Assembly: GCF_007625205.1 (NCBI RefSeq)
Contig: NZ_VMNI01000002.1
Span: forward strand, 186,001 to 250,000
From: Denitromonas ohlonensis
GTDB taxonomy: Bacteria > Pseudomonadota > Gammaproteobacteria > Burkholderiales > Rhodocyclaceae
Reading direction: 5' to 3'
Length of the DNA stretch: 64,000 nucleotides
Below are positions 1-64,000 of the stretch, piece by piece (positions within the stretch are counted from its first letter, which is position 1; each line of letters begins with the position of its first letter). Below the pieces are notes generated by a model. It searched no databases. It was not told where the DNA came from and saw nothing but the letters and a program-made list of their open reading frames with translations. A program made the translations under genes and the position numbers.

Positions 1-1
1 A

Positions 2-2515
2 GCTGCGCCCATCACCGGCGCCGTCACCAAGAGCGAGGTTGAATTCTCCCACTCGATGGAAGTCACCCGGGTACACGAAGCGCCGCGCGTCACCAAGCCC
101 TACACCGACGAACAGTGGTCAGCCATCGAATCGCTCGGCCACCGCATCGACGAAGCCCTGGTCGCGCAGGATGTCCGCCTGACCATGGGTGGCGAGCCCA
201 CCTTTGTATCCATCGACGACCCCGATGGCGACGAATGGAACACCGCCGCGCTCGGGCCCACCAAGCGCCTGCTGGCGGCCGAAGTGTTCCAGCACATGCG
301 TGAAAAATACGCCCCCAAGGGCCTGACCCACTTTGGCCAGGGCAAGTGGTACCCCGGCGAGCAACTGCCACGCTGGAGCCTGAACTGCTACTGGCGCGAA
401 GACGGCGAGCCCTTGTGGCACAACCCGGCCCTGCTCGCCGATGAAAAGAAAGACTACGGCGTCACCACCAAAACGACCGAGCAATTCCTGCGCAAGGTCG
501 CTGAAAACCTGGGGCTCGCGCCAAAGCATGTCTTCCCGGTCTTTGAGGATGTCTACTATTACCTGTGGCGCGAGCGCACGCTGCCAGTCAACGTCGACCC
601 CTTCGATGCACGCCTCAAAGATCCATTGGAGCGAGAGCGCCTCCGCAAGGTCTTCGACAAAGGCCTCGACGCCGCCGTCGGCCATGTGCTGCCGATCGAC
701 AAGGACGCGACCGAACACTGGAAGAGCAGCGACTGGTACATGCGCACCGGCCGCTGCCACCTGGTGCCCGGCGACTCGCCCATCGGCTATCGCCTGCCGA
801 TCGACTCGCAGCCCTGGATCAAGGAAAGCGATTACCCGCACGTCCTGCCGCCCGACCCGATGCAGCCCGTCGCGCCACTGCCGGCGCGCGCGCACATCGC
901 CGCGCAACTGAGTCGCCGACGCCAGGCCGCCTCCGCCGCTGCCAGTGCACCGGCCGCGCAGACGCAGACCAGGGTCGCACCCGCGCACGGCGAATCGGCC
1001 GACGAAATCAGCCGTCTGGCCATGTGCGCCGAGCCGCGCGACGGCCGACTGTATATCTTCATGCCGCCGACCCGCAGCCTTGAGGACTACGTCGAACTGC
1101 TGGTTGCCATTGAAGACGCCGCCGACGCCATGTCGCTGCCGGTCATTCTCGAGGGCTACGAGCCGCCGAAAGATCCGCGCGTCACGGTGTTCCGCGTCAC
1201 CCCCGACCCCGGCGTCATCGAAGTCAACGTGCACCCGGCCAAATCCTGGGACGAGCTGGTCGATCGCAGCGTGCACCTCTATGAAGCCGCCCGCATCAGC
1301 CGCCTCAGCACCGAAAAGTTCATGGTCGACGGCCGCCACACCGGCACCGGCGGAGGCAATCACTTTGTGCTCGGCGGCGCCACACCGGCCGACTCGCCCT
1401 TCCTGCGCCGCCCCGACCTGCTCGCCAGTCTGATCGCCTATTGGCACAACCACCCGAGCCTGTCCTATCTGTTCTCCGGCCTGTTCATCGGCCCGAGCAG
1501 CCAGGCGCCGCGGGTGGATGAGGCGCGCAACGACAGCCTCTACGAACTCGAACTGGCCTTCAAGCAGATGCCTGACGCCGGCAAGGAATCCCTGCCCTGG
1601 CAGGTGGACCGACTGCTGCGCAACCTGCTGATCGACGTCACCGGCAACACCCACCGGGCCGAGTTCTGCATCGACAAGCTCTACTCACCCGACGGCGCCA
1701 CCGGCCGCCTCGGCCTGCTCGAGTTGCGCGCTTTCGAAATGCCGCCGCACGCGCAGATGAGTCTCGCCCAGCAATTGCTGCTGCGCGCCCTGGTCGCCCG
1801 TTTCTGGAAAACGCCTTACCAGCCGGATCGCCTCGCCCGCTGGGGCACCGAGCTGCACGACCGCTTCATGCTCCCGCACTTCATCGCGCAAGACTTGAAG
1901 GACGTGATCGAAGAGACCCGCGATGCCGGCTTCCCGCTCGAATTCGAGTGGTTCGCCCCGCACCTCGAGTTCCGCTTCCCGCGTCACGGCGATGTCACCG
2001 TGCGCGGCATGACCCTCGAAGTGCGCCACGCCCTCGAACCCTGGCACGTGATGGGTGAAGAAGGCGCGGCCGGCGGCGCGGTGCGCTATGTGGACTCCTC
2101 GGTCGAACGCCTGCAGGTCAAGCTCACCGGCATGGCGCCGGATCGCTACCGCCTCACCTGCAACGGCGAAACCGTGCCGCTGCAAAACACCGGCACCGTC
2201 GGCGAATACGTGGCTGGCGTTCGCTACCGTGCGTGGCAGCCGCCATGGTGCCTGCACCCGCTGATTCCGGTGCATGCGCCGCTGGTGTTCGACCTGGTCG
2301 ACACCTGGACGCAACGCTCGCTCGGTGGCTGCCAGTACCATGTGGCGCACCCGGGCGGTCGCAGCTTCGACACCTTCCCGGTCAACGCGTTTGAGGCCGA
2401 AAGCCGCCGGCTGGCGCGCTTCTTCGCCTTTGGTCACACCCCCGGCAAGATCACCCCGGCGCCGGTGAACACCAATCCGGAGTTCCCCTTCACCCTCGAT
2501 TTGCGCCGCAGCTAG
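2..2515 (+). CDS. DUF2126 / transglutaminase-family protein, 5' truncated by the window edge
   Basis: The reading frame is open from base 2, so the ATG at 56 is probably internal and the gene begins outside the window. About 837 residues are visible. The sequence has features of the DUF2126 region that follows a transglutaminase-like domain in bacterial proteins of about 1100 residues: GGEPTFV near residue 62, a glycine-rich TGTGGGNH stretch near residue 446, and ELRAFEMPPH near 575. The transglutaminase core itself is not in the window. A hinge rich in Ala, Gln and Arg near residues 300-325 looks like a linker. The family is predicted to be cytosolic and its substrate is unknown. The gene is followed by a hairpin with a T run at 2601-2634. 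Confidence 0.85.
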   Translation, partial: AAPITGAVTKSEVEFSHSMEVTRVHEAPRVTKPYTDEQWSAIESLGHRIDEALVAQDVRLTMGGEPTFVSIDDPDGDEWNTAALGPTKRLLAAEVFQHMREKYAPKGLTHFGQGKWYPGEQLPRWSLNCYWREDGEPLWHNPALLADEKKDYGVTTKTTEQFLRKVAENLGLAPKHVFPVFEDVYYYLWRERTLPVNVDPFDARLKDPLERERLRKVFDKGLDAAVGHVLPIDKDATEHWKSSDWYMRTGRCHLVPGDSPIGYRLPIDSQPWIKESDYPHVLPPDPMQPVAPLPARAHIAAQLSRRRQAASAAASAPAAQTQTRVAPAHGESADEISRLAMCAEPRDGRLYIFMPPTRSLEDYVELLVAIEDAADAMSLPVILEGYEPPKDPRVTVFRVTPDPGVIEVNVHPAKSWDELVDRSVHLYEAARISRLSTEKFMVDGRHTGTGGGNHFVLGGATPADSPFLRRPDLLASLIAYWHNHPSLSYLFSGLFIGPSSQAPRVDEARNDSLYELELAFKQMPDAGKESLPWQVDRLLRNLLIDVTGNTHRAEFCIDKLYSPDGATGRLGLLELRAFEMPPHAQMSLAQQLLLRALVARFWKTPYQPDRLARWGTELHDRFMLPHFIAQDLKDVIEETRDAGFPLEFEWFAPHLEFRFPRHGDVTVRGMTLEVRHALEPWHVMGEEGAAGGAVRYVDSSVERLQVKLTGMAPDRYRLTCNGETVPLQNTGTVGEYVAGVRYRAWQPPWCLHPLIPVHAPLVFDLVDTWTQRSLGGCQYHVAHPGGRSFDTFPVNAFEAESRRLARFFAFGHTPGKITPAPVNTNPEFPFTLDLRRS

Positions 2516-2519
2516 CGCA

Positions 2520-2555
2520 TAAAAAAACCGGACTGCGCTTTCTCAAGCCAGTCCG
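2520..2555 (-). terminator. Rho-independent terminator for the acyl-CoA synthetase end of the minus-strand operon
   Basis: Arms CCGGACTG (2527-2534) and CAGTCCGG (2548-2555) pair perfectly. Read on the minus strand, the stem is followed by a run of T from the A tract at 2520-2526. It lies downstream of the stop codon at 2637. Confidence 0.7.
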
Positions 2556-2600
2556 GGTGCGAACAGGCGCCCGAGGGCGCCAGCGAGGGAGGATCCTCAG

Positions 2601-2635
2601 GGCCTGCTCACTTCATTGGTGAGCAGGCCTTTTTC
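2601..2635 (+). terminator. Rho-independent terminator after the DUF2126 gene
   Basis: Ten-base arms GGCCTGCTCA (2601-2610) and TGAGCAGGCC (2620-2629) are perfect and are followed by TTTTTCTTC on the plus strand. The position fits termination of the plus-strand gene ending at 2515, facing the convergent operon. Confidence 0.75.
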
Positions 2636-2636
2636 T

Positions 2637-4325
2637 TCAAGCGGTCGCAGCGTCGTTCAGCCCCAGCTCCTGCTTCATGCGTTCGCGGATCTGGAACTTC
2701 TGAATCTTGCCGGTCACCGTCATCGGGAAGCTGTCGGTAAAGCGGATGTAGGCCGGGATCTTGTAGTGCGCGATCTGCCCCTGGCAGAAGCGGCGCACCT
2801 CGTCTTCGGTCATCGACTCGCCTTCGCGCAGGATGATCCAGGCGCACAGGGCTTCGCCGTATTTCTGGTCGGGCACGCCGACCACCTGCACGTCGACGAT
2901 CTTGGGGTGGCGATAGAGGAATTCCTCGATCTCGCGCGGGTAGATGTTCTCGCCGCCGCGAATCACCATGTCCTTGATCCGCCCGACGATATTGCAGTAG
3001 CCCTCATCATCGATGGTGGCGATGTCACCGGTGTGCATCCAGCCGGCCGCGTCGATGGCCTCGCGGGTCTTGGCCTCGTCGCCCCAGTAGCCGAGCATCA
3101 CCGAGTAGCCACGGGTGCACAACTCGCCGGGGGTGCCGCGCGGCACGATGCGCCCGTCGGTGTCGACGATCTTCACTTCGCAATGCGGCTGAACCCGCCC
3201 CACGGTCGACACGCGCCGATCGAGCGGATCATCCCGGCCACTCTGAAAGCTCACCGGCGAGGTCTCGGTCATGCCGTAGGCGATGGTCACCTCGCCCATA
3301 TTCATCTTGTCGACCACGCGCTTCATCACCTCGGTCGGGCACGGGCTACCGGCCATGATGCCGGTGCGCAGCGTCGACACATCGAACTCACCGAAACGCG
3401 GGTGATCGAGCACGGCGATGAACATGGTCGGCACGCCGTACATGGCGGTGCAGTGCTCTTCGGCCAGGGTTTCGAGCGCGGCCAGCGGCTCGAAGGCTTC
3501 GGACGGATACACCATGGTCGCGCCATGCGTGAGGCAGCCGAGGTTGCCCATCACCATGCCGAAGCAGTGATAGAGCGGCACCGGAATGCACAGCCGGTCG
3601 GCCTCACTCAGGCCGATCGCTTCGGCCACGAAGAATCCGTTGTTCAGAATATTGTGGTGCGAGAGCGTGGCGCCCTTGGGGTTGCCGGTGGTACCGGAGG
3701 TGAACTGGATGTTGATCGGATCGTCGAATTGCAGGGTCTCGCCCAGGGCTTCCAGCGCCTGCAATTCGGGCAGACTGGGCGCACTCAGCAGCGTGTCGAA
3801 ATTCAACATGCCGTGGCTTTGCACCTCGCCCATACGAATCACCGTCTCCAGCGCCGGCAAGCGCTCGCTGCGCAGCGCGCCGGGCGTGCAGGTCGCCAAC
3901 TCGGGCGCCAGATCGGTGAGCATCTCGAGATAGTCGCTGCTCTTAAACGCGGGCGAGAGAATCAGCGCGCGGCAGCCGACCTTGTTGAGCGCGTACTCCA
4001 GCTCGGCGCGGCGGTAGGCCGGGTTGATGTTGACCAACACCAGACCCGCCTTGGCGGTGGCGAACTGGGTCAGCGTCCATTCCAGATTGTTCTGCGACCA
4101 GATGCCGATGCGCTCACCGGGTTTGAGGCCGAGCCGGATCAGCGAACAGGCCAGGGCATCGACCTTGAGTTTGAGTTCGGTATAGCTCAAGCGCACGTTC
4201 TGATGGCGCACCACCAGTGCGTCATGCGCGGCGTAGCGCGCGCAGGCCGCGTCAAAATATCGCCCGATGGTCTCGCCGATCAGGGGCTGGGCAGCGGCCC
4301 CGTGAACATAGCTGGCGTGTGTCAT
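2637..4325 (-). CDS. AMP-forming acyl-CoA synthetase (fatty or aryl acid-CoA ligase)
   Basis: 562 residues, normal for the ANL superfamily. It activates a carboxylic acid with ATP and CoA to an acyl-CoA. Visible motifs are the P-loop [10 protein letters not shown] near residue 208, the A5-type [20 protein letters not shown] with the ribose-binding Asp, the hinge [16 protein letters not shown] and the C-terminal catalytic Lys in VTGKIQK. It is the last gene of the run that begins with the amine dehydrogenase and follows an aldehyde dehydrogenase, so its likely substrate is the acid made from the amine. The sequence resembles medium-chain/ACSF2-type ligases more than PaaK, so the chain type is not settled. 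An ATG at 4325 is used; no good upstream alternative was seen. Confidence 0.9.
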
Positions 4326-4344
4326 GTGTTCTCCGTGAATAAAG

Positions 4345-4385
4345 CGCGATCCGCCGCAAAGCTTCTACTGTAGCGGCGGATCGCG
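4345..4385. repeat. Strong intergenic inverted repeat between aldehyde dehydrogenase and acyl-CoA synthetase genes
   Basis: Thirteen-base perfect arms CGCGATCCGCCGC (4345-4357) and GCGGCGGATCGCG (4373-4385) with a 15-base loop. No clear T run follows on the minus strand. It may be an attenuator or an mRNA-stabilising stem that sets different expression of the last gene. Confidence 0.6.
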
Positions 4386-4395
4386 GGGCGTGCGC

Positions 4396-5898
4396 TCAGA
4401 GCATCATCACCACGGACTTGCTCTCGGTGTACAGATCAAGCACCGCGCGCCCCATCTCCCGCCCGATGCCGGACTGCTTGTAGCCACCGAAGGGCATGGC
4501 GCTGTCGAGCATGTTGTGGCAGTTGACCCACACCGTGCCGGCCTTGATCTTGGGGATCAGGCGATGCACCCGGCCGAGGTCGTTCGACCAGATCGAGGCG
4601 GCCAGCCCGTAAGGCGTGTCGTTGGCCCGGCGGGCGACCTCATCGAGATCGTCATAGGGCAAGGCCACCACCACCGGTCCGAAGATCTCCTCGCGCACCA
4701 CTTTCATGTCGTCGCGCACATCGACCAGCACGGTCGGTTTCACGAAATAGCCCTGGCGCGCATCGCGCTCGCCGCCAACGGCCGCACGGGCGCCCTCTTC
4801 AAAACCGCTGTTGATATAGCCCATCACGCGCTGCTGCTGCACGGCCGACACCAGCGGACCGATCTGCGTGGCCGGGTCGATGCCCGGCCCCATTTGCATG
4901 GCCGCGGCAATCTCGCTCAGCCCCTCGACCACCTGCTCAAAGCGGCTTTTGTGAATGAACAGGCGCGAACCGGCGGTGCACACCTGGCCCTGGTTGAAGA
5001 AGATCGCCTGCGCGGCGCCGGCCGCCGCAATTGCCGGGTCGGCATCGTCGAGCACGATCACCGGGCTCTTGCCGCCCAACTCCAGCGAGAAGCGCGTCAT
5101 GTTCTTGATCGCGGCCTGCCCCACCAGCTTGCCGACTTCGGTCGAACCGGTGAAAGCCACCTTCTCGATACCGGGGTGCGAGGCCAGCGCCGCGCCGGCG
5201 GTGTGGCCGAGACCGGTGACCACGTTCAGCACACCCGGCGGGTAACCGGCTTCGAGCGCCAGCTCGGCAAAACGCAGGGCCGACAGCGGTGTTTCTTCCG
5301 CCGGTTTGAGCACCATGGTGCAGCCCGTGGCCAGCGCGGGGCCGACCTTCCAGGCCGCCATCAGCAGCGGGAAGTTCCACGGAATGATCGCGCCGACCAC
5401 GCCGACCGCTTCGCGCCGGGTAAAGCCGAAGAATTCGCGGTCGCGCACCAGCGGCACCGACACGTCCATGGTGCTGCCTTCAATCTTGGTGGCCCAGCCG
5501 GCCATGTAGCGCAGGAAGTCGATCGCCAGCGCGACGTCGACATGGCGTGCCATGGTCACCGGCTTGCCGTTGTCCAGCGCTTCGATTTCCGCCAGCTCCT
5601 GGGCGTTGACCTCCAGCAGATCGGCCAGCTTGAGCAGCAGGCGCTCACGGTCGACCGGGCGCATCTTCGACCACTCGCCCTGTTCAAACGCATGGCGGGC
5701 CGCGGCGACCGCACGGTCCACATCGGCGGCATCAGCGGCCGGCACGCGGCAAAAGGCCTCGCCGCTGGCCGGATCGGTCACCGACAAGGTCTCACCGCTC
5801 AGGGCATCGACCCAGTTGGCACCAATCAGCATGCGACCGGCGCGGGCCAGAAAGGCGCGTGTTCCGTCGCCCATGGGAAAGTCGGGGTAAAGCTGCAT
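4396..5898 (-). CDS. NAD(P)-dependent aldehyde dehydrogenase (phenylacetaldehyde-dehydrogenase type)
   Basis: 500 residues, the usual ALDH length. Cytosolic oxidation of an aldehyde to its acid. Motifs visible: IIPWNFPLLMAAWK, the FTGSTEVGK nucleotide-binding turn, the catalytic Glu in LELGGKSP, the nucleophilic Cys in FNQGQVCTAGSR, and EEIFGPVV. The ATG at 5898 is chosen because AAGGAGAC precedes it by a proper gap; the reading frame continues upstream to 5934 without a good ribosome site. The gene lies between a TerB-like gene and an acyl-CoA synthetase in the amine-oxidation run, so it most likely oxidises the aldehyde released by the amine dehydrogenase. The exact aldehyde cannot be read from sequence. 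Confidence 0.93.
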   Translation of the reverse strand: MQLYPDFPMGDGTRAFLARAGRMLIGANWVDALSGETLSVTDPASGEAFCRVPAADAADVDRAVAAARHAFEQGEWSKMRPVDRERLLLKLADLLEVNAQELAEIEALDNGKPVTMARHVDVALAIDFLRYMAGWATKIEGSTMDVSVPLVRDREFFGFTRREAVGVVGAIIPWNFPLLMAAWKVGPALATGCTMVLKPAEETPLSALRFAELALEAGYPPGVLNVVTGLGHTAGAALASHPGIEKVAFTGSTEVGKLVGQAAIKNMTRFSLELGGKSPVIVLDDADPAIAAAGAAQAIFFNQGQVCTAGSRLFIHKSRFEQVVEGLSEIAAAMQMGPGIDPATQIGPLVSAVQQQRVMGYINSGFEEGARAAVGGERDARQGYFVKPTVLVDVRDDMKVVREEIFGPVVVALPYDDLDEVARRANDTPYGLAASIWSNDLGRVHRLIPKIKAGTVWVNCHNMLDSAMPFGGYKQSGIGREMGRAVLDLYTESKSVVMML

Positions 5899-5934
5899 CG
5901 TGCTGTCTCCTTGCGTGTTGTTTTGGAAAACCAT

Positions 5935-6417
5935 TTACTGCCCGCCCTCGCGCAGCGGCATCAAGCCGGCGCGAGACACGGCTTCGATCCGGGCCGTCTC
6001 GGCGACGTCCGCCGGCAAGCGGAGTTGCTTGGCCAGGCGTTCGATCAGACGGTCTTCCAGCTTGAGCAGGCGGCCGTCGGCATAGGCCACCTCCCACAGC
6101 ATGGTGAGAATCTCGCGCTGCTCACCTGGGGTGAAGCCACGCCGCACCGCCTGCACAAACTCCCAGTCGTCGAGCACTTCGGCGTAACGCTGTTCGGCCA
6201 CGGCAATCAGCTCGGCCACCCGCGCCTCGCGCAAGCCGAAGTGCCTGCGCAGCAAGCGCGCGATGGCTTCGGCCTCCATGGGGCTGGCGTTCTGATCAAC
6301 ATGCATGGCCTCGATCAGCAGCGCGGCGACGGCGATGATGCGGCGCTCGAAGGGACCGTGCTCCGAGCCTTCGGCTTCGAGATCGCCTTTGAGCAGTTGA
6401 ATGAATCGTTTCAGCAT
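5935..6417 (-). CDS. TerB-family (DjlA N-terminal-like) helical protein
   Basis: 160 residues, wholly helical in appearance, with the TerB-type pattern: an acidic first helix pair (AALLIEAMHVDQNASPMEAEAI) and a second repeat (TMLWEVAYADGRLLKLEDRLIERLA) carrying conserved Asp/Glu residues thought to bind metal. No signal peptide, so likely cytosolic. It starts 9 bases after the YCF48-like gene and ends 36 bases before the aldehyde dehydrogenase start, inside the same run. TerB domains are often found near membranes and stress systems; its job here is unknown. Confidence 0.8.
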   Translation of the reverse strand: MLKRFIQLLKGDLEAEGSEHGPFERRIIAVAALLIEAMHVDQNASPMEAEAIARLLRRHFGLREARVAELIAVAEQRYAEVLDDWEFVQAVRRGFTPGEQREILTMLWEVAYADGRLLKLEDRLIERLAKQLRLPADVAETARIEAVSRAGLMPLREGGQ

Positions 6418-6426
6418 GGGCGCACC

Positions 6427-7380
6427 TCAGGGCTTGTTCACAAGGGGCGGAAGCACGCCGGACTGACCGGCGACGAACACCGTGCCATCGGCGGCCACGG
6501 CGATCGCGGCGAGGTTCTGCCGGTCGTCGCGAACACTCACCGCCAGGCGAGTGCTCCCTGGCGACAGATGGGCCATCACCCCGCCGCTGCCCACCAGCAC
6601 CAACTCGCCATCGGGGGTTTCAATCGCATCGGCCAGCGCCTGGCTCAACTCGCCCGGCACGCTGGTCCAGTTCGCGCCATCGTCACGACTGAGCAGCACC
6701 CGACCGCTCATGCCGTAGAGCATCAGGCTGCCATCGCGGCGCTGCAGGCCGCCCCACAGCGATCCGCTGGCGCCGGTGTCGAGCAAGGTCCAGTGCGCAC
6801 CACCATCGGTGGAGCGGAAGGCCGCGCCCATCTCGGCGGCGATGAACAAGTCGCCATGCCGGCCGACAAACAGCTTGTTCAAATGCATGTCGGCGGTATC
6901 GCCCTCGCCCACGCTCAGGCGGGTCCAGGTGGCGCCGCCGTCATGGGTGACCAGCGCCGTGCCGTAGCCGCCGACGACAAAGCCGGTCGCCGCGTTCAGG
7001 AATCGCACCGACAGCAGCACCGGATCGCCGCCCACGCGATACGCGAGGCGCCAGTTTTCGCCACCGTCGATGGTGCTGAGAATCACCCCGCCGTGACCGA
7101 CCGCCCAGCCATGCGTGGCATTGATGAAACTGACGCCGGTGAGCAGGCTGGACACCGGCACCGAGTGCGCCTGTTTCCAGTGCTGACCGTTGTCGCGCGA
7201 GAGCACCACGGTGCCGTAGTCGCCCACCGCCACCAACCGGTCGCCCGCGCGGGCCATGGCGGTGAGCGGCACCTGCGCCGCCAGCCGGGCCGACATCGCC
7301 GGCGTGACCGGCTCGGTCGCCGCTTGCGCGGCTGTGCCACCCAGCGTCAGCGCCACCATCAAGAGCGTGAAGAATCGCAT
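6427..7380 (-). CDS. YCF48-like beta-propeller protein, exported
   Basis: 317 residues from the ATG at 7380, preceded by AAGGTG at six bases; the frame also contains a TTG at 7398 that is less likely to be used. An N-terminal signal peptide ends near TAAQA. The rest has repeats of the BNR/YCF48 kind: SRDNGQHWK, TIDGGENWR, THDGGATWTR, STDGGAHWT and SRDDGANWT, spaced 40-50 residues, suggesting a seven-bladed propeller in the periplasm. YCF48-like genes commonly accompany DUF1302, DUF1329 and MMPL/RND genes, as here. The role is probably assembly or support of the neighbouring transporter; this is inference from the association. Confidence 0.85.
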   Translation of the reverse strand: MRFFTLLMVALTLGGTAAQAATEPVTPAMSARLAAQVPLTAMARAGDRLVAVGDYGTVVLSRDNGQHWKQAHSVPVSSLLTGVSFINATHGWAVGHGGVILSTIDGGENWRLAYRVGGDPVLLSVRFLNAATGFVVGGYGTALVTHDGGATWTRLSVGEGDTADMHLNKLFVGRHGDLFIAAEMGAAFRSTDGGAHWTLLDTGASGSLWGGLQRRDGSLMLYGMSGRVLLSRDDGANWTSVPGELSQALADAIETPDGELVLVGSGGVMAHLSPGSTRLAVSVRDDRQNLAAIAVAADGTVFVAGQSGVLPPLVNKP

Positions 7381-7394
7381 CGCAAACACCTTGT

Positions 7395-9758
7395 TCAATG
7401 CGCCATCAGCGGCGCGGCCACCGGACGACGACGGGGAATGAGCAGATCGAGCGTGACCGCAATGGCGGGCAGTAAGGTGATGGCCATGATCATGTTCATC
7501 ATGAACATGAAGGTCAGCAGCATGCCCATGTCGGCCTGAAACTTGAGCGCCGAGAATGACCAGGTGGCCACGCCCACCGACAGCGTGATGGCGGTGAACA
7601 CCGTCGCCACGCCGACTTCGCGCAGGGCCTGCTTAAAAGCGGTGACGATGTCCTCGCCATGGGCCAGGTGCATCTGGATGCGGTTATAGATATAGAAGGC
7701 GTAATCGACGCCGATACCCACGGCCAGCACCATCACCGGCAGCGTGGCGACGGTCAGGCCGATGTCGAGCGACTTCATGAACCAGTAGCCGAGGAAGGTG
7801 GCCACCGTGAGTGGCACGCAGCAGGCGACCATGGCGCGCCAGTCGCGATAGACCAGGAACACCAGTACCAGGATGGTGGCGTAGACATAGAGCATCATCG
7901 GCAGCTCGGAGTGCTCGACGATCTCGTTGGTCGCGGCCTGCACGCCGGCGTTGCCGCTGGCCAGGCGAACCGTCACCGACGGCAACGTGTGCTGCTCGCG
8001 ATAGCGTTTGACCGCATCGACCACGCCCTTGATGGTGCTCGCCTTGTGGTCAGCCAGATACAGGTTGATCGGCATCACCGTGCAGTCGGCGTTGTAAAGG
8101 CGCATGCCTTCGGGCACTTGCCGCACCACCTCGCCGAGGGTCAGTTCCTCGCGCGGCAGCGCCGCCCATTTGGGGTTGCCTTCATTCACGCCAGCGTTGG
8201 CAAGCTTGGCCATGACCGGCAACGACTGCGCCGAGAGCACGCCCGGCACATTGGCCAGATGCCAGCTCAGGCGATCCACATAGGCCATGTTCTCGTAGAT
8301 GAAGCAGCCATCCTTGGGCGTCTCGACCACCACGGTGAGCAGATCGAGGCCGAGCGCGAAGCGGCTGACCACGCTCTCCACATCCTTGTTGTAACGCGAG
8401 TCGTCGTGCAGCTCGGGCGCGCCGGGCAGCACATGGCCCACATGTCGCCCCTGGCTCTGCCACACCGCCACACCAAACAGCAGCACGCCCACCAGCGTGC
8501 CGATGGCCGCGTTGCGCGGGGTGGCGATGTGCACGCCGAGGCGCACCATCAAGCGGTTGCGCAGGCTCTCCATCTTGCCGGCACGCAGCACAAAGCCTTC
8601 GTCGAAACGGAAGTAGCTGGCCAGCACCGGCAGCATGATCAGGTTGGTGATGATCTTGTAGGCGACGCCCACCGAAGCAGTGATGGCCAGTTCGCGGATC
8701 ATCGGGATCGGTACCAGCGCCAGCGTGGCGAACCCGACAAAGGCGGTGATCAGCGCCAGCGTGCCCGGCACCAGCAGGCCGGTGAAGCTGCGCACGGCCG
8801 CGGTGTAGCCATCGGCGCCGTTGATGACTTCCTTGGCGATGTAGTTCACCTGCTGGATGCCGTGCGACACGCCGATGGCGAACACCAGGAAGGGCACCAG
8901 CACGGCCAGCGGATCGAGGCCGAAGCCGAGCAGCGTGATGGTGCCGAACTGCCACACCACCGACACCAGCGAGCAGGCCAGCGGCAGGAAGGTGAGCACC
9001 AGCGAGCGCGTATACCAATAGACGGCCAGCGCGGTGAGGACGAAGGCCAGCGCGAAAAATTCGATCACCGAGGTCGCGCCTTCGGAGATGTCGCCCATCT
9101 GTTTGGCGAAACCGATGATCTGGATCTCGATCTCGGCGTCGGCGTATTTGTCGCGCAGGTCGGTTTCCAGCCGACGGCTGAAGTCGAGATAGTTGAGCCG
9201 CTCGCCGGTTTTGGGGTCGGGGTCGGCCAGCTCGGCCACCACCATCGCGCTGGTCGAATCATTGGCCACCAGCGAACCGATGAAACCACCGATCACGGTG
9301 CGCTCGCGGATGCCGGAGATCGCCTCGGGGGTGAGCGCATTGACGGTGACATCACCGCCGACGACATCCTCGGCCTTCATGCCCTCTTCGGTGATCTGCA
9401 CCGCACGGGTGTTCGGCGTCCACAGCGAGGTCACGGTGCGCCGATCGACACCGGGCATGAAGAACAGCGCCTGGGTCACGTCGTACAGCCGGGTCAGCGC
9501 CTTTTCGTTCCAGACATCGCCGGTTTTCGGGTGCACCACCGCAATGATGCGGTTCGCGCCAAACAGCACGTCGCGATACTGGTTGAAGGTTTTGACGTAT
9601 TCATGGTTCTGCGGCAGTTGCTTGTCGAAGCCGGCCGACATGCTCAGCTGTGCGGCAAAGCCGCCCATCACCACGGTGAAAGCAAGCAGCGACAGCAAGG
9701 TGGCCAGGCGATGCGCGAAGAAGGCGCGCTGCAGGCGAAGAACGAGTTGTTCGATCAT
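7395..9758 (-). CDS. RND/MMPL-family membrane transporter
   Basis: 787 residues from the ATG at 9758. One N-terminal membrane helix, a large periplasmic loop, then about five helices, and the same layout repeated in the second half (second loop about residues 420-620), the usual RND pseudo-twofold plan. Hydrophobic stretches around VIEFFALAFVLTALAVYW and MMLYVYATILVLVFLVY mark the two halves. The sterol-sensing/MMPL type is shorter than AcrB and needs no classical tripartite partner. It lies between DUF1302 and YCF48-like genes, a recurrent cassette. It may move a hydrophobic substrate or lipid; direction and cargo are unknown. Confidence 0.88.
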   Translation of the reverse strand: MIEQLVLRLQRAFFAHRLATLLSLLAFTVVMGGFAAQLSMSAGFDKQLPQNHEYVKTFNQYRDVLFGANRIIAVVHPKTGDVWNEKALTRLYDVTQALFFMPGVDRRTVTSLWTPNTRAVQITEEGMKAEDVVGGDVTVNALTPEAISGIRERTVIGGFIGSLVANDSTSAMVVAELADPDPKTGERLNYLDFSRRLETDLRDKYADAEIEIQIIGFAKQMGDISEGATSVIEFFALAFVLTALAVYWYTRSLVLTFLPLACSLVSVVWQFGTITLLGFGLDPLAVLVPFLVFAIGVSHGIQQVNYIAKEVINGADGYTAAVRSFTGLLVPGTLALITAFVGFATLALVPIPMIRELAITASVGVAYKIITNLIMLPVLASYFRFDEGFVLRAGKMESLRNRLMVRLGVHIATPRNAAIGTLVGVLLFGVAVWQSQGRHVGHVLPGAPELHDDSRYNKDVESVVSRFALGLDLLTVVVETPKDGCFIYENMAYVDRLSWHLANVPGVLSAQSLPVMAKLANAGVNEGNPKWAALPREELTLGEVVRQVPEGMRLYNADCTVMPINLYLADHKASTIKGVVDAVKRYREQHTLPSVTVRLASGNAGVQAATNEIVEHSELPMMLYVYATILVLVFLVYRDWRAMVACCVPLTVATFLGYWFMKSLDIGLTVATLPVMVLAVGIGVDYAFYIYNRIQMHLAHGEDIVTAFKQALREVGVATVFTAITLSVGVATWSFSALKFQADMGMLLTFMFMMNMIMAITLLPAIAVTLDLLIPRRRPVAAPLMAH

Positions 9759-9807
9759 GTTGAAAGTCCCGGTCGCCGGGCACCTTGGCGGTGCCCGGCT
9801 TGCTGCA

Positions 9808-11589
9808 TCAGAACGAGTAGGAAATGCTGGCGCCGAAGAAGTCTTTGTCACGCGCCAGGTTGTTCGCGCCGCCGCCCGAGAAATTCACGTACTGAATCGA
9901 GCCCTTGACGCTGTCGCGGTAGTTGAACAACAGCGACAGTGCAGCCGCCCGACGCCCGGCCACGAAGGGAATGGTGTTCGGGCTGGTGCCCGACACGTCG
10001 TGATACCAGTCGATCTGCGGCGTCAGCGTGATGCCCGAACCGAAGGCATTCGGGTAGTTGATACCGATCTCGGTCACATAGCCCCAGGAGGTGCGATCGG
10101 GCAGCGCGTAGTTGGGCAGGAAGTACGGAATCTTGCCGCTACGGTCGAGCCCCGGGTAATGCGCCACCGCCGCCTCGGCCAGGATGAAGCCGTCCGCCGC
10201 GCCCAGCGCCTTGGCCAGCCCGCCCAGCGGGTCGTTGTGGCCGAAGGTGTAGAAGCCGGTCAGGTGGAACTGCCACTTCTCTTCTTCGACATAGCCGGGG
10301 TGCGAGCCCACGTCGTACACGCTGTTCTTGTCGAAGGCACCGCCGCCCAGCGCCGCGCCGAAAGGCACGGTCGGATCGACGCCCACGCTGTCGCGCGGAC
10401 GGTAGGACAACTCCGCCCCCACCGCCACCGGGCCGGCCTTGGTGTTCAGGGCCACGGCGTACAGATCGCGGTCTTCGCCATAGGCCAGGAAGTAGCCGGT
10501 CACCGAACCGGCGCTGGTGCCGGTGAAGCCCAGGAAGGGCAGTTTGTCGTGGTAGCGCTGATAGACAAAGGAGAATTCGGTATCGATCTCCTCCGCGAAG
10601 TAGCGCAAATTCACCCCGTACTGACCGCTGTTCTTCGGCTCGCGCTGACCGAGGTAGGGAATACCGCTACCGTTGGCAATGCGCGCCGCGTCGGTCAGCC
10701 CGGTCTGGTCACCGCAGGGGCCGGTCAGGCCGAAGTCGTTACACACCGAGGTCGGCAGGTAGGCCATGCGGTTGCCCTTGCCCACCACGTCGGCGCCCGA
10801 AAAGAAGGTGCCGACCGGGTCGAACTTGAAGCTGTTCCAGCGAAACTGGTAATAGGCCTCCATGCTGAAGCCATTGCCCAATCCGGCGGCCAGCGAGAGC
10901 ATGGGCGCAGGGATGAAGATCTCCTTGAGCTGGGTGCCCGGCACATGGAATTTCTGGATGTCCAGCGCGTTCATCTGGTTCACCCCGCCGAGGATGAAGA
11001 TGTCCTCGCCCCATGACAGCACCTGATTGCCCAGCTTCACCTTGGCGGTTTCGCCACCGAGGTCGAACTCCTTGGCGATCCACGCATCGAGCAGCGACGC
11101 CTGGCCGGTGGCCGAGGATTCGGTCACCCCGGTGCGACGGGTCTGGTCAGCCTGGAAGTCGTGGAACCAGGTGACCCGGCCCAGCGCACTCCAGCCGCCG
11201 GGGTAGCGCAGCGAGATGTCGTGCGTGCCCTTGAGCGCGGCGGACACCATGTCGCCCTTGCTGTAGTTGAGGTTGCCGTCGTCGAAGTTCAGGTAATTGA
11301 AGTCGGCGTTGGCGTAACCGTTGCTGCCCTGCTTGCGTTGCAACTCGTTATTGGTGCCGTTGTTGCAGCCACCGTTGTCGTTGCCGATCATGCGGCAGTC
11401 GGCGTTGGAGGCCCGACTGATGACGCCGAAAGACAAGGTCGTATCGAAGCTGCCGCGCAGGCCATCGGTCTCGCCAAAGCGGAAGGCATGCGCGCTGCCG
11501 GCAAAGCTCAGGCAGGCCAGCGCGACCGCCGCGGTGACGGTTGAGACGCGCCCGGTCGCGGACACAGGCTTGTGTTGTTGAGTGTTCAT
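9808..11589 (-). CDS. DUF1302 outer-membrane protein
   Basis: 593 residues with a clear signal peptide cut near GSAHA. The mature part is rich in alternating aromatic strands (SWGYVTEIGINYP, WYHDVSGTSPNTIPF) and ends in SISYSF, with the terminal Phe typical of outer-membrane beta barrels. This matches DUF1302, a barrel family usually paired with DUF1329. A GGAGG site lies seven bases before the ATG at 11589. Fifteen bases separate it from the DUF1329 gene. Likely role: passage of a hydrophobic substrate across the outer membrane, by association with the RND transporter. Confidence 0.88.
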   Translation of the reverse strand: MNTQQHKPVSATGRVSTVTAAVALACLSFAGSAHAFRFGETDGLRGSFDTTLSFGVISRASNADCRMIGNDNGGCNNGTNNELQRKQGSNGYANADFNYLNFDDGNLNYSKGDMVSAALKGTHDISLRYPGGWSALGRVTWFHDFQADQTRRTGVTESSATGQASLLDAWIAKEFDLGGETAKVKLGNQVLSWGEDIFILGGVNQMNALDIQKFHVPGTQLKEIFIPAPMLSLAAGLGNGFSMEAYYQFRWNSFKFDPVGTFFSGADVVGKGNRMAYLPTSVCNDFGLTGPCGDQTGLTDAARIANGSGIPYLGQREPKNSGQYGVNLRYFAEEIDTEFSFVYQRYHDKLPFLGFTGTSAGSVTGYFLAYGEDRDLYAVALNTKAGPVAVGAELSYRPRDSVGVDPTVPFGAALGGGAFDKNSVYDVGSHPGYVEEEKWQFHLTGFYTFGHNDPLGGLAKALGAADGFILAEAAVAHYPGLDRSGKIPYFLPNYALPDRTSWGYVTEIGINYPNAFGSGITLTPQIDWYHDVSGTSPNTIPFVAGRRAAALSLLFNYRDSVKGSIQYVNFSGGGANNLARDKDFFGASISYSF

Positions 11590-11604
11590 CTGATGACCTC
11601 CGAC

Positions 11605-12981
11605 TTAGCGCTCGCCCATGCGACGAATCGCACCGGCACTGAAGAAGCTGTCGTTGTACTTCTCGCGGTTGGCGGCTTCGAGCTCGATCACGTCGCCTTC
11701 CTGCGTCCAGTTGTCCATCGCGTAGCGACGGGCCACCAGGTCGTACATCTGCTGCTCAAAGGTCACGCAGGCCTGGATGTCCGGCGAGGCCCACAGGCTG
11801 CCTTCCTGCACACGCCAGAGGTTGCCCTTGGCGTCGTACATATCCACATGCAGCAGCGCCCAGGAGTCTTCATCGAAGTAGAACTTGCGCTTGGCGAAGG
11901 AGTGACGCTTGTCGGACTTGACGGTGGCCTCCACCTCCCACACGCGGTGCACTTCGTAGCGCATCTTGTCGCGGTCGATGAAGTCCGGCTTGATCAGATC
12001 CTTGATCTTGTTTTTCTTGTCGATCAGCTTGTAGGAGTTGTACGGGACGACCATCTCCTTCTTACCGATCAGCTTCAGGTCGTAGCGGTCGAGCGCGCCC
12101 GAAAACATGTTGATCTGGTCGACGAAGTACAGGTTGTCGAAACCGGCGATCGGGTTGTCATAGGCAAAGGCCGGCGCGCGGCGCACCCGGCGCTGGCCGG
12201 GGAAGTAGATCCACGCATCCGAAGGCTGGTCGTGGAAGGTGTGGATCAGATACACCTCACCCGCCCGCGAGGCCGGCGTCAGCAGCTCATAAATCTGCTT
12301 GGACTCCACCGAGCTGACCTCCTGCGGGCTCTGCATCTTGGGGTCGGCAAACGGATACCAGTCGTAGAACCACTGCTTGTTCTCGGTGTAGCTGCCGTCC
12401 TTTTCGGGCAGCACGGCCGAGATCTGCTGGCGACGCGCATAGCCGACGTAGCGGGTCTTGAAGTTCCACATCGCCTCGTAACCCGTCTTCGGAATCGGGA
12501 AGGCCAGCCCGCCACCAAACGCCTTGGCCAGCTTCCAGCCGTCTTCGGTGGTTTCGGCATGCGTGGCGTTCTTGCGGGTCTGGTCCTGGAACCAACCGGG
12601 GAAGGTACAGCTGCGCCGAGTGGGGTACACATCCATCCGGTAGCCCTTGTAGGCCTTGATCAGCGCCACCTGCCCTTCGGGCAATTTGTCTTTGTATTGA
12701 TCGACGTTGCTGGCATCGATGGAGTACAGCGGTTTGTCGGCGGCAAAGGGGTCGACATGGCCGGGCTTCCAGCCGGCGGGCGCGGTGCTCATGCCGCCCT
12801 TCCATTCCGGAATCGTGCCGTCCTTGCTGGCGGCTTTCTCGGCGCCGGAGGGCGTCAGTTCGGCGCCCAGGCGAGCGGCGTCCTGCTCGCTCACCGCGGC
12901 GTAGGCCGAAAAGGTCATCGATGCCAATACGCCGAGACCGAGATGCTTCCAGCGCGGCGTCCTCTTGATGGATTGCTTCAT
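11605..12981 (-). CDS. DUF1329 periplasmic/outer-membrane-associated protein
   Basis: 458 residues with a signal peptide ending near SAYAAVSEQ. It carries the DUF1329 hallmarks: LGAELTPSGAEKAASKDGTIPEWKG-type N terminus (split here by family variation), PGQRRVRRAPAFAYDNP near the middle and HRVWEVEATVKS. The fold is LolB/LolA-like, so it may bind a lipid or hydrophobic compound. GGGGAGAC precedes the ATG at 12981. It follows the small cytochrome c gene by 34 bases and precedes DUF1302 by 15, so it is probably cotranscribed with the amine dehydrogenase genes. Confidence 0.88.
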   Translation of the reverse strand: MKQSIKRTPRWKHLGLGVLASMTFSAYAAVSEQDAARLGAELTPSGAEKAASKDGTIPEWKGGMSTAPAGWKPGHVDPFAADKPLYSIDASNVDQYKDKLPEGQVALIKAYKGYRMDVYPTRRSCTFPGWFQDQTRKNATHAETTEDGWKLAKAFGGGLAFPIPKTGYEAMWNFKTRYVGYARRQQISAVLPEKDGSYTENKQWFYDWYPFADPKMQSPQEVSSVESKQIYELLTPASRAGEVYLIHTFHDQPSDAWIYFPGQRRVRRAPAFAYDNPIAGFDNLYFVDQINMFSGALDRYDLKLIGKKEMVVPYNSYKLIDKKNKIKDLIKPDFIDRDKMRYEVHRVWEVEATVKSDKRHSFAKRKFYFDEDSWALLHVDMYDAKGNLWRVQEGSLWASPDIQACVTFEQQMYDLVARRYAMDNWTQEGDVIELEAANREKYNDSFFSAGAIRRMGER

Positions 12982-13015
12982 GGACTTGTCTCCCCTTTTT
13001 TAAAGGTTGGTTGTG

Positions 13016-13459
13016 TTATTCGACGACGACACCGCGCGCGGCGAGCTGCGCGACGATGGCCGCACGTGCGCCTGGCACGTCGTCCAGCGGTGCATTTCGG
13101 TAGGCCGCCACTTCGGCTTCGGTGTAAGGCGTGAAGTCGGCCGGCAAGGTGGCTTCGGAGAACTCGTGCGCCATCCAGTTCAGCATCCGCGCGACGTCGG
13201 CATTGGAAAACGCCGAGTTGGACGTGCCCGGCACCTTCACCAGAAAGGCACGTCCATCGGGCAGGCTCAGAAAGTGGCCCAGCTGATTGCGCATGGTCGG
13301 GATCCCGCTGCGCGAGACGCCACTGCCGTCCACCTGATGGCAGCCCGCGCAGCCGAGGATGTATTGCGCCCGCGCCTTGCCGTCCGGGCCGGCATGCGCC
13401 AGCGCCGGAACAGCACCCAGCAGGGCAGCGAGGACGGTGGCGGCAAGGCGGGTTTTCAT
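13016..13459 (-). CDS. Small periplasmic monohaem cytochrome c linked to the amine dehydrogenase
   Basis: 147 residues: signal peptide ending at AHAGPDG, a single haem site CAGCH at residues 37-41, and Met residues (RSGIPTMRNQL, LNWMAHEF) that could be the sixth ligand. The ATG at 13459 follows the aauA stop by seven bases. In Alcaligenes faecalis the aauBEDA genes are followed by a gene (orf-2) for a small monohaem periplasmic cytochrome c, the same arrangement. It probably takes electrons from the amine dehydrogenase directly or after a blue copper protein; no azurin or amicyanin gene is visible nearby. Confidence 0.88.
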   Translation of the reverse strand: MKTRLAATVLAALLGAVPALAHAGPDGKARAQYILGCAGCHQVDGSGVSRSGIPTMRNQLGHFLSLPDGRAFLVKVPGTSNSAFSNADVARMLNWMAHEFSEATLPADFTPYTEAEVAAYRNAPLDDVPGARAAIVAQLAARGVVVE

Positions 13460-13466
13460 GGCCGCC

Positions 13467-13997
13467 TCAGCTCCCGTCCGCCATGCCGACCACGACACCG
13501 GTGGTGCAGTGGAACATCGACGAATCGTTGGCCATGCACCAGTTGATGTCGTTGTGCAGACCCATCCGGTAGCCCGGCATTTCGCGCTCGTTGGTGTTGC
13601 ACAGGCAGCGTCCGCAGGCGGTCTTGCCGCAGCAGTCGTTGTAGCTGATGAGGTAGTCCTTGCCGTCCTCCGGGTTGTGGCAGGTGCCGACCCAGGCCAC
13701 TTTGGATGGTTCGGTGCCCGGCGGGCAGGTCGAGGCACTGCCGCCGCAGCAGGCGCACAGGAAGCCATCGAGCGCGCAGAAACGCCAGTAGTCGCAATCG
13801 GTCTCACCGGCGGCCGCGCCCTTGGCCTTGTGGGCCTGGCCGGCCGCGGCCTGCGCGGTCCGGTCGAAAGGCAGCACCGGCAGCACAAAGGCCGTGCCCA
13901 CCATCAGCTTGCCGATGCGGATGAGCGCGCCGCGCCGTGACGAGCGCTGGGCGACCGTCCGGGTCTTGCGCTCAAAGAGGTCGTCAAACCATTTCAT
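13467..13997 (-). CDS. aauA: Aromatic amine dehydrogenase light chain (TTQ subunit)
   Basis: 176 residues. The family builds its tryptophan tryptophylquinone cofactor from two Trp residues 51 apart with a catalytic Asp 19 after the first. Here Trp102 (AWVGTC), Asp121 (YNDCCG) and Trp153 (INWCMA) keep both spacings exactly. The mature part is very rich in Cys, as needed for the six disulfides. The N terminus has a twin-arginine-like SSRRGALIRIGK followed by a hydrophobic segment, the usual long leader. ATG 13997 is chosen over 14003 because AAGGAG sits eight bases before it. The aauBEDA gene order and absence of mauF/G/L/M/N favour aromatic amine over methylamine dehydrogenase. Confidence 0.93.
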   Translation of the reverse strand: MKWFDDLFERKTRTVAQRSSRRGALIRIGKLMVGTAFVLPVLPFDRTAQAAAGQAHKAKGAAAGETDCDYWRFCALDGFLCACCGGSASTCPPGTEPSKVAWVGTCHNPEDGKDYLISYNDCCGKTACGRCLCNTNEREMPGYRMGLHNDINWCMANDSSMFHCTTGVVVGMADGS

Positions 13998-14025
13998 TGT
14001 CATGTCTCCTTGGGATTGACCGGGC

Positions 14026-14634
14026 TCAGGCGCGCTGATGGTCGTGCTGGTGGTCGATAAAGTCCTGCACCGAGGCCACGCCCAGTTCCTTGGCGGTAAA
14101 GAGGCTCTCGAGCTGCTCGCGGGAATTAACCAGGCCCTTGGCGGTGATCCGTCCCTGCTCATCCATCAGCACGGCGTAGGGCAGCTTGCCCACATGGAAG
14201 CCGATGCCCAGGTCCTGCGAGAGCAGATACGGAAACGGCTTGAGATCCGCTTTTTCGTAGAAGGCCAGGTGTTCGGGTTGCTCGCCATCGGAGGCGAGCA
14301 CCACGCGCAGCCAGCTGCGTTCGGTCTCATTCACCGAGCGCAGGATGGGCAGCAGTTTTTTGCACACCGGGCAGGTCGGCGACAGGAAGAACAGCAGCGT
14401 GCTCTTGTCGGCCGCGCCGCCGATGCGCACCCGGGCGTTGCCGGTCAGCGTCGGCAGCTCGAAACTCGGGGCCGGCTCGCCGACCTTCGGCCCGGTGTCG
14501 ATCATCAGCGCGCCCATCGGCGCGACGCGTTCGTACAGCACACCGATCTGACGGGCCAGGGCAAACAGCCCGATCAGTGCGGCCAGTACGGCGACCCACA
14601 GCAGCGCGTTGGAAATCATCAGGGCTTCGTTCAT
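14026..14634 (-). CDS. aauD: MauD/AauD thioredoxin-like protein for light-chain folding
   Basis: 202 residues: one N-terminal membrane anchor (ALLWVAVLAALIGLFALA), then a periplasmic thioredoxin-like domain with the redox pair CPVC in FLSPTCPVCKKLLP near residue 100. MauD-type proteins act as disulfide isomerases needed for the six-disulfide light chain. The ATG overlaps the aauE stop codon (ATGA). The C terminus is His-rich (DHQHDHQ). It lies between aauE and aauA, the order known from aau and mau clusters. Confidence 0.93.
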   Translation of the reverse strand: MNEALMISNALLWVAVLAALIGLFALARQIGVLYERVAPMGALMIDTGPKVGEPAPSFELPTLTGNARVRIGGAADKSTLLFFLSPTCPVCKKLLPILRSVNETERSWLRVVLASDGEQPEHLAFYEKADLKPFPYLLSQDLGIGFHVGKLPYAVLMDEQGRITAKGLVNSREQLESLFTAKELGVASVQDFIDHQHDHQRA

Positions 14635-15182
14635 GATCCGTTCCTCAATTGCATCAGTCGGGGATGGTTGGCGAGCAGTTGGTTGCCCGCGGCATAGATG
14701 CCGAGCAGCGCGAGGGTGCCGCCGGCGACAGTGATGAAATCGACCCACACCAGCGGTCGGGCCAGGCCGGCTTGCGCACCGGCCACGGCCAGCAGCATCA
14801 GCACCGCATTGCGCACCGGCAGCGCCCAGGACAAACGGGTGTTGCCGTCCGCCCCGCCACAACCGCAGTCGATGTCGGTATGGCCACGCAGCAAGTTGAT
14901 GAGCACCCCGCCGGTCGAGATGCCGAGCACCACCAGCGCCAGCACCAGACCGATGCCGCGGGTGGATTCGAGCAGCAGCGCCGCACCGGCCGCTGCCTCC
15001 AGCATCGGAAGCGCACGGGCAAACAGCGGCACCATCCGGTCGGGCAGCAATCGGTACAGCTCGACCGCCGCTTCGAACACCGCCATGTCGCGCAGCTTCT
15101 GCCACGCACCAAGGAGCAGGATCACCGCCAGCGCCGAACCACAAGCCCGCGCCAGCACCGGGTCAATCAGCAGCGCGTCCAT
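14631..15182 (-). CDS. aauE: MauE/AauE membrane protein for amine dehydrogenase maturation
   Basis: About 183 residues with four or five membrane helices and a conserved cytosol- or periplasm-facing DIDCGCGG motif with two Cys, as in MauE/DoxX-like proteins with a VKOR-type role. It is thought to work with MauD in transport and disulfide formation of the light chain. The ATG at 15182 overlaps the aauB stop as TGATG; a GTG directly upstream at 15185 is an alternative. Confidence 0.9.
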   Translation of the reverse strand: MDALLIDPVLARACGSALAVILLLGAWQKLRDMAVFEAAVELYRLLPDRMVPLFARALPMLEAAAGAALLLESTRGIGLVLALVVLGISTGGVLINLLRGHTDIDCGCGGADGNTRLSWALPVRNAVLMLLAVAGAQAGLARPLVWVDFITVAGGTLALLGIYAAGNQLLANHPRLMQLRNGS

Positions 15183-16333
15183 CACTGCAGCTCCATCAGC
15201 GTCGGCGTCTCGCCAACACCTTCCATGCGTCCGGACAGCTTGAGCTTGCCGTCGGCGTCGTAGGTGGCGATGCCGCCTTTCACACCGTCGTAAGCAAACA
15301 GCTTGGGCGCCGCACCGCGGCTGACACCGATGGCGATGGCATCACTGCCGGGTGCCTTGGCCACCCGCTTTTTGGCCGCGAGATCAAAGGCCCAGATTTC
15401 CTTGGCCGGCCACTTGTGGCTGCCGTCCTTACCGCCGGCATGCATGCCGACAAACAGCCGCCCGCTCTCGTTGTGCTGGGCGATCACCTGGTAGCCACCG
15501 GGACGCCAGCCAGCCTTGCGCTCGGCCGCACTCACCAGCGGCCAGGGCGCGTCAAAGCGGGCCTCTTCGCCGCCCAGGTGTGCGGTATAGACATCGCCCA
15601 GATAGGACACGAAGCGGTAGGTATCGCCGTCCTGCTCGCCGTGGATGAAGATCGGATCGCGGTCGGCGTCAAAGAACTTCTCGCTGCGTTTCTGCGTGGT
15701 CGGCCGCCCCTCGGCGTCGAGCGAGATGGTCAGCAGCGTGCCGTCACCACACACCGTCGAGAAGCGGGTGGGCACGGTTTGCGCGGGCAACACGATCCAG
15801 CACCCCGGCGTGGCCACCTCGGCCACCGGCTTTCCGGCCTGAAGATCAACGATGGTCACCGAGGTCGCAGGCGTCGCGTTTTGCACATACAGCCAACGAC
15901 CATCGCTGGACGGTCGGATGATGCCCTTGTAGTTGAGTGCCTGCGCATGGCGCGGCGGGATCACGATCTCGCCCGTCTTCGCCAGCGTCTCGGTGTCGTG
16001 AATATCGACCACGTCGGTACGCTCGCCGTGGTTGAGGCGCGAGTAGTAGGTCGTCGCCACGTAGATCGTCTTGCGATCGGGCGACAGAATCGACTGCCCG
16101 GCAAAACCGGTGGCGATCATGCCAAGGTAGGCATTGCGCTCGCCATCGATGACATGCAGGCGGCCATCCACGATGTGGTCAATCGATACATCGGACAGAT
16201 AGATCCGGTAGGGATTGGCTGGCGCCAGCGGCTTGACCGAAATGATTTCGGGTGCGATCTCGGCGACCGCCGCTGTGCTGGACAGCGCCAGCAACAGCGA
16301 GAGGCCGAGTCCACTCAGGGTGTGTCGAACCAC
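15182..16333 (-). CDS. aauB: Aromatic amine dehydrogenase heavy chain
   Basis: 383 residues starting at GTG 16333, with AAGGAGG six bases upstream. A signal peptide ends near AAVAEIAPE. The mature protein is a seven-bladed propeller of the methylamine/aromatic amine dehydrogenase heavy-chain family; typical strings are NPYRIYLSD, DGERNAYLGMI and QALNYKGIIRPSSDGRWLYVQN. It pairs with the TTQ light chain in the periplasm (alpha2beta2) and oxidises primary amines to aldehyde and ammonia. First gene of the long minus-strand run; divergent from an AraC regulator. Confidence 0.93.
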   Translation of the reverse strand: MVRHTLSGLGLSLLLALSSTAAVAEIAPEIISVKPLAPANPYRIYLSDVSIDHIVDGRLHVIDGERNAYLGMIATGFAGQSILSPDRKTIYVATTYYSRLNHGERTDVVDIHDTETLAKTGEIVIPPRHAQALNYKGIIRPSSDGRWLYVQNATPATSVTIVDLQAGKPVAEVATPGCWIVLPAQTVPTRFSTVCGDGTLLTISLDAEGRPTTQKRSEKFFDADRDPIFIHGEQDGDTYRFVSYLGDVYTAHLGGEEARFDAPWPLVSAAERKAGWRPGGYQVIAQHNESGRLFVGMHAGGKDGSHKWPAKEIWAFDLAAKKRVAKAPGSDAIAIGVSRGAAPKLFAYDGVKGGIATYDADGKLKLSGRMEGVGETPTLMELQ

Positions 16334-16679
16334 GTTAAACCTCCTTGTCGATGGGGCGCCCGGCGATCGCTCTGTGTGTCGGGGCCCGTTGTCCTGGTGT
16401 CCCCGACGCGCAATCGTCGGGGCATCCCTGCCGTCCGGAGCAGGCGCTCTGGCGGCGGGTTGGACGCATCTTGTGACCGGGAGGGCGCAGGCCGTTATCC
16501 CAATTCGGCAATGCGCAAGTTCCGCAACTGTCTGTACTAAAAGGATTTTTACTAGTGCACTGCAGCATTTGCAGGAAAACAAAGGGGGACATCGAAAAAT
16601 CTTGCACGACACATCGAAATTGACTTAGCTTAAAAAAGAGGCGTCGCAGAACGCCCGAGCCAGCCAAAGGAGATAGTCC
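16334..16679. promoter_or_regulatory. Divergent control region between aauB and the AraC regulator
   Basis: 346 bases without a gene. It is AT-richer than its surroundings between 16530 and 16640. The 9-mer ACATCGAAA occurs at 16589-16597 and again at 16611-16619, 22 bases apart start to start, close to two helical turns and typical of AraC-type direct-repeat operators. No convincing -24/-12 element was found. The exact promoters are not assigned. Confidence 0.55.
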
Positions 16680-17693
16680 ATGACGGACCTTAGGGAAGCG
16701 GCACTTGCCGGCGCCCTGCCCCCGCATTGCACCGTGAGCGAAGTCACCAGCTTCGACGCGGACGATCACGCCTCAAACCTGCAACACTGGAAACAGCATT
16801 ACGTGCAACTGTCGGCGGGCCGTTTCGAAGGCCGGCTGGAGGAAGCCTGGTTCGGCAATGTGCAGGTGTTTCGCGAGCGCACCAATCAGTCTGTGCACGA
16901 GGGCGGCGTCGCCTGGGAAGGCTCACGAACGTTCGGAATTCCGGTCGAAATGGACGGACTGGGCTGGTACTGCGGCGAGGTGTTCGATCAGAACTCCATC
17001 CTCACCTTGCGCGGCGGCGCCGAACTCAATTTCCGCACGCCGAACATGCTCGACATCGTCGCCGTCACGGCGGACTCCGACGCCCTGAACCAGTACGCCA
17101 TGCAGGTTGAACACCTGGATCTGGAGGCGCTGCTGGGCTCACGCCGGATTCTGCCCAACACGCCTGAGCAAGTCGCCGAATTGCGCAGTTTCCTGCTCAC
17201 CGTGCTGGCGTCGATCAATGCCGCGCCGGCCATGGCCAATCACGCGCAGATGCGAAAAGCCATCGAACAAGCCATCTACAGCAGCCTTCTGGCGTCGATC
17301 GCCAATGAAAGTGACGCCACGCGTCCGAGCACCACCTCGACATCCCGGGTTCAGATCGTCGAGCGGGCACGCGAGTACATGCGCGCCCACATCGAAGATC
17401 CGATCACCGTGGCCGATCTGTGCCAGGAATTGAATGTGTCGCGGCGCACCTTGCAGTACAGCTTTCAGGATGTGCTGGACCTCAACCCGGTCAGCTTTTT
17501 GCGCGCCATGCGACTTAACGGCGCCCGGCGCGAACTGCGACGCCGTCCGGAACAGGAATCCGTCGCCGACATCGCCGCCCGGTGGGGGTTCTGGCATCTG
17601 TCGCACTTCGCGGCAGACTACAAGGCGATGTTCGGCGAACTTCCGTCAGAAACACTCAACAAGGCGCGATCAGGCGGCTTGATAGGCGCATAG
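16680..17693 (+). CDS. AraC-family transcriptional regulator
   Basis: 337 residues. The N-terminal 220 residues resemble the AraC-binding-like domain of EutR/FeaR-type regulators; the C-terminal 100 hold the double helix-turn-helix (ITVADLCQELNVSRRTLQYSFQDVLDLNPVSFLRAMRLNGARRELR, then a second helix pair ending in FAADYKAMFGELPSE). GGAGAT precedes the ATG at 16680. It faces away from aauB, so it is the likely amine-responsive activator of that run. In E. coli, FeaR of this family controls phenylethylamine oxidation, a useful parallel, but the inducer here is inferred only from position. Confidence 0.88.
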   Translation: MTDLREAALAGALPPHCTVSEVTSFDADDHASNLQHWKQHYVQLSAGRFEGRLEEAWFGNVQVFRERTNQSVHEGGVAWEGSRTFGIPVEMDGLGWYCGEVFDQNSILTLRGGAELNFRTPNMLDIVAVTADSDALNQYAMQVEHLDLEALLGSRRILPNTPEQVAELRSFLLTVLASINAAPAMANHAQMRKAIEQAIYSSLLASIANESDATRPSTTSTSRVQIVERAREYMRAHIEDPITVADLCQELNVSRRTLQYSFQDVLDLNPVSFLRAMRLNGARRELRRRPEQESVADIAARWGFWHLSHFAADYKAMFGELPSETLNKARSGGLIGA

Positions 17694-17722
17694 CGACACG
17701 ATCAAAGCCACACGGCAAGGCC

Positions 17723-19735
17723 TTACATCCGGCCCAGCTTCCGGTACAAGGTATTGCGGCTGATCCCCAGCCGCCGCGCGGCGGCGGATACATTGCCGCC
17801 CTCCTCTTCGAGCACCTGCTCGATCGCCCGTTTTTCGATTGTTTCGAGCGACTCGGCCCCCTGCAGAGGCGCCACATCAATGCGCCGCGGCCGTGGCTCG
17901 GCCCGCTCAACGGGTTCGTCGGAATCGCTTTCCATGGCGAAAAGCTCTTCAGGCAAATGGGTGGAGTCGATCAGATCTTCATCGTCATCGAGCAAGGCCA
18001 CCGCCACCCGCAGCGCGTTGTGCATCTGGCGGATATTGCCCGGCCAGCGATAGCGCTCGAAGAAGGTCAGCACCTCTTCCGACACCGCAATATCGCGCAT
18101 GCCGTCGGTTTCAATCGCGATGATGTTGGCGACGATGGCGCGGATGTCCGTGCGCTCTCGCAACGACGGCAAGGTGACCGTGAGCCCGTTGACCCGGTAG
18201 TACAAGTCTTGACGGAAGGCGCCTGTCTTGACCGCGTCGACCAGATTTCGGTGGGTCGCGCACACCAGCGACACATCCACCGGCACCGGCTTGGCGCCAC
18301 CGAGCGGCGTCACGACCCGGTCCTGCAGCACACGCAGCAAACGCGCCTGCAGGTTGAGCGGCATATCGCCGATTTCGTCGAGAAACAAGGTGCCGCCGCA
18401 GGCTTGCTGGATCTTGCCGGTATAGCCTTCCTTGCGTGCGCCGGTAAATGCGCCACCGAGGTAGCCAAACAACTCGGACTCGATCAGGTTCTCGGGGATG
18501 GCCGCGCAATTGAGCGCCACGAAAGGCGCGCTGCGCCGCGGGCCGACATCATGAAAGGCCTTGGCGAACATCTCCTTGCCCACACCGGACTCACCGAGAA
18601 TCAACAGCGGAATGTCTTTGCCGACCATGCGGGTGGCGCGTTGAATCGCTGCGCCCATGCGCGCGTCACCGGTATCGAGACAGTCAAAGCTGACACGGCC
18701 ATCGCTGCAGGCCGATTTGCGCGTTCGCACGGGTGCCGCGGCAATCTTCGCGGGGGCGGGCGGCGGCGCGGAACGGGCGGCAGGCATCAGCGCCGCAGGC
18801 ATGTTCATGCGGGCATACACACGCTCGCCATGGCGGCGCGGCAGGGACGACAAGGCATGCGGATCACGCATGCTCCGATCCACAAAAACGCCGAAATTCT
18901 GATCGAACAACAGGCCGAAATCGAGCTGGCGCAGCATGTTGCGTGTGAGCTTGAGCAGCTCGAGTGCGCAGCGGTTGGCCCCCAGCAACTCGCCGCCCTG
19001 GTTGAAGGCCAGCACCCCCTCTTGCAAGGAACCGACGTATTCCATGCGCGGATGGAAAAACACCAGAATCTCGCGCCCGAACTCCGCCTCGAACAGCCGC
19101 TTTTCGAGCAACTGAGCGGACATGCGGACCAAGCCAAGCGTGTGCCGTTCGTGTGAGCGGGAGTCGCCGGAGATATCGAGCACCCCCATCAACTGACCAC
19201 CGGCATCAAAAATGGGCGACGCACTGCAGGTGAGGAAGGCGTTGCAATCGAAGAAGTGTTCGGCGCCCACCACCTCGACAGGGCGTTGCTCGGCAATCGC
19301 GGTGCCGATGGCATTGGTGCCGCGCAGCCCCTCGGCCCACTGGGCGCCAGCCTTCAGCGCCACCTGATCGGCGCGGCTGACAAAGTCGGCATCGCCCATG
19401 CCTTCGAGCACGAGTCCGTTGCCGTCGGACAAAATCACCACACTGCCAGTCGATCGGATTTGTTCATACAGATGACTGAGCACGCCGCGGGCATGGGAGA
19501 GCAAGAACGCATTGCGATCGCGCGTCTCGCGCAGTTGGCTGTCGGACACCGGATCCACGCCAGCAGAATGCGCCGACGCCTCCAGCCCGACCTGTATGCA
19601 GCGCGACCAGGAATTGGCCACCGGCCCCACCACTGGCACCAGCGCGTCGGCCGGCGCACCTTGTTCAAAAAAAGCCGTGCGAGCGTCGCGAACGCGGACA
19701 TCGCGGTGCTCCACTGATTGCAGCGGATTCTCCAT
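17723..19735 (-). CDS. AcoR-type sigma-54-dependent transcriptional activator (copy 1)
   Basis: 670 residues from ATG 19735, which has GGAGGAG just upstream. Order: N-terminal AcoR-like and GAF sensory region (about 20-330), AAA+ domain with Walker A GESGVGKE, the sigma-54 contact loop GAFTGA (in YLGGAFTGARKEG) and Walker B GGTLFLDEIGD, then a Fis-type helix-turn-helix (GNVSAAARRLGISRNTLYRKL) at the C terminus. It acts in the cytosol as a hexameric activator. It diverges from the cytochrome c-550 operon, which has a sigma-54 promoter and a 17-bp dyad at 19807. Effector unknown; alcohols or their aldehydes are likely from context. Confidence 0.92.
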   Translation of the reverse strand: MENPLQSVEHRDVRVRDARTAFFEQGAPADALVPVVGPVANSWSRCIQVGLEASAHSAGVDPVSDSQLRETRDRNAFLLSHARGVLSHLYEQIRSTGSVVILSDGNGLVLEGMGDADFVSRADQVALKAGAQWAEGLRGTNAIGTAIAEQRPVEVVGAEHFFDCNAFLTCSASPIFDAGGQLMGVLDISGDSRSHERHTLGLVRMSAQLLEKRLFEAEFGREILVFFHPRMEYVGSLQEGVLAFNQGGELLGANRCALELLKLTRNMLRQLDFGLLFDQNFGVFVDRSMRDPHALSSLPRRHGERVYARMNMPAALMPAARSAPPPAPAKIAAAPVRTRKSACSDGRVSFDCLDTGDARMGAAIQRATRMVGKDIPLLILGESGVGKEMFAKAFHDVGPRRSAPFVALNCAAIPENLIESELFGYLGGAFTGARKEGYTGKIQQACGGTLFLDEIGDMPLNLQARLLRVLQDRVVTPLGGAKPVPVDVSLVCATHRNLVDAVKTGAFRQDLYYRVNGLTVTLPSLRERTDIRAIVANIIAIETDGMRDIAVSEEVLTFFERYRWPGNIRQMHNALRVAVALLDDDEDLIDSTHLPEELFAMESDSDEPVERAEPRPRRIDVAPLQGAESLETIEKRAIEQVLEEEGGNVSAAARRLGISRNTLYRKLGRM

Positions 19736-19806
19736 CGTCTCCTCCATCCAGCTATTTATTATTATTTTTCTGATAGTTATGCGGACCTGTTCCTCAACGT
19801 AGCAAC

Positions 19807-19823
19807 TGCTCCAAGCTGGAGCA
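19807..19823. promoter_or_regulatory. Predicted enhancer site, perfect dyad TGCTCC-N5-GGAGCA
   Basis: A perfect 6-5-6 inverted repeat (TGCTCC AAGCT GGAGCA), whose right end is 130 bases upstream of the -24 element at 19953. Closely related dyads occur at 26710, 45790 and 22856. Distance and symmetry fit an upstream activating site for a Fis-type sigma-54 activator. Confidence 0.7.
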
Positions 19824-19952
19824 CGCTGGGCAGATCCATGTGTCACCTATCACGCAACTAGTGTGCCAGCGAACACTGACAAAAGGCTGACCATCCGTCG
19901 CTTCGGCGCTATCAGCCGCTTCCGCTTGGGATGAGCGCGCCGTGAAAGCAAC

Positions 19953-19967
19953 TGGCACAGCCTTTGC
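19953..19967 (+). promoter_or_regulatory. Sigma-54 promoter of the cytochrome c-550 operon
   Basis: TGGCACA-GCCT-TTGC matches the -24/-12 consensus TGGCACG-N4-TTGC at all but one position, with GG and GC at the required spacing. The start of transcription would fall near 19979, about 54 bases before the ATG at 20033. Confidence 0.8.
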
Positions 19968-20032
19968 GGGGGAGAGCTCACCCCCTGCCCTCGAGCAGTG
20001 GATCGAACTCAACCAAGATAGAGGAACCCGTC

Positions 20033-20464
20033 ATGCCTTACCTGCCCACTCTCCGTCCCTTGCGCCACGCTGCGGTGATCCTCGCCCTCGGCGTCTCGGG
20101 CCAAGCCCTTGCACACGGCGACGTGACACCGCAAGCCGTCGATACCAGCACATTGAAGTCGCTCGGCGCCGACTGGCTGCCCGAGAACCCCTACCGGGGC
20201 GACAAGGAAGCCATCCGCATTGGCGACTCCGCCTACAACCAGAACTGTGCGCGCTGCCACGGCCTGGGCGGCATCTCCGGCGGTATCGCGCCTGACCTCC
20301 GCATGCTGCCCGAGGGCATGGAAGGCGATGAGATCTTCATGCAGCGCATTCGCAATGGCGCCACCCGCAACGGCAAAGTCTACATGCCCCCGTTCGAAGG
20401 TATTCTGCAACAAGAAGCCATGTGGTCGATTCGTGCCTGGTTGGAGACTGTCCATGAAGAATAA
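20033..20464 (+). CDS. pedF: Cytochrome c-550 of the PedF type
   Basis: 143 residues: signal peptide ending at ALAHGD, then the stretch NPYRGDKEAIRIGDSAYNQ, one haem site CARCH and Met residues (RNGKVYMPPF) suited as axial ligand. The NPYR/AIxIG pattern is shared with the second such cytochrome at 43185. PedF-type cytochromes accept electrons from PQQ alcohol dehydrogenases in the periplasm. GAGG precedes the ATG at 20033. First gene of a sigma-54 controlled operon. Confidence 0.9.
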   Translation: MPYLPTLRPLRHAAVILALGVSGQALAHGDVTPQAVDTSTLKSLGADWLPENPYRGDKEAIRIGDSAYNQNCARCHGLGGISGGIAPDLRMLPEGMEGDEIFMQRIRNGATRNGKVYMPPFEGILQQEAMWSIRAWLETVHEE

Positions 20465-21305
20465 TCTGCGCCGCATCGCTCTCGGATCGCTCGCCGCTGT
20501 CGCCTGCCTGGCGGCCAGCCTGAGCCACGCCACCGCCGCCGACGCGCTGGAAATCCAGCAGCCGGGCCGCCTGCGCGTTGCCGTGTATGCCGACTTTCCG
20601 CCCTATTCCGCCAAAGGCAAGGGCGTCGACATCGCCATCGGCCGCGAGCTGGCCAAGCGCATGGGCCTGACCGCCGATGTGGTTGAAGTCACCGCCGACG
20701 AGGACATGAACGACGACCTGCGCAACATGGTCTGGAAAGGTCACTACCTGGGCACCCGCCCCGGCGACGTGATGCTGCATGTACCGGTGGATCAGCGCCT
20801 GGCTGAACTCAACGACAAAGTGCGAATCTTCGCACCCTACCACCTCGAATCGCTTGCCGTGGCGCGCGATCCGGCACGTGTACCGCCGGTCAAAGGCTCG
20901 GCCGCCACGGCGCTGGAGGTGTTCACGCGCGAAAAGGTTGGCGTCGAAACTGCCAGCCTCGCCGACGACTTCCTGCTCGGCGTGCTCAATGGCCGGCTGC
21001 GCGACAACGTGGTGCACTTCAAGACCGTCAATGACGCCGTCGCCGCGCTCAAGGCTGGCAGCATTGCCGCGGTGATGGCCTCTCGCGCCGAGATCGAGGG
21101 TGCGCTGGGCGCGCCGGGGAACATTGATGTCGGCCCCGTCTCGATGCCGGAACTGCGCATCAAGGGCTGGTCGCTGGGCATGGCCGTCAAGGCAGACAGC
21201 ACGGTGCTGGCCGAGGCGCTCTCACAGGCCATGATCGACATCCAGCGTGACGGCACACTCGCGCGCATCTTCAAAGAACACGGCATCACTCACCAAACCC
21301 CCTGA
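20454..21305 (+). CDS. Quinoprotein-associated periplasmic substrate-binding-like protein (MoxJ/XoxJ/PedG type)
   Basis: 283 residues, starting 11 bases before the end of the cytochrome gene. Signal peptide ending near SHATAAD, then a type II periplasmic binding fold: RLRVAVYADFPPYSAKGKGVDIAIGRELAKRMG and GWSLGMAVKADSTVLAEAL are typical. No permease or ATPase is nearby, which fits the class that serves PQQ dehydrogenases, not import. Its proposed role is activation of, or a docking partner for, the dehydrogenase. Confidence 0.88.
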   Translation: MKNNLRRIALGSLAAVACLAASLSHATAADALEIQQPGRLRVAVYADFPPYSAKGKGVDIAIGRELAKRMGLTADVVEVTADEDMNDDLRNMVWKGHYLGTRPGDVMLHVPVDQRLAELNDKVRIFAPYHLESLAVARDPARVPPVKGSAATALEVFTREKVGVETASLADDFLLGVLNGRLRDNVVHFKTVNDAVAALKAGSIAAVMASRAEIEGALGAPGNIDVGPVSMPELRIKGWSLGMAVKADSTVLAEALSQAMIDIQRDGTLARIFKEHGITHQTP

Positions 21306-21345
21306 CCACAGAATCGATGGCATGACCATCGGCGAGGAGACACCC

Positions 21346-22296
21346 ATGCGTAAAACAACACTGAAATCAGCACTGACCCTGGCGCTCTGCGGCTTTGCCG
21401 GCGCCGTTCTGGCCGCGCCACTGGCCTACGTACCCAACGAAAAATCGGGCACCGTCAGCGTCATCGACACCGCCACCGACACCGTCACCACCACGCTGAA
21501 GATCAGCGAGCGGCCGCGCGGCATCGCCATCGCACCCGACGGCAGCCGGCTGTACCTCACCGACTCGCCGACCGAATCGCTCGTCGTGGTCGATCTGGCC
21601 AGCGGCAAACCCGTTGCCAGCTGGAAACTCGGCGACTCGCCCGAGGGCCTGTACATCTCTCGCGACGGCAAGCTGCTGGCCGCGGCGGTTGAAGAAGACA
21701 ACAGCGTCGCCCTGCTCGAAGCGGCCACCGGCAAGACGCTGGCGCACATCAAGGTGAAGGGCGAAAACCCCGAGCACGCCGTCTTCAGCCCCGACGGAAA
21801 ATGGCTCTACGCCAGCGCCGAAGACGCCGAACAGGTCGACGTGATTGACGTCGCCGCTATGAAGCAGGTTGCGCAGATTCCGGTCGCCAAACGTCCGCGC
21901 GGCATCGGCTTTACGCCCGACGGCAGCCGCGCCTATGTGGCCTGCGAGATCGGCAACACGGTGTTCGCCATCGACGTCGCCACCCACTCCGTGATCGCCA
22001 GCATCCCGGCCGGCAAGTTCTCCAACGGCATCGCCATCAGCCCCGACGGCAAGCGGGTGTACGTCTCCAATGGCAAGGACGCCACGGTCATGGCCATCGA
22101 CACCGCGACCAACACCGTGGTGGGCACGGTCCCGGTCGGCAAGCGCCCGTGGAACATGGCGATCACGCCCGACGGCGCCAAGCTTTACGTGGCCAACGGC
22201 CGCTCCGACACCGTCACCGTGATCGACACCGCCAGCCTCAAGGCGATCAAGGACGTTCCGGTCGGCAGCTTCCCCTGGGGTGTGGTGATCCGATGA
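21346..22296 (+). CDS. YVTN beta-propeller protein associated with PQQ-dependent catabolism
   Basis: 316 residues; ATG 21346 has GAGGAGA upstream. Signal peptide ends at VLAAPLA. About seven repeats of the YVTN kind (GTVSVIDTATDTVTTTLK, IAIAPDGSRLYLTD, VFSPDGKWLYASA, NGIAISPDGKRVYVSNGKDATV) of roughly 42 residues. This matches the beta-propeller family found beside quinoprotein alcohol dehydrogenase genes. Periplasmic; may bind or guide the dehydrogenase or cytochrome. Its stop codon overlaps the next start (ATGA). Confidence 0.88.
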   Translation: MRKTTLKSALTLALCGFAGAVLAAPLAYVPNEKSGTVSVIDTATDTVTTTLKISERPRGIAIAPDGSRLYLTDSPTESLVVVDLASGKPVASWKLGDSPEGLYISRDGKLLAAAVEEDNSVALLEAATGKTLAHIKVKGENPEHAVFSPDGKWLYASAEDAEQVDVIDVAAMKQVAQIPVAKRPRGIGFTPDGSRAYVACEIGNTVFAIDVATHSVIASIPAGKFSNGIAISPDGKRVYVSNGKDATVMAIDTATNTVVGTVPVGKRPWNMAITPDGAKLYVANGRSDTVTVIDTASLKAIKDVPVGSFPWGVVIR

Positions 22297-22817
22297 GCCC
22301 GCGCTACAGCCGCGTTGCCATGGGCCTGCACTGGCTCATGGCGGTGCTTGTGACCGGGCTGATTGGCTGGGGGCTCTGGATGGCGGATCTGCCCAAGGGG
22401 CCGGAGCGCGGCTGGGCGATCGGCATTCACAAATCCTTCGGGATGCTGGCCTTGATGCTTGTTTTTGTGCGTCTGGGCTGGCGCATCGGCCACCGCCCGC
22501 CGCCAAACCCGGTGCTGACCGCCATCGAAACACGCCTGGCCAACGCCGCGCATCACCTGCTGTATGTGCTGCTGGTGGTGGTGCCGTGCATGGGGCTGAC
22601 CTCGGTCAATTTCACCAAGTACCCGCTCAAGTTCTTTGGTGTCGAAATACCCAAGGCCGGCTGGCCCGATGAATCACTCAACGCGCTGTTCAGCACCACC
22701 CACAAATATCTGGCCTGGACGCTGATCGCGCTGATCGTGCTGCATGTGGCTGCTGCCATTCGTCACACCGTACGTCGGGACGGCACTTTGCAACGGATGC
22801 TGCCGGCCAGGCGCTGA
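22293..22817 (+). CDS. Cytochrome b561 family membrane protein
   Basis: 174 residues with four membrane helices. Conserved His residues for two b haems are visible (GLHWLM, GIHKSFGM, AHHLLYVL, TTHKYLAW, VLHVAAAIRH). It probably passes electrons between periplasmic quinoprotein or cytochrome and the quinone pool. Last gene of the sigma-54 operon; followed by a long imperfect stem at 22846-22882. Confidence 0.9.
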   Translation: MSPRYSRVAMGLHWLMAVLVTGLIGWGLWMADLPKGPERGWAIGIHKSFGMLALMLVFVRLGWRIGHRPPPNPVLTAIETRLANAAHHLLYVLLVVVPCMGLTSVNFTKYPLKFFGVEIPKAGWPDESLNALFSTTHKYLAWTLIALIVLHVAAAIRHTVRRDGTLQRMLPARR

Positions 22818-22845
22818 ACACCTCGCGATACACATGTGCATCGAA

Positions 22846-22882
22846 ACGGCACATCTGCTCCATTTCGGAACAGGTGTGCCGT
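22846..22882. repeat. Long inverted repeat after the cytochrome b561 gene, containing the dyad TGCTCC-N5-GGAACA
   Basis: Outer arms ACGGCACA (22846-22853) and TGTGCCGT (22875-22882) are perfect; the inner dyad TGCTCC ATTTC GGAACA lies at 22856-22872 and matches the activator sites found elsewhere. No sigma-54 promoter was found within range on either strand. It may be a transcript-end stem without a T run, or an orphan activator site. Confidence 0.5.
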
Positions 22883-22991
22883 GCAAGTCTTGTGGCCGCT
22901 ACGTCAACCGCCTGCCAGCGACGGCCGAAGTACGATCAAAAAATTGAATGCGCGGCTCGGCAGCATCGCGCCCGGCAGACACTCCTCACGA

Positions 22992-23402
22992 TCAGTCGTC
23001 GCGCGGACCAATCCAGGCAAACGGGTTGTGGGCCAGTTCCCACAAATATCCGTCCGGGTCTTTGAAGTAACCGCTGTAGCCACCCCAGAACACTTTTTGC
23101 GGCGCTTTGGCCAGCGTCGCACCCGCCGCCAGCGCCTGCGCCATCACCCGGTCCACCTCGGCTTCAGAGGCCAGATTGTGGGCCAGCGAAAAACCGGGAA
23201 AGCCTTCGCCCTCCTTGCTCACCTGTGCGTCCTCGGCCAGCGCATCGCGGCCATACAGCCCGAGCCACGTGCCATTGAGCGTGAAGAACGCGACCCCCGG
23301 CGGCGATTCCATACGCGGAAAATCCAGGCCTTCTTCGTAAAAATGGATGGATGCGGCCAGATCGCGCACCCCCAGGGTGATCATGCTGATACGCGGCTTC
23401 AT
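22992..23402 (-). CDS. VOC (glyoxalase/bleomycin-resistance) family protein
   Basis: 136 residues in one paired beta-alpha-beta-beta-beta module plus a second: starts MKPRISMITLGVRDLAASIHFYEEGLDF and ends YSGYFKDPDGYLWELAHNPF, both family hallmarks. GGAGG lies seven bases before ATG 23402. Possible metal ligands are the Glu in YLWELAHN and a residue in the N-terminal strand. Substrate unknown. It follows an acetyltransferase gene on the same strand with a one-base gap and may be cotranscribed. Confidence 0.88.
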   Translation of the reverse strand: MKPRISMITLGVRDLAASIHFYEEGLDFPRMESPPGVAFFTLNGTWLGLYGRDALAEDAQVSKEGEGFPGFSLAHNLASEAEVDRVMAQALAAGATLAKAPQKVFWGGYSGYFKDPDGYLWELAHNPFAWIGPRDD

Positions 23403-23403
23403 G

Positions 23404-23988
23404 TCATTTCCTCCGTCGTGTAAGCCCCTGCGCATGCCACTGCGCGACAGGCAAACGGTACCAGCAGTGCGCACGCAAGGGGCTGCCATCGGCCAGCAAC
23501 GGATGCATGAACTGCCCCGTCTGGCGCATCCCGAGGCGCGACATGACCGCGCGGGAGCGAGTATTGATGGTGGCGGTAAACGACACGATCTCGGACAGCG
23601 CCAGCTGCTCAAAGCCCACCGCCAACGCGCCGCGCGCCGCCTCGCTGGCATAACCCTGCCCCCAGAACGGCAGCGCCAGCCGCCAGCCAATCTCCACGCA
23701 AGGTGAAAACGGCAAGGCAGCGGGGGGCTCGTGCAAACCCACAAAACCGATGAACTCGCCGGTGCGTTTCAGCTCGCAGGCCCAGAAGCCCCAGCCGCGC
23801 GCCTCGATCAGCGCCGCACAGCGTGCTGCCAAGGCGTCGCTGGCCTCATGGCTCAGTGTCGAGGGAAAAAACGCCATCACCTCCGGATCGGCATTGAGCG
23901 CCGCGAACGGCCCGCGGTCGGTCGTCCGCCACTGGCGCAGACGCAAACGTTCCGTTTCAAACTCGATCACCGCCTCGGCTGTCAGCAT
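23404..23988 (-). CDS. GNAT family N-acetyltransferase (RimJ/RimL-like)
   Basis: 194 residues from ATG 23988. It shows the pattern of Acetyltransf_3 proteins: FETERLRLRQWRTTDRGPFAALNADPEVMAFF at the start, EIGWRLALPFWGQGYASEAARGAL as the acetyl-CoA loop (GQGYA), and TINTRSRAVMSRLGMRQTG near the end. Cytosolic; may acetylate a ribosomal protein, antibiotic or metabolite. The frame continues upstream to 24069 but ATG 23988, with GAGGAG at about twelve bases, fits the conserved domain start. Confidence 0.85.
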   Translation of the reverse strand: MLTAEAVIEFETERLRLRQWRTTDRGPFAALNADPEVMAFFPSTLSHEASDALAARCAALIEARGWGFWACELKRTGEFIGFVGLHEPPAALPFSPCVEIGWRLALPFWGQGYASEAARGALAVGFEQLALSEIVSFTATINTRSRAVMSRLGMRQTGQFMHPLLADGSPLRAHCWYRLPVAQWHAQGLTRRRK

Positions 23989-24121
23989 GTTCACCGCGCT
24001 CTCCTCTACCGCTTCAGCATAGAAAAGCCGCGCCGCGGCGTCCACGCAAGCGGCCGGCACCGCCGGCACTGATTCACATCAGTCCGGCGGGCCGGCCCAC
24101 TGCGCGATGACGATACGCGAG

Positions 24122-24442
24122 CTACTTTTCGGCGCCCGCCAGAATCCAGGCAATCGCCGCGTTCAGGTTGTCGTTGCTGATCTTGGCCTCGTCATTCGGG
24201 GTCATCGGAATCTGCCCCCAGACCCCGGCGCCACCCTCACGCACCTTGGCAAACAAGGCGCTCTGCACATCGGCCTGACCCGCATACTTGGCCGCGATAT
24301 CGCGAAAAGACGGGCCCACCATTTTCTTGTCGAGCGCGTGACAGCTGATGCAGCGCGCTTTTTTCACCACGTCGTACGAGGCCGACGCAGGCTGAATGAA
24401 TCCGAGCGCAAGCGCGACGACGAGCAACACTTTTGTACGCAT
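24122..24442 (-). CDS. Class I cytochrome c (c-551/c5-like), periplasmic
   Basis: 106 residues: signal peptide ending at PASASYD, haem site CISCH at residues 31-35, and the ligand Met in WGQIPMTPN. Size and motifs fit cytochrome c-551 or c-552 that carries electrons to an oxidase. AAGGAAA precedes ATG 24442. It stands after DUF779 and the ExaC-like aldehyde dehydrogenase on the same strand and may be part of alcohol oxidation, though this is only by position. Confidence 0.9.
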   Translation of the reverse strand: MRTKVLLVVALALGFIQPASASYDVVKKARCISCHALDKKMVGPSFRDIAAKYAGQADVQSALFAKVREGGAGVWGQIPMTPNDEAKISNDNLNAAIAWILAGAEK

Positions 24443-24461
24443 GAAAATTTCCTTGAATAAA

Positions 24462-24836
24462 TTATTTCACCAGGCCGGAGGCTGCTAGCTCGGCCCACTC
24501 AGCATCGGTAAACAGACGGGATCGCGTATGAAAGGACACGCCTTCCGGCCCTTCGAGCGAGAAGGTGCCGCCGCCTCGCGCCTCGATCACGTCGATGATC
24601 AATTGGGTGTGCTTCCAGTACTCGTACTGCGAGCTGCTGATGTAAAACGGCGTGCCGCCGATCTCGCCGAGAAACACGTCGTTGTCGACAGTGATCTCGC
24701 CCTTCAGGTAGCAATTGGCCGCGCTGCCGTCACAGCACCCGCCCGACTGATGAAACAACAGATCGGGGCCGTGCTTGGCCTTGAGCCGGTCGATCAGCGC
24801 CAGTGCCGCGTCGGTGGCTATCACTCGGTCGATCAT
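24462..24836 (-). CDS. DUF779 domain protein
   Basis: 124 residues, the full DUF779 length. Conserved features: LLFHQSGGCCDGSAANCYLKG with a Cys pair near residues 33-34 and a third Cys, GGTPFYISSSQYEYWKHTQLIIDV, and the C-terminal FSLEGPEGVSFHTRSRLFT. DUF779 genes are usually next to acetaldehyde or aldehyde dehydrogenases, as here. Function unknown; a metal or thiol role is suggested by the Cys cluster. Confidence 0.9.
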   Translation of the reverse strand: MIDRVIATDAALALIDRLKAKHGPDLLFHQSGGCCDGSAANCYLKGEITVDNDVFLGEIGGTPFYISSSQYEYWKHTQLIIDVIEARGGGTFSLEGPEGVSFHTRSRLFTDAEWAELAASGLVK

Positions 24837-24864
24837 GAAACACTCCTAGAACACGCCGCCAGAC

Positions 24865-24894
24865 AAGAAAAACGGGGCGACCGAAGCCGCCCCG
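24865..24894 (-). terminator. Rho-independent terminator between aldehyde dehydrogenase and DUF779
   Basis: Arms CGGGGCG (24873-24879) and CGCCCCG (24888-24894) close a short loop. Read on the minus strand they are followed by TTTTTCTT. It would end or reduce transcription from the aldehyde dehydrogenase gene before DUF779. Confidence 0.7.
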
Positions 24895-24982
24895 AAAAGA
24901 CTCCTGACTGCGAGGAGGGAGAACACAGTGTGCGGCCGACCCCGGGGCATCCGCGCCCGGCCGCGTATGGCTTGGAAGTTGT

Positions 24983-26503
<1,521 letters not shown>

Positions 26504-26563
26504 GGTGTCTCCAGTGGTCTGAACTATTCGGGTGCGGACACTCGTCCGTCGCAGAACACCATC

Positions 26564-26578
26564 GCAGGCACCGTGCCA
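26564..26578 (-). promoter_or_regulatory. Sigma-54 promoter of the ExaC-like aldehyde dehydrogenase
   Basis: Read on the minus strand: TGGCACG-GTGC-CTGC, one mismatch (C for T) to TGGCACG-N4-TTGC with GG and GC spacing kept. Transcription would begin near 26553, about 50 bases before ATG 26503. The dyad at 26710 is 132 bases upstream of the -24 element. Confidence 0.78.
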
Positions 26579-26709
26579 AGCCGCACCCACCACCCGGAAT
26601 TCCAATCGAATCCCACGCCACACAAGGCGTGACGCGCCGGGCACGGCGCCACGCCCACTGCCCAGCCGGGCAGGTGCACACCGCGCGGGATGCTTCGAAA
26701 AAGCGCAAC

Positions 26710-26726
26710 TGTTCCATCATGGAGCG
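26710..26726. promoter_or_regulatory. Predicted enhancer site, dyad TGTTCC-N5-GGAGCG
   Basis: TGTTCC ATCAT GGAGCG keeps the 6-5-6 layout of the sites at 19807 and 45790, with the last base changed. Its core TCCAT-C-ATGGA is a perfect palindrome. It lies between the divergent aldehyde dehydrogenase and activator genes, 132 bases from the -24 element. Confidence 0.65.
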
Positions 26727-26737
26727 CTTGCGAGCAG

Positions 26738-28699
26738 ATGGCACACCTGAAAAGCACCGGATCACGCCCGTCTTCGAGCGGCACGAATCCTGCTGACATG
26801 ACACCCATGTCGCCGCCCAAACCCGCCGCTGCCAACACCCCACACATCGACGCCTCCTGGCAGCGCTCGACCGACTACGGCCTCAGCCCCGAGCATCCGC
26901 TGCATCTGGACATCGCCAGCCGCTCGCTGCTCGCCGAGCGGCTCGAAGCCAACGCCCGGCTGATGAGCTTTGCCCAGCCGGTCATGGAATACCTGCATCG
27001 TCAGCTCACCCAGTCCTCATCCATGGTCTTGCTGGCCGACCGTGACGGGCTGGTGCTGCGCACCGTGGGCGACGGCGATTTTGTCGACCGTGCCCAGCGT
27101 GTCGCCCTCGCCCCCGGCGCCCACTGGCGCGAAGCGGTGATGGGCACCAACGCTATCGGCACCGTCGCGCATGAATCACGCACCATTGCCGTGTGCGGCG
27201 AGCAACACTTTCTGGAGCGCAACCGCTTCCTCACCTGCATCGCCACGCCCATCCACGCCCCCACCGGCGGCATGCTCGGCATCCTTGATCTATCGAGCGA
27301 CACCCGCGTCACCCTGCCCCACGCCCAGGCGCTGCTCACCTCCACCGCCGAGATGATCGAACACCGGCTGATCGAATCGCTCGACACCGGCAAAGTCATC
27401 GTGCGTTTCAGCCCCCACGCCGAAATGCTCGGCACGCCCATCGAAGGCATCGCCCTGTTTGACGACGCCGGCCGCATGATCGGCTGCAACCGCCGCGCCC
27501 GCGCCCTGCTCGGCCTCACCGACCCCACCGCGCTGCCCGACTTCACCACCTGTTTCCAACGCGACTGGCAGCGCCTGCCGCATCTGGTCGAGGCCTGCGC
27601 CGCCGGCCCCATCGTACTGCGCACCTCACCACCGCCCGCGCTGTCGGCCCGCCTGCAATGGCGCAATCCGCCGCCGTCCACCCCGCACTACCGCCAAGCG
27701 GCACCCCCGGTGCGACATAAAACCACCGGGCTCAAAAGCGGCTTCGACGCGCTCGACCATGGCGATGCGCGCATGCAACTGGCCATCCGACGCGCCCGAC
27801 GCATCGCCGGGCACAACATCCCGCTGCTCATCCAGGGCGAAACCGGCTCGGGCAAAGAACTCTTCGCCCGCGCCTACCACGCCGACGGCCCGCGCCGCGA
27901 CGCCGCTTTTGTCGCCGTCAATTGCGCAGCCATCCCCGCCACGCTGATCGAATCCGAACTCTTCGGCTACGCCGCCGGCGCCTTCACCGGCGCCAAAGCC
28001 AAAGGTGCCCCCGGCCGCCTGCAAGACGCCGACGGCGGCACCTTGTTTCTCGACGAAATCGGCGACATGCCGCTCACCCTGCAAGCCGTGCTGCTGCGCG
28101 TGCTCGAAACACGCCGCGTCACCCCGCTCGGCAGCAGCGACGAAACCCCCATCGACATCGCCCTCGTCTGCGCCAGCCACCGGCCGCTGCACACACTGGT
28201 CACCGAAGGCGCCTTCCGTGCCGACCTGCTCTTCCGGCTCAACGGCCTCTCCGTCACCCTGCCCGCCTTGCGCGAGCGCGCCGACTTCGACCGCTTCCTC
28301 GACACCTTGCTCGCCGACGCCGCCGACGGCCGCCCCGTCCGCCTCGCCAGTGCCGTGCGCAGCCAACTGCGCGCCTACCCCTGGCCCGGCAACGTCCGCC
28401 AGCTCAAGAACGCCCTGCGCGTCATGGTCGCCCTGCTCGACGACACCGACACCGTCATCGACCTCAAGCACCTGCCCGAAGACCTCGTCACCGCCATCGC
28501 CAACACCCCGGCCCACACCCCCGCCGCCGAAGACCTGCGCAGCTGCGAACAACGCCTCGTCCGCGCCTGCCTGCAACGCCACGGCGGCAACGTCTCCGCC
28601 GCCGCGCGGGAGCTCGGCATCACGCGGACCACGCTGTACCGGAAATTGCGTCAAGATGACAATGCCGCAAAGAGCCACGCCCCCGACGAACCAACGTAA
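26738..28699 (+). CDS. AcoR-type sigma-54-dependent transcriptional activator (copy 2)
   Basis: About 653 residues from ATG 26738. Other possible starts are 26690, 26798 and 26807; 26690 is disfavoured because the activator dyad at 26710 would then be coding. Order: short N-terminal segment with ASWQRSTDYGLSP, GAF sensory domain, AAA+ with Walker A GETGSGKE, GAFTGA in AAGAFTGAKAKG, Walker B GGTLFLDEIGD, and a Fis-type helix-turn-helix (GNVSAAARELGITRTTLYRKL). The recognition helix is almost the same as in copy 1. Codon use is strongly C-rich in the third position. Divergent to the aldehyde dehydrogenase it probably activates. Confidence 0.9.
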   Translation: MAHLKSTGSRPSSSGTNPADMTPMSPPKPAAANTPHIDASWQRSTDYGLSPEHPLHLDIASRSLLAERLEANARLMSFAQPVMEYLHRQLTQSSSMVLLADRDGLVLRTVGDGDFVDRAQRVALAPGAHWREAVMGTNAIGTVAHESRTIAVCGEQHFLERNRFLTCIATPIHAPTGGMLGILDLSSDTRVTLPHAQALLTSTAEMIEHRLIESLDTGKVIVRFSPHAEMLGTPIEGIALFDDAGRMIGCNRRARALLGLTDPTALPDFTTCFQRDWQRLPHLVEACAAGPIVLRTSPPPALSARLQWRNPPPSTPHYRQAAPPVRHKTTGLKSGFDALDHGDARMQLAIRRARRIAGHNIPLLIQGETGSGKELFARAYHADGPRRDAAFVAVNCAAIPATLIESELFGYAAGAFTGAKAKGAPGRLQDADGGTLFLDEIGDMPLTLQAVLLRVLETRRVTPLGSSDETPIDIALVCASHRPLHTLVTEGAFRADLLFRLNGLSVTLPALRERADFDRFLDTLLADAADGRPVRLASAVRSQLRAYPWPGNVRQLKNALRVMVALLDDTDTVIDLKHLPEDLVTAIANTPAHTPAAEDLRSCEQRLVRACLQRHGGNVSAAARELGITRTTLYRKLRQDDNAAKSHAPDEPT

Positions 28700-28705
28700 A
28701 TCGGA

Positions 28706-28804
28706 GCGTAGATTGGGTTGAGCAAAGCGAAGCCCAACAATCACCACCTCGCCACGTCGAAAACGTTCGAAACACCGCGTTGGGCTTCGCTTTGCTCAAC
28801 CCAC
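28706..28804. repeat. Palindromic repeat element of the TTGGGTTGAGC/GCTCAACCCAA family
   Basis: Two arms, TTGGGTTGAGCAAAGCGAAG-like at 28713-28738 and its inverse GTTGGGCTTCGCTTTGCTCA-like at 28779-28803, are separated by about 40 bases. The same family recurs at 61024-61256 with GCAGCG in place of AAAGCG. Such elements are widespread in proteobacterial genomes between genes. It follows the activator stop at 28699 and may also work as a transcript-end stem. Confidence 0.75.
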
Positions 28805-28829
28805 CCCACCAAAAAACAGGAGACACCCC

Positions 28830-29150
28830 ATGATCAAAGTAAGCGTCATGTACCCCAACACCCCGGGCGCCCGCTTCGACCACGACTATTACCGCGACAC
28901 CCACATGCCCATGGTCAAGTCCCGCCTCGGCGCGGCTTGCCGCTACTACACCGTCGACAAAGGGCTCGCCGGCGGCGCGCCTGACCAGCCCGCCACCTAT
29001 GTCGGCATGTGCCACATCTTCTGCGACTCCGTCGAGACCTTCCAGAACGCCTTCGGCCCCCACGCCGACGCAATCATGGCCGATATCCCCAACTACACCG
29101 ACCTGGCACCCATCCTGCAGATCAGCGAAGTTGCGGTCGAACGCGGATAA
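28830..29150 (+). CDS. EthD family protein
   Basis: 106 residues, the full size of an EthD dimeric alpha/beta-barrel domain. The start MIKVSVMYPNTPGARFDHDYYRDTHMPMV and the conserved His in THMPMV are the family signature. GGAGAC lies before ATG 28830. EthD was first seen as needed for ethyl tert-butyl ether breakdown beside a P450, and a cytochrome P450 gene is convergent here at 29290, but no ferredoxin is nearby. Function unknown. Confidence 0.88.
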   Translation: MIKVSVMYPNTPGARFDHDYYRDTHMPMVKSRLGAACRYYTVDKGLAGGAPDQPATYVGMCHIFCDSVETFQNAFGPHADAIMADIPNYTDLAPILQISEVAVERG

Positions 29151-29174
29151 CACCACCGCCAGCGCCACCATCAG

Positions 29175-29212
29175 CAATGCGGCGGCACGCGACTGAGCGG
29201 ACCGCCGCATTG
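29175..29212. terminator. Stem-loop between convergent EthD and P450 genes
   Basis: Eleven-base perfect arms CAATGCGGCGG (29175-29185) and CCGCCGCATTG (29202-29212), loop 16. No T run on either side, so a bidirectional stem is likely but intrinsic termination is uncertain. Confidence 0.5.
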
Positions 29213-29289
29213 CCGTTCACCGGCGCGGCCGCGAGCCTGCCCGCACGTCGGCCGCCATGTTTTCCACGACGGCAGACCAGCCGGTTCGG

Positions 29290-30432
29290 CTAAGTTAACA
29301 CCACCGGCACCCGGTGGTAGCCCCCCACCGGTGCCACCTCTCGTTCCGGCGATTGGTCAGGCGCCGGTTCGATGGTGTTCACCGACGCCAGCAACGCCTG
29401 CAGCGCAATTCGCAGTTCCCAGGTCGCCAGCAAGCGTCCCGGACAAACGTGTTTGCCGATGCCGTAGACGAGGTTCGCTGCCGCATTCCGCTGCGGATCG
29501 AAACGGTTGTTGTCGAAGACGGTTTCGTCACGATTGGCCGACGTCCAGTTCAGCTTGACCCGCGCGCCGCTCGGGATCTCCACACCGCCGATCCGTACCG
29601 GGCAGGTGGTGACGCGCCGATTCGACACAAACGGATCATCAATGCGCAACATCTCATCGATGATCGCATCCACCTCGGCGTCCGAGGCGGTGCGCAGCCG
29701 CGCTGCCAGGCCCGGTTGCTCGGCAACCTGGGCCACGATGACACCGACACACAGCGCGATGGAACCCAGATCACCGCCAGTCCAGTTGCGCAGGATCGAC
29801 ACCAGTTCCGTCTCGGTCAGCAGGCGACCGTCCACCGTCTCGCGACACAGCCGGGTCGTCACATCATCGGGTGCATCGACCTGCGCCGCACGCCGGGGCT
29901 GGATGACCGAGCGGATGATTTCGTCGAACTGTTCGGCCACATCGCTCGTCCAGGCGCGATCCCCGGAACGGGTGGCCGCGTGGTTCTCCTGCATCCACGT
30001 CAGCAAGCGCGGCTCCAGCTCGGCAGGCCAACCCAGCCACTCACACTGCGCACGCACGGCGAAAACCGCGCCGATGTCGCTGACCGCATCCAGCACAACA
30101 CCTCTTGGCAAATCCACCACCAGTTGCGCTGCGACGCGTTTGAAGACCGGCACGAACGGCACCAGTGCGTCATGAGTCAGGTAGCGCTCGATCACTTCCC
30201 GGTAGCGGGCATGCTCGTCGCCATCCAGGCCGTTGGGTACCTGCAAATACCGTGAGACTGCGCTGGAGAATCGCTCATGGTCCAGGGCCGCAGCGGCAAC
30301 ATCGGCATGTCGAAGCAGCACCCATTCATCGGCAACGTTTCTGACAACGGGATGCTTGGGACGCAACTCATCGGTGTAAGCGCGCAGGTCCCGCCCGGCG
30401 GCGGACAAGTCGTCTGGCATATGGTCGGTCAT
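29290..30432 (-). CDS. Cytochrome P450
   Basis: 380 residues from ATG 30432, with AAGGAG before it. The haem-binding loop YGIGKHVCPGR carries the Cys at residue 330. The K-helix ExxR is EMLR at 260-263. The I-helix reads NWTGGDLGSI (about 216-225), lacking the usual AGxDT acid-alcohol pair: Asp is present but the following Thr is replaced by Gly/Ser. The protein is soluble and short for a CYP, like bacterial class I enzymes; no ferredoxin or reductase gene is nearby. Substrate unknown. It faces EthD convergently. Confidence 0.92.
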   Translation of the reverse strand: MTDHMPDDLSAAGRDLRAYTDELRPKHPVVRNVADEWVLLRHADVAAAALDHERFSSAVSRYLQVPNGLDGDEHARYREVIERYLTHDALVPFVPVFKRVAAQLVVDLPRGVVLDAVSDIGAVFAVRAQCEWLGWPAELEPRLLTWMQENHAATRSGDRAWTSDVAEQFDEIIRSVIQPRRAAQVDAPDDVTTRLCRETVDGRLLTETELVSILRNWTGGDLGSIALCVGVIVAQVAEQPGLAARLRTASDAEVDAIIDEMLRIDDPFVSNRRVTTCPVRIGGVEIPSGARVKLNWTSANRDETVFDNNRFDPQRNAAANLVYGIGKHVCPGRLLATWELRIALQALLASVNTIEPAPDQSPEREVAPVGGYHRVPVVLT

Positions 30433-30557
30433 GTTGGCTCCTTGACGATCAGGGCACACGCCTTGGTGAATGAATCAATGAAAACGCCGTCGAAGCGCGT
30501 GACTCAAGTGCCCTGCAGAAAACAACAGAGCGTCACACCCGGATGCCCGCAAGCGTT

Positions 30558-31628
30558 CTAATTTACCGGCAGGCGCGTGCTTTGCCAACGGCGCAGCAAG
30601 TCGAAAACAAATCCGTAAAAGGCGGCAGACCATGCGATGTATGCGGCGTACAAAAAGATCGGCGGCAGGAAATCAAGAAAATCGAAGGCCAGCGCCTCAA
30701 TCATTTCATGGGTGCTGACGGTATACATGCCGAGAGGGAACACCGCCCCCCAATAGAGTGGGTCGTATTTCAGCGGAAAGCGTTTATAGAGGTGACGCCA
30801 CAAGCCGAGGATCAGCAACATCGGAATCCACCAGGTTCCGGTCGCCCAGTAGAAGATGGTGAAGCCCTTCAAAAACGGCAGAATCGACAACAGAAATGGC
30901 GCCTCGGGCGCATTGATAATCAACAAGGCGCCGGCCAGCGTGGAAATCGCCATGGCCCCCATATTGATCCAGTACGGTGGCGACAGGTCGCCGGGGGAGA
31001 AGCGGAAAAACGTATAGCGGTAAAAAATGAGCGACATCATCCAGATGTACAGCATGCCGCCCCACAACCACATGGACAGCGCAAAAAAATTCAGCTCCAG
31101 CTTGTAGGGCTGCCCGAGGTGCACCGCCAGCAACGCGCTGAGCACCGCCATTGACTGTGTGGCCACCACCGCGAGCAACCAGCCACCGCTGATCCCCTTG
31201 TCCAGCGAGGGCTTTTCCTGCTTGACGGTGAAGGCAGTGAAAATGGTGTAGGTCAGCCCGATCCAGAGCACAATCGCCACACCCCAAAACGCCACCCCCA
31301 CCCGATAGCTGCCGGTCAGCACCACAAACTCGCTTCCCAGAATGCTGGAAGCGGCCACCATCGTGAAGAATCCGGGTCCGCGCAGGTGATCGATCATGTC
31401 CGCAAAGAACGGACGCGGGTAATGAATCACGCGCAACACGGTCAACACCCAAAGCACGCCGTAGATCGCAATATTGAGATAAAAAAGGGCCGCAGCAACG
31501 CTTGGCATACCACGGTGATGGGCCGCAAGAGCAACGATCCCGGTCGCCATCGCCATGCCAAAATAGGCAGGTGACATATCCGACAAATGCGCAACCAATC
31601 GATTGCCGGGCTGGCTTGGTGTACTCAT
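30558..31628 (-). CDS. TDT-family (TehA/SLAC1-like) membrane transporter
   Basis: 356 residues from ATG 31628 with GAGGCG before it; the frame extends to 31694. About ten membrane helices. The start SPAYFGMAMATGIVALAAHH and the segment VFPLGMYTVSTHEM fit the tellurite-resistance/dicarboxylate transporter and SLAC1 anion channel superfamily, in which a Phe gates the pore. Substrate unknown; C4-dicarboxylate, sulfite or another anion are possible. Confidence 0.87.
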   Translation of the reverse strand: MSTPSQPGNRLVAHLSDMSPAYFGMAMATGIVALAAHHRGMPSVAAALFYLNIAIYGVLWVLTVLRVIHYPRPFFADMIDHLRGPGFFTMVAASSILGSEFVVLTGSYRVGVAFWGVAIVLWIGLTYTIFTAFTVKQEKPSLDKGISGGWLLAVVATQSMAVLSALLAVHLGQPYKLELNFFALSMWLWGGMLYIWMMSLIFYRYTFFRFSPGDLSPPYWINMGAMAISTLAGALLIINAPEAPFLLSILPFLKGFTIFYWATGTWWIPMLLILGLWRHLYKRFPLKYDPLYWGAVFPLGMYTVSTHEMIEALAFDFLDFLPPIFLYAAYIAWSAAFYGFVFDLLRRWQSTRLPVN

Positions 31629-32116
31629 GCTCGCCTCAGAATATTGGTACGACATCGCCGAGCACGCCGCGAAACGATGACCCGACGGCAGCACCGCGTG
31701 CCGTGTGCGGACTCAGGATGGCGCGCTCCAACAGAACACCGACCACCCGAAGGATGACGGTGGGAATTCTACGCCCGGCATACGCGCACCGGATAGTGTC
31801 GATTACTTTGATGCCCGCGCCATCACCGGCATGGTATTTATGATGAAGAATCCGACGTTCGACGCTTTGAATCGCCCCGGGTTTGATGGAGGCCAGCTGG
31901 TTAAAGTTAGACCACGGCTGGTCCGCTTGGCGAGTCAGGCGGCGTGGATCGCCCTTACTCCTGGTCGTACCCGACCCCGATCAGCATGCCTGCTTCGCGT
32001 CGCACCGACCGCGCTGTGGGCTTTCGGCTGAGGTCATCCGCCGCGGAAGTATCGGCAGAATGAGCCCCCCGGCGGCGAGTGCGACGCCCACACGCGGTGA
32101 CACGCCGCCCGGCTGT
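31629..32116. other. Gene-poor interval holding a Cache-gene remnant
   Basis: 488 bases with no supported intact gene. The only recognisable content is the remnant at 31955-32026. The stretch 31650-31950 looks like decayed or non-coding DNA; no promoter or repeat could be assigned. Confidence 0.5.
31955..32026 (-). pseudogene. Remnant of the C-terminal end of a Cache-domain gene
   Basis: Read on the minus strand, the end encodes VRREAGMLIGVGYDQE and a stop at 31955-31957. This closely matches the C terminus VRREGGALIGVGYYQE of the intact Cache protein at 37573-38430. Upstream the match breaks after a few codons, with an apparent indel, and the next gene ends at 32117. So only a short tail is left. 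It suggests a past duplication or rearrangement around the sensor kinase cluster. Confidence 0.6.
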
Positions 32117-33775
32117 TCAGCTGGCCGCGGCAGGCGGGCGCGACTGTGCCAACAACGTCACCACGGCGTCGTAAAGTTGTTCGGGGTGGACGGGTTTGTG
32201 GATCTGCGCGCTCACCCCGGCGGCGCGACGGGCCTCGGCATCCGACGCGTCGGTGTCGGCGGTCAGCGCGAGAATCGGGGTCTGCCGGTGCTCGGGCAAG
32301 GCGCGGATCGCGGTGGCGGTATCCACACCGTCTCTCCGGGATCGATGCAGATCCACCAGGATCAAGTCGTAGCCGGCACGGCCGGCCATCGCCAGCGCCT
32401 CGCTCCGGGTCTCGGCCACCGCCACCACCAGACCGACGTCCTCCAGCAGCACGCGCGACAATTCCTGACTGAGCGGCTCATCGCTGGCCAGCAATATGCG
32501 CGCACCGCCAAAGTCGGCCTGGAGGCGGACTTGCGCTAAATCGACCGGGTCATTCGGCGGTGCGGGCGGCGTGTGTTTCGCCGCCCGCGCGAGCCGGACG
32601 GTAAGCCAGAACGTGCTGCCGACGCCTGGCGTGCTACTCGCGCCGATCTGACCATCCATCATCCTCGCAAGGCGCTGGCTGAGCGCCAGCCCAAGGCCGG
32701 TGCCTCCATGGCTACGGGTGGTCGAACCATCGAGTTGTTCGAACAGGACAAACAAGCGATCCCGTTCCGCCGCCGTCATCCCGGGGCCGGTGTCCTGCAC
32801 CTCGAAGCGCACATTCACCTCATCGGAATTCTGTGTGCACAGCGCCGCCCGCACGACCACCTGACCGGCGCCGGTAAACTTGATGGCGTTGCCGGCCAGG
32901 TTGAGGAGTATCTGGCCAAGGCGCACCGGGTCGCCGCGAAGCGGTAGCGCGGCCAGCGTCGGCGCCACTTCAAAGTGCAGCGCCAGTTGCTTTTGTGCCG
33001 CGAGGTGCTGCACCTGAGCACGGAGCGTGTCGAGCACCTCGCCGAGGGTGAAATCGGCCCACGCCAGTGTCAGCCGATCGGCCTCGATGTTGGCGATGTC
33101 GAGGATGTTATTGAGCAGTGCCAGCAAATCGCGGGCGGCACGATCGACATGAGACAGGCAACCACGCAGCGCCGGATCGTCGGTGCGGCGCTGGGCCACG
33201 GCCGTCATGCCCATGATGGCGTTCATTGGGGTGCGCAGCTCGTGGCTCATGTTGGACAGAAAGATGCTCTTGGCCCGGCTGGCGGCTTCGGCCGCCTCGC
33301 GCGCTATCGACAAGTCCGCGGTGCGTGCCTCGACCATCGCCTCCAGGTGATCGCGATGCTGCATCAGCGCTTCGCGCTGGGCATCGACTTCCTTGCGCAA
33401 CTGCTCACGCTCCACCAGATTGCGGATGCGCAAGCGGGCGATGTCGACATTGACGGGCTTGCTCAAATAGTCGGACGCGCCCAGATGCAGGCCGCGGACT
33501 TCGGCACCGAGGTCGTCCAGGGCGGTCACGAACACGACTGGCACATGCACCAGCGACGGGAGCGCCTTGAGGCGCTGACACACTTCGTAGCCGTCCATCT
33601 GAGGCATCATCACGTCCAGCAAAATGATGTCTGGCGGCGCGGCCTCCGCCAACGCAAGCCCCTCCGGCCCGCTCAACGCCACCCGCACGTCGAACTCGTT
33701 GGCCAGCGCGGCGCACAGCGTGTGCAAATTGCTCGGGGTATCGTCGATCACCAGAACGGCAGGTTTGTTCATCAT
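32117..33775 (-). CDS. Hybrid histidine kinase with receiver domains at both ends
   Basis: About 552 residues. Order: receiver domain (about 5-120, phospho-Asp in IILLDVMMPQMDGYE), coiled coil, HisKA with SNMSHELRTPMNAIMG, HATPase with DTGPGM and GGTGLGLALS, and a C-terminal receiver (about 430-545) with Asp in DLILVDLHRSRRDG. No membrane helix, so cytosolic. The start at 33775 overlaps the preceding stop (ATGA). It seems to take phosphate from the membrane-bound hybrid kinase encoded just upstream. Neither protein has a DNA-binding or cyclase output. Confidence 0.88.
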   Translation of the reverse strand: MMNKPAVLVIDDTPSNLHTLCAALANEFDVRVALSGPEGLALAEAAPPDIILLDVMMPQMDGYEVCQRLKALPSLVHVPVVFVTALDDLGAEVRGLHLGASDYLSKPVNVDIARLRIRNLVEREQLRKEVDAQREALMQHRDHLEAMVEARTADLSIAREAAEAASRAKSIFLSNMSHELRTPMNAIMGMTAVAQRRTDDPALRGCLSHVDRAARDLLALLNNILDIANIEADRLTLAWADFTLGEVLDTLRAQVQHLAAQKQLALHFEVAPTLAALPLRGDPVRLGQILLNLAGNAIKFTGAGQVVVRAALCTQNSDEVNVRFEVQDTGPGMTAAERDRLFVLFEQLDGSTTRSHGGTGLGLALSQRLARMMDGQIGASSTPGVGSTFWLTVRLARAAKHTPPAPPNDPVDLAQVRLQADFGGARILLASDEPLSQELSRVLLEDVGLVVAVAETRSEALAMAGRAGYDLILVDLHRSRRDGVDTATAIRALPEHRQTPILALTADTDASDAEARRAAGVSAQIHKPVHPEQLYDAVVTLLAQSRPPAAAS

Positions 33776-36417
33776 GCGCATGGATCGTCCGGTGTGTCCG
33801 TCGCAGCAAAGGTTTCGTGCAATTGCTGCATAGCGTCAGCGAATTGAAACACCGACAGTGATTTTCCGGCCTCGGCCACTCCGTCGGCCTGTGGGCTGCC
33901 AACCACGGCCGCCTGCAAGTCGCGAAACACCGCGAGCGCATCGAATTTTCGCTCGGCCAGCAGGGGGAACAGGCGAGCCAGAATTGTCTCGATGCGAGGG
34001 TCGCATTCGGGCGCCTGAGCCGCCAGCGGCGCCCTTGTGGCGTCCGGCGCAAGCATCGATGACGCCGTTGCAGCGGGTTCCGGGAGACTGGCGGGCAGCC
34101 AGCGGGCGAGGCTGGTTCGCAGGAGACTGATCGACACCGGCTTGACCAGGAAATCATCCATACCTGCCGCCAGCGCACGCTGCCGGTCGCCTTCGTAAGC
34201 ATTGGCGGTGAGGGCGACCACCGGCAACCTGGGTCGGCCGCACTGTGTCTCCCACTGTCGGATTCGGGCGGTGGCATCGTCGCCATTCATCACCGGCATC
34301 TGGAGGTCCATCAGCACCAGATCGACAGCCATGCCGCCTTCGAGCGCCGCCACCGCCTGTTGGCCGTCACCCAGCAAGGTGACAGACACGCCTAGCTGGC
34401 CGAGCAAGGCCTTGATGACCTTCTGATTGCTCGGCTGGTCCTCCACCACCAACACATGGCCGCTCAGGCTGCCCACCCTGCCCACGTCCGTGACCAACCG
34501 AGTGGCGACGCCGATCTCATCACACGCATCAACTCGCTGGACCTGAATACGAAACCAGAACCGCGAACCCACCCCTGAACGGCTATCGACACCGACATCC
34601 CCCCCCATCAAACGGGCGAATCGACGCACGATCGACAAACCCAGACCGGAGCCACCGTACTTGCGCGTAACGGAGTCGTCTGCCTGTGAGAAGGCCTCAA
34701 AGACCATTTTCTTCGATGCATCCGGGATGCCGATGCCGGTATCGATGACCGCAAATTCGAGCACCGCCTTTGTGCCCTCAGCTCCCACTTCACCGGCTTC
34801 GATGCGAACACTGCCCTTGGCGGTAAATTTAATGGCATTGCCGATCAGATTGACCAGCATCTGACGCACCCGATTCGCGTCGCCCAAATAGCGCCGCCCG
34901 GTGCGCCCGTTCCACTGCACAGTCAATTGAAGGGCCTTGGCCTTGGCAGTTCGGCTGAACAGGGTTTCAACCTCGTCGAGCAACAGGGCCGGTTCGAACT
35001 CACCAGACTCCAGCGCCATCCGCCCGGCCTCGATCTTGGACAAATCGAGGATATCGTTGAGCAAGCTCAGCAGCGACTGACCGGAACTCAGAATGGTGCC
35101 CGCGTATTCCTTGCGCTCGGCTTCAGTCAATTCGGGCAACTGCAACAGCTGCGCCATGCCCAGTACCGCATTCATCGGGGTGCGTAGTTCGTGCGACATG
35201 GTGGCCAGAAAGCGGCTCTTGGCCAGATTGGCAGACTCGGCAGCCTGCTGCGCTTCATACAGCTCGTGGGCCACAACTCGCTGTGCCGCGAGCACCTCGA
35301 GGTGACGGTTGAAGCCGGTCACCATATCGCTGATCTCGTCCTCGGTATCGGCCAGCGCCAAGGGCGCCGGAATGTCGTCGGGATGGTCCTTGAGGCGACC
35401 GAACCCCTCCGATACATCTCGCACCGGCGCCACCACGCGGCGCACGAAACGCCAGGCAATCAGGCCAATTACGACAATACCTATGAGCAAGAGCACCACG
35501 CCGGCGTAGATCAGCGCATTGGTCGGCGCGACCAGCACGCTGCGCGGCAGCGCCCCCGCCAGCAGCAGCCCGGTGCGCGCTACCGGCACGGCGGCCAGAA
35601 TCACGTCTTCATCGTCAAGCCTCAGTTCGCGAACAGGGGCGTCCGCTCGCAGCACATCGGCAAAGCCGGTCGCAGCCGGCAGGCCGAGCAATCCTGCATC
35701 GCTGTGATAGACGAAAAGTCCTTTCTGGTCGAGCAGCATGAGCGTGAGCCGCTCGGGCGTTTTCACCGCCGCGAGGAACTCGTTCATGATGACGCGGGTG
35801 TCGATGTTGATGACCAACAGGCCGACCACCTCCGTGGTGCCGGTCTCCGGTTTGAAATGCCGCACGACCCGTGTTGCCATCAGCACTTTCTTCTGGGTCG
35901 ACGCGCGATTGAGGTTCTCCTCGATACCGCGCCAGTGGATTGACGTCGCGCTCCGGTGCGCTTCGCGCAGCATCTCCGGCACGCGCGCCTGATCGACATC
36001 GCGGGCGTCGAGCGTATCGCCGACATGAAAGTGCTTGCCTTCCGGCGAGAACAGGTCGATCGACACCAGCCCCTTGATGCCCACATAGCTGTTCAGAATG
36101 TAGCCAATCTGCGCCTGGGTCTTCAGGACCGAAAAAGAATCGGTCCCGGCTGGCGGGGTATGTTCGTCCAGCGCCTCGCTCAGCGCCTCGTTGCCCGCCA
36201 CGTCGGCGGCAAGGTTTTCGATCTGGTCGGCATACAGGGTGAGATAGGCGCTCAGATCGGTCATGCGCTGGTGGTGGAACTCGCCCGCCTGCTCAATGAT
36301 GATGCGACGCGAGATGTCGAACGACGACACGGCCAGCAGCGTGAGCGGCACGATGCCGGCCAGCAGCAAATACCCCAAAAGACTGACGGCAATACCGATC
36401 CGCCGCTTGCGCTTCAC
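33772..36417 (-). CDS. Membrane-bound hybrid histidine kinase with periplasmic dCache sensor
   Basis: 881 residues, GTG start at 36417 with GGGAGGG upstream. Order: membrane helix (about 11-31), periplasmic double Cache region (about 32-300), second helix (LIYAGVVLLLIGIVVIGLIA), HAMP, HisKA with ATMSHELRTPMNAVLG, HATPase with DTGIGIP and GGSGLGLSIV, receiver with Asp in LVLMDLQMPVMNGDD, and a 110-residue C-terminal tail without a clear Hpt His. It follows a periplasmic binding protein gene by 24 bases, suggesting the binding protein presents a ligand to the sensor, as in LuxPQ or TorTS. Confidence 0.9.
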   Translation of the reverse strand: MKRKRRIGIAVSLLGYLLLAGIVPLTLLAVSSFDISRRIIIEQAGEFHHQRMTDLSAYLTLYADQIENLAADVAGNEALSEALDEHTPPAGTDSFSVLKTQAQIGYILNSYVGIKGLVSIDLFSPEGKHFHVGDTLDARDVDQARVPEMLREAHRSATSIHWRGIEENLNRASTQKKVLMATRVVRHFKPETGTTEVVGLLVINIDTRVIMNEFLAAVKTPERLTLMLLDQKGLFVYHSDAGLLGLPAATGFADVLRADAPVRELRLDDEDVILAAVPVARTGLLLAGALPRSVLVAPTNALIYAGVVLLLIGIVVIGLIAWRFVRRVVAPVRDVSEGFGRLKDHPDDIPAPLALADTEDEISDMVTGFNRHLEVLAAQRVVAHELYEAQQAAESANLAKSRFLATMSHELRTPMNAVLGMAQLLQLPELTEAERKEYAGTILSSGQSLLSLLNDILDLSKIEAGRMALESGEFEPALLLDEVETLFSRTAKAKALQLTVQWNGRTGRRYLGDANRVRQMLVNLIGNAIKFTAKGSVRIEAGEVGAEGTKAVLEFAVIDTGIGIPDASKKMVFEAFSQADDSVTRKYGGSGLGLSIVRRFARLMGGDVGVDSRSGVGSRFWFRIQVQRVDACDEIGVATRLVTDVGRVGSLSGHVLVVEDQPSNQKVIKALLGQLGVSVTLLGDGQQAVAALEGGMAVDLVLMDLQMPVMNGDDATARIRQWETQCGRPRLPVVALTANAYEGDRQRALAAGMDDFLVKPVSISLLRTSLARWLPASLPEPAATASSMLAPDATRAPLAAQAPECDPRIETILARLFPLLAERKFDALAVFRDLQAAVVGSPQADGVAEAGKSLSVFQFADAMQQLHETFAATDTPDDPCA

Positions 36418-36441
36418 TAGAGCCCTCCCGTAAGTGCCGCG

Positions 36442-37434
36442 CTATTTTTTAAGACTGTCGGCGGTCACCAATCGTGTATCGACTAATACCACATCCGGAG
36501 TAGGTTCCTCATTGATCAGCCGCATGGCCATGGCGACGCCCTGAAAGCCCTGTTCCGCCGCCTGCTGGTCCACCGTCACCGCCAACCGCCCCGCCTCGAC
36601 CTCGACCACAGCTTCGTCCAAGGCGTCGAATGCGCCGACGCGCACGCCCGTCTTGCCTGTGTCCTGGAGATATTTCAGCGCCCCCAGGCCCATCATGTCA
36701 TTGGAAGCAAAGATCAGCGTGACCCCGGGATGCCGGGCAAACAGCGCCTCGGACACGGTGTAGCCTTCGTCGATCTTCCAGTTGGCACTCTCCGAGGCGA
36801 CCAGCGTCACCTGCGGATTCTCTGCCAGTGCACGCTGAGCGCCCATCAAGCGTTGTTTAGCGTTGTCAGCGCTGCGGATGCCTTCCAGAATGACGGCCTC
36901 GGCGGGCTGGGTGAGGTCCTTGACGAGATAACGCACTGCCGCATAGGCACCCTTCTCGTTATCGACACTGATGAAGGGCACCGGCGCCATGCCGGCTTGA
37001 CGGATGGCCTCCGGATCGAGCCGATTGTCGATATTGACGACCTTGATGCCCGCGTCGATTGCCGTCTTCAATACCGGCACCAGGCGCTGTGAATCACCGG
37101 GCGCAATGACAATGGCGTCCACCTTCGCGGCGATCATGTCGTCGACGATCTGGATTTGCTGCTCGATGGACGTCTCCTGAGCCGCTGTCCTGACCAGGAG
37201 GTCGACATCGAGTGCCCGTTCTGCACGACGCGCGCCCTGCTCCATCTGCACAAAGAACGGGTTGGTCAGTGTTTTCATGACCAGCGCAACACGCTTCCTG
37301 ACCGGCGCAGGTGCCGGGTCCGCCATGACGTTGTCCGGCGCCTGTGCCACCGTACGGACCGCAGGCACACTACCGTTGTCGCACGCGGTCAAAGCCAACA
37401 TGAATCCACATGCATAGAGCCACCGAACCATCAT
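36442..37434 (-). CDS. Periplasmic sugar-type binding lipoprotein (sensor partner)
   Basis: 330 residues. Signal sequence with lipobox LTAC, so probably a lipoprotein. The rest is a type I periplasmic binding protein of the ribose/LacI family: RVALVMKTLTNPFFVQMEQGARRA, DDMIAAKVDAIVIAPGDSQRLVPVLKTAIDAGIKVVNIDNRLD and TLIFASNDMMGLGALKYLQDTG are standard. No ABC permease or ATPase is near, and a hybrid kinase follows, so a role in signalling is more likely than transport. Ligand unknown. Confidence 0.9.
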   Translation of the reverse strand: MMVRWLYACGFMLALTACDNGSVPAVRTVAQAPDNVMADPAPAPVRKRVALVMKTLTNPFFVQMEQGARRAERALDVDLLVRTAAQETSIEQQIQIVDDMIAAKVDAIVIAPGDSQRLVPVLKTAIDAGIKVVNIDNRLDPEAIRQAGMAPVPFISVDNEKGAYAAVRYLVKDLTQPAEAVILEGIRSADNAKQRLMGAQRALAENPQVTLVASESANWKIDEGYTVSEALFARHPGVTLIFASNDMMGLGALKYLQDTGKTGVRVGAFDALDEAVVEVEAGRLAVTVDQQAAEQGFQGVAMAMRLINEEPTPDVVLVDTRLVTADSLKK

Positions 37435-37572
37435 TCATCACCTCGTTCCGGATATCGATAGCCCGGACGCATCGAAATGCCATTTTGTCCGGACCGAGGC
37501 GAATCATGTTAGTAGATTAAGTCGGTTAGTGCGCCAGGTTTTGCCATCATCGGCGGCCGACACCGGCCACGA

Positions 37573-38430
37573 TCACTCCTGGTAGTACCCCACCCCGATC
37601 AGCGCCCCACCTTCGCGGCGCACATACGAGCGCTTTTTCTCGACGGCATTGGTCACCGGGTTGCGCCACACGTAGTCCACCACGGCCTCTTCACCCGAGG
37701 CCGTCTTGTCGATCATTTCCTTGACGATGGCGTGGCCTTCGGCGTCGGTGAGGCCGACGGCGTCTTTGCCGGTGAGCGTGGGGTTCATGCCCATGGCGCT
37801 GAAGTTGCCGCTGCCGAGGTCGACGGCGAAGACGTAGAGGTCGTTCTGCACAAACACGCCATGGCGGTCGTTGAAGGCAGCGTTGGCTTTGTCCAGACCT
37901 TCGGTCTTGGCATAGGCGATGGCGCGAGTAAGCATTTTTTGCGCATCGGCGGCAGTGGAGCGCGGGGCGAAGTAGCCGACGCCGAGCACGTAGTCATTGA
38001 CCTTGCTCACATAGCTCACCTTGGGCTCGACGTGGTTGGTTTGGCGGTTGAGCCACATGTAGCGCACCTGGCCTTCGCCATTGCGGGCGGTGGTGTCGAT
38101 CATGTCGCGGAAGAGCGGGTTGCCGGCGGCGTCGGTGGTGCCGAGCACGTTGAGGCCGACCAGGGTTTCGGGCGCAGCGCCGCTGGCGTGATAGGTGCCT
38201 TTGTTGTCAATCACGAAGACATAGAGGTCCTTGCTGACGAACTTGCCTTTCTGATTGTTGAAGGCGGCAAAGGAACGCTCGGGGCCGTTGGCCTGCATGT
38301 ATTTGACGGCCTGGTCGAACAGGGCGCGCGCTTCGCGCGGAGTGCCACGGTCGGCGGCGAAGGCGCCGGTCATCAGGCCCAGGCCAAGGATCGCGGCAGC
38401 AGTGCAGTTCAAAGAGTGACGGCGGGTCAT
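37573..38430 (-). CDS. Periplasmic protein with two single-Cache domains
   Basis: 285 residues: signal peptide ending at GAFAADRG, then two similar halves (about 30-150 and 155-285). Each has the sCache_2 pattern: KFVSKDLYVFVIDNKGTYHASG / VFVQNDLYVFAVDLGSGNFSAMG, and YVLGVGYF / LIGVGYYQE at the ends. No kinase or methyl-accepting domain is fused, so it is a free sensor or ligand-binding protein. It lies 40 bases downstream of the response regulator gene and is probably in the same operon, supporting the adjacent two-component system. Confidence 0.87.
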   Translation of the reverse strand: MTRRHSLNCTAAAILGLGLMTGAFAADRGTPREARALFDQAVKYMQANGPERSFAAFNNQKGKFVSKDLYVFVIDNKGTYHASGAAPETLVGLNVLGTTDAAGNPLFRDMIDTTARNGEGQVRYMWLNRQTNHVEPKVSYVSKVNDYVLGVGYFAPRSTAADAQKMLTRAIAYAKTEGLDKANAAFNDRHGVFVQNDLYVFAVDLGSGNFSAMGMNPTLTGKDAVGLTDAEGHAIVKEMIDKTASGEEAVVDYVWRNPVTNAVEKKRSYVRREGGALIGVGYYQE

Positions 38431-38470
38431 GGTTTTCAGTTTCCTGTTTTTTGGTTGAATGACGTCTGGA

Positions 38471-39124
38471 TCAGCACGGCACGGACGACGGGGTCGGAAG
38501 CTCGACGAGACCGTGACGTGCCGCCAGTCGGAGAAGCGAGAAATCTGTTTCGGTGTCCAGCTTCTGGCGGACCGCCGAGAGATGGTTGAGGATGGTTTTG
38601 TGACTCAGGTGCATGTGCAGCGCGATGCGCGGGGGCGACTCGCCGCTGGCGGCCATGCGCAGCACTTCGAACTCGCGCGGAGTCAGTCGCGAGAGCAGGT
38701 CGTCCTCTTCAAGCGCCGCGTTGGCCACCCCTTGCGCAACATCCGCCGACAGCACCCGGCGACCTGCCGCAACCTGCCGGATGCCGCCGATCAGCTCGCC
38801 CGGATCGCTGCTCTTGGTGAGATAGCCCATGGCACCGGCACGGAAGGCCTGGGTCACGAAACCAGGGCTGTCATGCATGGTGAGCACCAGCACCCGAATG
38901 CCGGACGATCGGGCCAGGATGCGCCGCGTAGCCTCGATACCGCTCGCACCGCGCAGACTGAGGTCGACAACGGCGACATCGAGCGCGGTATCGCGCGCGG
39001 CGGCGTAAGCGTCATCAACGGTGGCGGCTTCGGCGGCCACGCACATGTCCGGCTCGGCATCGATCAGGCGTCGATAACCGGACCGCACGATGTTGTGGTC
39101 GTCGAGCAGAAGAATGCGGATCAT
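38471..39124 (-). CDS. NarL/FixJ-type response regulator
   Basis: 217 residues. Receiver domain with phospho-Asp54 (AVVDLSLRG) and a LuxR-type helix-turn-helix at the C terminus (LTPREFEVLRMAASGESPPRIALHMHLSHKTILNHLSAVRQKL). ATG 39124 overlaps the kinase stop (ATGA). Regulators of this type (ExaE, AgmR/PedR, ErbR) control PQQ alcohol dehydrogenases; here the divergent gene is a PQQ alcohol dehydrogenase with two palindromes in its promoter region. Confidence 0.9.
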   Translation of the reverse strand: MIRILLLDDHNIVRSGYRRLIDAEPDMCVAAEAATVDDAYAAARDTALDVAVVDLSLRGASGIEATRRILARSSGIRVLVLTMHDSPGFVTQAFRAGAMGYLTKSSDPGELIGGIRQVAAGRRVLSADVAQGVANAALEEDDLLSRLTPREFEVLRMAASGESPPRIALHMHLSHKTILNHLSAVRQKLDTETDFSLLRLAARHGLVELPTPSSVPC

Positions 39125-40419
39125 GCGCCCTCCCTTTTTGTGGCGTCGAGTGGGAGTTCCCAAGCAATCATCACGCCAGCGGCTTGTGCGTCTTCAATGC
39201 GCAGGTGGCCACCGACCATGGCGGCGCGCTCACGCATGCCGCGAATGCCGTTGCCGGCATCTCGCGCGACCGCCGCGGCACGGCCCCGACCGTTGTCGAT
39301 CACGCACATGCGCAGATGCTGGCCGACGGCCTCCAGTGCGATGCGCACCTGCGTCGCGCCGCTGTGTTTAAGCACATTGGTCAAGGCTTCCTGCAAGGTC
39401 CGGTAGAGCGCCAGCGCAGCGGGGGCCGACAGCCGCGGCAAGGCGCCGGGGAGATCGATGGTCGTCGTGATACCACCGGCACGCGCCGCCCAGCCATGGG
39501 CATGCTCACGCACGGCAGCGAGCACGCCCATGTGTTCGAGCCCGTGGGGCTTGAGGCGGGCGAGCAACTCACGCACATGGGCCTGAACCCGAACGGCTTC
39601 GCCGCGAATCGTGGCGGCTGACTCGGCCAGCGCCGACGGTTCAGCGCGCATGGCGTTGCGCTCGATATAGCTGGCCGACGCGGCGATAGCCACCAGCGAC
39701 TGACCCAGTTCGTCGTGCAGCTCACGGGCGATATCTCGACGCTCTTCCTCTTGCACGGTGATCAGACGGCGCGTCAGATCGCCTTCGCGCGCCTGCGCCG
39801 CAGCCAACTTGGCCGCGAGTTGATCGATCGCCCGCGAGATTCGGGCGAACTCAGGCAGCTCGAAACTGGCAGCGCCGTGGCTGAAACACCCCTCGCCAAT
39901 CGCTTCGAGACGACGCTCCAGATCACGAACAGGCGACAACGCGCGTCCGACCGCCCACCATACCGAAAGCAGCGACAGCACGCCGAAGGCCGCCAGCGCG
40001 GCGAGCAGACGCGAGGCGTCGTGAACGATCTCGTCAATTTCGCTGCGCGGATCGGCACGAATCACGAAGGTGTCGGCGCCGAGGGAAAAACGCTGCTCGG
40101 CGACGGGCTCGGCGTCGTCTCCCGGCAACCACGCCGCAATGGCATCGACCAGCGCCAGTGATTCATTCTGGAGCGGTCGCTCCATATCGGGACGCTCCTG
40201 CTCCACCGCCAGATGGCGCAGTTCATGCGTTCCGATCGCGCCCAGGGCCTGCGGACCGCGCTCGGCTACCGCCAGCAACAGGGTCGCCAGATGGGAGGAC
40301 GCCGCCATTTCCTCGGCCACATCCTCGCGCAAGGACGTCAGCACCAGCGTACAGGCGACCGCCAGCAAGGCCATCAGCGCAGCGCCGAGGTACAGCACGA
40401 GTTTGTGTCGCAAGTCCAT
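39121..40419 (-). CDS. Membrane histidine kinase, NarX/UhpB (HisKA_3) type
   Basis: 432 residues from ATG 40419, with GGAGG upstream. Helix near 5-28, periplasmic part to about 135, second helix to about 157, HAMP, dimerisation/phosphotransfer region with His235 in ARELHDELGQ, and a HATPase with NVLKHS and DNGRG and GNGIRGMRER. It forms a pair with the response regulator next to it. Divergent to the calcium-type PQQ alcohol dehydrogenase. Confidence 0.92.
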   Translation of the reverse strand: MDLRHKLVLYLGAALMALLAVACTLVLTSLREDVAEEMAASSHLATLLLAVAERGPQALGAIGTHELRHLAVEQERPDMERPLQNESLALVDAIAAWLPGDDAEPVAEQRFSLGADTFVIRADPRSEIDEIVHDASRLLAALAAFGVLSLLSVWWAVGRALSPVRDLERRLEAIGEGCFSHGAASFELPEFARISRAIDQLAAKLAAAQAREGDLTRRLITVQEEERRDIARELHDELGQSLVAIAASASYIERNAMRAEPSALAESAATIRGEAVRVQAHVRELLARLKPHGLEHMGVLAAVREHAHGWAARAGGITTTIDLPGALPRLSAPAALALYRTLQEALTNVLKHSGATQVRIALEAVGQHLRMCVIDNGRGRAAAVARDAGNGIRGMRERAAMVGGHLRIEDAQAAGVMIAWELPLDATKREGA

Positions 40420-40480
40420 GGATCGCCTCCGTTTCTGGATGACTCCTTCGCAAGCGACGTGCCTGCACCGGCATGGTCGC

Positions 40481-40519
40481 CGGGAAAATTTCCCGGTTCG
40501 CGCGGGAAAGCATCCCGCG
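40481..40519. promoter_or_regulatory. Two tandem palindromes upstream of the PQQ alcohol dehydrogenase
   Basis: CGGGAAA-A-TTTCCCG at 40481-40495 and CGCGGGA-AAGCA-TCCCGCG at 40501-40519. Both contain a GGGAAA...CCC 13-mer; their centres are 22 bases apart. They lie between the divergent histidine kinase and alcohol dehydrogenase genes, suited as operators for the NarL-type regulator encoded in the same locus. Confidence 0.6.
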
Positions 40520-40629
40520 CCGTCGCCAGGACCGGACCCGATACTGAGTGCGTCACTCAACGCTGCGCCGCAAACACCCGAGCCGGCGGACACATCAACA
40601 CCATTCACCCCCGGAGACAAGGAACCACC

Positions 40630-42513
40630 ATGACACCACGCCCCCTGCCATTTCGGCCTCAACTGCGCCCCCTCGTGCTGGCCATCGCGGCCTGCATTGC
40701 CATGCCCGCCGCTGCGGCCAAACTGGTCAGCTGGGAAGACATCCAGAACGACCACCAGACGACCACCGATGTTCTGTCCTACGGTCTGGGCCTCAAGGCT
40801 CAGCGTCACAGCCCGCTCAAGCAGATCAACACAAAAACGGTCGCCGCACTGGCGCCGGCCTGGAGCTTTTCCTTTGGTGGCGAAAAGCAGCGCGGCCAGG
40901 AAGCCCAGGCGCTGGTGCACGAAGGCGTCATCTATGTGACGGCGTCGTACTCGCGCTTCTTCGCCATTGATGCCAAGAGCGGCAAGCGCCTGTGGGAATA
41001 CGAGCATCGTCTGCCCGATGACATCCGCCCGTGTTGCGACGTGGTTAACCGGGGTCCGGCCATCTACGGTGACAAGGTGTTCTTCGGCACGCTCGACGCC
41101 GCCATGGTGGCGCTCAACAAGGACACCGGCAAAGTCGTGTGGAAGAAGAAGTTTGCCGACCACAAGGTGGGCTACACGATGACCGGCGCACCGTTTGTGG
41201 TGAAAGACCAGAAGAGCGGCAAAGTGCTGCTGGTGCACGGCTCGTCGGGTGACGAATTCGGCGTGGTCGGCTGGCTGTTTGCGCGCGACCCGGACACCGG
41301 CGAGGAAGTGTGGGCACGGCCGATGGTCGAGGGCCACATGGGCCGCCTCAATGGCAAAGACAGCACGCCCACCGGCGACGCCAAGGCGCCGAGCTGGCCG
41401 AATGACCCGAAGTCGCCCACCGGCAAGGTCGAGGCCTGGAGCCACGGCGGCGGCGCGCCCTGGCAGACCGCCAGCTTCGACATCGAGAACAACATGGTGG
41501 TCATCGGTGCCGGCAACCCGGCGCCGTGGAACACCTGGAAGCGCACCGCCCCCGGCGACGATCCGCGCAACTGGGACAGCCTGTTCACCTCCGGCCAGGC
41601 CTATGTCGACGCCAGCACCGGCGAGCTCAAGGGCTTCTACCAGCACACCCCGAACGACGCCTGGGATTTCTCGGGCAACAACTCGGTGGTGCTCTTCGAG
41701 TACAAGGATCCGAAGACCGGCAAGCAGGTCAAGGCCTCGGCACACGCCGACCGCAACGGTTTCTTCTTCGTCACCGACCGCGAGAAGCTGGCCAAAGGGG
41801 CGGGCTACCCCAACAAGCCCACATCGCTGATCGGCGCATGGCCATTTGTTGATGGCATCACCTGGGCGACCGGTTTCGACCTGAAGACCGGCAAGCCGAT
41901 CGAGAACAACAACCGCCCACCACAGCCCAAGAACGGCGCCGACAAGGGTGACTCGGTCTATGTTTCACCGCCCTTCCTCGGCGGCACCAACTGGATGCCC
42001 ATGTCGTACAGCCCCGAGACCGGTCTGTTCTACGTGCCGGCCAACCACTGGGCCATGGACTACTGGACCGAGCACCTGACCTACAAGGCCGGATCGGCCT
42101 ATCTCGGCCAGGGCTTCCGCATCAAGAAGCTGTTCGACGACCACGTCGGCGTGTTCCGCGCCATCGACCCCAAGACCGGCAAAATCGTCTGGGAACACAA
42201 GGAAGCCTTCCCGCTGTGGGCCGGTACGCTCACCACCGCGGGCGGCCTGATGTTCTCGGGCACCTCCGATGGTTACGTCAAGGCATTTGACGCGAACACG
42301 GGTGACGAACTATGGAAGTTCCAGACCGGCTCGGGGGTGGTCTCGGTACCGATCACCTGGGAAATGGACGGTGAGCAGTATGTCGGCATCCAGTCCGGCT
42401 ACGGTGGAGCGGTACCGCTGTGGGGTGGCGATCTGGCAGAGCTGACCCGCCAGGTCACCCAAGGCGGTTCGTTCTGGGTGTTCAAACTGCCCAAGCAACT
42501 GGCTGCCAACTAA
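40630..42513 (+). CDS. PQQ-dependent alcohol dehydrogenase, calcium type (PedE/ExaA-like)
   Basis: 627 residues: signal peptide ending at PAAAAK, then the eight-bladed quinoprotein propeller. Adjacent Cys135-Cys136 ([10 protein letters not shown]) form the typical vicinal disulfide; Asn296 in GNPAPWN and the catalytic Asp346 in AWDFSGN bind the metal. The position two after the catalytic Asp is Ser, not Asp, which marks a calcium-type enzyme. Tryptophan-docking repeats (GKRLWEYEHR, GKVVWKKKF, GKIVWEHKEAFPLWAGT) are present. No C-terminal haem domain, so it needs an external cytochrome c. A pentapeptide protein and a cytochrome c-550 follow. Confidence 0.95.
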   Translation: MTPRPLPFRPQLRPLVLAIAACIAMPAAAAKLVSWEDIQNDHQTTTDVLSYGLGLKAQRHSPLKQINTKTVAALAPAWSFSFGGEKQRGQEAQALVHEGVIYVTASYSRFFAIDAKSGKRLWEYEHRLPDDIRPCCDVVNRGPAIYGDKVFFGTLDAAMVALNKDTGKVVWKKKFADHKVGYTMTGAPFVVKDQKSGKVLLVHGSSGDEFGVVGWLFARDPDTGEEVWARPMVEGHMGRLNGKDSTPTGDAKAPSWPNDPKSPTGKVEAWSHGGGAPWQTASFDIENNMVVIGAGNPAPWNTWKRTAPGDDPRNWDSLFTSGQAYVDASTGELKGFYQHTPNDAWDFSGNNSVVLFEYKDPKTGKQVKASAHADRNGFFFVTDREKLAKGAGYPNKPTSLIGAWPFVDGITWATGFDLKTGKPIENNNRPPQPKNGADKGDSVYVSPPFLGGTNWMPMSYSPETGLFYVPANHWAMDYWTEHLTYKAGSAYLGQGFRIKKLFDDHVGVFRAIDPKTGKIVWEHKEAFPLWAGTLTTAGGLMFSGTSDGYVKAFDANTGDELWKFQTGSGVVSVPITWEMDGEQYVGIQSGYGGAVPLWGGDLAELTRQVTQGGSFWVFKLPKQLAAN

Positions 42514-42523
42514 GGCGACAAGT

Positions 42524-42549
42524 CCGGGGCGGCCCACAGGCTGCCCCGG
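42524..42549. repeat. Stem-loop between PQQ alcohol dehydrogenase and pentapeptide genes
   Basis: CCGGGGCGGC (42524-42533) pairs with GCTGCCCCGG (42540-42549) with one G-T pair and a six-base loop. No T run, so it is more likely an attenuating or protective stem than a full terminator. Confidence 0.5.
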
Positions 42550-42569
42550 CGCACCCCGGAACCCACACC

Positions 42570-43160
42570 ATGTCCCGATCTGCATTACTCATCCCCCTGA
42601 TCGCCACGGCGTTGATCAACCAGGCCAGCGCCGCCGATACCGCATCGACCGATGCGGAGGAAACGCTGGTCATCAACGGTTGCCCAATCTGGCCCTATAC
42701 CCGTTGCCCCGGCGCCGATCTGCGCCACGCCGATCTGCTCGGCAAGAACCTCGCGGGTGCCGACCTGCGCGGCGCCAATCTGACGCGGGCCGACCTGCGT
42801 GCCGCCAACCTCGCCGGCGCCAACCTGGAGGGGGCCAACCTCACCGCCGCACGCCTGCAAAAAGCCAACGCACCGGCCGCCAATTTCCGCCACGCCACAC
42901 TGGTGGGCGCCGATCTGGAAGCCGCACGACTGATGCGCAGCGATTTGTCCGGCGCCGATCTGACGGGGGCCAGCCTGGAGTTCGCGCGGCTGAACTTCGC
43001 TTGGCTCGCAGGCGCTCAACTGGTCTCGGCCAATTTGCAGGAGGCGAAATTTGCGACGGTCAATCTACGCGGCGCTCGAATGGAGGGCTGTGTGACGCGT
43101 TTCACCATCTTCCCCGACGCTGATTTTGAAAACTGCCAGGGTTGCCCAACCGGCTGGTAG
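42570..43160 (+). CDS. Exported pentapeptide-repeat protein
   Basis: 196 residues with a signal peptide ending at QASAADT. Residues about 45-175 contain tandem A(D/N)LxX repeats (GADLRHADLLGKNLAGADLR, GANLTRADLRAANLAGANL), forming a right-handed beta helix. Cys pairs at both ends (INGCPIWPYTRCPG and ENCQGCPTG) may cap it by disulfides in the periplasm. A pentapeptide protein gene also sits beside pedE in Pseudomonas putida. Role unknown; it may be a scaffold or chaperone for the dehydrogenase. Confidence 0.88.
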   Translation: MSRSALLIPLIATALINQASAADTASTDAEETLVINGCPIWPYTRCPGADLRHADLLGKNLAGADLRGANLTRADLRAANLAGANLEGANLTAARLQKANAPAANFRHATLVGADLEAARLMRSDLSGADLTGASLEFARLNFAWLAGAQLVSANLQEAKFATVNLRGARMEGCVTRFTIFPDADFENCQGCPTGW

Positions 43161-43184
43161 CGCACGCCGACAAGAGACTATCTC

Positions 43185-43658
43185 ATGCCACACACACCAA
43201 GCCGCCTCGCCGCCATCGGTCTGCTCTGCGCCAGCGCGCTGATGGCACCCGCACATGCCACGACACCGCGTGCGCCGGAAGTCGACAGCTCGGCACTCGC
43301 TCCGCTCGCCAACCCAGACGGCGAGACCAACCCCTATCGAAACGACCCGCGCGCGATCGCCATCGGCCGCGACGCCTTCAATCAAAGTTGCGCCAGCTGC
43401 CATGGCGTCGATGCCGACGCAAGTCGCTCGCCTGCGCCTGACCTGCGCCGCATCGGCCGTCTCTGTGCTCGCGTGCCCGAACCGGATCTCAAGCGCCGCT
43501 GCCTGGCCGACGCAGATGTGTATTTCCGCAGCACGGTCGAAAAAGGCAAGATCAAACTCGGCATCGAACACATGCCGCCATGGAAAGACATTCTTCCGAC
43601 AGAGCTGATCTGGGCAATCCGCAGCTTCGTCGAAACCGCTCAGGGCCAGCGCCTATGA
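43185..43658 (+). CDS. Cytochrome c-550, PedF-like (second copy)
   Basis: 157 residues: signal peptide ending at PAHATTP, NPYRNDPRAIAIGRDAFNQ, haem site CASCH, and Met in GIEHMPPWKD as likely sixth ligand. Compared with the cytochrome at 20033, it has an added Cys-containing insert (RLCARVPEPDLKRRCLAD) before the Met. It follows the pentapeptide gene by 24 bases and very likely takes electrons from the calcium-type alcohol dehydrogenase. Confidence 0.9.
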   Translation: MPHTPSRLAAIGLLCASALMAPAHATTPRAPEVDSSALAPLANPDGETNPYRNDPRAIAIGRDAFNQSCASCHGVDADASRSPAPDLRRIGRLCARVPEPDLKRRCLADADVYFRSTVEKGKIKLGIEHMPPWKDILPTELIWAIRSFVETAQGQRL

Positions 43659-43747
43659 CGCACCCCGTCGCAGCGTCCACGCAAACGGAGCGGCATGCGC
43701 AGCGTTTCGCGCATGCCGCCCCGCCGGCGAAGGTCAAACGCGGTGGA

Positions 43748-45532
43748 TCAGCTCTTGTGGAGCTTGAACACCCACACCGAACCGCCCTGCTCGAGGAAGT
43801 TCACCCGCTTGGCGACATCACCGCCCCACAGCGGCACCGCGCCACCCCAGCCGGAGACCACGGCGATGTACTGCTCGCCGTCCTGCTCCCAGGTGACCGG
43901 AGGTGCGACCACGCCGGAGCCGGTCTGGAAGCTCCACACTTCCTTGCCGGTGGTAGCGTCCAGCGCCTTCAGGTAGCCCTCAGGCGTGCCATAGAAGGCG
44001 AGGTTGCCGGCGGTGGTGAGCACACCACCCCACAGCGGGGCGTAGTTCTTGTTTTCCCACACGATCTTGCCGGTGACCGGATCGACCGCGCGCAGCGCGC
44101 CGATGTAGTCCTCGTTCAAGGCCTTGATGGTGAAGCCAGCGCCCAGGTAGGCGGCGCCTTTCTTGTACGACACGGGCTCGTTCCAGATGTCCATCGCCCA
44201 CTCGTTGGCCGGCACGTAGAAGTAGCCGGTCTTCGGGTTGTAGGCGATCTGCTGCTGGTTCTTGCCGCCGAGGAAGGACGGTGCGGAGGTAACCACTTCG
44301 CCTTTCTTGCCGTCAGCGCCCTTGGTCGGGTCGCCGGGGCGATTGGCGTCGTCATACACCGGGCGGCCGGTCTTCAGGTCGATGCTCTTGGCCCAGGTGA
44401 TCTTGTTCACGAACGGGAAAGCGTTGAGCAGCTTGCCGTTGGTGCGGTCGAGCACGAAGAAGAAGCCGTTGCGGTCGGCCTTGCCACCGGCCTTGATGGT
44501 CTTGCCGTCCTTGACGTAGTCGAAGGAGACAAACTCGTTCACCCCGTCGTAGTCCCAGCCGTCGTGCGGCGTGGTCTGATAGTGCCAAACGATCTTGCCG
44601 TTTTCCGGGTTGATCGCCACGGTGGAGGACGAGAACAGGTTGTCGCCCGGGCGCAGGTGGCTGTTCCACGGGGCCGGGTTGCCGGTGCCGGCGAAGATCA
44701 GGTTGGTTTCCGGATCGTAGGTGGCGCCGGCCCAGGTGGCTGCGCCGCCGGTCTTCCACAGGTCGCCCGGCCAGGTGGCGTTGGTGGTGCCGGAGATGCC
44801 GTTGTCCTTCGCTTTGCCGTCGGCGCCGTAGGTGTAGCCCATGTGGCCTTCGACCACCGGACGCACCCACTTCATCTTGCCGGTCAGGGCGTCTCGCGCC
44901 TCGACACGGCCGATCACGCCGAACTCACCGCCGGACACGCCGGAGATGACCATGCCTTTGACGATGATCGGTGCGGCGGTCATCGAGTAGCCGGCGTGGT
45001 AGTCGTCGACCTTCTCTTTCCACACCACCTTGCCGGTTTCACGGTTCAGCGCCACCAGTTGCGCGTCGAGCGTGCCGAAGATCACCAGATCACCAAACAG
45101 TGCGGCGCCGCGGTTGACCACGTCGCAACACGGCATGATGCCGTCGGGCAGGCGATGCTCGTATTTCCACAGCTTCTTGCCGGTCTTCACATCCAGCGCG
45201 AAGATGCGGCTGTAGGAGGCGGTGACGAACATCACGCCGTCGTGAATCAGCGGCTGCGATTCCTGCCCGCGCTGCTTCTCCCCGCCAAAAGACATCGACC
45301 ACACCGGCACCAGATCTTTCACCGACTCGGTGTTGATCTTGTCCAGCGCCGAATAACGCTGCCCCTGCGTGCCCATGCCGAAAGACACCACATCGTTCGC
45401 GGTAGCCGCGTCCTGCACGATGTCGGCGTCGCTCACGCCTTTTGCCTGGATGCTGCCCATGCCCATCACCGAAGCGGCGATCAGCGAGACTGCGGCGGCC
45501 CAGTGCTTGTTGGATTTGCTCCTGCCTTCCAT
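43748..45532 (-). CDS. PQQ-dependent alcohol dehydrogenase, lanthanide type (PedH-like)
   Basis: 594 residues from ATG 45532, with AAGGAGG upstream. Signal peptide ends near SIQAKG. Vicinal Cys135-Cys136 ([10 protein letters not shown]), metal-binding Asn285 (GNPAPWN), catalytic Asp327 in GWDYDGVNE, and Asp329 two residues on. That extra Asp is the signature of lanthanide-dependent enzymes such as XoxF and PedH; the calcium enzyme in this window has Ser there. It ends convergent to the cytochrome gene at 43658. A sigma-54 promoter lies at 45612 and a shared dyad at 45790. Confidence 0.94.
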
Positions 45533-45611
45533 TGAGTAACCTCCTTGAGTTTTCTTGTCCTGCCCTGTGCTCACCCAGGCGGGCAAAACCAGGACATGGC
45601 AGGGGTCTTCC

Positions 45612-45626
45612 GCAAGAGGCATGCCA
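45612..45626 (-). promoter_or_regulatory. Sigma-54 promoter of the lanthanide-type alcohol dehydrogenase
   Basis: On the minus strand: TGGCATG-CCTC-TTGC. One change (C to T) from TGGCACG-N4-TTGC, with correct GG-GC spacing. Transcription would begin near 45601, leaving about 68 bases before ATG 45532. Confidence 0.72.
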
Positions 45627-45789
45627 TTGAGCGACACCTGTCGCACCTGGGCAGAGCGATCACCCATCAAGCGCGCGCCAACACTCGCTATCAGCACCGT
45701 CAACGAGTCCTGAACACGTATCGCGCCGCCCACCGCGCCCCGCGATCTGATCAGCCGCGGACGCACGGGCTGCTTCGAAACACGTCACG

Positions 45790-45806
45790 TGTTCCAAAGT
45801 GAAACA
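45790..45806. promoter_or_regulatory. Predicted shared enhancer site, dyad TGTTCC-N5-GAAACA
   Basis: TGTTCC AAAGT GAAACA, extended by one base pair each side (GTGTT...AACAC). It lies between two divergent sigma-54 promoters, 109 bases from the -24 of the SoxYZ-like operon and 164 from that of the lanthanide-type alcohol dehydrogenase. Same 6-5-6 layout as the dyads at 19807 and 26710. Confidence 0.65.
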
Positions 45807-45914
45807 CCTGTGCGGGCATGACACGCCATGCACCAACACAGCGCCGACGCACATGCACGCCAAACCCCGGCGGGTGGCAGCGATTGCGCGGCATCGACCC
45901 CGACCGCGCCGAGC

Positions 45915-45929
45915 TGGCACGCCGCTTGC
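45915..45929 (+). promoter_or_regulatory. Sigma-54 promoter of the SoxYZ-like/TonB-receptor operon
   Basis: TGGCACG-CCGC-TTGC, a full match to the -24/-12 consensus. Transcription would start near 45941, 43 bases before ATG 45984. Confidence 0.85.
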
Positions 45930-45983
45930 GGTTATCAGCGCTATCAAACAGAGCGTGCACACCACGCCGATCAGGAGACATGA

Positions 45984-46748
45984 ATGCCCGCACTGCCGCG
46001 CCTTGCCGTGCTTGGACTCGCCTTGTGGTCCGCGCTGGCGATTGCCGAGCCCGATCCGCTCGACTCCGCCCGCTGGGGCGACATGCGTGCGCAGCTCTTT
46101 GCCGCCGAGGCCACCGTGGTGTTCGACCCACGCGTGAGCGTCACCGGCCCGCTCACCGCCGAAGACGCGATGAACGTGCCCATCGCGGTCGACGCCACCG
46201 CGCTGCCCGAGGTGGTCGAGGTGCTGGTGTTTGCCGACTTCAACCCGATCACCAAGGTGCTGGCCTTCCGCCCCAAGGCAGCGCGGGCCGAGCTGGCCTT
46301 TCGTATCAAGCTGCAGCAGTCGTCGCCCGTGCGCGCCGCGGCCCGCACCGCCGATGGCGTGTGGCATGTGGGCGGCACCTGGGTCATCACCACCGGCGGC
46401 GGCTGCACCGTGCCCTCCACCGGCTCGGCCTCGCCCGAGTGGCAGCGCCGGCTCAATGAAGTGAGCGGGCGTATCTGGTCGCGCCCCGAGGGCAACCGGG
46501 TGCGCCTGCGCATCATCCACCCCATGGACACCGGCCTGGCCGCCAGCATCCCGGCCTTCTACATCGAGCAACTGGCCATCACCGACGGCCAGCAGCGCGT
46601 GCTGATGGAAATCGACGCTTTCGAGCCGGTCAGCGAGAACCCGCTGTTCACGCTCGACCTGCCGCCCACGGTGACCGACCTCGTCTCGGTGCAGATCACC
46701 GGCCGCGACAACAACGGCAACAAGGTCAACGCGCAGGTGGAACGATGA
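45984..46748 (+). CDS. Quinoprotein-associated SoxYZ-like carrier protein
   Basis: 254 residues: signal peptide ending at ALAIAEPD; a SoxY-like half with the conserved TTGGGCTVPS near residue 137, where the Cys would carry the substrate group, and a SoxZ-like C-terminal half (VRLRIIHPMDTGL, VLMEIDAFEPVSENPLFTLDL). This fusion belongs to the class found beside quinoprotein alcohol dehydrogenases (PP_2677-like). Periplasmic; function unproven. ATG 45984 is favoured over the out-of-frame ATG at 45980, with GGAG upstream. It overlaps the next gene by ATGA. Confidence 0.88.
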   Translation: MPALPRLAVLGLALWSALAIAEPDPLDSARWGDMRAQLFAAEATVVFDPRVSVTGPLTAEDAMNVPIAVDATALPEVVEVLVFADFNPITKVLAFRPKAARAELAFRIKLQQSSPVRAAARTADGVWHVGGTWVITTGGGCTVPSTGSASPEWQRRLNEVSGRIWSRPEGNRVRLRIIHPMDTGLAASIPAFYIEQLAITDGQQRVLMEIDAFEPVSENPLFTLDLPPTVTDLVSVQITGRDNNGNKVNAQVER

Positions 46749-47683
46749 AGCGCCTGCTCGCCCTCCTCGCCCTCATTGCCGTACACGCCACCGCGGCCGG
46801 CTTCGACTACGCGCTCGCGCCGCGCCAGATCGCGCCTGACACCTGGGTGCTCGAAGGCGCGCAAGAAGACTTCTCCTTCGCAAACGGCGGTCGCATCGTC
46901 AATACCGCCTTCGTCGTCACCCCGGCCGGCGTGGTGGTGATCGACAGCGGTCCCTCGCGCCAGTACGGCGAACAGACCGTCGCCGCCATCGCGCGCATCA
47001 CCGACCAGCCCATCGTCAAGGTGTGGATCACCCACCACCACCCCGACCACTTCCTCGGCAACCAGGCCTTTGCGCCCAAAACGCTGGGCGCCCTGGCGCG
47101 CACCCTCACCGACATCGAGACCGAAGGCAAAGCCTTCAACGAAAACATGTACCGCCTGGTTGGCGACGCCATGCGCGACACCGAGGTGGTGGTGCCGACC
47201 GAGGCGCTGGTGGCCGGCATCGTCGACATCGGCGGCCACCGCTTCGAACTGCTCGCGCTCGACGGCCACACCGCCGGCGACCTGGCCGTGCTCGACCACA
47301 GCACCGGCGTGCTCTTCGCCGGCGACCTGGTCTTCCATGACCGCACCCCCACCACCCCGCACGCCACCATCGCCCGCTGGCTCAACAGCCTCGACGTGCT
47401 CGAAGCGCTCCCCTTCAAGCACGTCGTACCCGGCCACGGCCCGGTCGCCGCCGACGCTGGCCCCATCCGCCAGACCCGCGACTACCTCAAATGGCTGGAC
47501 GGCCTCCTCACCCAGAGCGCCGCCGCCGGACTCGACATGACCGAGGTCATGCGCCTGCCCCTGCCCAAGCTGTTCCGCCAGATGGCGGTGATCGACGCCG
47601 AGTTTCCACGCTCGGTCAGCCATCTGTACCCCGCGGCCGAAGAAGCCGCGCTCCACGTATCCAGCCATCCGGCCAAGCACTGA
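46745..47683 (+). CDS. Quinoprotein-associated zinc metallohydrolase (MBL fold, SoxH-like)
   Basis: 312 residues with a signal peptide ending at VHATAAGF. Metallo-beta-lactamase motifs: ITHHHPDHFLGN (HxHxDH type), LDGHTAGD with His and Asp, and VVPGHGPV. Family of hydrolases encoded beside SoxYZ-like carriers and PQQ alcohol dehydrogenases. May release or process the group bound on the carrier Cys. Periplasmic. Three bases separate it from the TonB-dependent receptor gene. Confidence 0.9.
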   Translation: MKRLLALLALIAVHATAAGFDYALAPRQIAPDTWVLEGAQEDFSFANGGRIVNTAFVVTPAGVVVIDSGPSRQYGEQTVAAIARITDQPIVKVWITHHHPDHFLGNQAFAPKTLGALARTLTDIETEGKAFNENMYRLVGDAMRDTEVVVPTEALVAGIVDIGGHRFELLALDGHTAGDLAVLDHSTGVLFAGDLVFHDRTPTTPHATIARWLNSLDVLEALPFKHVVPGHGPVAADAGPIRQTRDYLKWLDGLLTQSAAAGLDMTEVMRLPLPKLFRQMAVIDAEFPRSVSHLYPAAEEAALHVSSHPAKH

Positions 47684-47686
47684 CCC

Positions 47687-50005
47687 ATGATCAAGCACAC
47701 CCCCATCACCCTCCTGATCGCTGCCCTCGGCGCCGCGGCCCATGCGGCCGACCCCGCCACCCTCGGCACCCTCGAAGTGATCGGCACGGCCCCGCTGCCC
47801 GGCCTTGATGTGCCGCGCGACCACATCCCCTCGGCCATCCGCACACTCGACGACCGCGCGCTGCGCCATGCCGGCGGCGCCTCGCTGGCCGAGAATCTCC
47901 AGCGCCGCCTGCCCGGCGTGTCGATCAACGAAGTCACCGGCAACCCGCTGCAAGCCGACCTCAACTACCGCGGCTTCACCGCCAGCCCGCTCCTCGGCAC
48001 ACCGCAGGGCCTGTCAGTATTCATGGACGGCGTGCGCCTCAACGAAACCTTTGGCGACGTGGTCAGCTGGGATCTGATCCCCCAGTCGGCCATCGCCGAC
48101 CTCACCCTCGCCCCCGGCGCCAACCCGCTCTACGGCCTCAACACCCAGGGCGGCGCCATCGGCCTGCACACCAAGCGCGGCGACACCCACCCCGGCGGCG
48201 AAGCCAGCCTGTCGAGCGGGTCATTCGGCCGAACGCGGGCCAGCCTGTCGCACGGCGGTTCCAAAGACGAACTGTCGTGGTTCGTTGCCGGCGACGCCCT
48301 GCGCGACGACGGCTGGCGCGAGCGCTCGCCCTCCGAGGCCGGCCAGCTCTTCGGCAAACTGGCCTGGACCACCGCCACCACCGACATCGCCCTCACCCTG
48401 GCCCAAGCCAACACCGACCTCATCGGCAACGGCCTGACCCCCACCAGCTTGCTGAGCGACGACCGCAACACCATATTCACCCACCCCGACCAGACCCGGA
48501 ACCGCAGCACCCTGCTGGCGCTGTCGGCCAGCCACTGGCTCGGCGACAGCGACCGCCTCGCCGCCAACGCCTACCTGCGCCGCACCCGCTCGCGCACCCT
48601 CAACGGCGACGCCAACGACGACTACGAAGACGCCTACGAAAACTGGGTCACCGGCGGCATGATCGGCCCGGCCCCGGACGAAACCGGCGTGCTCAACCGC
48701 ACCGCCACCGACCAGAACAGCGCCGGCCTCGGGCTGCAATGGACCCACTATGCCGAACGCCACCAGTTTGCCCTCGGCGTGAGCCACGACCGCGGCCACG
48801 CCCGCTTCTCGCAGACCGCGCAGGAAGGCGAACTGACCGACAACCGCGGCGTGGACACCGACGAAGCCAGCGAGCTGGAAAACAAACTCTCGGGCCGCAC
48901 CCTCACCACCAGCGTGTATGTGACCGACACCTTCGCCCTGGCGCCCACGGTGCAACTGACCGCCGCCGCCCGCTTCAACCACACCCATGTCATCAACCGC
49001 GACAAGCTCAATCGCGTCTCTCCCAACCTCGACGGCGACTTCACCTACAACAAGCTCAACCCCGCGCTCGGCCTCACCTGGCAAGCCAGCCCGGCGCTCA
49101 CCGTGTATGGCGGCATCAGCCAGAGCAACCGCGCCCCCAGCCCCATCGAACTGGGCTGTGCCGACCCGGCCAACCCCTGCACCCTGCCCAACGCCCTGGC
49201 CGCCGACCCCTTCCTTGAGCAGGTGGTCACCCGCAGCCTGGAGCTCGGCCTGCGCGGCCAAAGCGGCGAGGGCCTGCGCTGGCACGCCGGGCTGTTCCGC
49301 GCCACCAACCACGACGACATCCTGTTTGTCGGCACCTCCACCAGCGCCGGCTACTTCACCAACTTTGGCCAGACCCGCCGCCAGGGGCTGGAACTGGGCG
49401 CCAGCGGCAATGCCGGCACCTTCAACTGGCGCATCGACTACACCCTGCTCGACGCCACCTTCCGCAGCAGCGCCTGCCTGCTGGCCGAGAACAATGCCAG
49501 CCGCGGCCAGAGCGCCGAGTGCACCGCCGACGGCCAGGACGACGAGATCCTCATCTCGCGCGGCGACCAACTGCCGGGTCTGCCGCGCCACAGCCTCAAG
49601 CTCGGTGTGGACTGGCGCGCCACCGAGCACCTCACCCTCGGCGCCAGCGTGCTCGCCTACAGTGGCCAATATGCGCGCGGCAACGAGAACAACCAGCACC
49701 GCACCGGCAACGCCACCGACCGCTTCGGCGAGACCCGTACCTTCGACGACGACGGCAAGCTGCCCGGCTACGCCATCCTCAACCTCTCCGCCGACTACGC
49801 GCTCGGCCGCGGCTGGACGCTGTTCGGCCGCATCGACAACGTCTTCGACCAGCGCTACGCCACCGCCGCCGCGCTGGCCGAAAACCCCTTCGACAATGGC
49901 AGCTTCCAGGCCGACCCGGACGACTGGCGTCGCGAGCGTTTCGAAGCGCCGGGCACCCCGCGCGCCGGCTGGATCGGCGTGCGCTACGCCTGGGGCGGTC
50001 GCTGA
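47687..50005 (+). CDS. TonB-dependent outer-membrane receptor in the quinoprotein operon
   Basis: 772 residues: signal peptide ending at AAHAADPA, TonB-box-like TLGTLEVIG, plug domain (about 40-165: SLAENLQRRLPGVSINEV, LSVFMDGVRLNETFGD, NPLYGLNTQGGAIGLHTK) and a 22-strand barrel ending in GWIGVRYAWGGR; the last residue is not Phe but the barrel strand is complete. Its place between quinoprotein partner genes and a two-component system, under a sigma-54 promoter, suggests uptake of something this system needs, such as PQQ or a lanthanide chelate. That is inference. The stop overlaps the kinase ATG by one base (TGATG). Confidence 0.9.
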   Translation: MIKHTPITLLIAALGAAAHAADPATLGTLEVIGTAPLPGLDVPRDHIPSAIRTLDDRALRHAGGASLAENLQRRLPGVSINEVTGNPLQADLNYRGFTASPLLGTPQGLSVFMDGVRLNETFGDVVSWDLIPQSAIADLTLAPGANPLYGLNTQGGAIGLHTKRGDTHPGGEASLSSGSFGRTRASLSHGGSKDELSWFVAGDALRDDGWRERSPSEAGQLFGKLAWTTATTDIALTLAQANTDLIGNGLTPTSLLSDDRNTIFTHPDQTRNRSTLLALSASHWLGDSDRLAANAYLRRTRSRTLNGDANDDYEDAYENWVTGGMIGPAPDETGVLNRTATDQNSAGLGLQWTHYAERHQFALGVSHDRGHARFSQTAQEGELTDNRGVDTDEASELENKLSGRTLTTSVYVTDTFALAPTVQLTAAARFNHTHVINRDKLNRVSPNLDGDFTYNKLNPALGLTWQASPALTVYGGISQSNRAPSPIELGCADPANPCTLPNALAADPFLEQVVTRSLELGLRGQSGEGLRWHAGLFRATNHDDILFVGTSTSAGYFTNFGQTRRQGLELGASGNAGTFNWRIDYTLLDATFRSSACLLAENNASRGQSAECTADGQDDEILISRGDQLPGLPRHSLKLGVDWRATEHLTLGASVLAYSGQYARGNENNQHRTGNATDRFGETRTFDDDGKLPGYAILNLSADYALGRGWTLFGRIDNVFDQRYATAAALAENPFDNGSFQADPDDWRRERFEAPGTPRAGWIGVRYAWGGR

Positions 50006-51387
50006 TGCACCCCCGCGCCCGCCTCGATACCCGCGTCAGCCTGGTGGTCACACTGGCCGCCGCGGCGCTGATGCTGTTTGGCGGCACGCTGTGGCTGGCC
50101 GCCACGCGCGACGCCATTCATGAGGAAATCGAGGCGGCGACGCGGGTGGCCGAACAATGGGTTGCCGTGCTCTCGCAAGACGCTGCGGCCGACCCCGAAC
50201 ACATCGTGCAGCAGCTGGCAGCGGTGGGCCGGGTACGCGCCAATACGCTAGAGGTGCACGAGGCCAGTGGCGCGCTGCGCTACCGCTCCCCCGCGCCGAC
50301 CTACAAAGCCGGGCGCGACGCCCCGGCGTGGTTCGCCGCCCTGCTCACCCCCGACTTCGCGCCGCGCGTGATCACCGGCCCGAACTTGCACATCCGCCTG
50401 CTGCCCGATGCCTCGCGCTCGGTGCTCGACGCCTGGGACAACGCCATCGCCGCGGCCGGCTGGGCGCTGGCGATCCTTGTGCTGCTCGGCGTGGCCGTGC
50501 GTCGTGCCATCGACCGCGCGCTGGCCCCGCTCACCGAATTCGAAACCGCGCTCGCACACACGGGCGACGGCCGCTTCGACATTCGCCTGCCCCGCCAGCG
50601 CAGCCTGGAACTCGATCGCCTCGCCGAGCGCTACAACCAGATGGCGAGCCAGCTGGCCGCCTCGCTCGACCAGAACGCCCGCCTCGAAGAAGACCAGGCC
50701 TTTGCCCGCGCCGTCACCGCCCGGCTCGAAGAAGAGCGCCGCCAGCTCGCCCGTGAGCTGCACGACGAGTTCGGTCAGGGCATCACTGCCGTACGCGCCA
50801 TCACCGGCGCCATCGCCCAGAAAAGCCGCGACGACGCCGGCCTGCACGGCAACGCCCAAGCCATTCTGGCCATGACCGGCCAGATGCAGGACGGCGTGCG
50901 CGCCATTCTCGAACGCCTGCGCCAGCCCGGTGCCGACACGCCCGCCCGGCTCGACGACGCGCTCGCCGCCTACTGCGCCCACTGGCGCAACTGCTACCCG
51001 GCGGTGGATATTCAACTCGGCCTCGCACCGCTGCCTGCCACGCTCGACGCCAGCTTCAGCCTCACCGTGCTGCGCTTGGTCCAAGAGGCGCTCACCAATG
51101 TGGCGCGCCACGCCAACGCGCATCATGTCAGCGTGCGGCTCGACGCCAACGACGCCGGCCTCGCGCTCACGATTGCCGACGACGGCCGCGGCTTTGACCC
51201 CGCCACGCCCACCGGCCGCCTCGGTCTCACCGGCATGCGCGAGCGCCTCGCCGCCCGCCATGGCCGGCTTCACATCGCCGCCACGCCCGGTGCCGGCACC
51301 ACGCTCAGCATCCAACTCCCCTGGCCGAGCACCGCCACGGGCACGCACACACCGCAGCACGCCTACACCCCAGGAGAAGCCTCATGA
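50005..51387 (+). CDS. Membrane histidine kinase, HisKA_3 type
   Basis: 460 residues: helix about 12-33, periplasmic part about 34-145, second helix about 147-166, HAMP, phosphotransfer region with His253 in ARELHDEFGQG, and HATPase with NVARHA, DDGRG and GRLGLTGMRER. The C-terminal tail is Thr/His-rich. It is translationally coupled to both the TonB receptor (TGATG) and the response regulator (ATGA). The periplasmic domain may sense a metal, PQQ or a redox state. Confidence 0.92.
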   Translation: MHPRARLDTRVSLVVTLAAAALMLFGGTLWLAATRDAIHEEIEAATRVAEQWVAVLSQDAAADPEHIVQQLAAVGRVRANTLEVHEASGALRYRSPAPTYKAGRDAPAWFAALLTPDFAPRVITGPNLHIRLLPDASRSVLDAWDNAIAAAGWALAILVLLGVAVRRAIDRALAPLTEFETALAHTGDGRFDIRLPRQRSLELDRLAERYNQMASQLAASLDQNARLEEDQAFARAVTARLEEERRQLARELHDEFGQGITAVRAITGAIAQKSRDDAGLHGNAQAILAMTGQMQDGVRAILERLRQPGADTPARLDDALAAYCAHWRNCYPAVDIQLGLAPLPATLDASFSLTVLRLVQEALTNVARHANAHHVSVRLDANDAGLALTIADDGRGFDPATPTGRLGLTGMRERLAARHGRLHIAATPGAGTTLSIQLPWPSTATGTHTPQHAYTPGEAS

Positions 51388-52031
51388 GCCCCCAACCGCT
51401 GACCGGACTGCGCCTTGTCATTGCCGACGACCATGCCGTCGTACGCATGGGTTTTCGACTCCTGCTCGAAGGCGCCGGCGCCTCCGTGCTTGCGGAAGCG
51501 GAAAGTGGTGAGCAGGCCATCGCGCTGTTTGCCGAGCACCGACCCGACGCGCTGGTGATGGATGTGTCCATGCCCGGTCAGGGCGGGCTGGCCACGCTGG
51601 AACGCCTGACCGCCCACCACCGCGGCGCACGGGTGCTGATGCTCTCGGCCCATGACGACATGCAGATCCCGGCCCGCGCGCTCAAGGGCGGCGCTACCGG
51701 CTACCTGTGCAAACGCGCGCGACCCGACGAGCTGGTGCGCGCCGTGGGCTGTGTGGCGCGCGGCGAACGCTACATCGACCCGGATCTGGCGCCGCGCCTG
51801 GCGCTGGCACAGTTCAGCGACAGCGACCCGGTCGCGCAGTTGTCGGACAAGGAATTCACTGTCTTCAAGCAGCTCGCCCTCGGCCGCTCGGTGGCCGAAG
51901 TGGCCGACACCCACCACCTCGCCCCCAGCACGGTGGGCACGCATTTGTATCGCATCAAGCAAAAACTCAATGCCAGCAACGCCGCCGAACTGGCGCTGAT
52001 CGCCGTGCGCAGCGGGCTGATCGAGGTGTGA
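51384..52031 (+). CDS. NarL/FixJ-type response regulator
   Basis: 215 residues: receiver with phospho-Asp60 (ALVMDVSMPG) and Lys in YLCKRARPD, then a LuxR-type helix-turn-helix (LSDKEFTVFKQLALGRSVAEVADTHHLAPSTVGTHLYRIKQKL). Partner of the kinase at 50005. Targets unknown; the divergent lanthanide/calcium dehydrogenases are natural candidates. It overlaps the following GTG start. Confidence 0.92.
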   Translation: MSPQPLTGLRLVIADDHAVVRMGFRLLLEGAGASVLAEAESGEQAIALFAEHRPDALVMDVSMPGQGGLATLERLTAHHRGARVLMLSAHDDMQIPARALKGGATGYLCKRARPDELVRAVGCVARGERYIDPDLAPRLALAQFSDSDPVAQLSDKEFTVFKQLALGRSVAEVADTHHLAPSTVGTHLYRIKQKLNASNAAELALIAVRSGLIEV

Positions 52032-54130
52032 TCCGACACGACGCACGGCGCGCGCTGGCCCTGTGTGTCGGGCTGTTCGTCGCCGCGTCGACCACGGCCG
52101 GGCAACTGAGCCGGGCCGATATCGCACGGCGCATTTCGCCGCCGCTGGTCGTCGGCGAAAAACCGGCCGACACCCCGGCCTGGCCAATTAGCAGTGAGCT
52201 GACGCCCGACGCCGGCCCCGTCGGCTGGGTGTTCGAATCGATCGACCTCGCCCCCATCCCGGGCTTTGAAGGCACGCCCTACAACCTGCTCATCCAGATC
52301 GACACCACCGGCCAACTGCTCGACGTCGAACTGCTGCGCCAACACGAACCGGTGTTTCTCAGCGGTCTGGGCGAAGCCCCACTGCGCGACTTTCTTGCCC
52401 AATACGCGGGGCTGAACCTGAGCCAGTCGATCACCGTGTCCACCGCCTACTCGGATCGCAGCAACACGCGGCAAAGCCAGTCCGACCGCGTCGTGCTCGA
52501 CGGCGTCACCAAGGCCACCGCCTCGGTGCGCATCGCCAACCAGACCGTGCTCACCGCCGCGCTCGCCGTGGCCCGCGCCCAGCTCGGCTTCGCCGGCCCG
52601 GCGCAGCACACACCACCGGCCGAGGTGCGTGAAGACCGCTTCGAGGTGCGCAGCTTCGCGCAACTACTCGCCGACGGCAGCATCGCGCGACTTCGCCTCA
52701 CCCACGCCGATGTCGAAGCCTTGTTTGCCGGCACCGACGGCGCCGGGCTGGACAGCTCGGACGCGAGCCCCGACGCCCTCGTCACCGAACTCTATGTCGC
52801 CTATCTGAACGCACCAACCCTCGGCCGGGCGATTCTGGGCGACGCGGGCTACACGCATCTGCGCGGCTTTCTCGAACCCGGTCAGCACGCCTGGTGGGTC
52901 GCCACCGCCGGGCCCGACAGCCTCATCGACACGCACTTTGTGCGCGGCACGTCCCCCGAGCGCTTGAGCCTGCAGCAACACGGCACGCCCTTCGAGCTGC
53001 GAGATTTCGACACCGCCCCGGCCCCACCGCCCGGCGCGCCGGCGCTCAATGCCGCGCTGGTGCTGCGCACTTCGCCCTTGTCGGGGTTGGACCCGGCGGC
53101 CGAACAGACTTTCGAGCTGAGCTTTACCCGTCAGCGCGGGCAGATCCTGCCGCAACGCATCCACCGCAGCGCCACGCTGGCCTACACTCCGCCGGCAGAC
53201 TACTTCCGCCTGCCCCCCGCCCCCCTGCCCGAGTGGCTGATCGCCTGGCGCGAGCGCGTGGTGGAGCTGTCGACCATTGGCCTCGCCCTGCTCATGCTCA
53301 GCATCGCGCTGACACGGCCGCGCTGGCTGAGCCGGTCGGCGCGCCGCTTGCGTATCTTCCGCCTCGGGTTTCTGGCCTTCACGCTGATCTATATCGGCTG
53401 GATTGCACAAGGTCAGTTGTCCATCGTGCAGATCACCGGCGCCATCAAGACACTGGCCGCCGGGCACGCGCTCACCAGTTTTCTGTACGACCCGGTGTCG
53501 CTGCTGATCATGGCTTTCACATTGCTGAGCTTTTTCATCTGGGGGCGCGGCAGCTTCTGCGGCTGGCTGTGCCCCTTTGGCGCGCTGCAGGAATTCGCCG
53601 CCGAGCTGGGCGCCCGCCTGGGCCTGCGAGCACGCCGCCTCCCGCCGCGCGTGGCGCTCGCGCTCGACCGCGGCCGCTACGGCATTCTGCTCGCACTGGT
53701 GCTCAGTGCCGCGCTGGCGCCGGCCATGGCGGAGCGTCTTGTCGAGGTGGAGCCCTTCAAGACCGCCATCACTGTCGGCTTCGACCGCGCCTGGCCTTTC
53801 GTGCTCTACGCACTCGGCCTGCTGGCGCTGGGCGCGGTGTATTACAAATTTTTCTGCCGCTACCTGTGTCCGTTGGGTGCAGCGATGGTCATTGGCGGCA
53901 AGCTGCGCGTGCTCGACTGGCTGCCGCGCCGCGCCGAATGCGGCCAGCCCTGCCAAACCTGCCGCCACCGCTGCGCCTACGACGCCATCGACCGAAACGG
54001 CAGCATTCGCTACAACGACTGCTTCCAGTGCCTGGACTGCGTCGGCATCTATCACGACGAGGCCCGCTGCGCGCCGCTCTTGCTGTATCGGCGCAAGGGC
54101 CGACGGGTTGGCACGATCAAGTCATCCTAG
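52028..54130 (+). CDS. NosR/NirI-like flavin- and iron-sulfur-containing membrane protein
   Basis: 700 residues from GTG 52028, overlapping the regulator stop. Signal/anchor near 8-24, periplasmic FMN-binding domain with DGVTKATAS near residue 160 (the Thr is the usual covalent FMN site), about five membrane helices, the two CxxxCP motifs GSFCGWLCPFGA and FFCRYLCPLGA, and a cytosolic ferredoxin part with CGQPCQTCRHRC and CFQCLDC. This is the NosR plan and length. NosR feeds electrons to periplasmic nitrous oxide reductase, but no nos genes are here. Electron transfer for the quinoprotein system or its maturation is my inference. Confidence 0.88.
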   Translation: MIRHDARRALALCVGLFVAASTTAGQLSRADIARRISPPLVVGEKPADTPAWPISSELTPDAGPVGWVFESIDLAPIPGFEGTPYNLLIQIDTTGQLLDVELLRQHEPVFLSGLGEAPLRDFLAQYAGLNLSQSITVSTAYSDRSNTRQSQSDRVVLDGVTKATASVRIANQTVLTAALAVARAQLGFAGPAQHTPPAEVREDRFEVRSFAQLLADGSIARLRLTHADVEALFAGTDGAGLDSSDASPDALVTELYVAYLNAPTLGRAILGDAGYTHLRGFLEPGQHAWWVATAGPDSLIDTHFVRGTSPERLSLQQHGTPFELRDFDTAPAPPPGAPALNAALVLRTSPLSGLDPAAEQTFELSFTRQRGQILPQRIHRSATLAYTPPADYFRLPPAPLPEWLIAWRERVVELSTIGLALLMLSIALTRPRWLSRSARRLRIFRLGFLAFTLIYIGWIAQGQLSIVQITGAIKTLAAGHALTSFLYDPVSLLIMAFTLLSFFIWGRGSFCGWLCPFGALQEFAAELGARLGLRARRLPPRVALALDRGRYGILLALVLSAALAPAMAERLVEVEPFKTAITVGFDRAWPFVLYALGLLALGAVYYKFFCRYLCPLGAAMVIGGKLRVLDWLPRRAECGQPCQTCRHRCAYDAIDRNGSIRYNDCFQCLDCVGIYHDEARCAPLLLYRRKGRRVGTIKSS

Positions 54131-54191
54131 TCGCCGCCGTTAAGCATTGCATGGAGGCCCATCGCCTCAAGCCATGCAGGAGCGGCAGCGG

Positions 54192-55559
54192 ATGCCCGAT
54201 TCACTCAAACTGTCCGAACTCATCGGCGCGCTCAGTCACGCGCTCGACATGACCGAAGGCCAGCCCCCCGGCCACTGCGTGCGCTGCTGCTGGATCGGCA
54301 CGCACATTGGCCGCGAGATCGGGATGAACGACGCCGATCTGTGGGAGCTGTATTACACGCTGCTGCTCAAGGATCTGGGTTGCAGCAGCAATGCCGCGCG
54401 CATCTGCGAGCTCTATCTGGCCGACGACCGTCAGTTCAAGCGCGACTTCAAGCTGATCGACGGCAGCCTGCCGCAGGTGCTCAACTTCGTGCTGCGTCAC
54501 ACCGGCCTGAAAACCGGGCTGGCCGAGCGCTTTCGCGCCATGATGACAATCTTCCGCGATGGCGAGCAGATCGCCCAGGAGCTGATCCAGACCCGCTGCC
54601 AGCGCGGTGCCGATATCGCCCGTCAGCTGCGCTTTGGCGAGCGGGTGGCGATGGGCGTGCATTCGCTCGACGAGCACTGGAACGGCAACGGCCGGCCCGA
54701 TCGCCTGGCGGGCGACAACATTCCGCTGGTTGCGCGCATCGCGCTGCTGGCGCAGGTGGTCGATGTGTTTCACACCGCCGACGGCGCCGACGCCGCGCTG
54801 GCCGAGGCGGAAGAACGTGCCGGTAGCTGGTTCGATCCGTCGCTGGTCGCCGCGCTCAAACGCGCGGCGGCGGACCCCGCCTTCTGGGCCATGCTGAACG
54901 ACCCGCAGCTCGACGCCGCGGTGTTTGCCCTCGAACCCGGGCGCACCGAAGTGGCGCTCGACGATGACTACCTCGACGAAATCGCCGCCGCCTTCGGCCA
55001 GGTGGTCGACGCCAAGAGCCCCTACACCTCAGGCCACAGCGCCCGGGTGGCGCTGTACACCGACATGATCGCCGAGTCGCTCGGCCTGTCGGCCGAGCGC
55101 CGGCGCTGGCTCAAGCGCGGCGCGCTGTTGCACGACGTGGGCAAACTGGGGGTGTCCAACGCCATCCTCGACAAACCCGGCAAGCTCGACGACGCCGAGT
55201 GGGCCGCGGTCAAGCTTCACGCAGCCCACACCGAAACCATCCTCCGGCGCATCCCCGCCTTTGATGAACTGGCGCGTGTCTCGGCGGCGCATCATGAGCG
55301 GCTCGACGGCGGCGGCTACCCGCGCGGCCTGAAGGCTGAGCACATCAGCACCGAGACGCGCATCATCACCACCGCCGACATCTTTGACGCGATCACCGCC
55401 GAGCGGCCCTACCGCGGCGCCATCCCGATTCCGAAAACGTTGGAGATCATGGCCGAGAACGTCGGCACGGCCATCGACGCACGCTGTTTCGACGCGCTCA
55501 AAGTCGCCCTCGCCCGCCTGGACACCACGCAGCCGGAGGCCGTCGCGCTGGCATGCTGA
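54192..55559 (+). CDS. HD-GYP domain phosphodiesterase with N-terminal HD-like region
   Basis: 455 residues; ATG 54192 with AGGAG upstream (ATG 54174 also possible). The first 200 residues look like a degenerate HD domain (ELYYTLLLKDLGCSSNAAR; SLDEHWNGNGRPD). The C-terminal part is a full HD-GYP: YTSGHSARVALYTDMIA, GALLHDVGKLGV, HHERLDGGGYPRGL. It probably degrades cyclic di-GMP. It is 61 bases after the NosR-like gene and may belong to the same transcript. Confidence 0.88.
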   Translation: MPDSLKLSELIGALSHALDMTEGQPPGHCVRCCWIGTHIGREIGMNDADLWELYYTLLLKDLGCSSNAARICELYLADDRQFKRDFKLIDGSLPQVLNFVLRHTGLKTGLAERFRAMMTIFRDGEQIAQELIQTRCQRGADIARQLRFGERVAMGVHSLDEHWNGNGRPDRLAGDNIPLVARIALLAQVVDVFHTADGADAALAEAEERAGSWFDPSLVAALKRAAADPAFWAMLNDPQLDAAVFALEPGRTEVALDDDYLDEIAAAFGQVVDAKSPYTSGHSARVALYTDMIAESLGLSAERRRWLKRGALLHDVGKLGVSNAILDKPGKLDDAEWAAVKLHAAHTETILRRIPAFDELARVSAAHHERLDGGGYPRGLKAEHISTETRIITTADIFDAITAERPYRGAIPIPKTLEIMAENVGTAIDARCFDALKVALARLDTTQPEAVALAC

Positions 55560-55629
55560 GGCGAACCCCAATATCTGTGCGCAGCGTTCATCGCTAGACT
55601 GAAAAGAACGCCACTCGCCGAGGCCCGCC

Positions 55630-56574
55630 ATGGATTCACTCAGCTTCACCGATTTCGCATCGGCCAGCCGCGCGGTGCTCAGTTACCTGCATCGCAAACT
55701 TGGCTTCAAACTGTGGATGGTCACCCGCACCGAGGGTGAGGACTGGATCGTGCTCGATGCCGAAGACCACGGCTATGGCGTCGAAGCCGGCACGGTGTTT
55801 CGCTGGGCCGACTCTTTTTGCTCCGAGATGGTCAAGGGCAACGGCCCTCGCATCGCGCCGCAGTCAGACACAATCCCCGCCTACGCCACCGCACCGATCG
55901 GCCAGCAAGTCGAAATCAAAGCCTATATCGGACTGCCGCTGACCCGCGCCGATGGCAGCCTGTTTGGTACGCTTTGCGCCATCGACCCGGCGTATCAACC
56001 CGAATCAATCACCGAAGAGCTCCCGCAGATCGAACTGCTCGGCGCGCTGCTGAGCACCATCCTGCACTCCGAACTGAACGCGACCGACGAAAAAAGACGC
56101 GCCGAGCGCCTCGCCGCCGAGGCCATGACCGACGCGCAAACGGGGCTCTACAACCGTCGTGGCTGGGATGTGCTGGTGCGCCAGGAAGAGGCCCGGTGCC
56201 GTCGCTACGGTCACAAGGCGGCAATCCTTGTTGCCGATCTGGACGGTCTCAAGACCATCAACGACACACGTGGCCATGCCGCAGGCGACGCCCTGATCGC
56301 GCAAACCGCCGACGTTCTGCGTCGTTGCATTCGCAGCAACGACATCGTCGCGCGACTGGGCGGCGACGAATTCGGCATCCTGAGTGTGGAATGTGATCGC
56401 GCTGGCGCCGATGGCCTGTTCGAGCGCGTTCGTGCGGCCGCGCAAGACGCAGGTATCGAATTGTCGCTTGGCCTGGCCATGCGCGGCCATGTCACCGGGC
56501 TCGAAGCCACCTGCGAAGCCGCCGACCAGGCCATGTTCGAAGACAAACGGGCGCGCAAGGCCGCCCGCGACTGA
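55630..56574 (+). CDS. GAF-GGDEF diguanylate cyclase
   Basis: 314 residues: GAF domain about 15-150 (IGLPLTRADGSLFGTLCAID) and a GGDEF domain about 160-310 with DAQTGLYNRRGWD and the intact active site RLGGDEFGIL. No membrane helix. Expected to make cyclic di-GMP, opposed by the HD-GYP protein just upstream. No RxxD inhibitory site is obvious. Confidence 0.92.
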   Translation: MDSLSFTDFASASRAVLSYLHRKLGFKLWMVTRTEGEDWIVLDAEDHGYGVEAGTVFRWADSFCSEMVKGNGPRIAPQSDTIPAYATAPIGQQVEIKAYIGLPLTRADGSLFGTLCAIDPAYQPESITEELPQIELLGALLSTILHSELNATDEKRRAERLAAEAMTDAQTGLYNRRGWDVLVRQEEARCRRYGHKAAILVADLDGLKTINDTRGHAAGDALIAQTADVLRRCIRSNDIVARLGGDEFGILSVECDRAGADGLFERVRAAAQDAGIELSLGLAMRGHVTGLEATCEAADQAMFEDKRARKAARD

Positions 56575-56584
56575 TCGCCCGGCC

Positions 56585-58519
56585 TCAGGCCGACGCGGCT
56601 TCGATCTGCTCCGACATCTCCAGCCAGCGGTCTTCATGCGCGGCCAGCTCGTCGGTCAGCTTTTGCACCTCGACCCCAATCTCGCCAATTTGCTGCGCTG
56701 ACAAGGGCGAGGCCAGGCGCGCCTCAAGACCGTGCTTTTTGGTCTGCAGGTCGAGAATGGTCTGCTCGAGTTTGCCCAGATCGCGCTTGAGCCCCTTGAG
56801 CTCGGCGCTGTCCTTCTTGACGGGCGCGGGCGCGGCAGCGACCGGCGCAGCCTGCTTGGCCGCTTTCACGGATTCTTTCACGCTCTCGCGCACGCGCTTG
56901 GCTTCGTCGAGCAGATAGCGCTGGTAGTCGTCCAAGTCGCCATCGAAGGGTTCGATGCCGCCGCGCGACACCAGCCAGAACTCGTCGCACACCGAGCGCA
57001 GCAGCGAGCGGTCGTGGCTGACCAGCATCACCGTGCCTTCGAATTCGTTGAGCGCCATCGACAGCGCCTCGCGGGTGGCGAGGTCGAGGTGGTTGGTCGG
57101 TTCGTCGAGCAGCAGCAGGTTCGGGCGCTGCCACACCAGCATGCACAACACGAGGCGGGCTTTCTCGCCGCCGCTCATGGTGCCCACCGGCTGCTTGACC
57201 ATGTCGCCGCTGAAATTGAAGGTACCGAGGAAAGTGCGCAAATCCTGCTCGCGACCACTCTGGCCGGCCGGCACGCCTTCCTTGGCCATGCGCACCATGT
57301 GTTCGAGCGGGTTGTCGAGCGGGCGCAGCACGTCGAGTTCCTGCTGGGCAAAATAGCCGATGTTCAGGCCCTTGCCCTCGATCACATCGCCGCTGATCGG
57401 CTTGAGCGCGCGCGCGATGGTTTTCACCAGCGTCGACTTGCCCTGGCCGTTGGCACCGAGAATGCCGATACGCTCACCGGCCATCACCGACTTGCTCACG
57501 CCGCTGACAATCACCGTCGAGGGCGTGCCGGCCGGCGCATCCTCGGCGGGCGGATAGCCAAAGCAGGCCGAGTCCATCGCCAGCATCGGGTTGGGCAGGT
57601 TGGCCGGCTCCTTGAATTCAAACGTGAAGTCCGCATTGGCCAGCACCGGCGCGAGGCGGTCCATGCGGTCCAGCGCCTTGACCCGGCTCTGCGCCTGCTT
57701 GGCCTTGCTGGCCTTGGCCTTGAAGCGGGCGATAAATTTTTGCAGGTGGGCGATCTTGTCCTGCTGCTTGGCGTAGGCGTTCTGCTGCAATTCCATCTGC
57801 AACGCGAGCGTGTCTTCAAAGGTGCTGTAGTTGCCGCCGTATCGCGTGAGCTTGGCGTGATCAATATGCAGCGTCACATCGGTGATCGCGTCGAGGAATT
57901 CGCGGTCGTGGCTGATCACCAGCAGCGTGCCGGCATAGCGTTTGAGCCAGGCTTCGAGCCACACCAGGGCGTCGAGGTCGAGGTGGTTGGTCGGCTCATC
58001 GAGCAGCAGCAGGTCGGACGGGCACATCAGCGCCCGCGCCAGCTGCAGACGCATCCGCCAACCGCCCGAGAAACTATTCACCGGGTTGCACAGTTCGGTG
58101 GTCTTAAAGCCGAGGCCGAGAATCAGCGCCTGTGCGCGGGCTTGCGCGTCATGTGCACCGGCGTCGTGCAGCGCCATGTAGGCATAGGCCATGCGCTCGC
58201 CGTCGTCGGCCGCTTCGGCCGCATGCACCTCGGCCTGCGCCGCCACCAGCGCGGTGTCGCCCTCGATCACGAAATCGGTCGCCGACTGATCGGTCTCCGG
58301 CATGTCCTGCGCCACCTGGCCCATACGCCATTGCGCGGGCACGCTGAAATCGCCGCCATCTTCTTGCAGCGTGCCATTGAGCAGCGCAAACAGCGTCGAC
58401 TTGCCCGCCCCGTTGCGTCCCACCAGACCGACCTTCTCGCCGGGATTCAAAGTCGCCGAAGCGTTGTCCAGCACCACCTTGGCGCTACGGCGCAGGGTGA
58501 CGCCTTTGAGAATGATCAT
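56585..58519 (-). CDS. ABC-F family ATPase (YheS/Uup-like)
   Basis: 644 residues from ATG 58519. Two ABC domains with Walker A GRNGAGKST and GANGQGKST, signatures NSFSGGWRMR and GTMSGGEKAR, and Walker B LLLLDEPTNHLDL in both. A linker rich in Lys/Gln between the domains and a C-terminal coiled coil (DSAELKGLKRDLGKLEQTILDL) are present. No membrane segments; ABC-F proteins act on ribosomes. The gene is housekeeping in character. Confidence 0.94.
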   Translation of the reverse strand: MIILKGVTLRRSAKVVLDNASATLNPGEKVGLVGRNGAGKSTLFALLNGTLQEDGGDFSVPAQWRMGQVAQDMPETDQSATDFVIEGDTALVAAQAEVHAAEAADDGERMAYAYMALHDAGAHDAQARAQALILGLGFKTTELCNPVNSFSGGWRMRLQLARALMCPSDLLLLDEPTNHLDLDALVWLEAWLKRYAGTLLVISHDREFLDAITDVTLHIDHAKLTRYGGNYSTFEDTLALQMELQQNAYAKQQDKIAHLQKFIARFKAKASKAKQAQSRVKALDRMDRLAPVLANADFTFEFKEPANLPNPMLAMDSACFGYPPAEDAPAGTPSTVIVSGVSKSVMAGERIGILGANGQGKSTLVKTIARALKPISGDVIEGKGLNIGYFAQQELDVLRPLDNPLEHMVRMAKEGVPAGQSGREQDLRTFLGTFNFSGDMVKQPVGTMSGGEKARLVLCMLVWQRPNLLLLDEPTNHLDLATREALSMALNEFEGTVMLVSHDRSLLRSVCDEFWLVSRGGIEPFDGDLDDYQRYLLDEAKRVRESVKESVKAAKQAAPVAAAPAPVKKDSAELKGLKRDLGKLEQTILDLQTKKHGLEARLASPLSAQQIGEIGVEVQKLTDELAAHEDRWLEMSEQIEAASA

Positions 58520-58728
58520 GCGGGTGAAACTCCAGCGGGGTCTGGCAACAGCGTGCAGCAAGACGGAAAAAGAAGCGTGCCGGGCGAGCGTCCGGACGGC
58601 AAGGGCGGAAGTATCCCCGCCCACGGCAACTGCCGTCAATCAGGCCGACCGGCGGTTGCACACGATGAGCGCAATCATTTTGATGCGATGCAGCGACGAC
58701 ACCCACAACCAGCACGGCGTTGACCGAA

Positions 58729-58771
58729 GTAGAACGTTTGCTCTACCCTAAAAGTAGATCAATCATTCTAC
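58729..58771. promoter_or_regulatory. Two dyads GTAGA-N8-TCTAC before the TetR gene
   Basis: GTAGA-acgtttgc-TCTAC at 58729-58746 and GTAGA-tcaatcat-TCTAC at 58754-58771, centres 25 bases apart. The second ends 13 bases before the TetR start at 58785. Same arms, same 8-base spacing, different spacer sequence: good candidates for the TetR operator. Confidence 0.75.
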
Positions 58772-58784
58772 CTGCGACATCGCC

Positions 58785-59309
58785 ATGAGCCTCCAGCAAG
58801 ACATCGCCTCGCGCCTCGAACAGGCCTTCAGCCATCGCGGCTTTGCCGAGCCCAGCGTGGCCGAGCTCAAAACGGCCGCCGAGGTCAGCCTGCGCACCCT
58901 GTACCGTCACTTCCCCTCAAAGGAATCGATGGTCATCGGCGCGCTGGCCCACCGGCATGCGCGCTATCTCGACTTCCTGCGCGAGGGCCTGCCCGCTCCC
59001 GGCAAGGCCGCGCTCGTGCACCTTTTTCAGCGCCTCGGGCAGTGGATGAAAAACGACGCGCCCCACGGCTGCCTGTCGATGAGCGCCTTTGTCGCGTTCC
59101 CCGGCCATCCCGACATCGTCGATGCGGTCAGCCAGCACAAGCGCGACATGATCCAGCTCCTGGCCGAACTCAGCGGCCGGCCCGATCTAGCGCAAGCCCT
59201 CTTCCTGCTCCACGAAGGCGCCTCGGCCGCCTGGCCCTTGCTGGGCGAGCAAGCCATTCACGCGGCAGAACACGCCGCACTTCAACTCACCGAAGGAAAT
59301 CCCTCATGA
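58785..59309 (+). CDS. TetR-family transcriptional regulator
   Basis: 174 residues. N-terminal helix-turn-helix at about 20-48 (AELKTAAEVSLRTLYRHFPSKESMV) and an alpha-helical ligand domain. The stop overlaps the next gene start (ATGA). It most likely represses itself and the oxidoreductase gene through the two dyads just upstream. Ligand unknown; electrophiles or quinones are common for such pairs. Confidence 0.9.
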   Translation: MSLQQDIASRLEQAFSHRGFAEPSVAELKTAAEVSLRTLYRHFPSKESMVIGALAHRHARYLDFLREGLPAPGKAALVHLFQRLGQWMKNDAPHGCLSMSAFVAFPGHPDIVDAVSQHKRDMIQLLAELSGRPDLAQALFLLHEGASAAWPLLGEQAIHAAEHAALQLTEGNPS

Positions 59310-60367
59310 CCTCCCACGCCACCACCATGCGCGGCATCCAACTCATCGGCCACGGCGACATGGACATGCTGAAATTCAGCACCGACCTGCCCGTGCCCAC
59401 ACCCGGCCCCGGCGAGGTGCTGATCCGCGTCAGCGCCGCCGGCGTCAACAACACCGACATCAACACCCGCATCGGCTGGTACTCCAAACATGACAACGCC
59501 GCCGACGACGCCGGCTGGACCGGCGAAGCGCTCAAGCTCCCGCGCATTCAGGGGGCCGACGTGTGCGGTCATATTGCAGCAGTTGGCGACGGTGCCGACA
59601 CCGCACGTATCGGCCAGCGCGTACTCGTCGAACCCTGCCTTCGCGAAGCCGGCGGCGAAGTGCGCGACCAGCCCTGGTACCTCGGCTCGGAATGCGACGG
59701 CGGCTTTGCCGAGTTCACCGTGGTCGCCAGCCGCCACGCCCACGCCATCGACAGCGCGCTGTCCGACGTCGAACTCGCCTCCTTCCCCTGCTCCTACTCC
59801 ACTGCCGAGAACATGCTCACCCGGAGCCAGGTCGCGCCCGGTGAGCGCGTGCTCATCACCGGCGCCTCCGGCGGCGTCGGCTCCGCCGCCATCCAGCTCG
59901 CCAAAGCCCGCGGCGCCCATGTCATCGCCGTCTCCACCGAAAGCAAAGCCCCAGCCCTGCGCGACCTGGGCGCCAACCAAGTCATCCCCCGCGACGCGGT
60001 GCTGACCGAGGTTGTCGACACCAACAGCATCGACGTCGTCATCGACCTTGTCGCCGGCCCGCACTGGCCGCAATATCTGGACGTACTGCGCCCCGGCGGC
60101 CGCTACGCCGTCTCCGGCGCCATCGCCGGCCCCATCGTCGAACTCGATGTGCGCACCCTCTACCTCAAAGACCTCAGCCTGTTCGGCTGCACCGTGCTCG
60201 GCCCCGACGTGTTCGCCGCCCTGATCCAACGGATCGAGCAAGGCCAAATCGCCCCGGTGGTCGCGCACCGCTTTCCGCTCGAACAGATCGCCGAGGCACA
60301 GCACGTGTTTCTGGAGAAGAAGCATGTCGGGAAGATTGTGCTGAGCATTCGGGGCGATGCTCAATAG
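59306..60367 (+). CDS. Medium-chain dehydrogenase/reductase (zinc-type alcohol dehydrogenase or quinone reductase-like)
   Basis: 353 residues. GroES-like N-terminal domain (PGPGEVLIRVSAAGVNNTDINTRIG), GADVCGHIAAVG, and a Rossmann domain with GASGGVGSAAIQLAKARGAHVIAV. The catalytic-zinc Cys of alcohol dehydrogenases is replaced by Asn (AGVNNTD), so it is probably a zinc-free quinone-oxidoreductase-like NADPH enzyme. Coexpressed with the TetR gene before it. Confidence 0.88.
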   Translation: MTSHATTMRGIQLIGHGDMDMLKFSTDLPVPTPGPGEVLIRVSAAGVNNTDINTRIGWYSKHDNAADDAGWTGEALKLPRIQGADVCGHIAAVGDGADTARIGQRVLVEPCLREAGGEVRDQPWYLGSECDGGFAEFTVVASRHAHAIDSALSDVELASFPCSYSTAENMLTRSQVAPGERVLITGASGGVGSAAIQLAKARGAHVIAVSTESKAPALRDLGANQVIPRDAVLTEVVDTNSIDVVIDLVAGPHWPQYLDVLRPGGRYAVSGAIAGPIVELDVRTLYLKDLSLFGCTVLGPDVFAALIQRIEQGQIAPVVAHRFPLEQIAEAQHVFLEKKHVGKIVLSIRGDAQ

Positions 60368-60444
60368 ACCTGCGCGGGGTGATTCGAGAAGGCGTGAACA
60401 CCTGTTCTCAAACATCGCAATCGAACAGAAGCCCCCGGACGCAG

Positions 60445-60533
60445 GTAGGGCGGATCAGCGAAGCGTCATCCGCCGAACGCCTCCGCGCCAATCACCGAAT
60501 GCGGCGGAAGGCGCTTCGCTTTTCCGCCCTAGA
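60445..60533. repeat. Palindromic intergenic repeat of the GTAGGGCGGAT/ATCCGCCCTAC family
   Basis: GTAGGGCGGATCAGCGAAGC at the left and GCTTCGCTTTTCCGCCCTA at the right are inverted copies about 50 bases apart. Elements of this kind are common in proteobacteria. It lies between the oxidoreductase stop at 60367 and a convergent small membrane protein gene. Confidence 0.65.
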
Positions 60534-60544
60534 CGGGCCCGCTG

Positions 60545-60946
60545 CTACTTACCTGCTGCACGGCCGCGCTGCGCTATCACAAAGAAAAATGCCGACCCCA
60601 GAAGCATGAAGGCTGCGTCAGCGTGGTTCCCGAAAATCGGGACAAGGAGCATGTGAGCAAAGCCCAAAAGGGTGCGATGCGTCGACGGCGGGATTGGGTG
60701 AAGCCAGCCTTCGACGGCGAGGGCAAGCGTAAGAACGGATACGCCGAATAAAACGCTGCTTCGGCGAAACAATGGACCTTCAGGCTGTGGTGTGCCGCCT
60801 TCGCGCTCTCGGTCTTCCGTGCTCTGTCCCGCTTCGTTGACCAATCGATCGTGCCGCTTGGAATCCGAACGATAACAGCCATAAATGATGAGCAGTGGGA
60901 CACCCACAAAGAGAAAAACCACTAAAAGTAGAAATACGAATCCCAT
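60545..60946 (-). CDS. Small predicted membrane protein
   Basis: 133 residues from ATG 60946. Three likely membrane helices: GFVFLLLVVFLFVGVPLLIIYG, VLFGVSVLTLALAVEGWL and AFMLLGSAFFFVIAQ, with a charged 40-residue loop. No known family recognised and no good ribosome site seen. Base composition is lower in GC than the neighbours. The gene is flanked by repeat elements on both sides, so it may be an accessory insertion. Confidence 0.5.
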   Translation of the reverse strand: MGFVFLLLVVFLFVGVPLLIIYGCYRSDSKRHDRLVNEAGQSTEDREREGGTPQPEGPLFRRSSVLFGVSVLTLALAVEGWLHPIPPSTHRTLLGFAHMLLVPIFGNHADAAFMLLGSAFFFVIAQRGRAAGK

Positions 60947-61023
60947 GACATAAGGTTCTTGCAACAGCCAAAATAAAATGTGTTAGGCATGTTACATCCG
61001 CAAGCGCAGGTTGGCCCAACAGT

Positions 61024-61256
61024 CGGTGTTGCACGATTGCTCCGCTGATGTTGGGCTTCGCTGCGCTCAACCCAACCTACATGACGTTGCCACGGTCGAA
61101 TTGGGTCGAAAGCTCGCATAGCGGGCGTAGGTTGGGCTGACGAAGGAAGCCCAACGCTCGGCGTTCCACAATTGCACGGCTGATGTTGGGCTTCGCTGCG
61201 CTCAACCCAACCTACATGACGCCGTCACGATCAGATTGGGTCGAAAGCTCGCATAG
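61024..61256. repeat. Tandem pair of about 98-base repeats with the TTGGGCTTCGCTGCGCTCAA core
   Basis: Copies at about 61024-61121 and 61159-61256, offset 135 bases, share GTTGGGCTTCGCTGCGCTCA and ATTGGGTCGAAAGCTCGCAT almost without change. A partial inverted arm GTAGGTTGGGCTGACGAAGG lies between them (61127 onward). Same family as the element at 28706-28804. Confidence 0.75.
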
Positions 61257-61307
61257 TCAAACAAGCGCCTTCCCCGAACCCGCTTCGTAGCCGCCGGCCG
61301 GGGATTC

Positions 61308-61673
61308 TCACTCCCCCTTACCCAACAACCCTTTCAAATTCGCAAACGGTGAGTGCGTGGCGACCGGGCCGCGGTCAGTTTGCATGCTGGTGCCGGCCTG
61401 GGCTTCGGCCTGGCGCTGATGTTCGTTGTCGTGGCAGTACACGCAGAGCAGCTCCCAGTTGCTGCCGTCGGTGGGGTTGTTGTCGTGGTTGTGGTCGCGG
61501 TGGTGCACGGTCAGCTCACGCAGGTTGACGTGGGTGAATGTGCGGGCGCAGCGGCCACAGATCCAGGGGTAGATCTTGAGCGCGCGCTCGCGGTAGCCCT
61601 GGCTGCGGGTGTCGGCGGCGCGGCGGGCATCGGCGACGATGCGGTCGAGTTTGCTGGGGTCGGGCGTCTTCAT
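61308..61673 (-). CDS. YajD-family HNH nuclease
   Basis: 121 residues from ATG 61673. HNH motif with Cys pairs for a structural zinc: YPWICGRCARTFTHVNLRELTVHHRDHNHDNN and WELLCVYCHDNEHQ. YajD homologues are small conserved nucleases of unknown cellular role. A TTG at 61685 is an alternative start. Confidence 0.88.
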   Translation of the reverse strand: MKTPDPSKLDRIVADARRAADTRSQGYRERALKIYPWICGRCARTFTHVNLRELTVHHRDHNHDNNPTDGSNWELLCVYCHDNEHQRQAEAQAGTSMQTDRGPVATHSPFANLKGLLGKGE

Positions 61674-62122
61674 ATGGGCACTCAAAACGGTTCGTTTGAA
61701 TCATCCTGGAAACGGTAGTTGAACGCACCCGAGTGTGCGTCTGGCGGGCAGGCTGACAAGGCGCGACGACGCACAGCCTGCCCGCTGTAAGGAGGAGCAA
61801 CGCAGCCAGCGTGATCGCCAGACGTGCAATCGGGTGCGTAGCGTCTGCGCCCACCAAATGATCGGGCTCGACGCCGGAATCGCTCGTTTGCGCCAATCTT
61901 TGCTTACACGCACCAGCGGTCAACAGCCGTTTTCAGGATCATAGACCATCGCCGTCGCACTGCCTCATTTTGTAGCGCCGCCGCCATCGCCAATGCGTGC
62001 CGGGCTTGTCCGACTTGCTCAGGCACTTATCCACACATTCTGTGGGCAAGTCCACGGCACTGGAATCGTGCCGCGCCACGTAATAGACTGCGCCGGCATT
62101 GTTGATAGGGAGGAAACACACC
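61674..62122. other. Intergenic stretch with one inverted repeat
   Basis: 449 bases without a supported gene between the divergent HNH nuclease and SUI1-like genes. It holds a perfect 11-base inverted repeat, GCGGGCAGGCT (61744-61754) and AGCCTGCCCGC (61775-61785), loop 20. Nothing else could be assigned. Confidence 0.5.
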
Positions 62123-62482
62123 ATGCGTAAATCCGGCGCGGGCGGGCTCGTCTATTCCACCGAAACCGGGCGCATGTGCCCGACTTGCCGCGAACCGATG
62201 GCCGACTGCCGCTGCAAAAGCGCGTCTGCCGCGCCCGCGGGCGACGGCATTGTGCGGGTGAGCCGCGAGACCAAGGGGCGCGGCGGCAAGGCGGTGACCG
62301 TGGTGCGCGGCGTGGCGTTGAACGCGATTGAGCTGGCGGTGCTGGGCAAGAAGCTGCGCGCCGGTTGCGGCACCGGCGGCACGGTCAAGGACGGCGTGAT
62401 CGAGGTGCAGGGCGACCATTGCGACCGGGTGATCGAGGCGCTGAAGAAGGACGGCTTCACGGTCAAGCGCGCGGGCGGCTGA
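62123..62482 (+). CDS. yciH: SUI1/eIF1-like translation factor (YciH family)
   Basis: 119 residues, with AGGGAGGAAA before ATG 62123. The N-terminal CPTCREPMADCRC is a zinc-ribbon-like Cys cluster seen in YciH proteins; the C-terminal SUI1 domain has RETKGRGGKAVTVVRGV, LGKKLRAGCGTGGTVKDGVIEVQGDH and VIEALKKDGFTVKRAGG. Acts in the cytosol, probably on the 30S subunit. Confidence 0.93.
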   Translation: MRKSGAGGLVYSTETGRMCPTCREPMADCRCKSASAAPAGDGIVRVSRETKGRGGKAVTVVRGVALNAIELAVLGKKLRAGCGTGGTVKDGVIEVQGDHCDRVIEALKKDGFTVKRAGG

Positions 62483-62604
62483 CGTTCCACCGGGGCGCGC
62501 GAATCATGATTTTCATGAGCCGCGCACGGCCCCCACACGGACGCGGCAGCGCCGCAGCGTCGGCACACTGAGGATACTGACAGAAACCCTCACGGACCCA
62601 CGCC

Positions 62605-64000
62605 ATGCGCCAACCCGCTTTCACCCCCCGCCCCCTGCTCCTCGCCCTGTTGCCCATCTTTGCCGGCAGCGCGATGGCCGCCGACACAGCCACACTGCTC
62701 AACCCGGTGGTGGTGACCGGCAGCCGCGCCGAGGCGGCGAGCTTTGATCTGCCCTATTCGATCGACGTGGTCGACAGCCGCACGATTGGCGAGGGCAAGC
62801 TGGGCGTAAATGCCTCCGAGGCTTTGGCGGGCGTGCCCGGGCTGGTGATTCAAAACCGCAACAACTACGCGCAAGACCTGCAGATTTCGTCGCGCGGCTT
62901 CGGTACACGCGCGGCCTTCGGCGTACGCGGCATCAAGCTGATCACCGACGGCATCCCGGCCAGCACGCCGGACGGCCAGGGCCAGGCGGCGACCTTCAAC
63001 CTCGACACGGCCGAGCGCATCGAGGTGTTGCGCGGGCCCTTCTCCAGCGTGTATGGCGCGAGCTCCGGCGGCGTGATTCAGCTCTTCTCGCGCGATGGCA
63101 AGGGCAAGCCCAGCCTCAAGGCTGGCGTGACGGCGGGCTCGTGGGGCACCAGCAAGATCGAACTCGGCGCCGAGGGCGCGGTGGGCGACACGGGCTACAT
63201 CCTCAACACCTCGCGCTTTGACAGCAACGGCTTCCGCGACCACAGCGCGGTGACGCGCGACCAGGTCTTCGGCAAACTAAGCTTTGTGCCCGATGCCGAC
63301 AGCACGCTCAAATTCACCGTCAGTTCGCTCAAGCAGACCGGCACGCAAGACCCGCTCGGCCTCAAGTGGGCCACCTTCAAGGCCGACCCGAGCGCGGTCG
63401 AGAGCAACGCCACCACCTTCAACACCCGTAAAAATATCGACCACATGCAAGGCGGCCTGCAGTACGCCCGCCAGATCGGCGCCGGGCGACTGGAGTTCAA
63501 CGCCTACGCCGGCACGCGCAGCGTGACGCAATATCTGTCGATCCCCAGCTTTGTGCAGGCGGCGGCGTCGCACTCGGGTGGCGTGGTTGATTTTGACCGC
63601 AGCTTCCATGGCTTTGGCGCGCGCTGGATTCACACGCTCGACGCCGGCCCCGGCGAGCTGACCCTGACTGGCGGCCTCGATTACGACCGCGCCGAAGACG
63701 ACCGCAAGGGCTACGAGAACTTCATCGGCACCACGCTGGGCGTCAAAGGCAATCTGCGCCGCGACGAGATCAATACCGTCACCAGCCTCGACCCCTACGC
63801 ACAGGCGAGCTGGAAGCTGGGCGACGTGACGCTGCAAGCCGGTCTGCGTCACAGCCATGTGGAATACGAGGTCGACGACGCGTATATGTCGAACGGCGAC
63901 GGCAGCGGCGAGGTGAGCTATCGCAAAACCACCCCGGCGGTGGGCGTGCTGTGGGCGGTCACCCCGGCGCTCAACCTCTACGCCAGTGCGGCGCGCGGCT
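62605..64000 (+). CDS. TonB-dependent outer-membrane receptor, 3' end cut by the window
   Basis: 465 residues visible; the frame is open to the window end. Start ATG 62605. Signal peptide ends at GSAMAADT; TonB-box-like NPVVVTGSR; plug domain with NASEALAGVPGLVIQNRNN, LQISSRGFGTRAAFGVRG, LITDGIPASTPDGQGQ and ERIEVLRGPFSSVYGASSGG. Barrel strands follow, with aromatic-alternating pattern. The plug resembles FecA/catecholate-type receptors. No regulator is visible upstream. Substrate unknown. Confidence 0.92.
   Translation, partial: MRQPAFTPRPLLLALLPIFAGSAMAADTATLLNPVVVTGSRAEAASFDLPYSIDVVDSRTIGEGKLGVNASEALAGVPGLVIQNRNNYAQDLQISSRGFGTRAAFGVRGIKLITDGIPASTPDGQGQAATFNLDTAERIEVLRGPFSSVYGASSGGVIQLFSRDGKGKPSLKAGVTAGSWGTSKIELGAEGAVGDTGYILNTSRFDSNGFRDHSAVTRDQVFGKLSFVPDADSTLKFTVSSLKQTGTQDPLGLKWATFKADPSAVESNATTFNTRKNIDHMQGGLQYARQIGAGRLEFNAYAGTRSVTQYLSIPSFVQAAASHSGGVVDFDRSFHGFGARWIHTLDAGPGELTLTGGLDYDRAEDDRKGYENFIGTTLGVKGNLRRDEINTVTSLDPYAQASWKLGDVTLQAGLRHSHVEYEVDDAYMSNGDGSGEVSYRKTTPAVGVLWAVTPALNLYASAARG

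Follow-up and report, generated by a model that had tools for sequence, protein, structure and literature searches.

Six plus-strand genes at positions 45984-54130 of the window (the whole stretch of DNA analysed, 64 kb) very probably form a unit that serves a lanthanide-type PQQ alcohol dehydrogenase encoded on the opposite strand. On sequence and comparative evidence, the cassette is tightly packed, tied to this enzyme, and accompanied by paired sigma-54-like sites. The first gene (45984-46748) encodes a quinoprotein dehydrogenase-associated SoxYZ-like carrier with fused SoxY and SoxZ parts (PF13501, PF08770; TIGR04557, 213.6 bits against a cut-off of 140), and the second (46745-47683) a SoxH-like quinoprotein relay system zinc metallohydrolase 1 (TIGR04558, 431.5 bits against 300). 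These are followed by a TonB-dependent outer-membrane receptor of an unnamed family (47687-50005; PF00593 and PF07715, plug and barrel), a histidine kinase (50005-51387; HAMP, HisKA_3, HATPase), a LuxR/NarL-type response regulator (51384-52031; Response_reg, PF00072; GerE, PF00196), and a NosR-like (NapH-like) membrane flavin/iron-sulfur protein (52028-54130; Fer4_5). The open reading frames and junctions were re-read, and the tight packing claimed by an earlier, sequence-only reading of this DNA was borne out: the SoxYZ-like and SoxH-like genes overlap by 4 bases, the SoxH-like and receptor genes lie 3 bases apart, and the remaining junctions overlap by 1 (receptor/kinase), 4 (kinase/regulator), and 4 bases (regulator/NosR-like). 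A gene for an HD-domain protein (54147-55559, plus strand; PF13487) starts 16 bases 3' of the NosR-like gene and holds the same position in loci L110 and L170, as well as in L160, which has no NosR-like gene; it is possibly an extension of the operon confined to the closest relatives.

The facing gene (43748-45532, minus strand, ATG start) encodes a PedH/ExaF-type PQQ alcohol dehydrogenase, scoring 785.8 bits against TIGR03075 (cut-off 480). Lanthanide-type PQQ alcohol dehydrogenases are distinguished by an extra Asp two residues past the catalytic Asp; the facing enzyme obeys this rule with the motif WDYDG and also has an adjacent Cys pair. Motif and family match together uphold the earlier assignment of a lanthanide-type enzyme opposite the operon, which is probably, as judged from its sequence, a rare-earth-dependent alcohol oxidiser. 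Further ped/exa-type neighbours occupy 40213-43658 on the plus strand, namely a Ca-type PQQ alcohol dehydrogenase (WDFSG), whose true start is probably further downstream than called, a pentapeptide-repeat protein, and a PedF-like cytochrome c that scores under the PedF cut-off.

Ahead of the operon, TGGCACGCCGCTTGC (45915-45929, plus strand) is an exact sigma-54 site and the only exact match across the 64 kb, in agreement with the full-consensus promoter proposed earlier. With two mismatches permitted, 34 sites were found in the window against 41.7 expected, no excess over chance; the operon site is credible because of its position and its conservation. A scan of dehydrogenase/cassette intergenic regions, in which GG and GC were required, covered 25 distinct regions (29 rows minus 4 duplicates, window counted in). 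The best site agreed with the consensus at 10 or more of its 11 bases in 24 of these regions when read toward the dehydrogenase and in 19 when read toward the cassette. Both facing sigma-54-like sites are conserved. The window's site on the dehydrogenase side, TGGCATGCCTCTTGC (45612-45626, minus strand), matches 10 of 11 consensus bases and had not been listed by the sequence-only reading.

Gene order was compared across 48 family NosR-like loci, 80 named NosR-like loci, and 20 classic NosR loci. Besides the window, the order SoxYZ-SoxH-(TonB)-receptor-kinase-regulator-NosR-like recurs in 7 of the 48 family loci, from four genera, with PedH opposite in six of the seven. The kinase-regulator-NosR-like core on one strand is found in 20 of the 48, and 14 of these 20 relatives carry a TonB gene inside the cassette, which the window does not. 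A PQQ alcohol dehydrogenase lies within 10 kb of the NosR-like gene in 23/48 family and 43/80 named loci, versus 0/20 classic NosR loci, and the enzymes have the lanthanide motif in 23/23 and 39/43 cases, respectively (of the latter, three were not scorable and one is Ca-type). No PQQ alcohol dehydrogenase or quinoprotein-linked gene occurs within 10 kb in 23/48 family and 25/80 named loci. The other cassette genes are scarce in the 80 named loci (SoxYZ in 4, SoxH in 4, a window-type receptor in 4, kinase plus regulator in 14). Complete cassettes come mostly from Rhodocyclaceae/Zoogloeaceae; Variovorax, too, has the core of receptor, NosR-like protein, and dehydrogenase.

At the level of whole genomes, 199 were compared, 44 with and 155 without the NosR-like gene. 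A PedH-type enzyme is present in 42/44 carriers versus 29/155 remaining genomes and, at the genus level, the sole means by which relatedness was handled, in 23/23 NosR-like genera versus 9/45 others. The receptor is present in 41 of the 44 carriers. Within PedH-type genomes it is found in 40/42 with the NosR-like gene versus 16/29 without (p 7e-5); the two go together more often than their common tie to PedH explains. This bears on whether relatives keep the two genes mostly among unrelated neighbours, an outcome that would have spoken against a joint system. Locally the picture is mixed: in 26/48 family loci no co-oriented cassette gene immediately precedes the NosR-like gene, several of these loci having kinase and regulator divergently adjoining, and among ten receptor-centred loci five are the operon without NosR-like gene (L160, L163, L164, L165, L169) and five have other neighbours, lacking operon and NosR-like gene alike. 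Genome-wide, the carriers nearly all hold dehydrogenase and receptor somewhere. The earlier idea of a unit built around the lanthanide-type dehydrogenase is supported by the recurring order, the paired sigma-54 sites, and the genome co-occurrence.

Hallmarks of NosR proteins are a threonine motif for FMN, CX3CP motifs, and Cys residues for the clusters. The window's NosR-like protein has an FMN-type domain with D158-GVTKAT164, the motifs CGWLCP and CRYLCP, and eight ferredoxin-type Cys; it exceeds the cut-off of PF12801 (63.4 against 22 bits), and matches Pfam FMN_bind weakly (13.2 bits, cut-off 22), with RnfG as best fold match. Among 45 aligned NosR-like proteins, Thr164 is kept in 44 and all 12 Cys in 45. 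ApbE is encoded elsewhere in the host genome, and an ApbE gene adjoins the NosR-like gene in five of six annotated plasmid regions (Sulfitobacter, Methylorubrum, Shinella, Aquabacterium, and Variovorax). The exception is the Azoarcus KH32C plasmid, where kinase and regulator genes lie close to the NosR-like gene and no ApbE or quinoprotein gene is annotated within 26 kb.

In the explanation we favour, to which, taken whole, we give an even chance, the six genes would be a sigma-54-controlled accessory operon, a lanthanide-alcohol module with metal receptor, sensor pair, and flavin/FeS conduit. The TonB-energised receptor would import a metal chelate, most likely of a lanthanide, and the kinase/regulator pair would gauge metal or enzyme status and tune the operon, as PedS2/PedR2 and MxaY do in other systems. 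SoxYZ/SoxH, an optional part, may contribute to quinoprotein upkeep through sulfur chemistry. The NosR-like protein, its FMN presumably attached covalently by ApbE, would connect quinone pool and periplasmic dehydrogenase system by electron transfer through its FeS clusters. Flow from the dehydrogenase into the membrane, the direction put forward in PMC8238504 and preferred here, would offer a second exit alongside cytochrome c; we adopt it tentatively, at somewhat under even chances. A further-reaching version is improbable in our estimate: a self-contained lanthanide-alcohol respiratory module made up of an outer-membrane metal receptor, in many cases accompanied by a TonB of its own, a sensor pair, and a flavin/FeS conduit through which the lanthanide-type dehydrogenase would feed electrons into the quinone pool. 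If it were true, electrons would enter that pool one coupling site before cytochrome c.

Electrons might instead run outward. The NosR-like protein would then draw on quinol for a reduction step in the maturation or repair of the dehydrogenase, acting on a disulfide, sulfur adduct, or PQQ, with SoxYZ/SoxH handling sulfur, by analogy with NosR and PceC. These known relatives serve reductases (PMC8238504, PMC7660919), and the dehydrogenase's adjacent Cys pair also speaks for this alternative. A PedF-like or similar cytochrome c is retained in 27/43 named and 14/23 family NosR-like loci with a PQQ alcohol dehydrogenase, which fits this alternative and implies that the conduit does not simply replace the cytochrome. 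In L036 and L148 a family-3 binding protein directly precedes the NosR-like gene; that of L148 is nearest to the quinoprotein-associated TIGR03871 and to MoxJ, under both cut-offs. Against outward flow, the cassette has no reductase-like partner, and SoxH does not track the NosR-like gene, being rarer with it among PedH-type genomes (28/42 versus 27/29, p 0.01). We regard such reductive maintenance as doubtful.

For the receptor, the sequence-only reading had considered import of PQQ. Receptor relatives do occur in regions holding pqqBCDE: in Paraburkholderia one adjoins these and formylmethanofuran genes, and a Variovorax region combines PQQ alcohol dehydrogenase, high-potential iron-sulfur protein, receptor, ApbE, NosR-like protein, and pqqBCDE. 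The receptor also matches PqqU (NF041535) weakly, at 97.1 bits with 1200 required. The 12 NCBIfam families matched, PqqU among them, all score under their cut-offs, and none of these 12 is named LutH or LanA. PQQ import or recapture is weakened and rendered unlikely because the PqqU score is low, the host genome has its own pqqC, and within PedH-type genomes the receptor is equally frequent with pqqC (42/53) and without it (14/18; p = 1). Single relatives lie next to copper/methanobactin-type genes in Ideonella and among unrelated genes in Caballeronia. On balance, a metal chelate is the somewhat better-than-even choice of cargo and is favoured over PQQ, a lanthanide chelate being the most likely form.

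The kinase is predicted to have a periplasmic sensor region; LapD_MoxY_N, the periplasmic domain that marks MxaY-type REE-switch kinases, was reported at 15.9 and 12.5 bits (cut-off 25) in two of three kinase relatives and not for the window kinase. The NosR-like protein might itself be a redox or occupancy sensor partnering the pair, given its frequent place 3' of kinase and regulator on the same strand and the regulatory role of NosR, which affects nosZ transcription (PMC7660919). We consider this distinctly unlikely: its complete redox-ligand set is conserved, and many loci combine it with cytochrome c and a binding protein, and several combine it with ApbE, without an adjoining kinase/regulator pair. 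An electron carrier rather than a sensor is the likely role.

On comparative evidence the window protein is not a nos protein, despite sharing the same Thr and Cys positions with all 23 aligned nos-linked NosR. NosZ (query sequences for NosZ and NosD were confirmed as such) is near the NosR-like gene in 0/48 family and 0/80 named loci, versus 19/20 classic NosR control loci; NosD lies nearby in 17 of those 20. That a denitrification gene stands here by chance is hardly credible: the NosR family match (NF046105) reaches 518.8 bits and the host genome has a clade II NosZ on another contig (contig 32), but the curated cut-off is 1000, a branch with support 100 separates window-side NosR-like proteins from nos-linked NosR, and across the 199 genomes the NosR-like gene is not associated with clade I NosZ, with clade II NosZ, or with the presence of either one (27/44 versus 86/155, p 0.61).

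If the favoured explanation holds, lanthanide-type alcohol oxidation in this family would be served by a receptor, a sensor, and an electron route of its own, which the literature searched does not report for the Pseudomonas model. NosR-like genes at such loci would partner quinoproteins rather than N2O reduction, with consequences for reading denitrification potential from genomes. The operon also offers concrete candidates for outer-membrane lanthanide uptake in non-methylotrophs and for the role of flavinylated NapH-like proteins beside alcohol dehydrogenases.

The joint six-gene cassette was not found in the literature searched; the earlier view that it is undescribed is right only in part. 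Flavinylated NapH-like (NosR-type) proteins cluster with the ethanol oxidase ExaA in 172 genomes and have been proposed to carry alcohol-oxidase electrons to the respiratory chain (Meheust et al. 2021, PMC8238504). Window and ExaA clusters share a NapH/NosR-type FeS protein, with a predicted FMN domain in the window's case, and an alcohol oxidase, recognised here through TIGR03075 and in that paper through KEGG K00114. The available text of PMC8238504 says nothing about a receptor, TonB, or a kinase/regulator pair, nor about SoxYZ/SoxH, a lanthanide motif, or control by sigma-54, and in its drawn example the flavoprotein replaces the cytochrome, whereas window-type loci often keep cytochrome c too. 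In Pseudomonas putida KT2440, SoxYZ-like PP_2677 and SoxH-like PP_2678 adjoin lanthanide-dependent PedH (PMC12997753); the ped cluster shares with the window this combination, LuxR-type two-component control, PedF, the pentapeptide protein, and a Ca-type enzyme (PMC12997753, PMC6115532). The word NosR is absent from the main text of that review (PMC12997753), according to which P. putida has no LutH homologue and its outer-membrane lanthanide route is unresolved. Like the window receptor, LutH and LanA are TonB receptors tied to lanthanide-type quinoproteins (PMC12482762). With NosR of P. stutzeri and P. denitrificans (PMC7660919, PMC12052999) the window protein shares FMN on a periplasmic threonine, membrane location, cluster Cys, and ApbE dependence as predicted features; it differs in neighbours, genome distribution, and side of the tree, and scores half the curated cut-off. 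The individual pieces are already known; their joint combination is the part that may be new.

The cassette at 45984-54130 (+) encodes SoxYZ, SoxH, a TonB-dependent receptor (TBDR), a histidine kinase (HK), a response regulator (RR) and a NosR-like protein (52028-54130, +), the putative conduit. The sequence-only reading had proposed these six open reading frames, their junctions and their family assignments, all of which agree with ORF and family checks; the junctions comprise overlaps of 4, 1, 4 and 4 bases and one 3-base gap. We infer the functions of the receptor and the conduit. The gene opposite the operon (43748-45532, −) encodes a PQQ methanol/ethanol-type dehydrogenase with the active-site motif WDYDG, and a second PQQ alcohol dehydrogenase (PQQ-ADH) at 40213-42513 carries WDFSG in its place; adjacent cysteines are present in both. 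Following the Asp rule, cf. PedH and PedE, we take the WDYDG enzyme to be of the lanthanide type and the WDFSG enzyme to be of the calcium type. Between them lie two genes, one for a pentapeptide-repeat protein and one for a PedF-like cytochrome c that scores 95.6 bits, under the PedF cut-off of 122. An Rfam scan of the 64-kb window gave nothing reaching the gathering score. Directly 3' of the alcohol operon, a pair of HD-domain and GGDEF genes (54147-56574), found at the same position in a Zoogloeaceae bacterium (L170), suggests that c-di-GMP signalling takes place nearby.

Relatives of the NosR-like protein were mapped in two sets. In 199 genomes of the family, window-type proteins occur at 48 further places with 47-95% identity, a classic NosR group has 33-36%, and three nos-linked proteins have 37-40%. 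All 48 places, i.e., every place of at least 46% identity except the window's own (lowest 47%; one, in G381, a fragment), were fetched with flanks. The second set, the named loci, takes the top 80 among at least 577 relatives; the two sets overlap because at least four contigs are common to both (L172 = L119, L174 = L122, L175 = L136 and L177 = L134). A PQQ-ADH lies within 10 kb of the NosR-like gene at 23/48 family and 43/80 named loci, and any quinoprotein-linked gene at 25/48 and 55/80, the named counts referring to the best 80 of at least 577. The linked dehydrogenase bears the lanthanide motif at all 23 family loci having one and at 39 of the 43 named loci having one (again among the best 80 of at least 577), where three are unscorable and one, at L242, is of the calcium type. 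At another locus, L036 (2818-12991), genes for a solute-binding protein and a PedF-like cytochrome directly precede the NosR-like gene; on its other side are an AcoR-type activator and the confirmed pqqB, pqqC and pqqE, at a distance of 5 kb for these pqq genes.

In a quick-method tree of 68 proteins, which includes one very long row and is labelled by where each protein was found, one branch with support 100 divides 45 window-side from 23 nos-side rows; window-side rows L239 and L242 adjoin the nos side. Thr164 is kept in 44/45 window-side and 23/23 nos-side proteins, and the twelve cysteines checked are present in 68/68. The Pfam FMN_bind score of the NosR-like protein is 13.2 (cut-off 22), and no PDB sequence relative was found at E up to 1. 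Among PDB structures, its AlphaFold model (mean pLDDT 81.9, pTM 0.64) matches RnfG best, at E 7.7e-4 with probability 1.00 and a TM-score by target of 0.51; RnfG is the FMN subunit of the Rnf complex. ApbE, the FMN-attaching enzyme, is encoded directly after the NosR-like gene in Sulfitobacter, Methylorubrum, Shinella, Aquabacterium and Variovorax, and the window genome has one ApbE elsewhere. For these five regions and a sixth, from Azoarcus KH32C, the plasmid gene table, self-declared incomplete, lists a PQQ-ADH in two and PedF in four; for Azoarcus KH32C it lists neither an ApbE by the NosR-like gene nor a quinoprotein gene. PMC8238504 draws one cluster in which a flavoprotein replaces the cytochrome. 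However, a cytochrome c is kept at 27 of the 43 named loci with a PQQ-ADH (best 80 of at least 577) and at 14 of the 23 family loci, so replacement by the putative flavoprotein cannot be the general case; these counts cover relatives of the PedF-like protein encoded in the window, plus another cytochrome-like cluster that was recognized by eye and had no NCBIfam match.

Among 71 PedH-type genomes, the receptor occurs in 40/42 with the NosR-like gene vs 16/29 without (p 7e-5), whereas SoxH runs in the opposite direction (28/42 vs 27/29, p 0.01) and, above the cut-off, always accompanies a PedH-type enzyme (55/55 genomes). These counts argue that the receptor and the putative conduit travel together, and that SoxYZ and SoxH belong with the dehydrogenase, not with the conduit. 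Of ten chosen receptor-centred loci (L160-L169), five have the order PedH-SoxYZ-SoxH-TBDR-HK-RR without a NosR-like gene and five have other neighbours. Outside the family, four receptor replicons were chosen from 23 records with a match. For example, one region of a Variovorax plasmid encodes a PQQ-ADH, a high-potential iron-sulfur protein, a receptor relative (41%), ApbE and a NosR-like protein, together with a PQQ catabolism propeller and pqqBCDE, and on a Paraburkholderia replicon a receptor relative adjoins pqqBCDE and formylmethanofuran genes. Two replicons count against this: on a Caballeronia plasmid the relative stands amid unrelated genes, and on an Ideonella plasmid (L276) it lies (49%) by HK-RR, an FMN-binding protein, ApbE and MbnP/MbnM copper/methanobactin-type genes. 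The latter hints at a metal-chelate receptor family recurring near flavinylated proteins. That the receptor primarily scavenges PQQ was rejected on the PqqU score and the pqqC distribution. A PDB search at E up to 0.001 gave no sequence relative of the receptor.

That the NosR-like gene is a nos gene was rejected on its neighbours, its distribution across genomes and the tree branch with support 100. NosZ lies within 10 kb at 0/48 family and 0/80 named loci (best 80 of at least 577), vs 19/20 classic NosR control loci of the same family (PQQ-ADH 0/20), hand-picked, mostly from the top, out of the 62 genomes with classic NosR, and 3/3 nos-linked loci of the 37-40% group. In the 199 genomes, 44 carry the NosR-like gene, 71 a PedH-type dehydrogenase and 42 both (Fisher 1.8e-21; 41/44 on excluding five genomes whose sole PedH-type match is 55-57% identical), and by genus the PedH-type enzyme is found in 23/23 NosR-like genera vs 9/45 others. 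NosZ, searched by tblastn with one clade I protein (NosZ and pqq query identities were confirmed), shows no association with the NosR-like gene in these genomes (27/44 vs 86/155 for either clade, p 0.61; carriers with clade I 16/44, p 0.58; with clade II 11/44, p 1.0). Classic NosR accompanies clade I NosZ in 61/62 genomes and is also present in 17/44 window-type carriers. Classic NosR is absent from the Denitromonas genome, which does encode a clade II NosZ, on a contig other than the window's.

Gene order was counted as same-strand chains of matches with gaps of at most 2 kb; absences at loci are lower bounds because contig ends cut many of them. SoxYZ-SoxH-(TonB)-TBDR-HK-RR-NosR-like occurs at 7/48 family loci, which span four genera, the window's among them; six of the seven face a PedH gene (the L159 contig is without PedH). 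TBDR-HK-RR-NosR-like is found at 10/48, HK-RR-NosR-like at 20/48 (14 of them with a TonB gene), SoxYZ-SoxH-TonB-HK-RR-NosR-like without the receptor at 4/48, and no cassette gene upstream of the NosR-like gene at 26/48. The extra gene, which follows SoxH and precedes the receptor or the kinase, encodes a TonB protein (PF03544 in both examples scanned); the window operon is without it, and TonB genes lie elsewhere in the same genome. Among the named loci (best 80 of at least 577), SoxYZ, SoxH and a window-type receptor each occur at 4/80 and HK+RR at 14/80. The nearest named record among the matches listed, L170, has a NosR-like protein 88% identical and the entire cassette in the window's order. 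At L116, a full-order locus of the same genus, SoxH lies in two frames (7678-8109 and 8109-8579), possibly a frameshift or an assembly error. At L121, a second short NosR-like fragment (6430-6729, 66% identical) lies about 2 kb past the full gene. In another same-genus genome (G436; L160:13425-15303), two different genes, encoding proteins of 292 and 302 aa, take the NosR-like slot in an operon otherwise similar to the window's (83-95% identity), which reads as loss or exchange of the putative conduit between close relatives.

The full-consensus sigma-54 promoter of the sequence-only reading was recovered at 45915-45929 as the sole exact match in the window; with two mismatches, the pattern occurs there at chance-level frequency. 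Across 25 distinct intergenic regions (29 rows less four duplicates, some rows being near copies), facing sites with at least 10/11 consensus bases were found on the dehydrogenase side in 24 and on the cassette side in 19. Each region was tested against 200 letter shuffles, giving p at most 0.05 for 29/29 rows on one side and 27/29 on the other; both predicted sites are kept in the 25 regions. Chance packing of unrelated genes was rejected on the recurring gene order, the conserved facing sigma-54 sites and the strand-chain counts. The window holds two sigma-54 activators (17723-19846 and 26690-28699); one gene away from the first lies a methylamine-dehydrogenase heavy-chain-like gene (PF06433, 15182-16612), another periplasmic dehydrogenase within the window.

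In the open-licence literature, we found no description of the joint cassette and no report of receptor-conduit co-occurrence, of the lanthanide bias of NosR-like-linked dehydrogenases or of the paired sigma-54 sites of dehydrogenase and cassette. A direct search there for NosR-like proteins with PQQ and alcohol dehydrogenase was empty, and a flavinylation search led to PMC8238504, which reports flavinylated NapH-like proteins with ExaA in 172 genomes. SoxYZ/SoxH alongside PedH is already known (PMC12997753). A two-component rare earth element (REE) switch is likewise known, and PMC6115532 gives LapD/MoxY as a domain of its kinase, MxaY. For the cassette kinase, among the matches listed, a structure search with its model returned histidine-kinase cores, chiefly DesK-type, with no named sensor domain standing out, and a sub-cut-off likeness of the sensor to LapD/MoxY appears in two of three relatives and is absent from the window kinase result.
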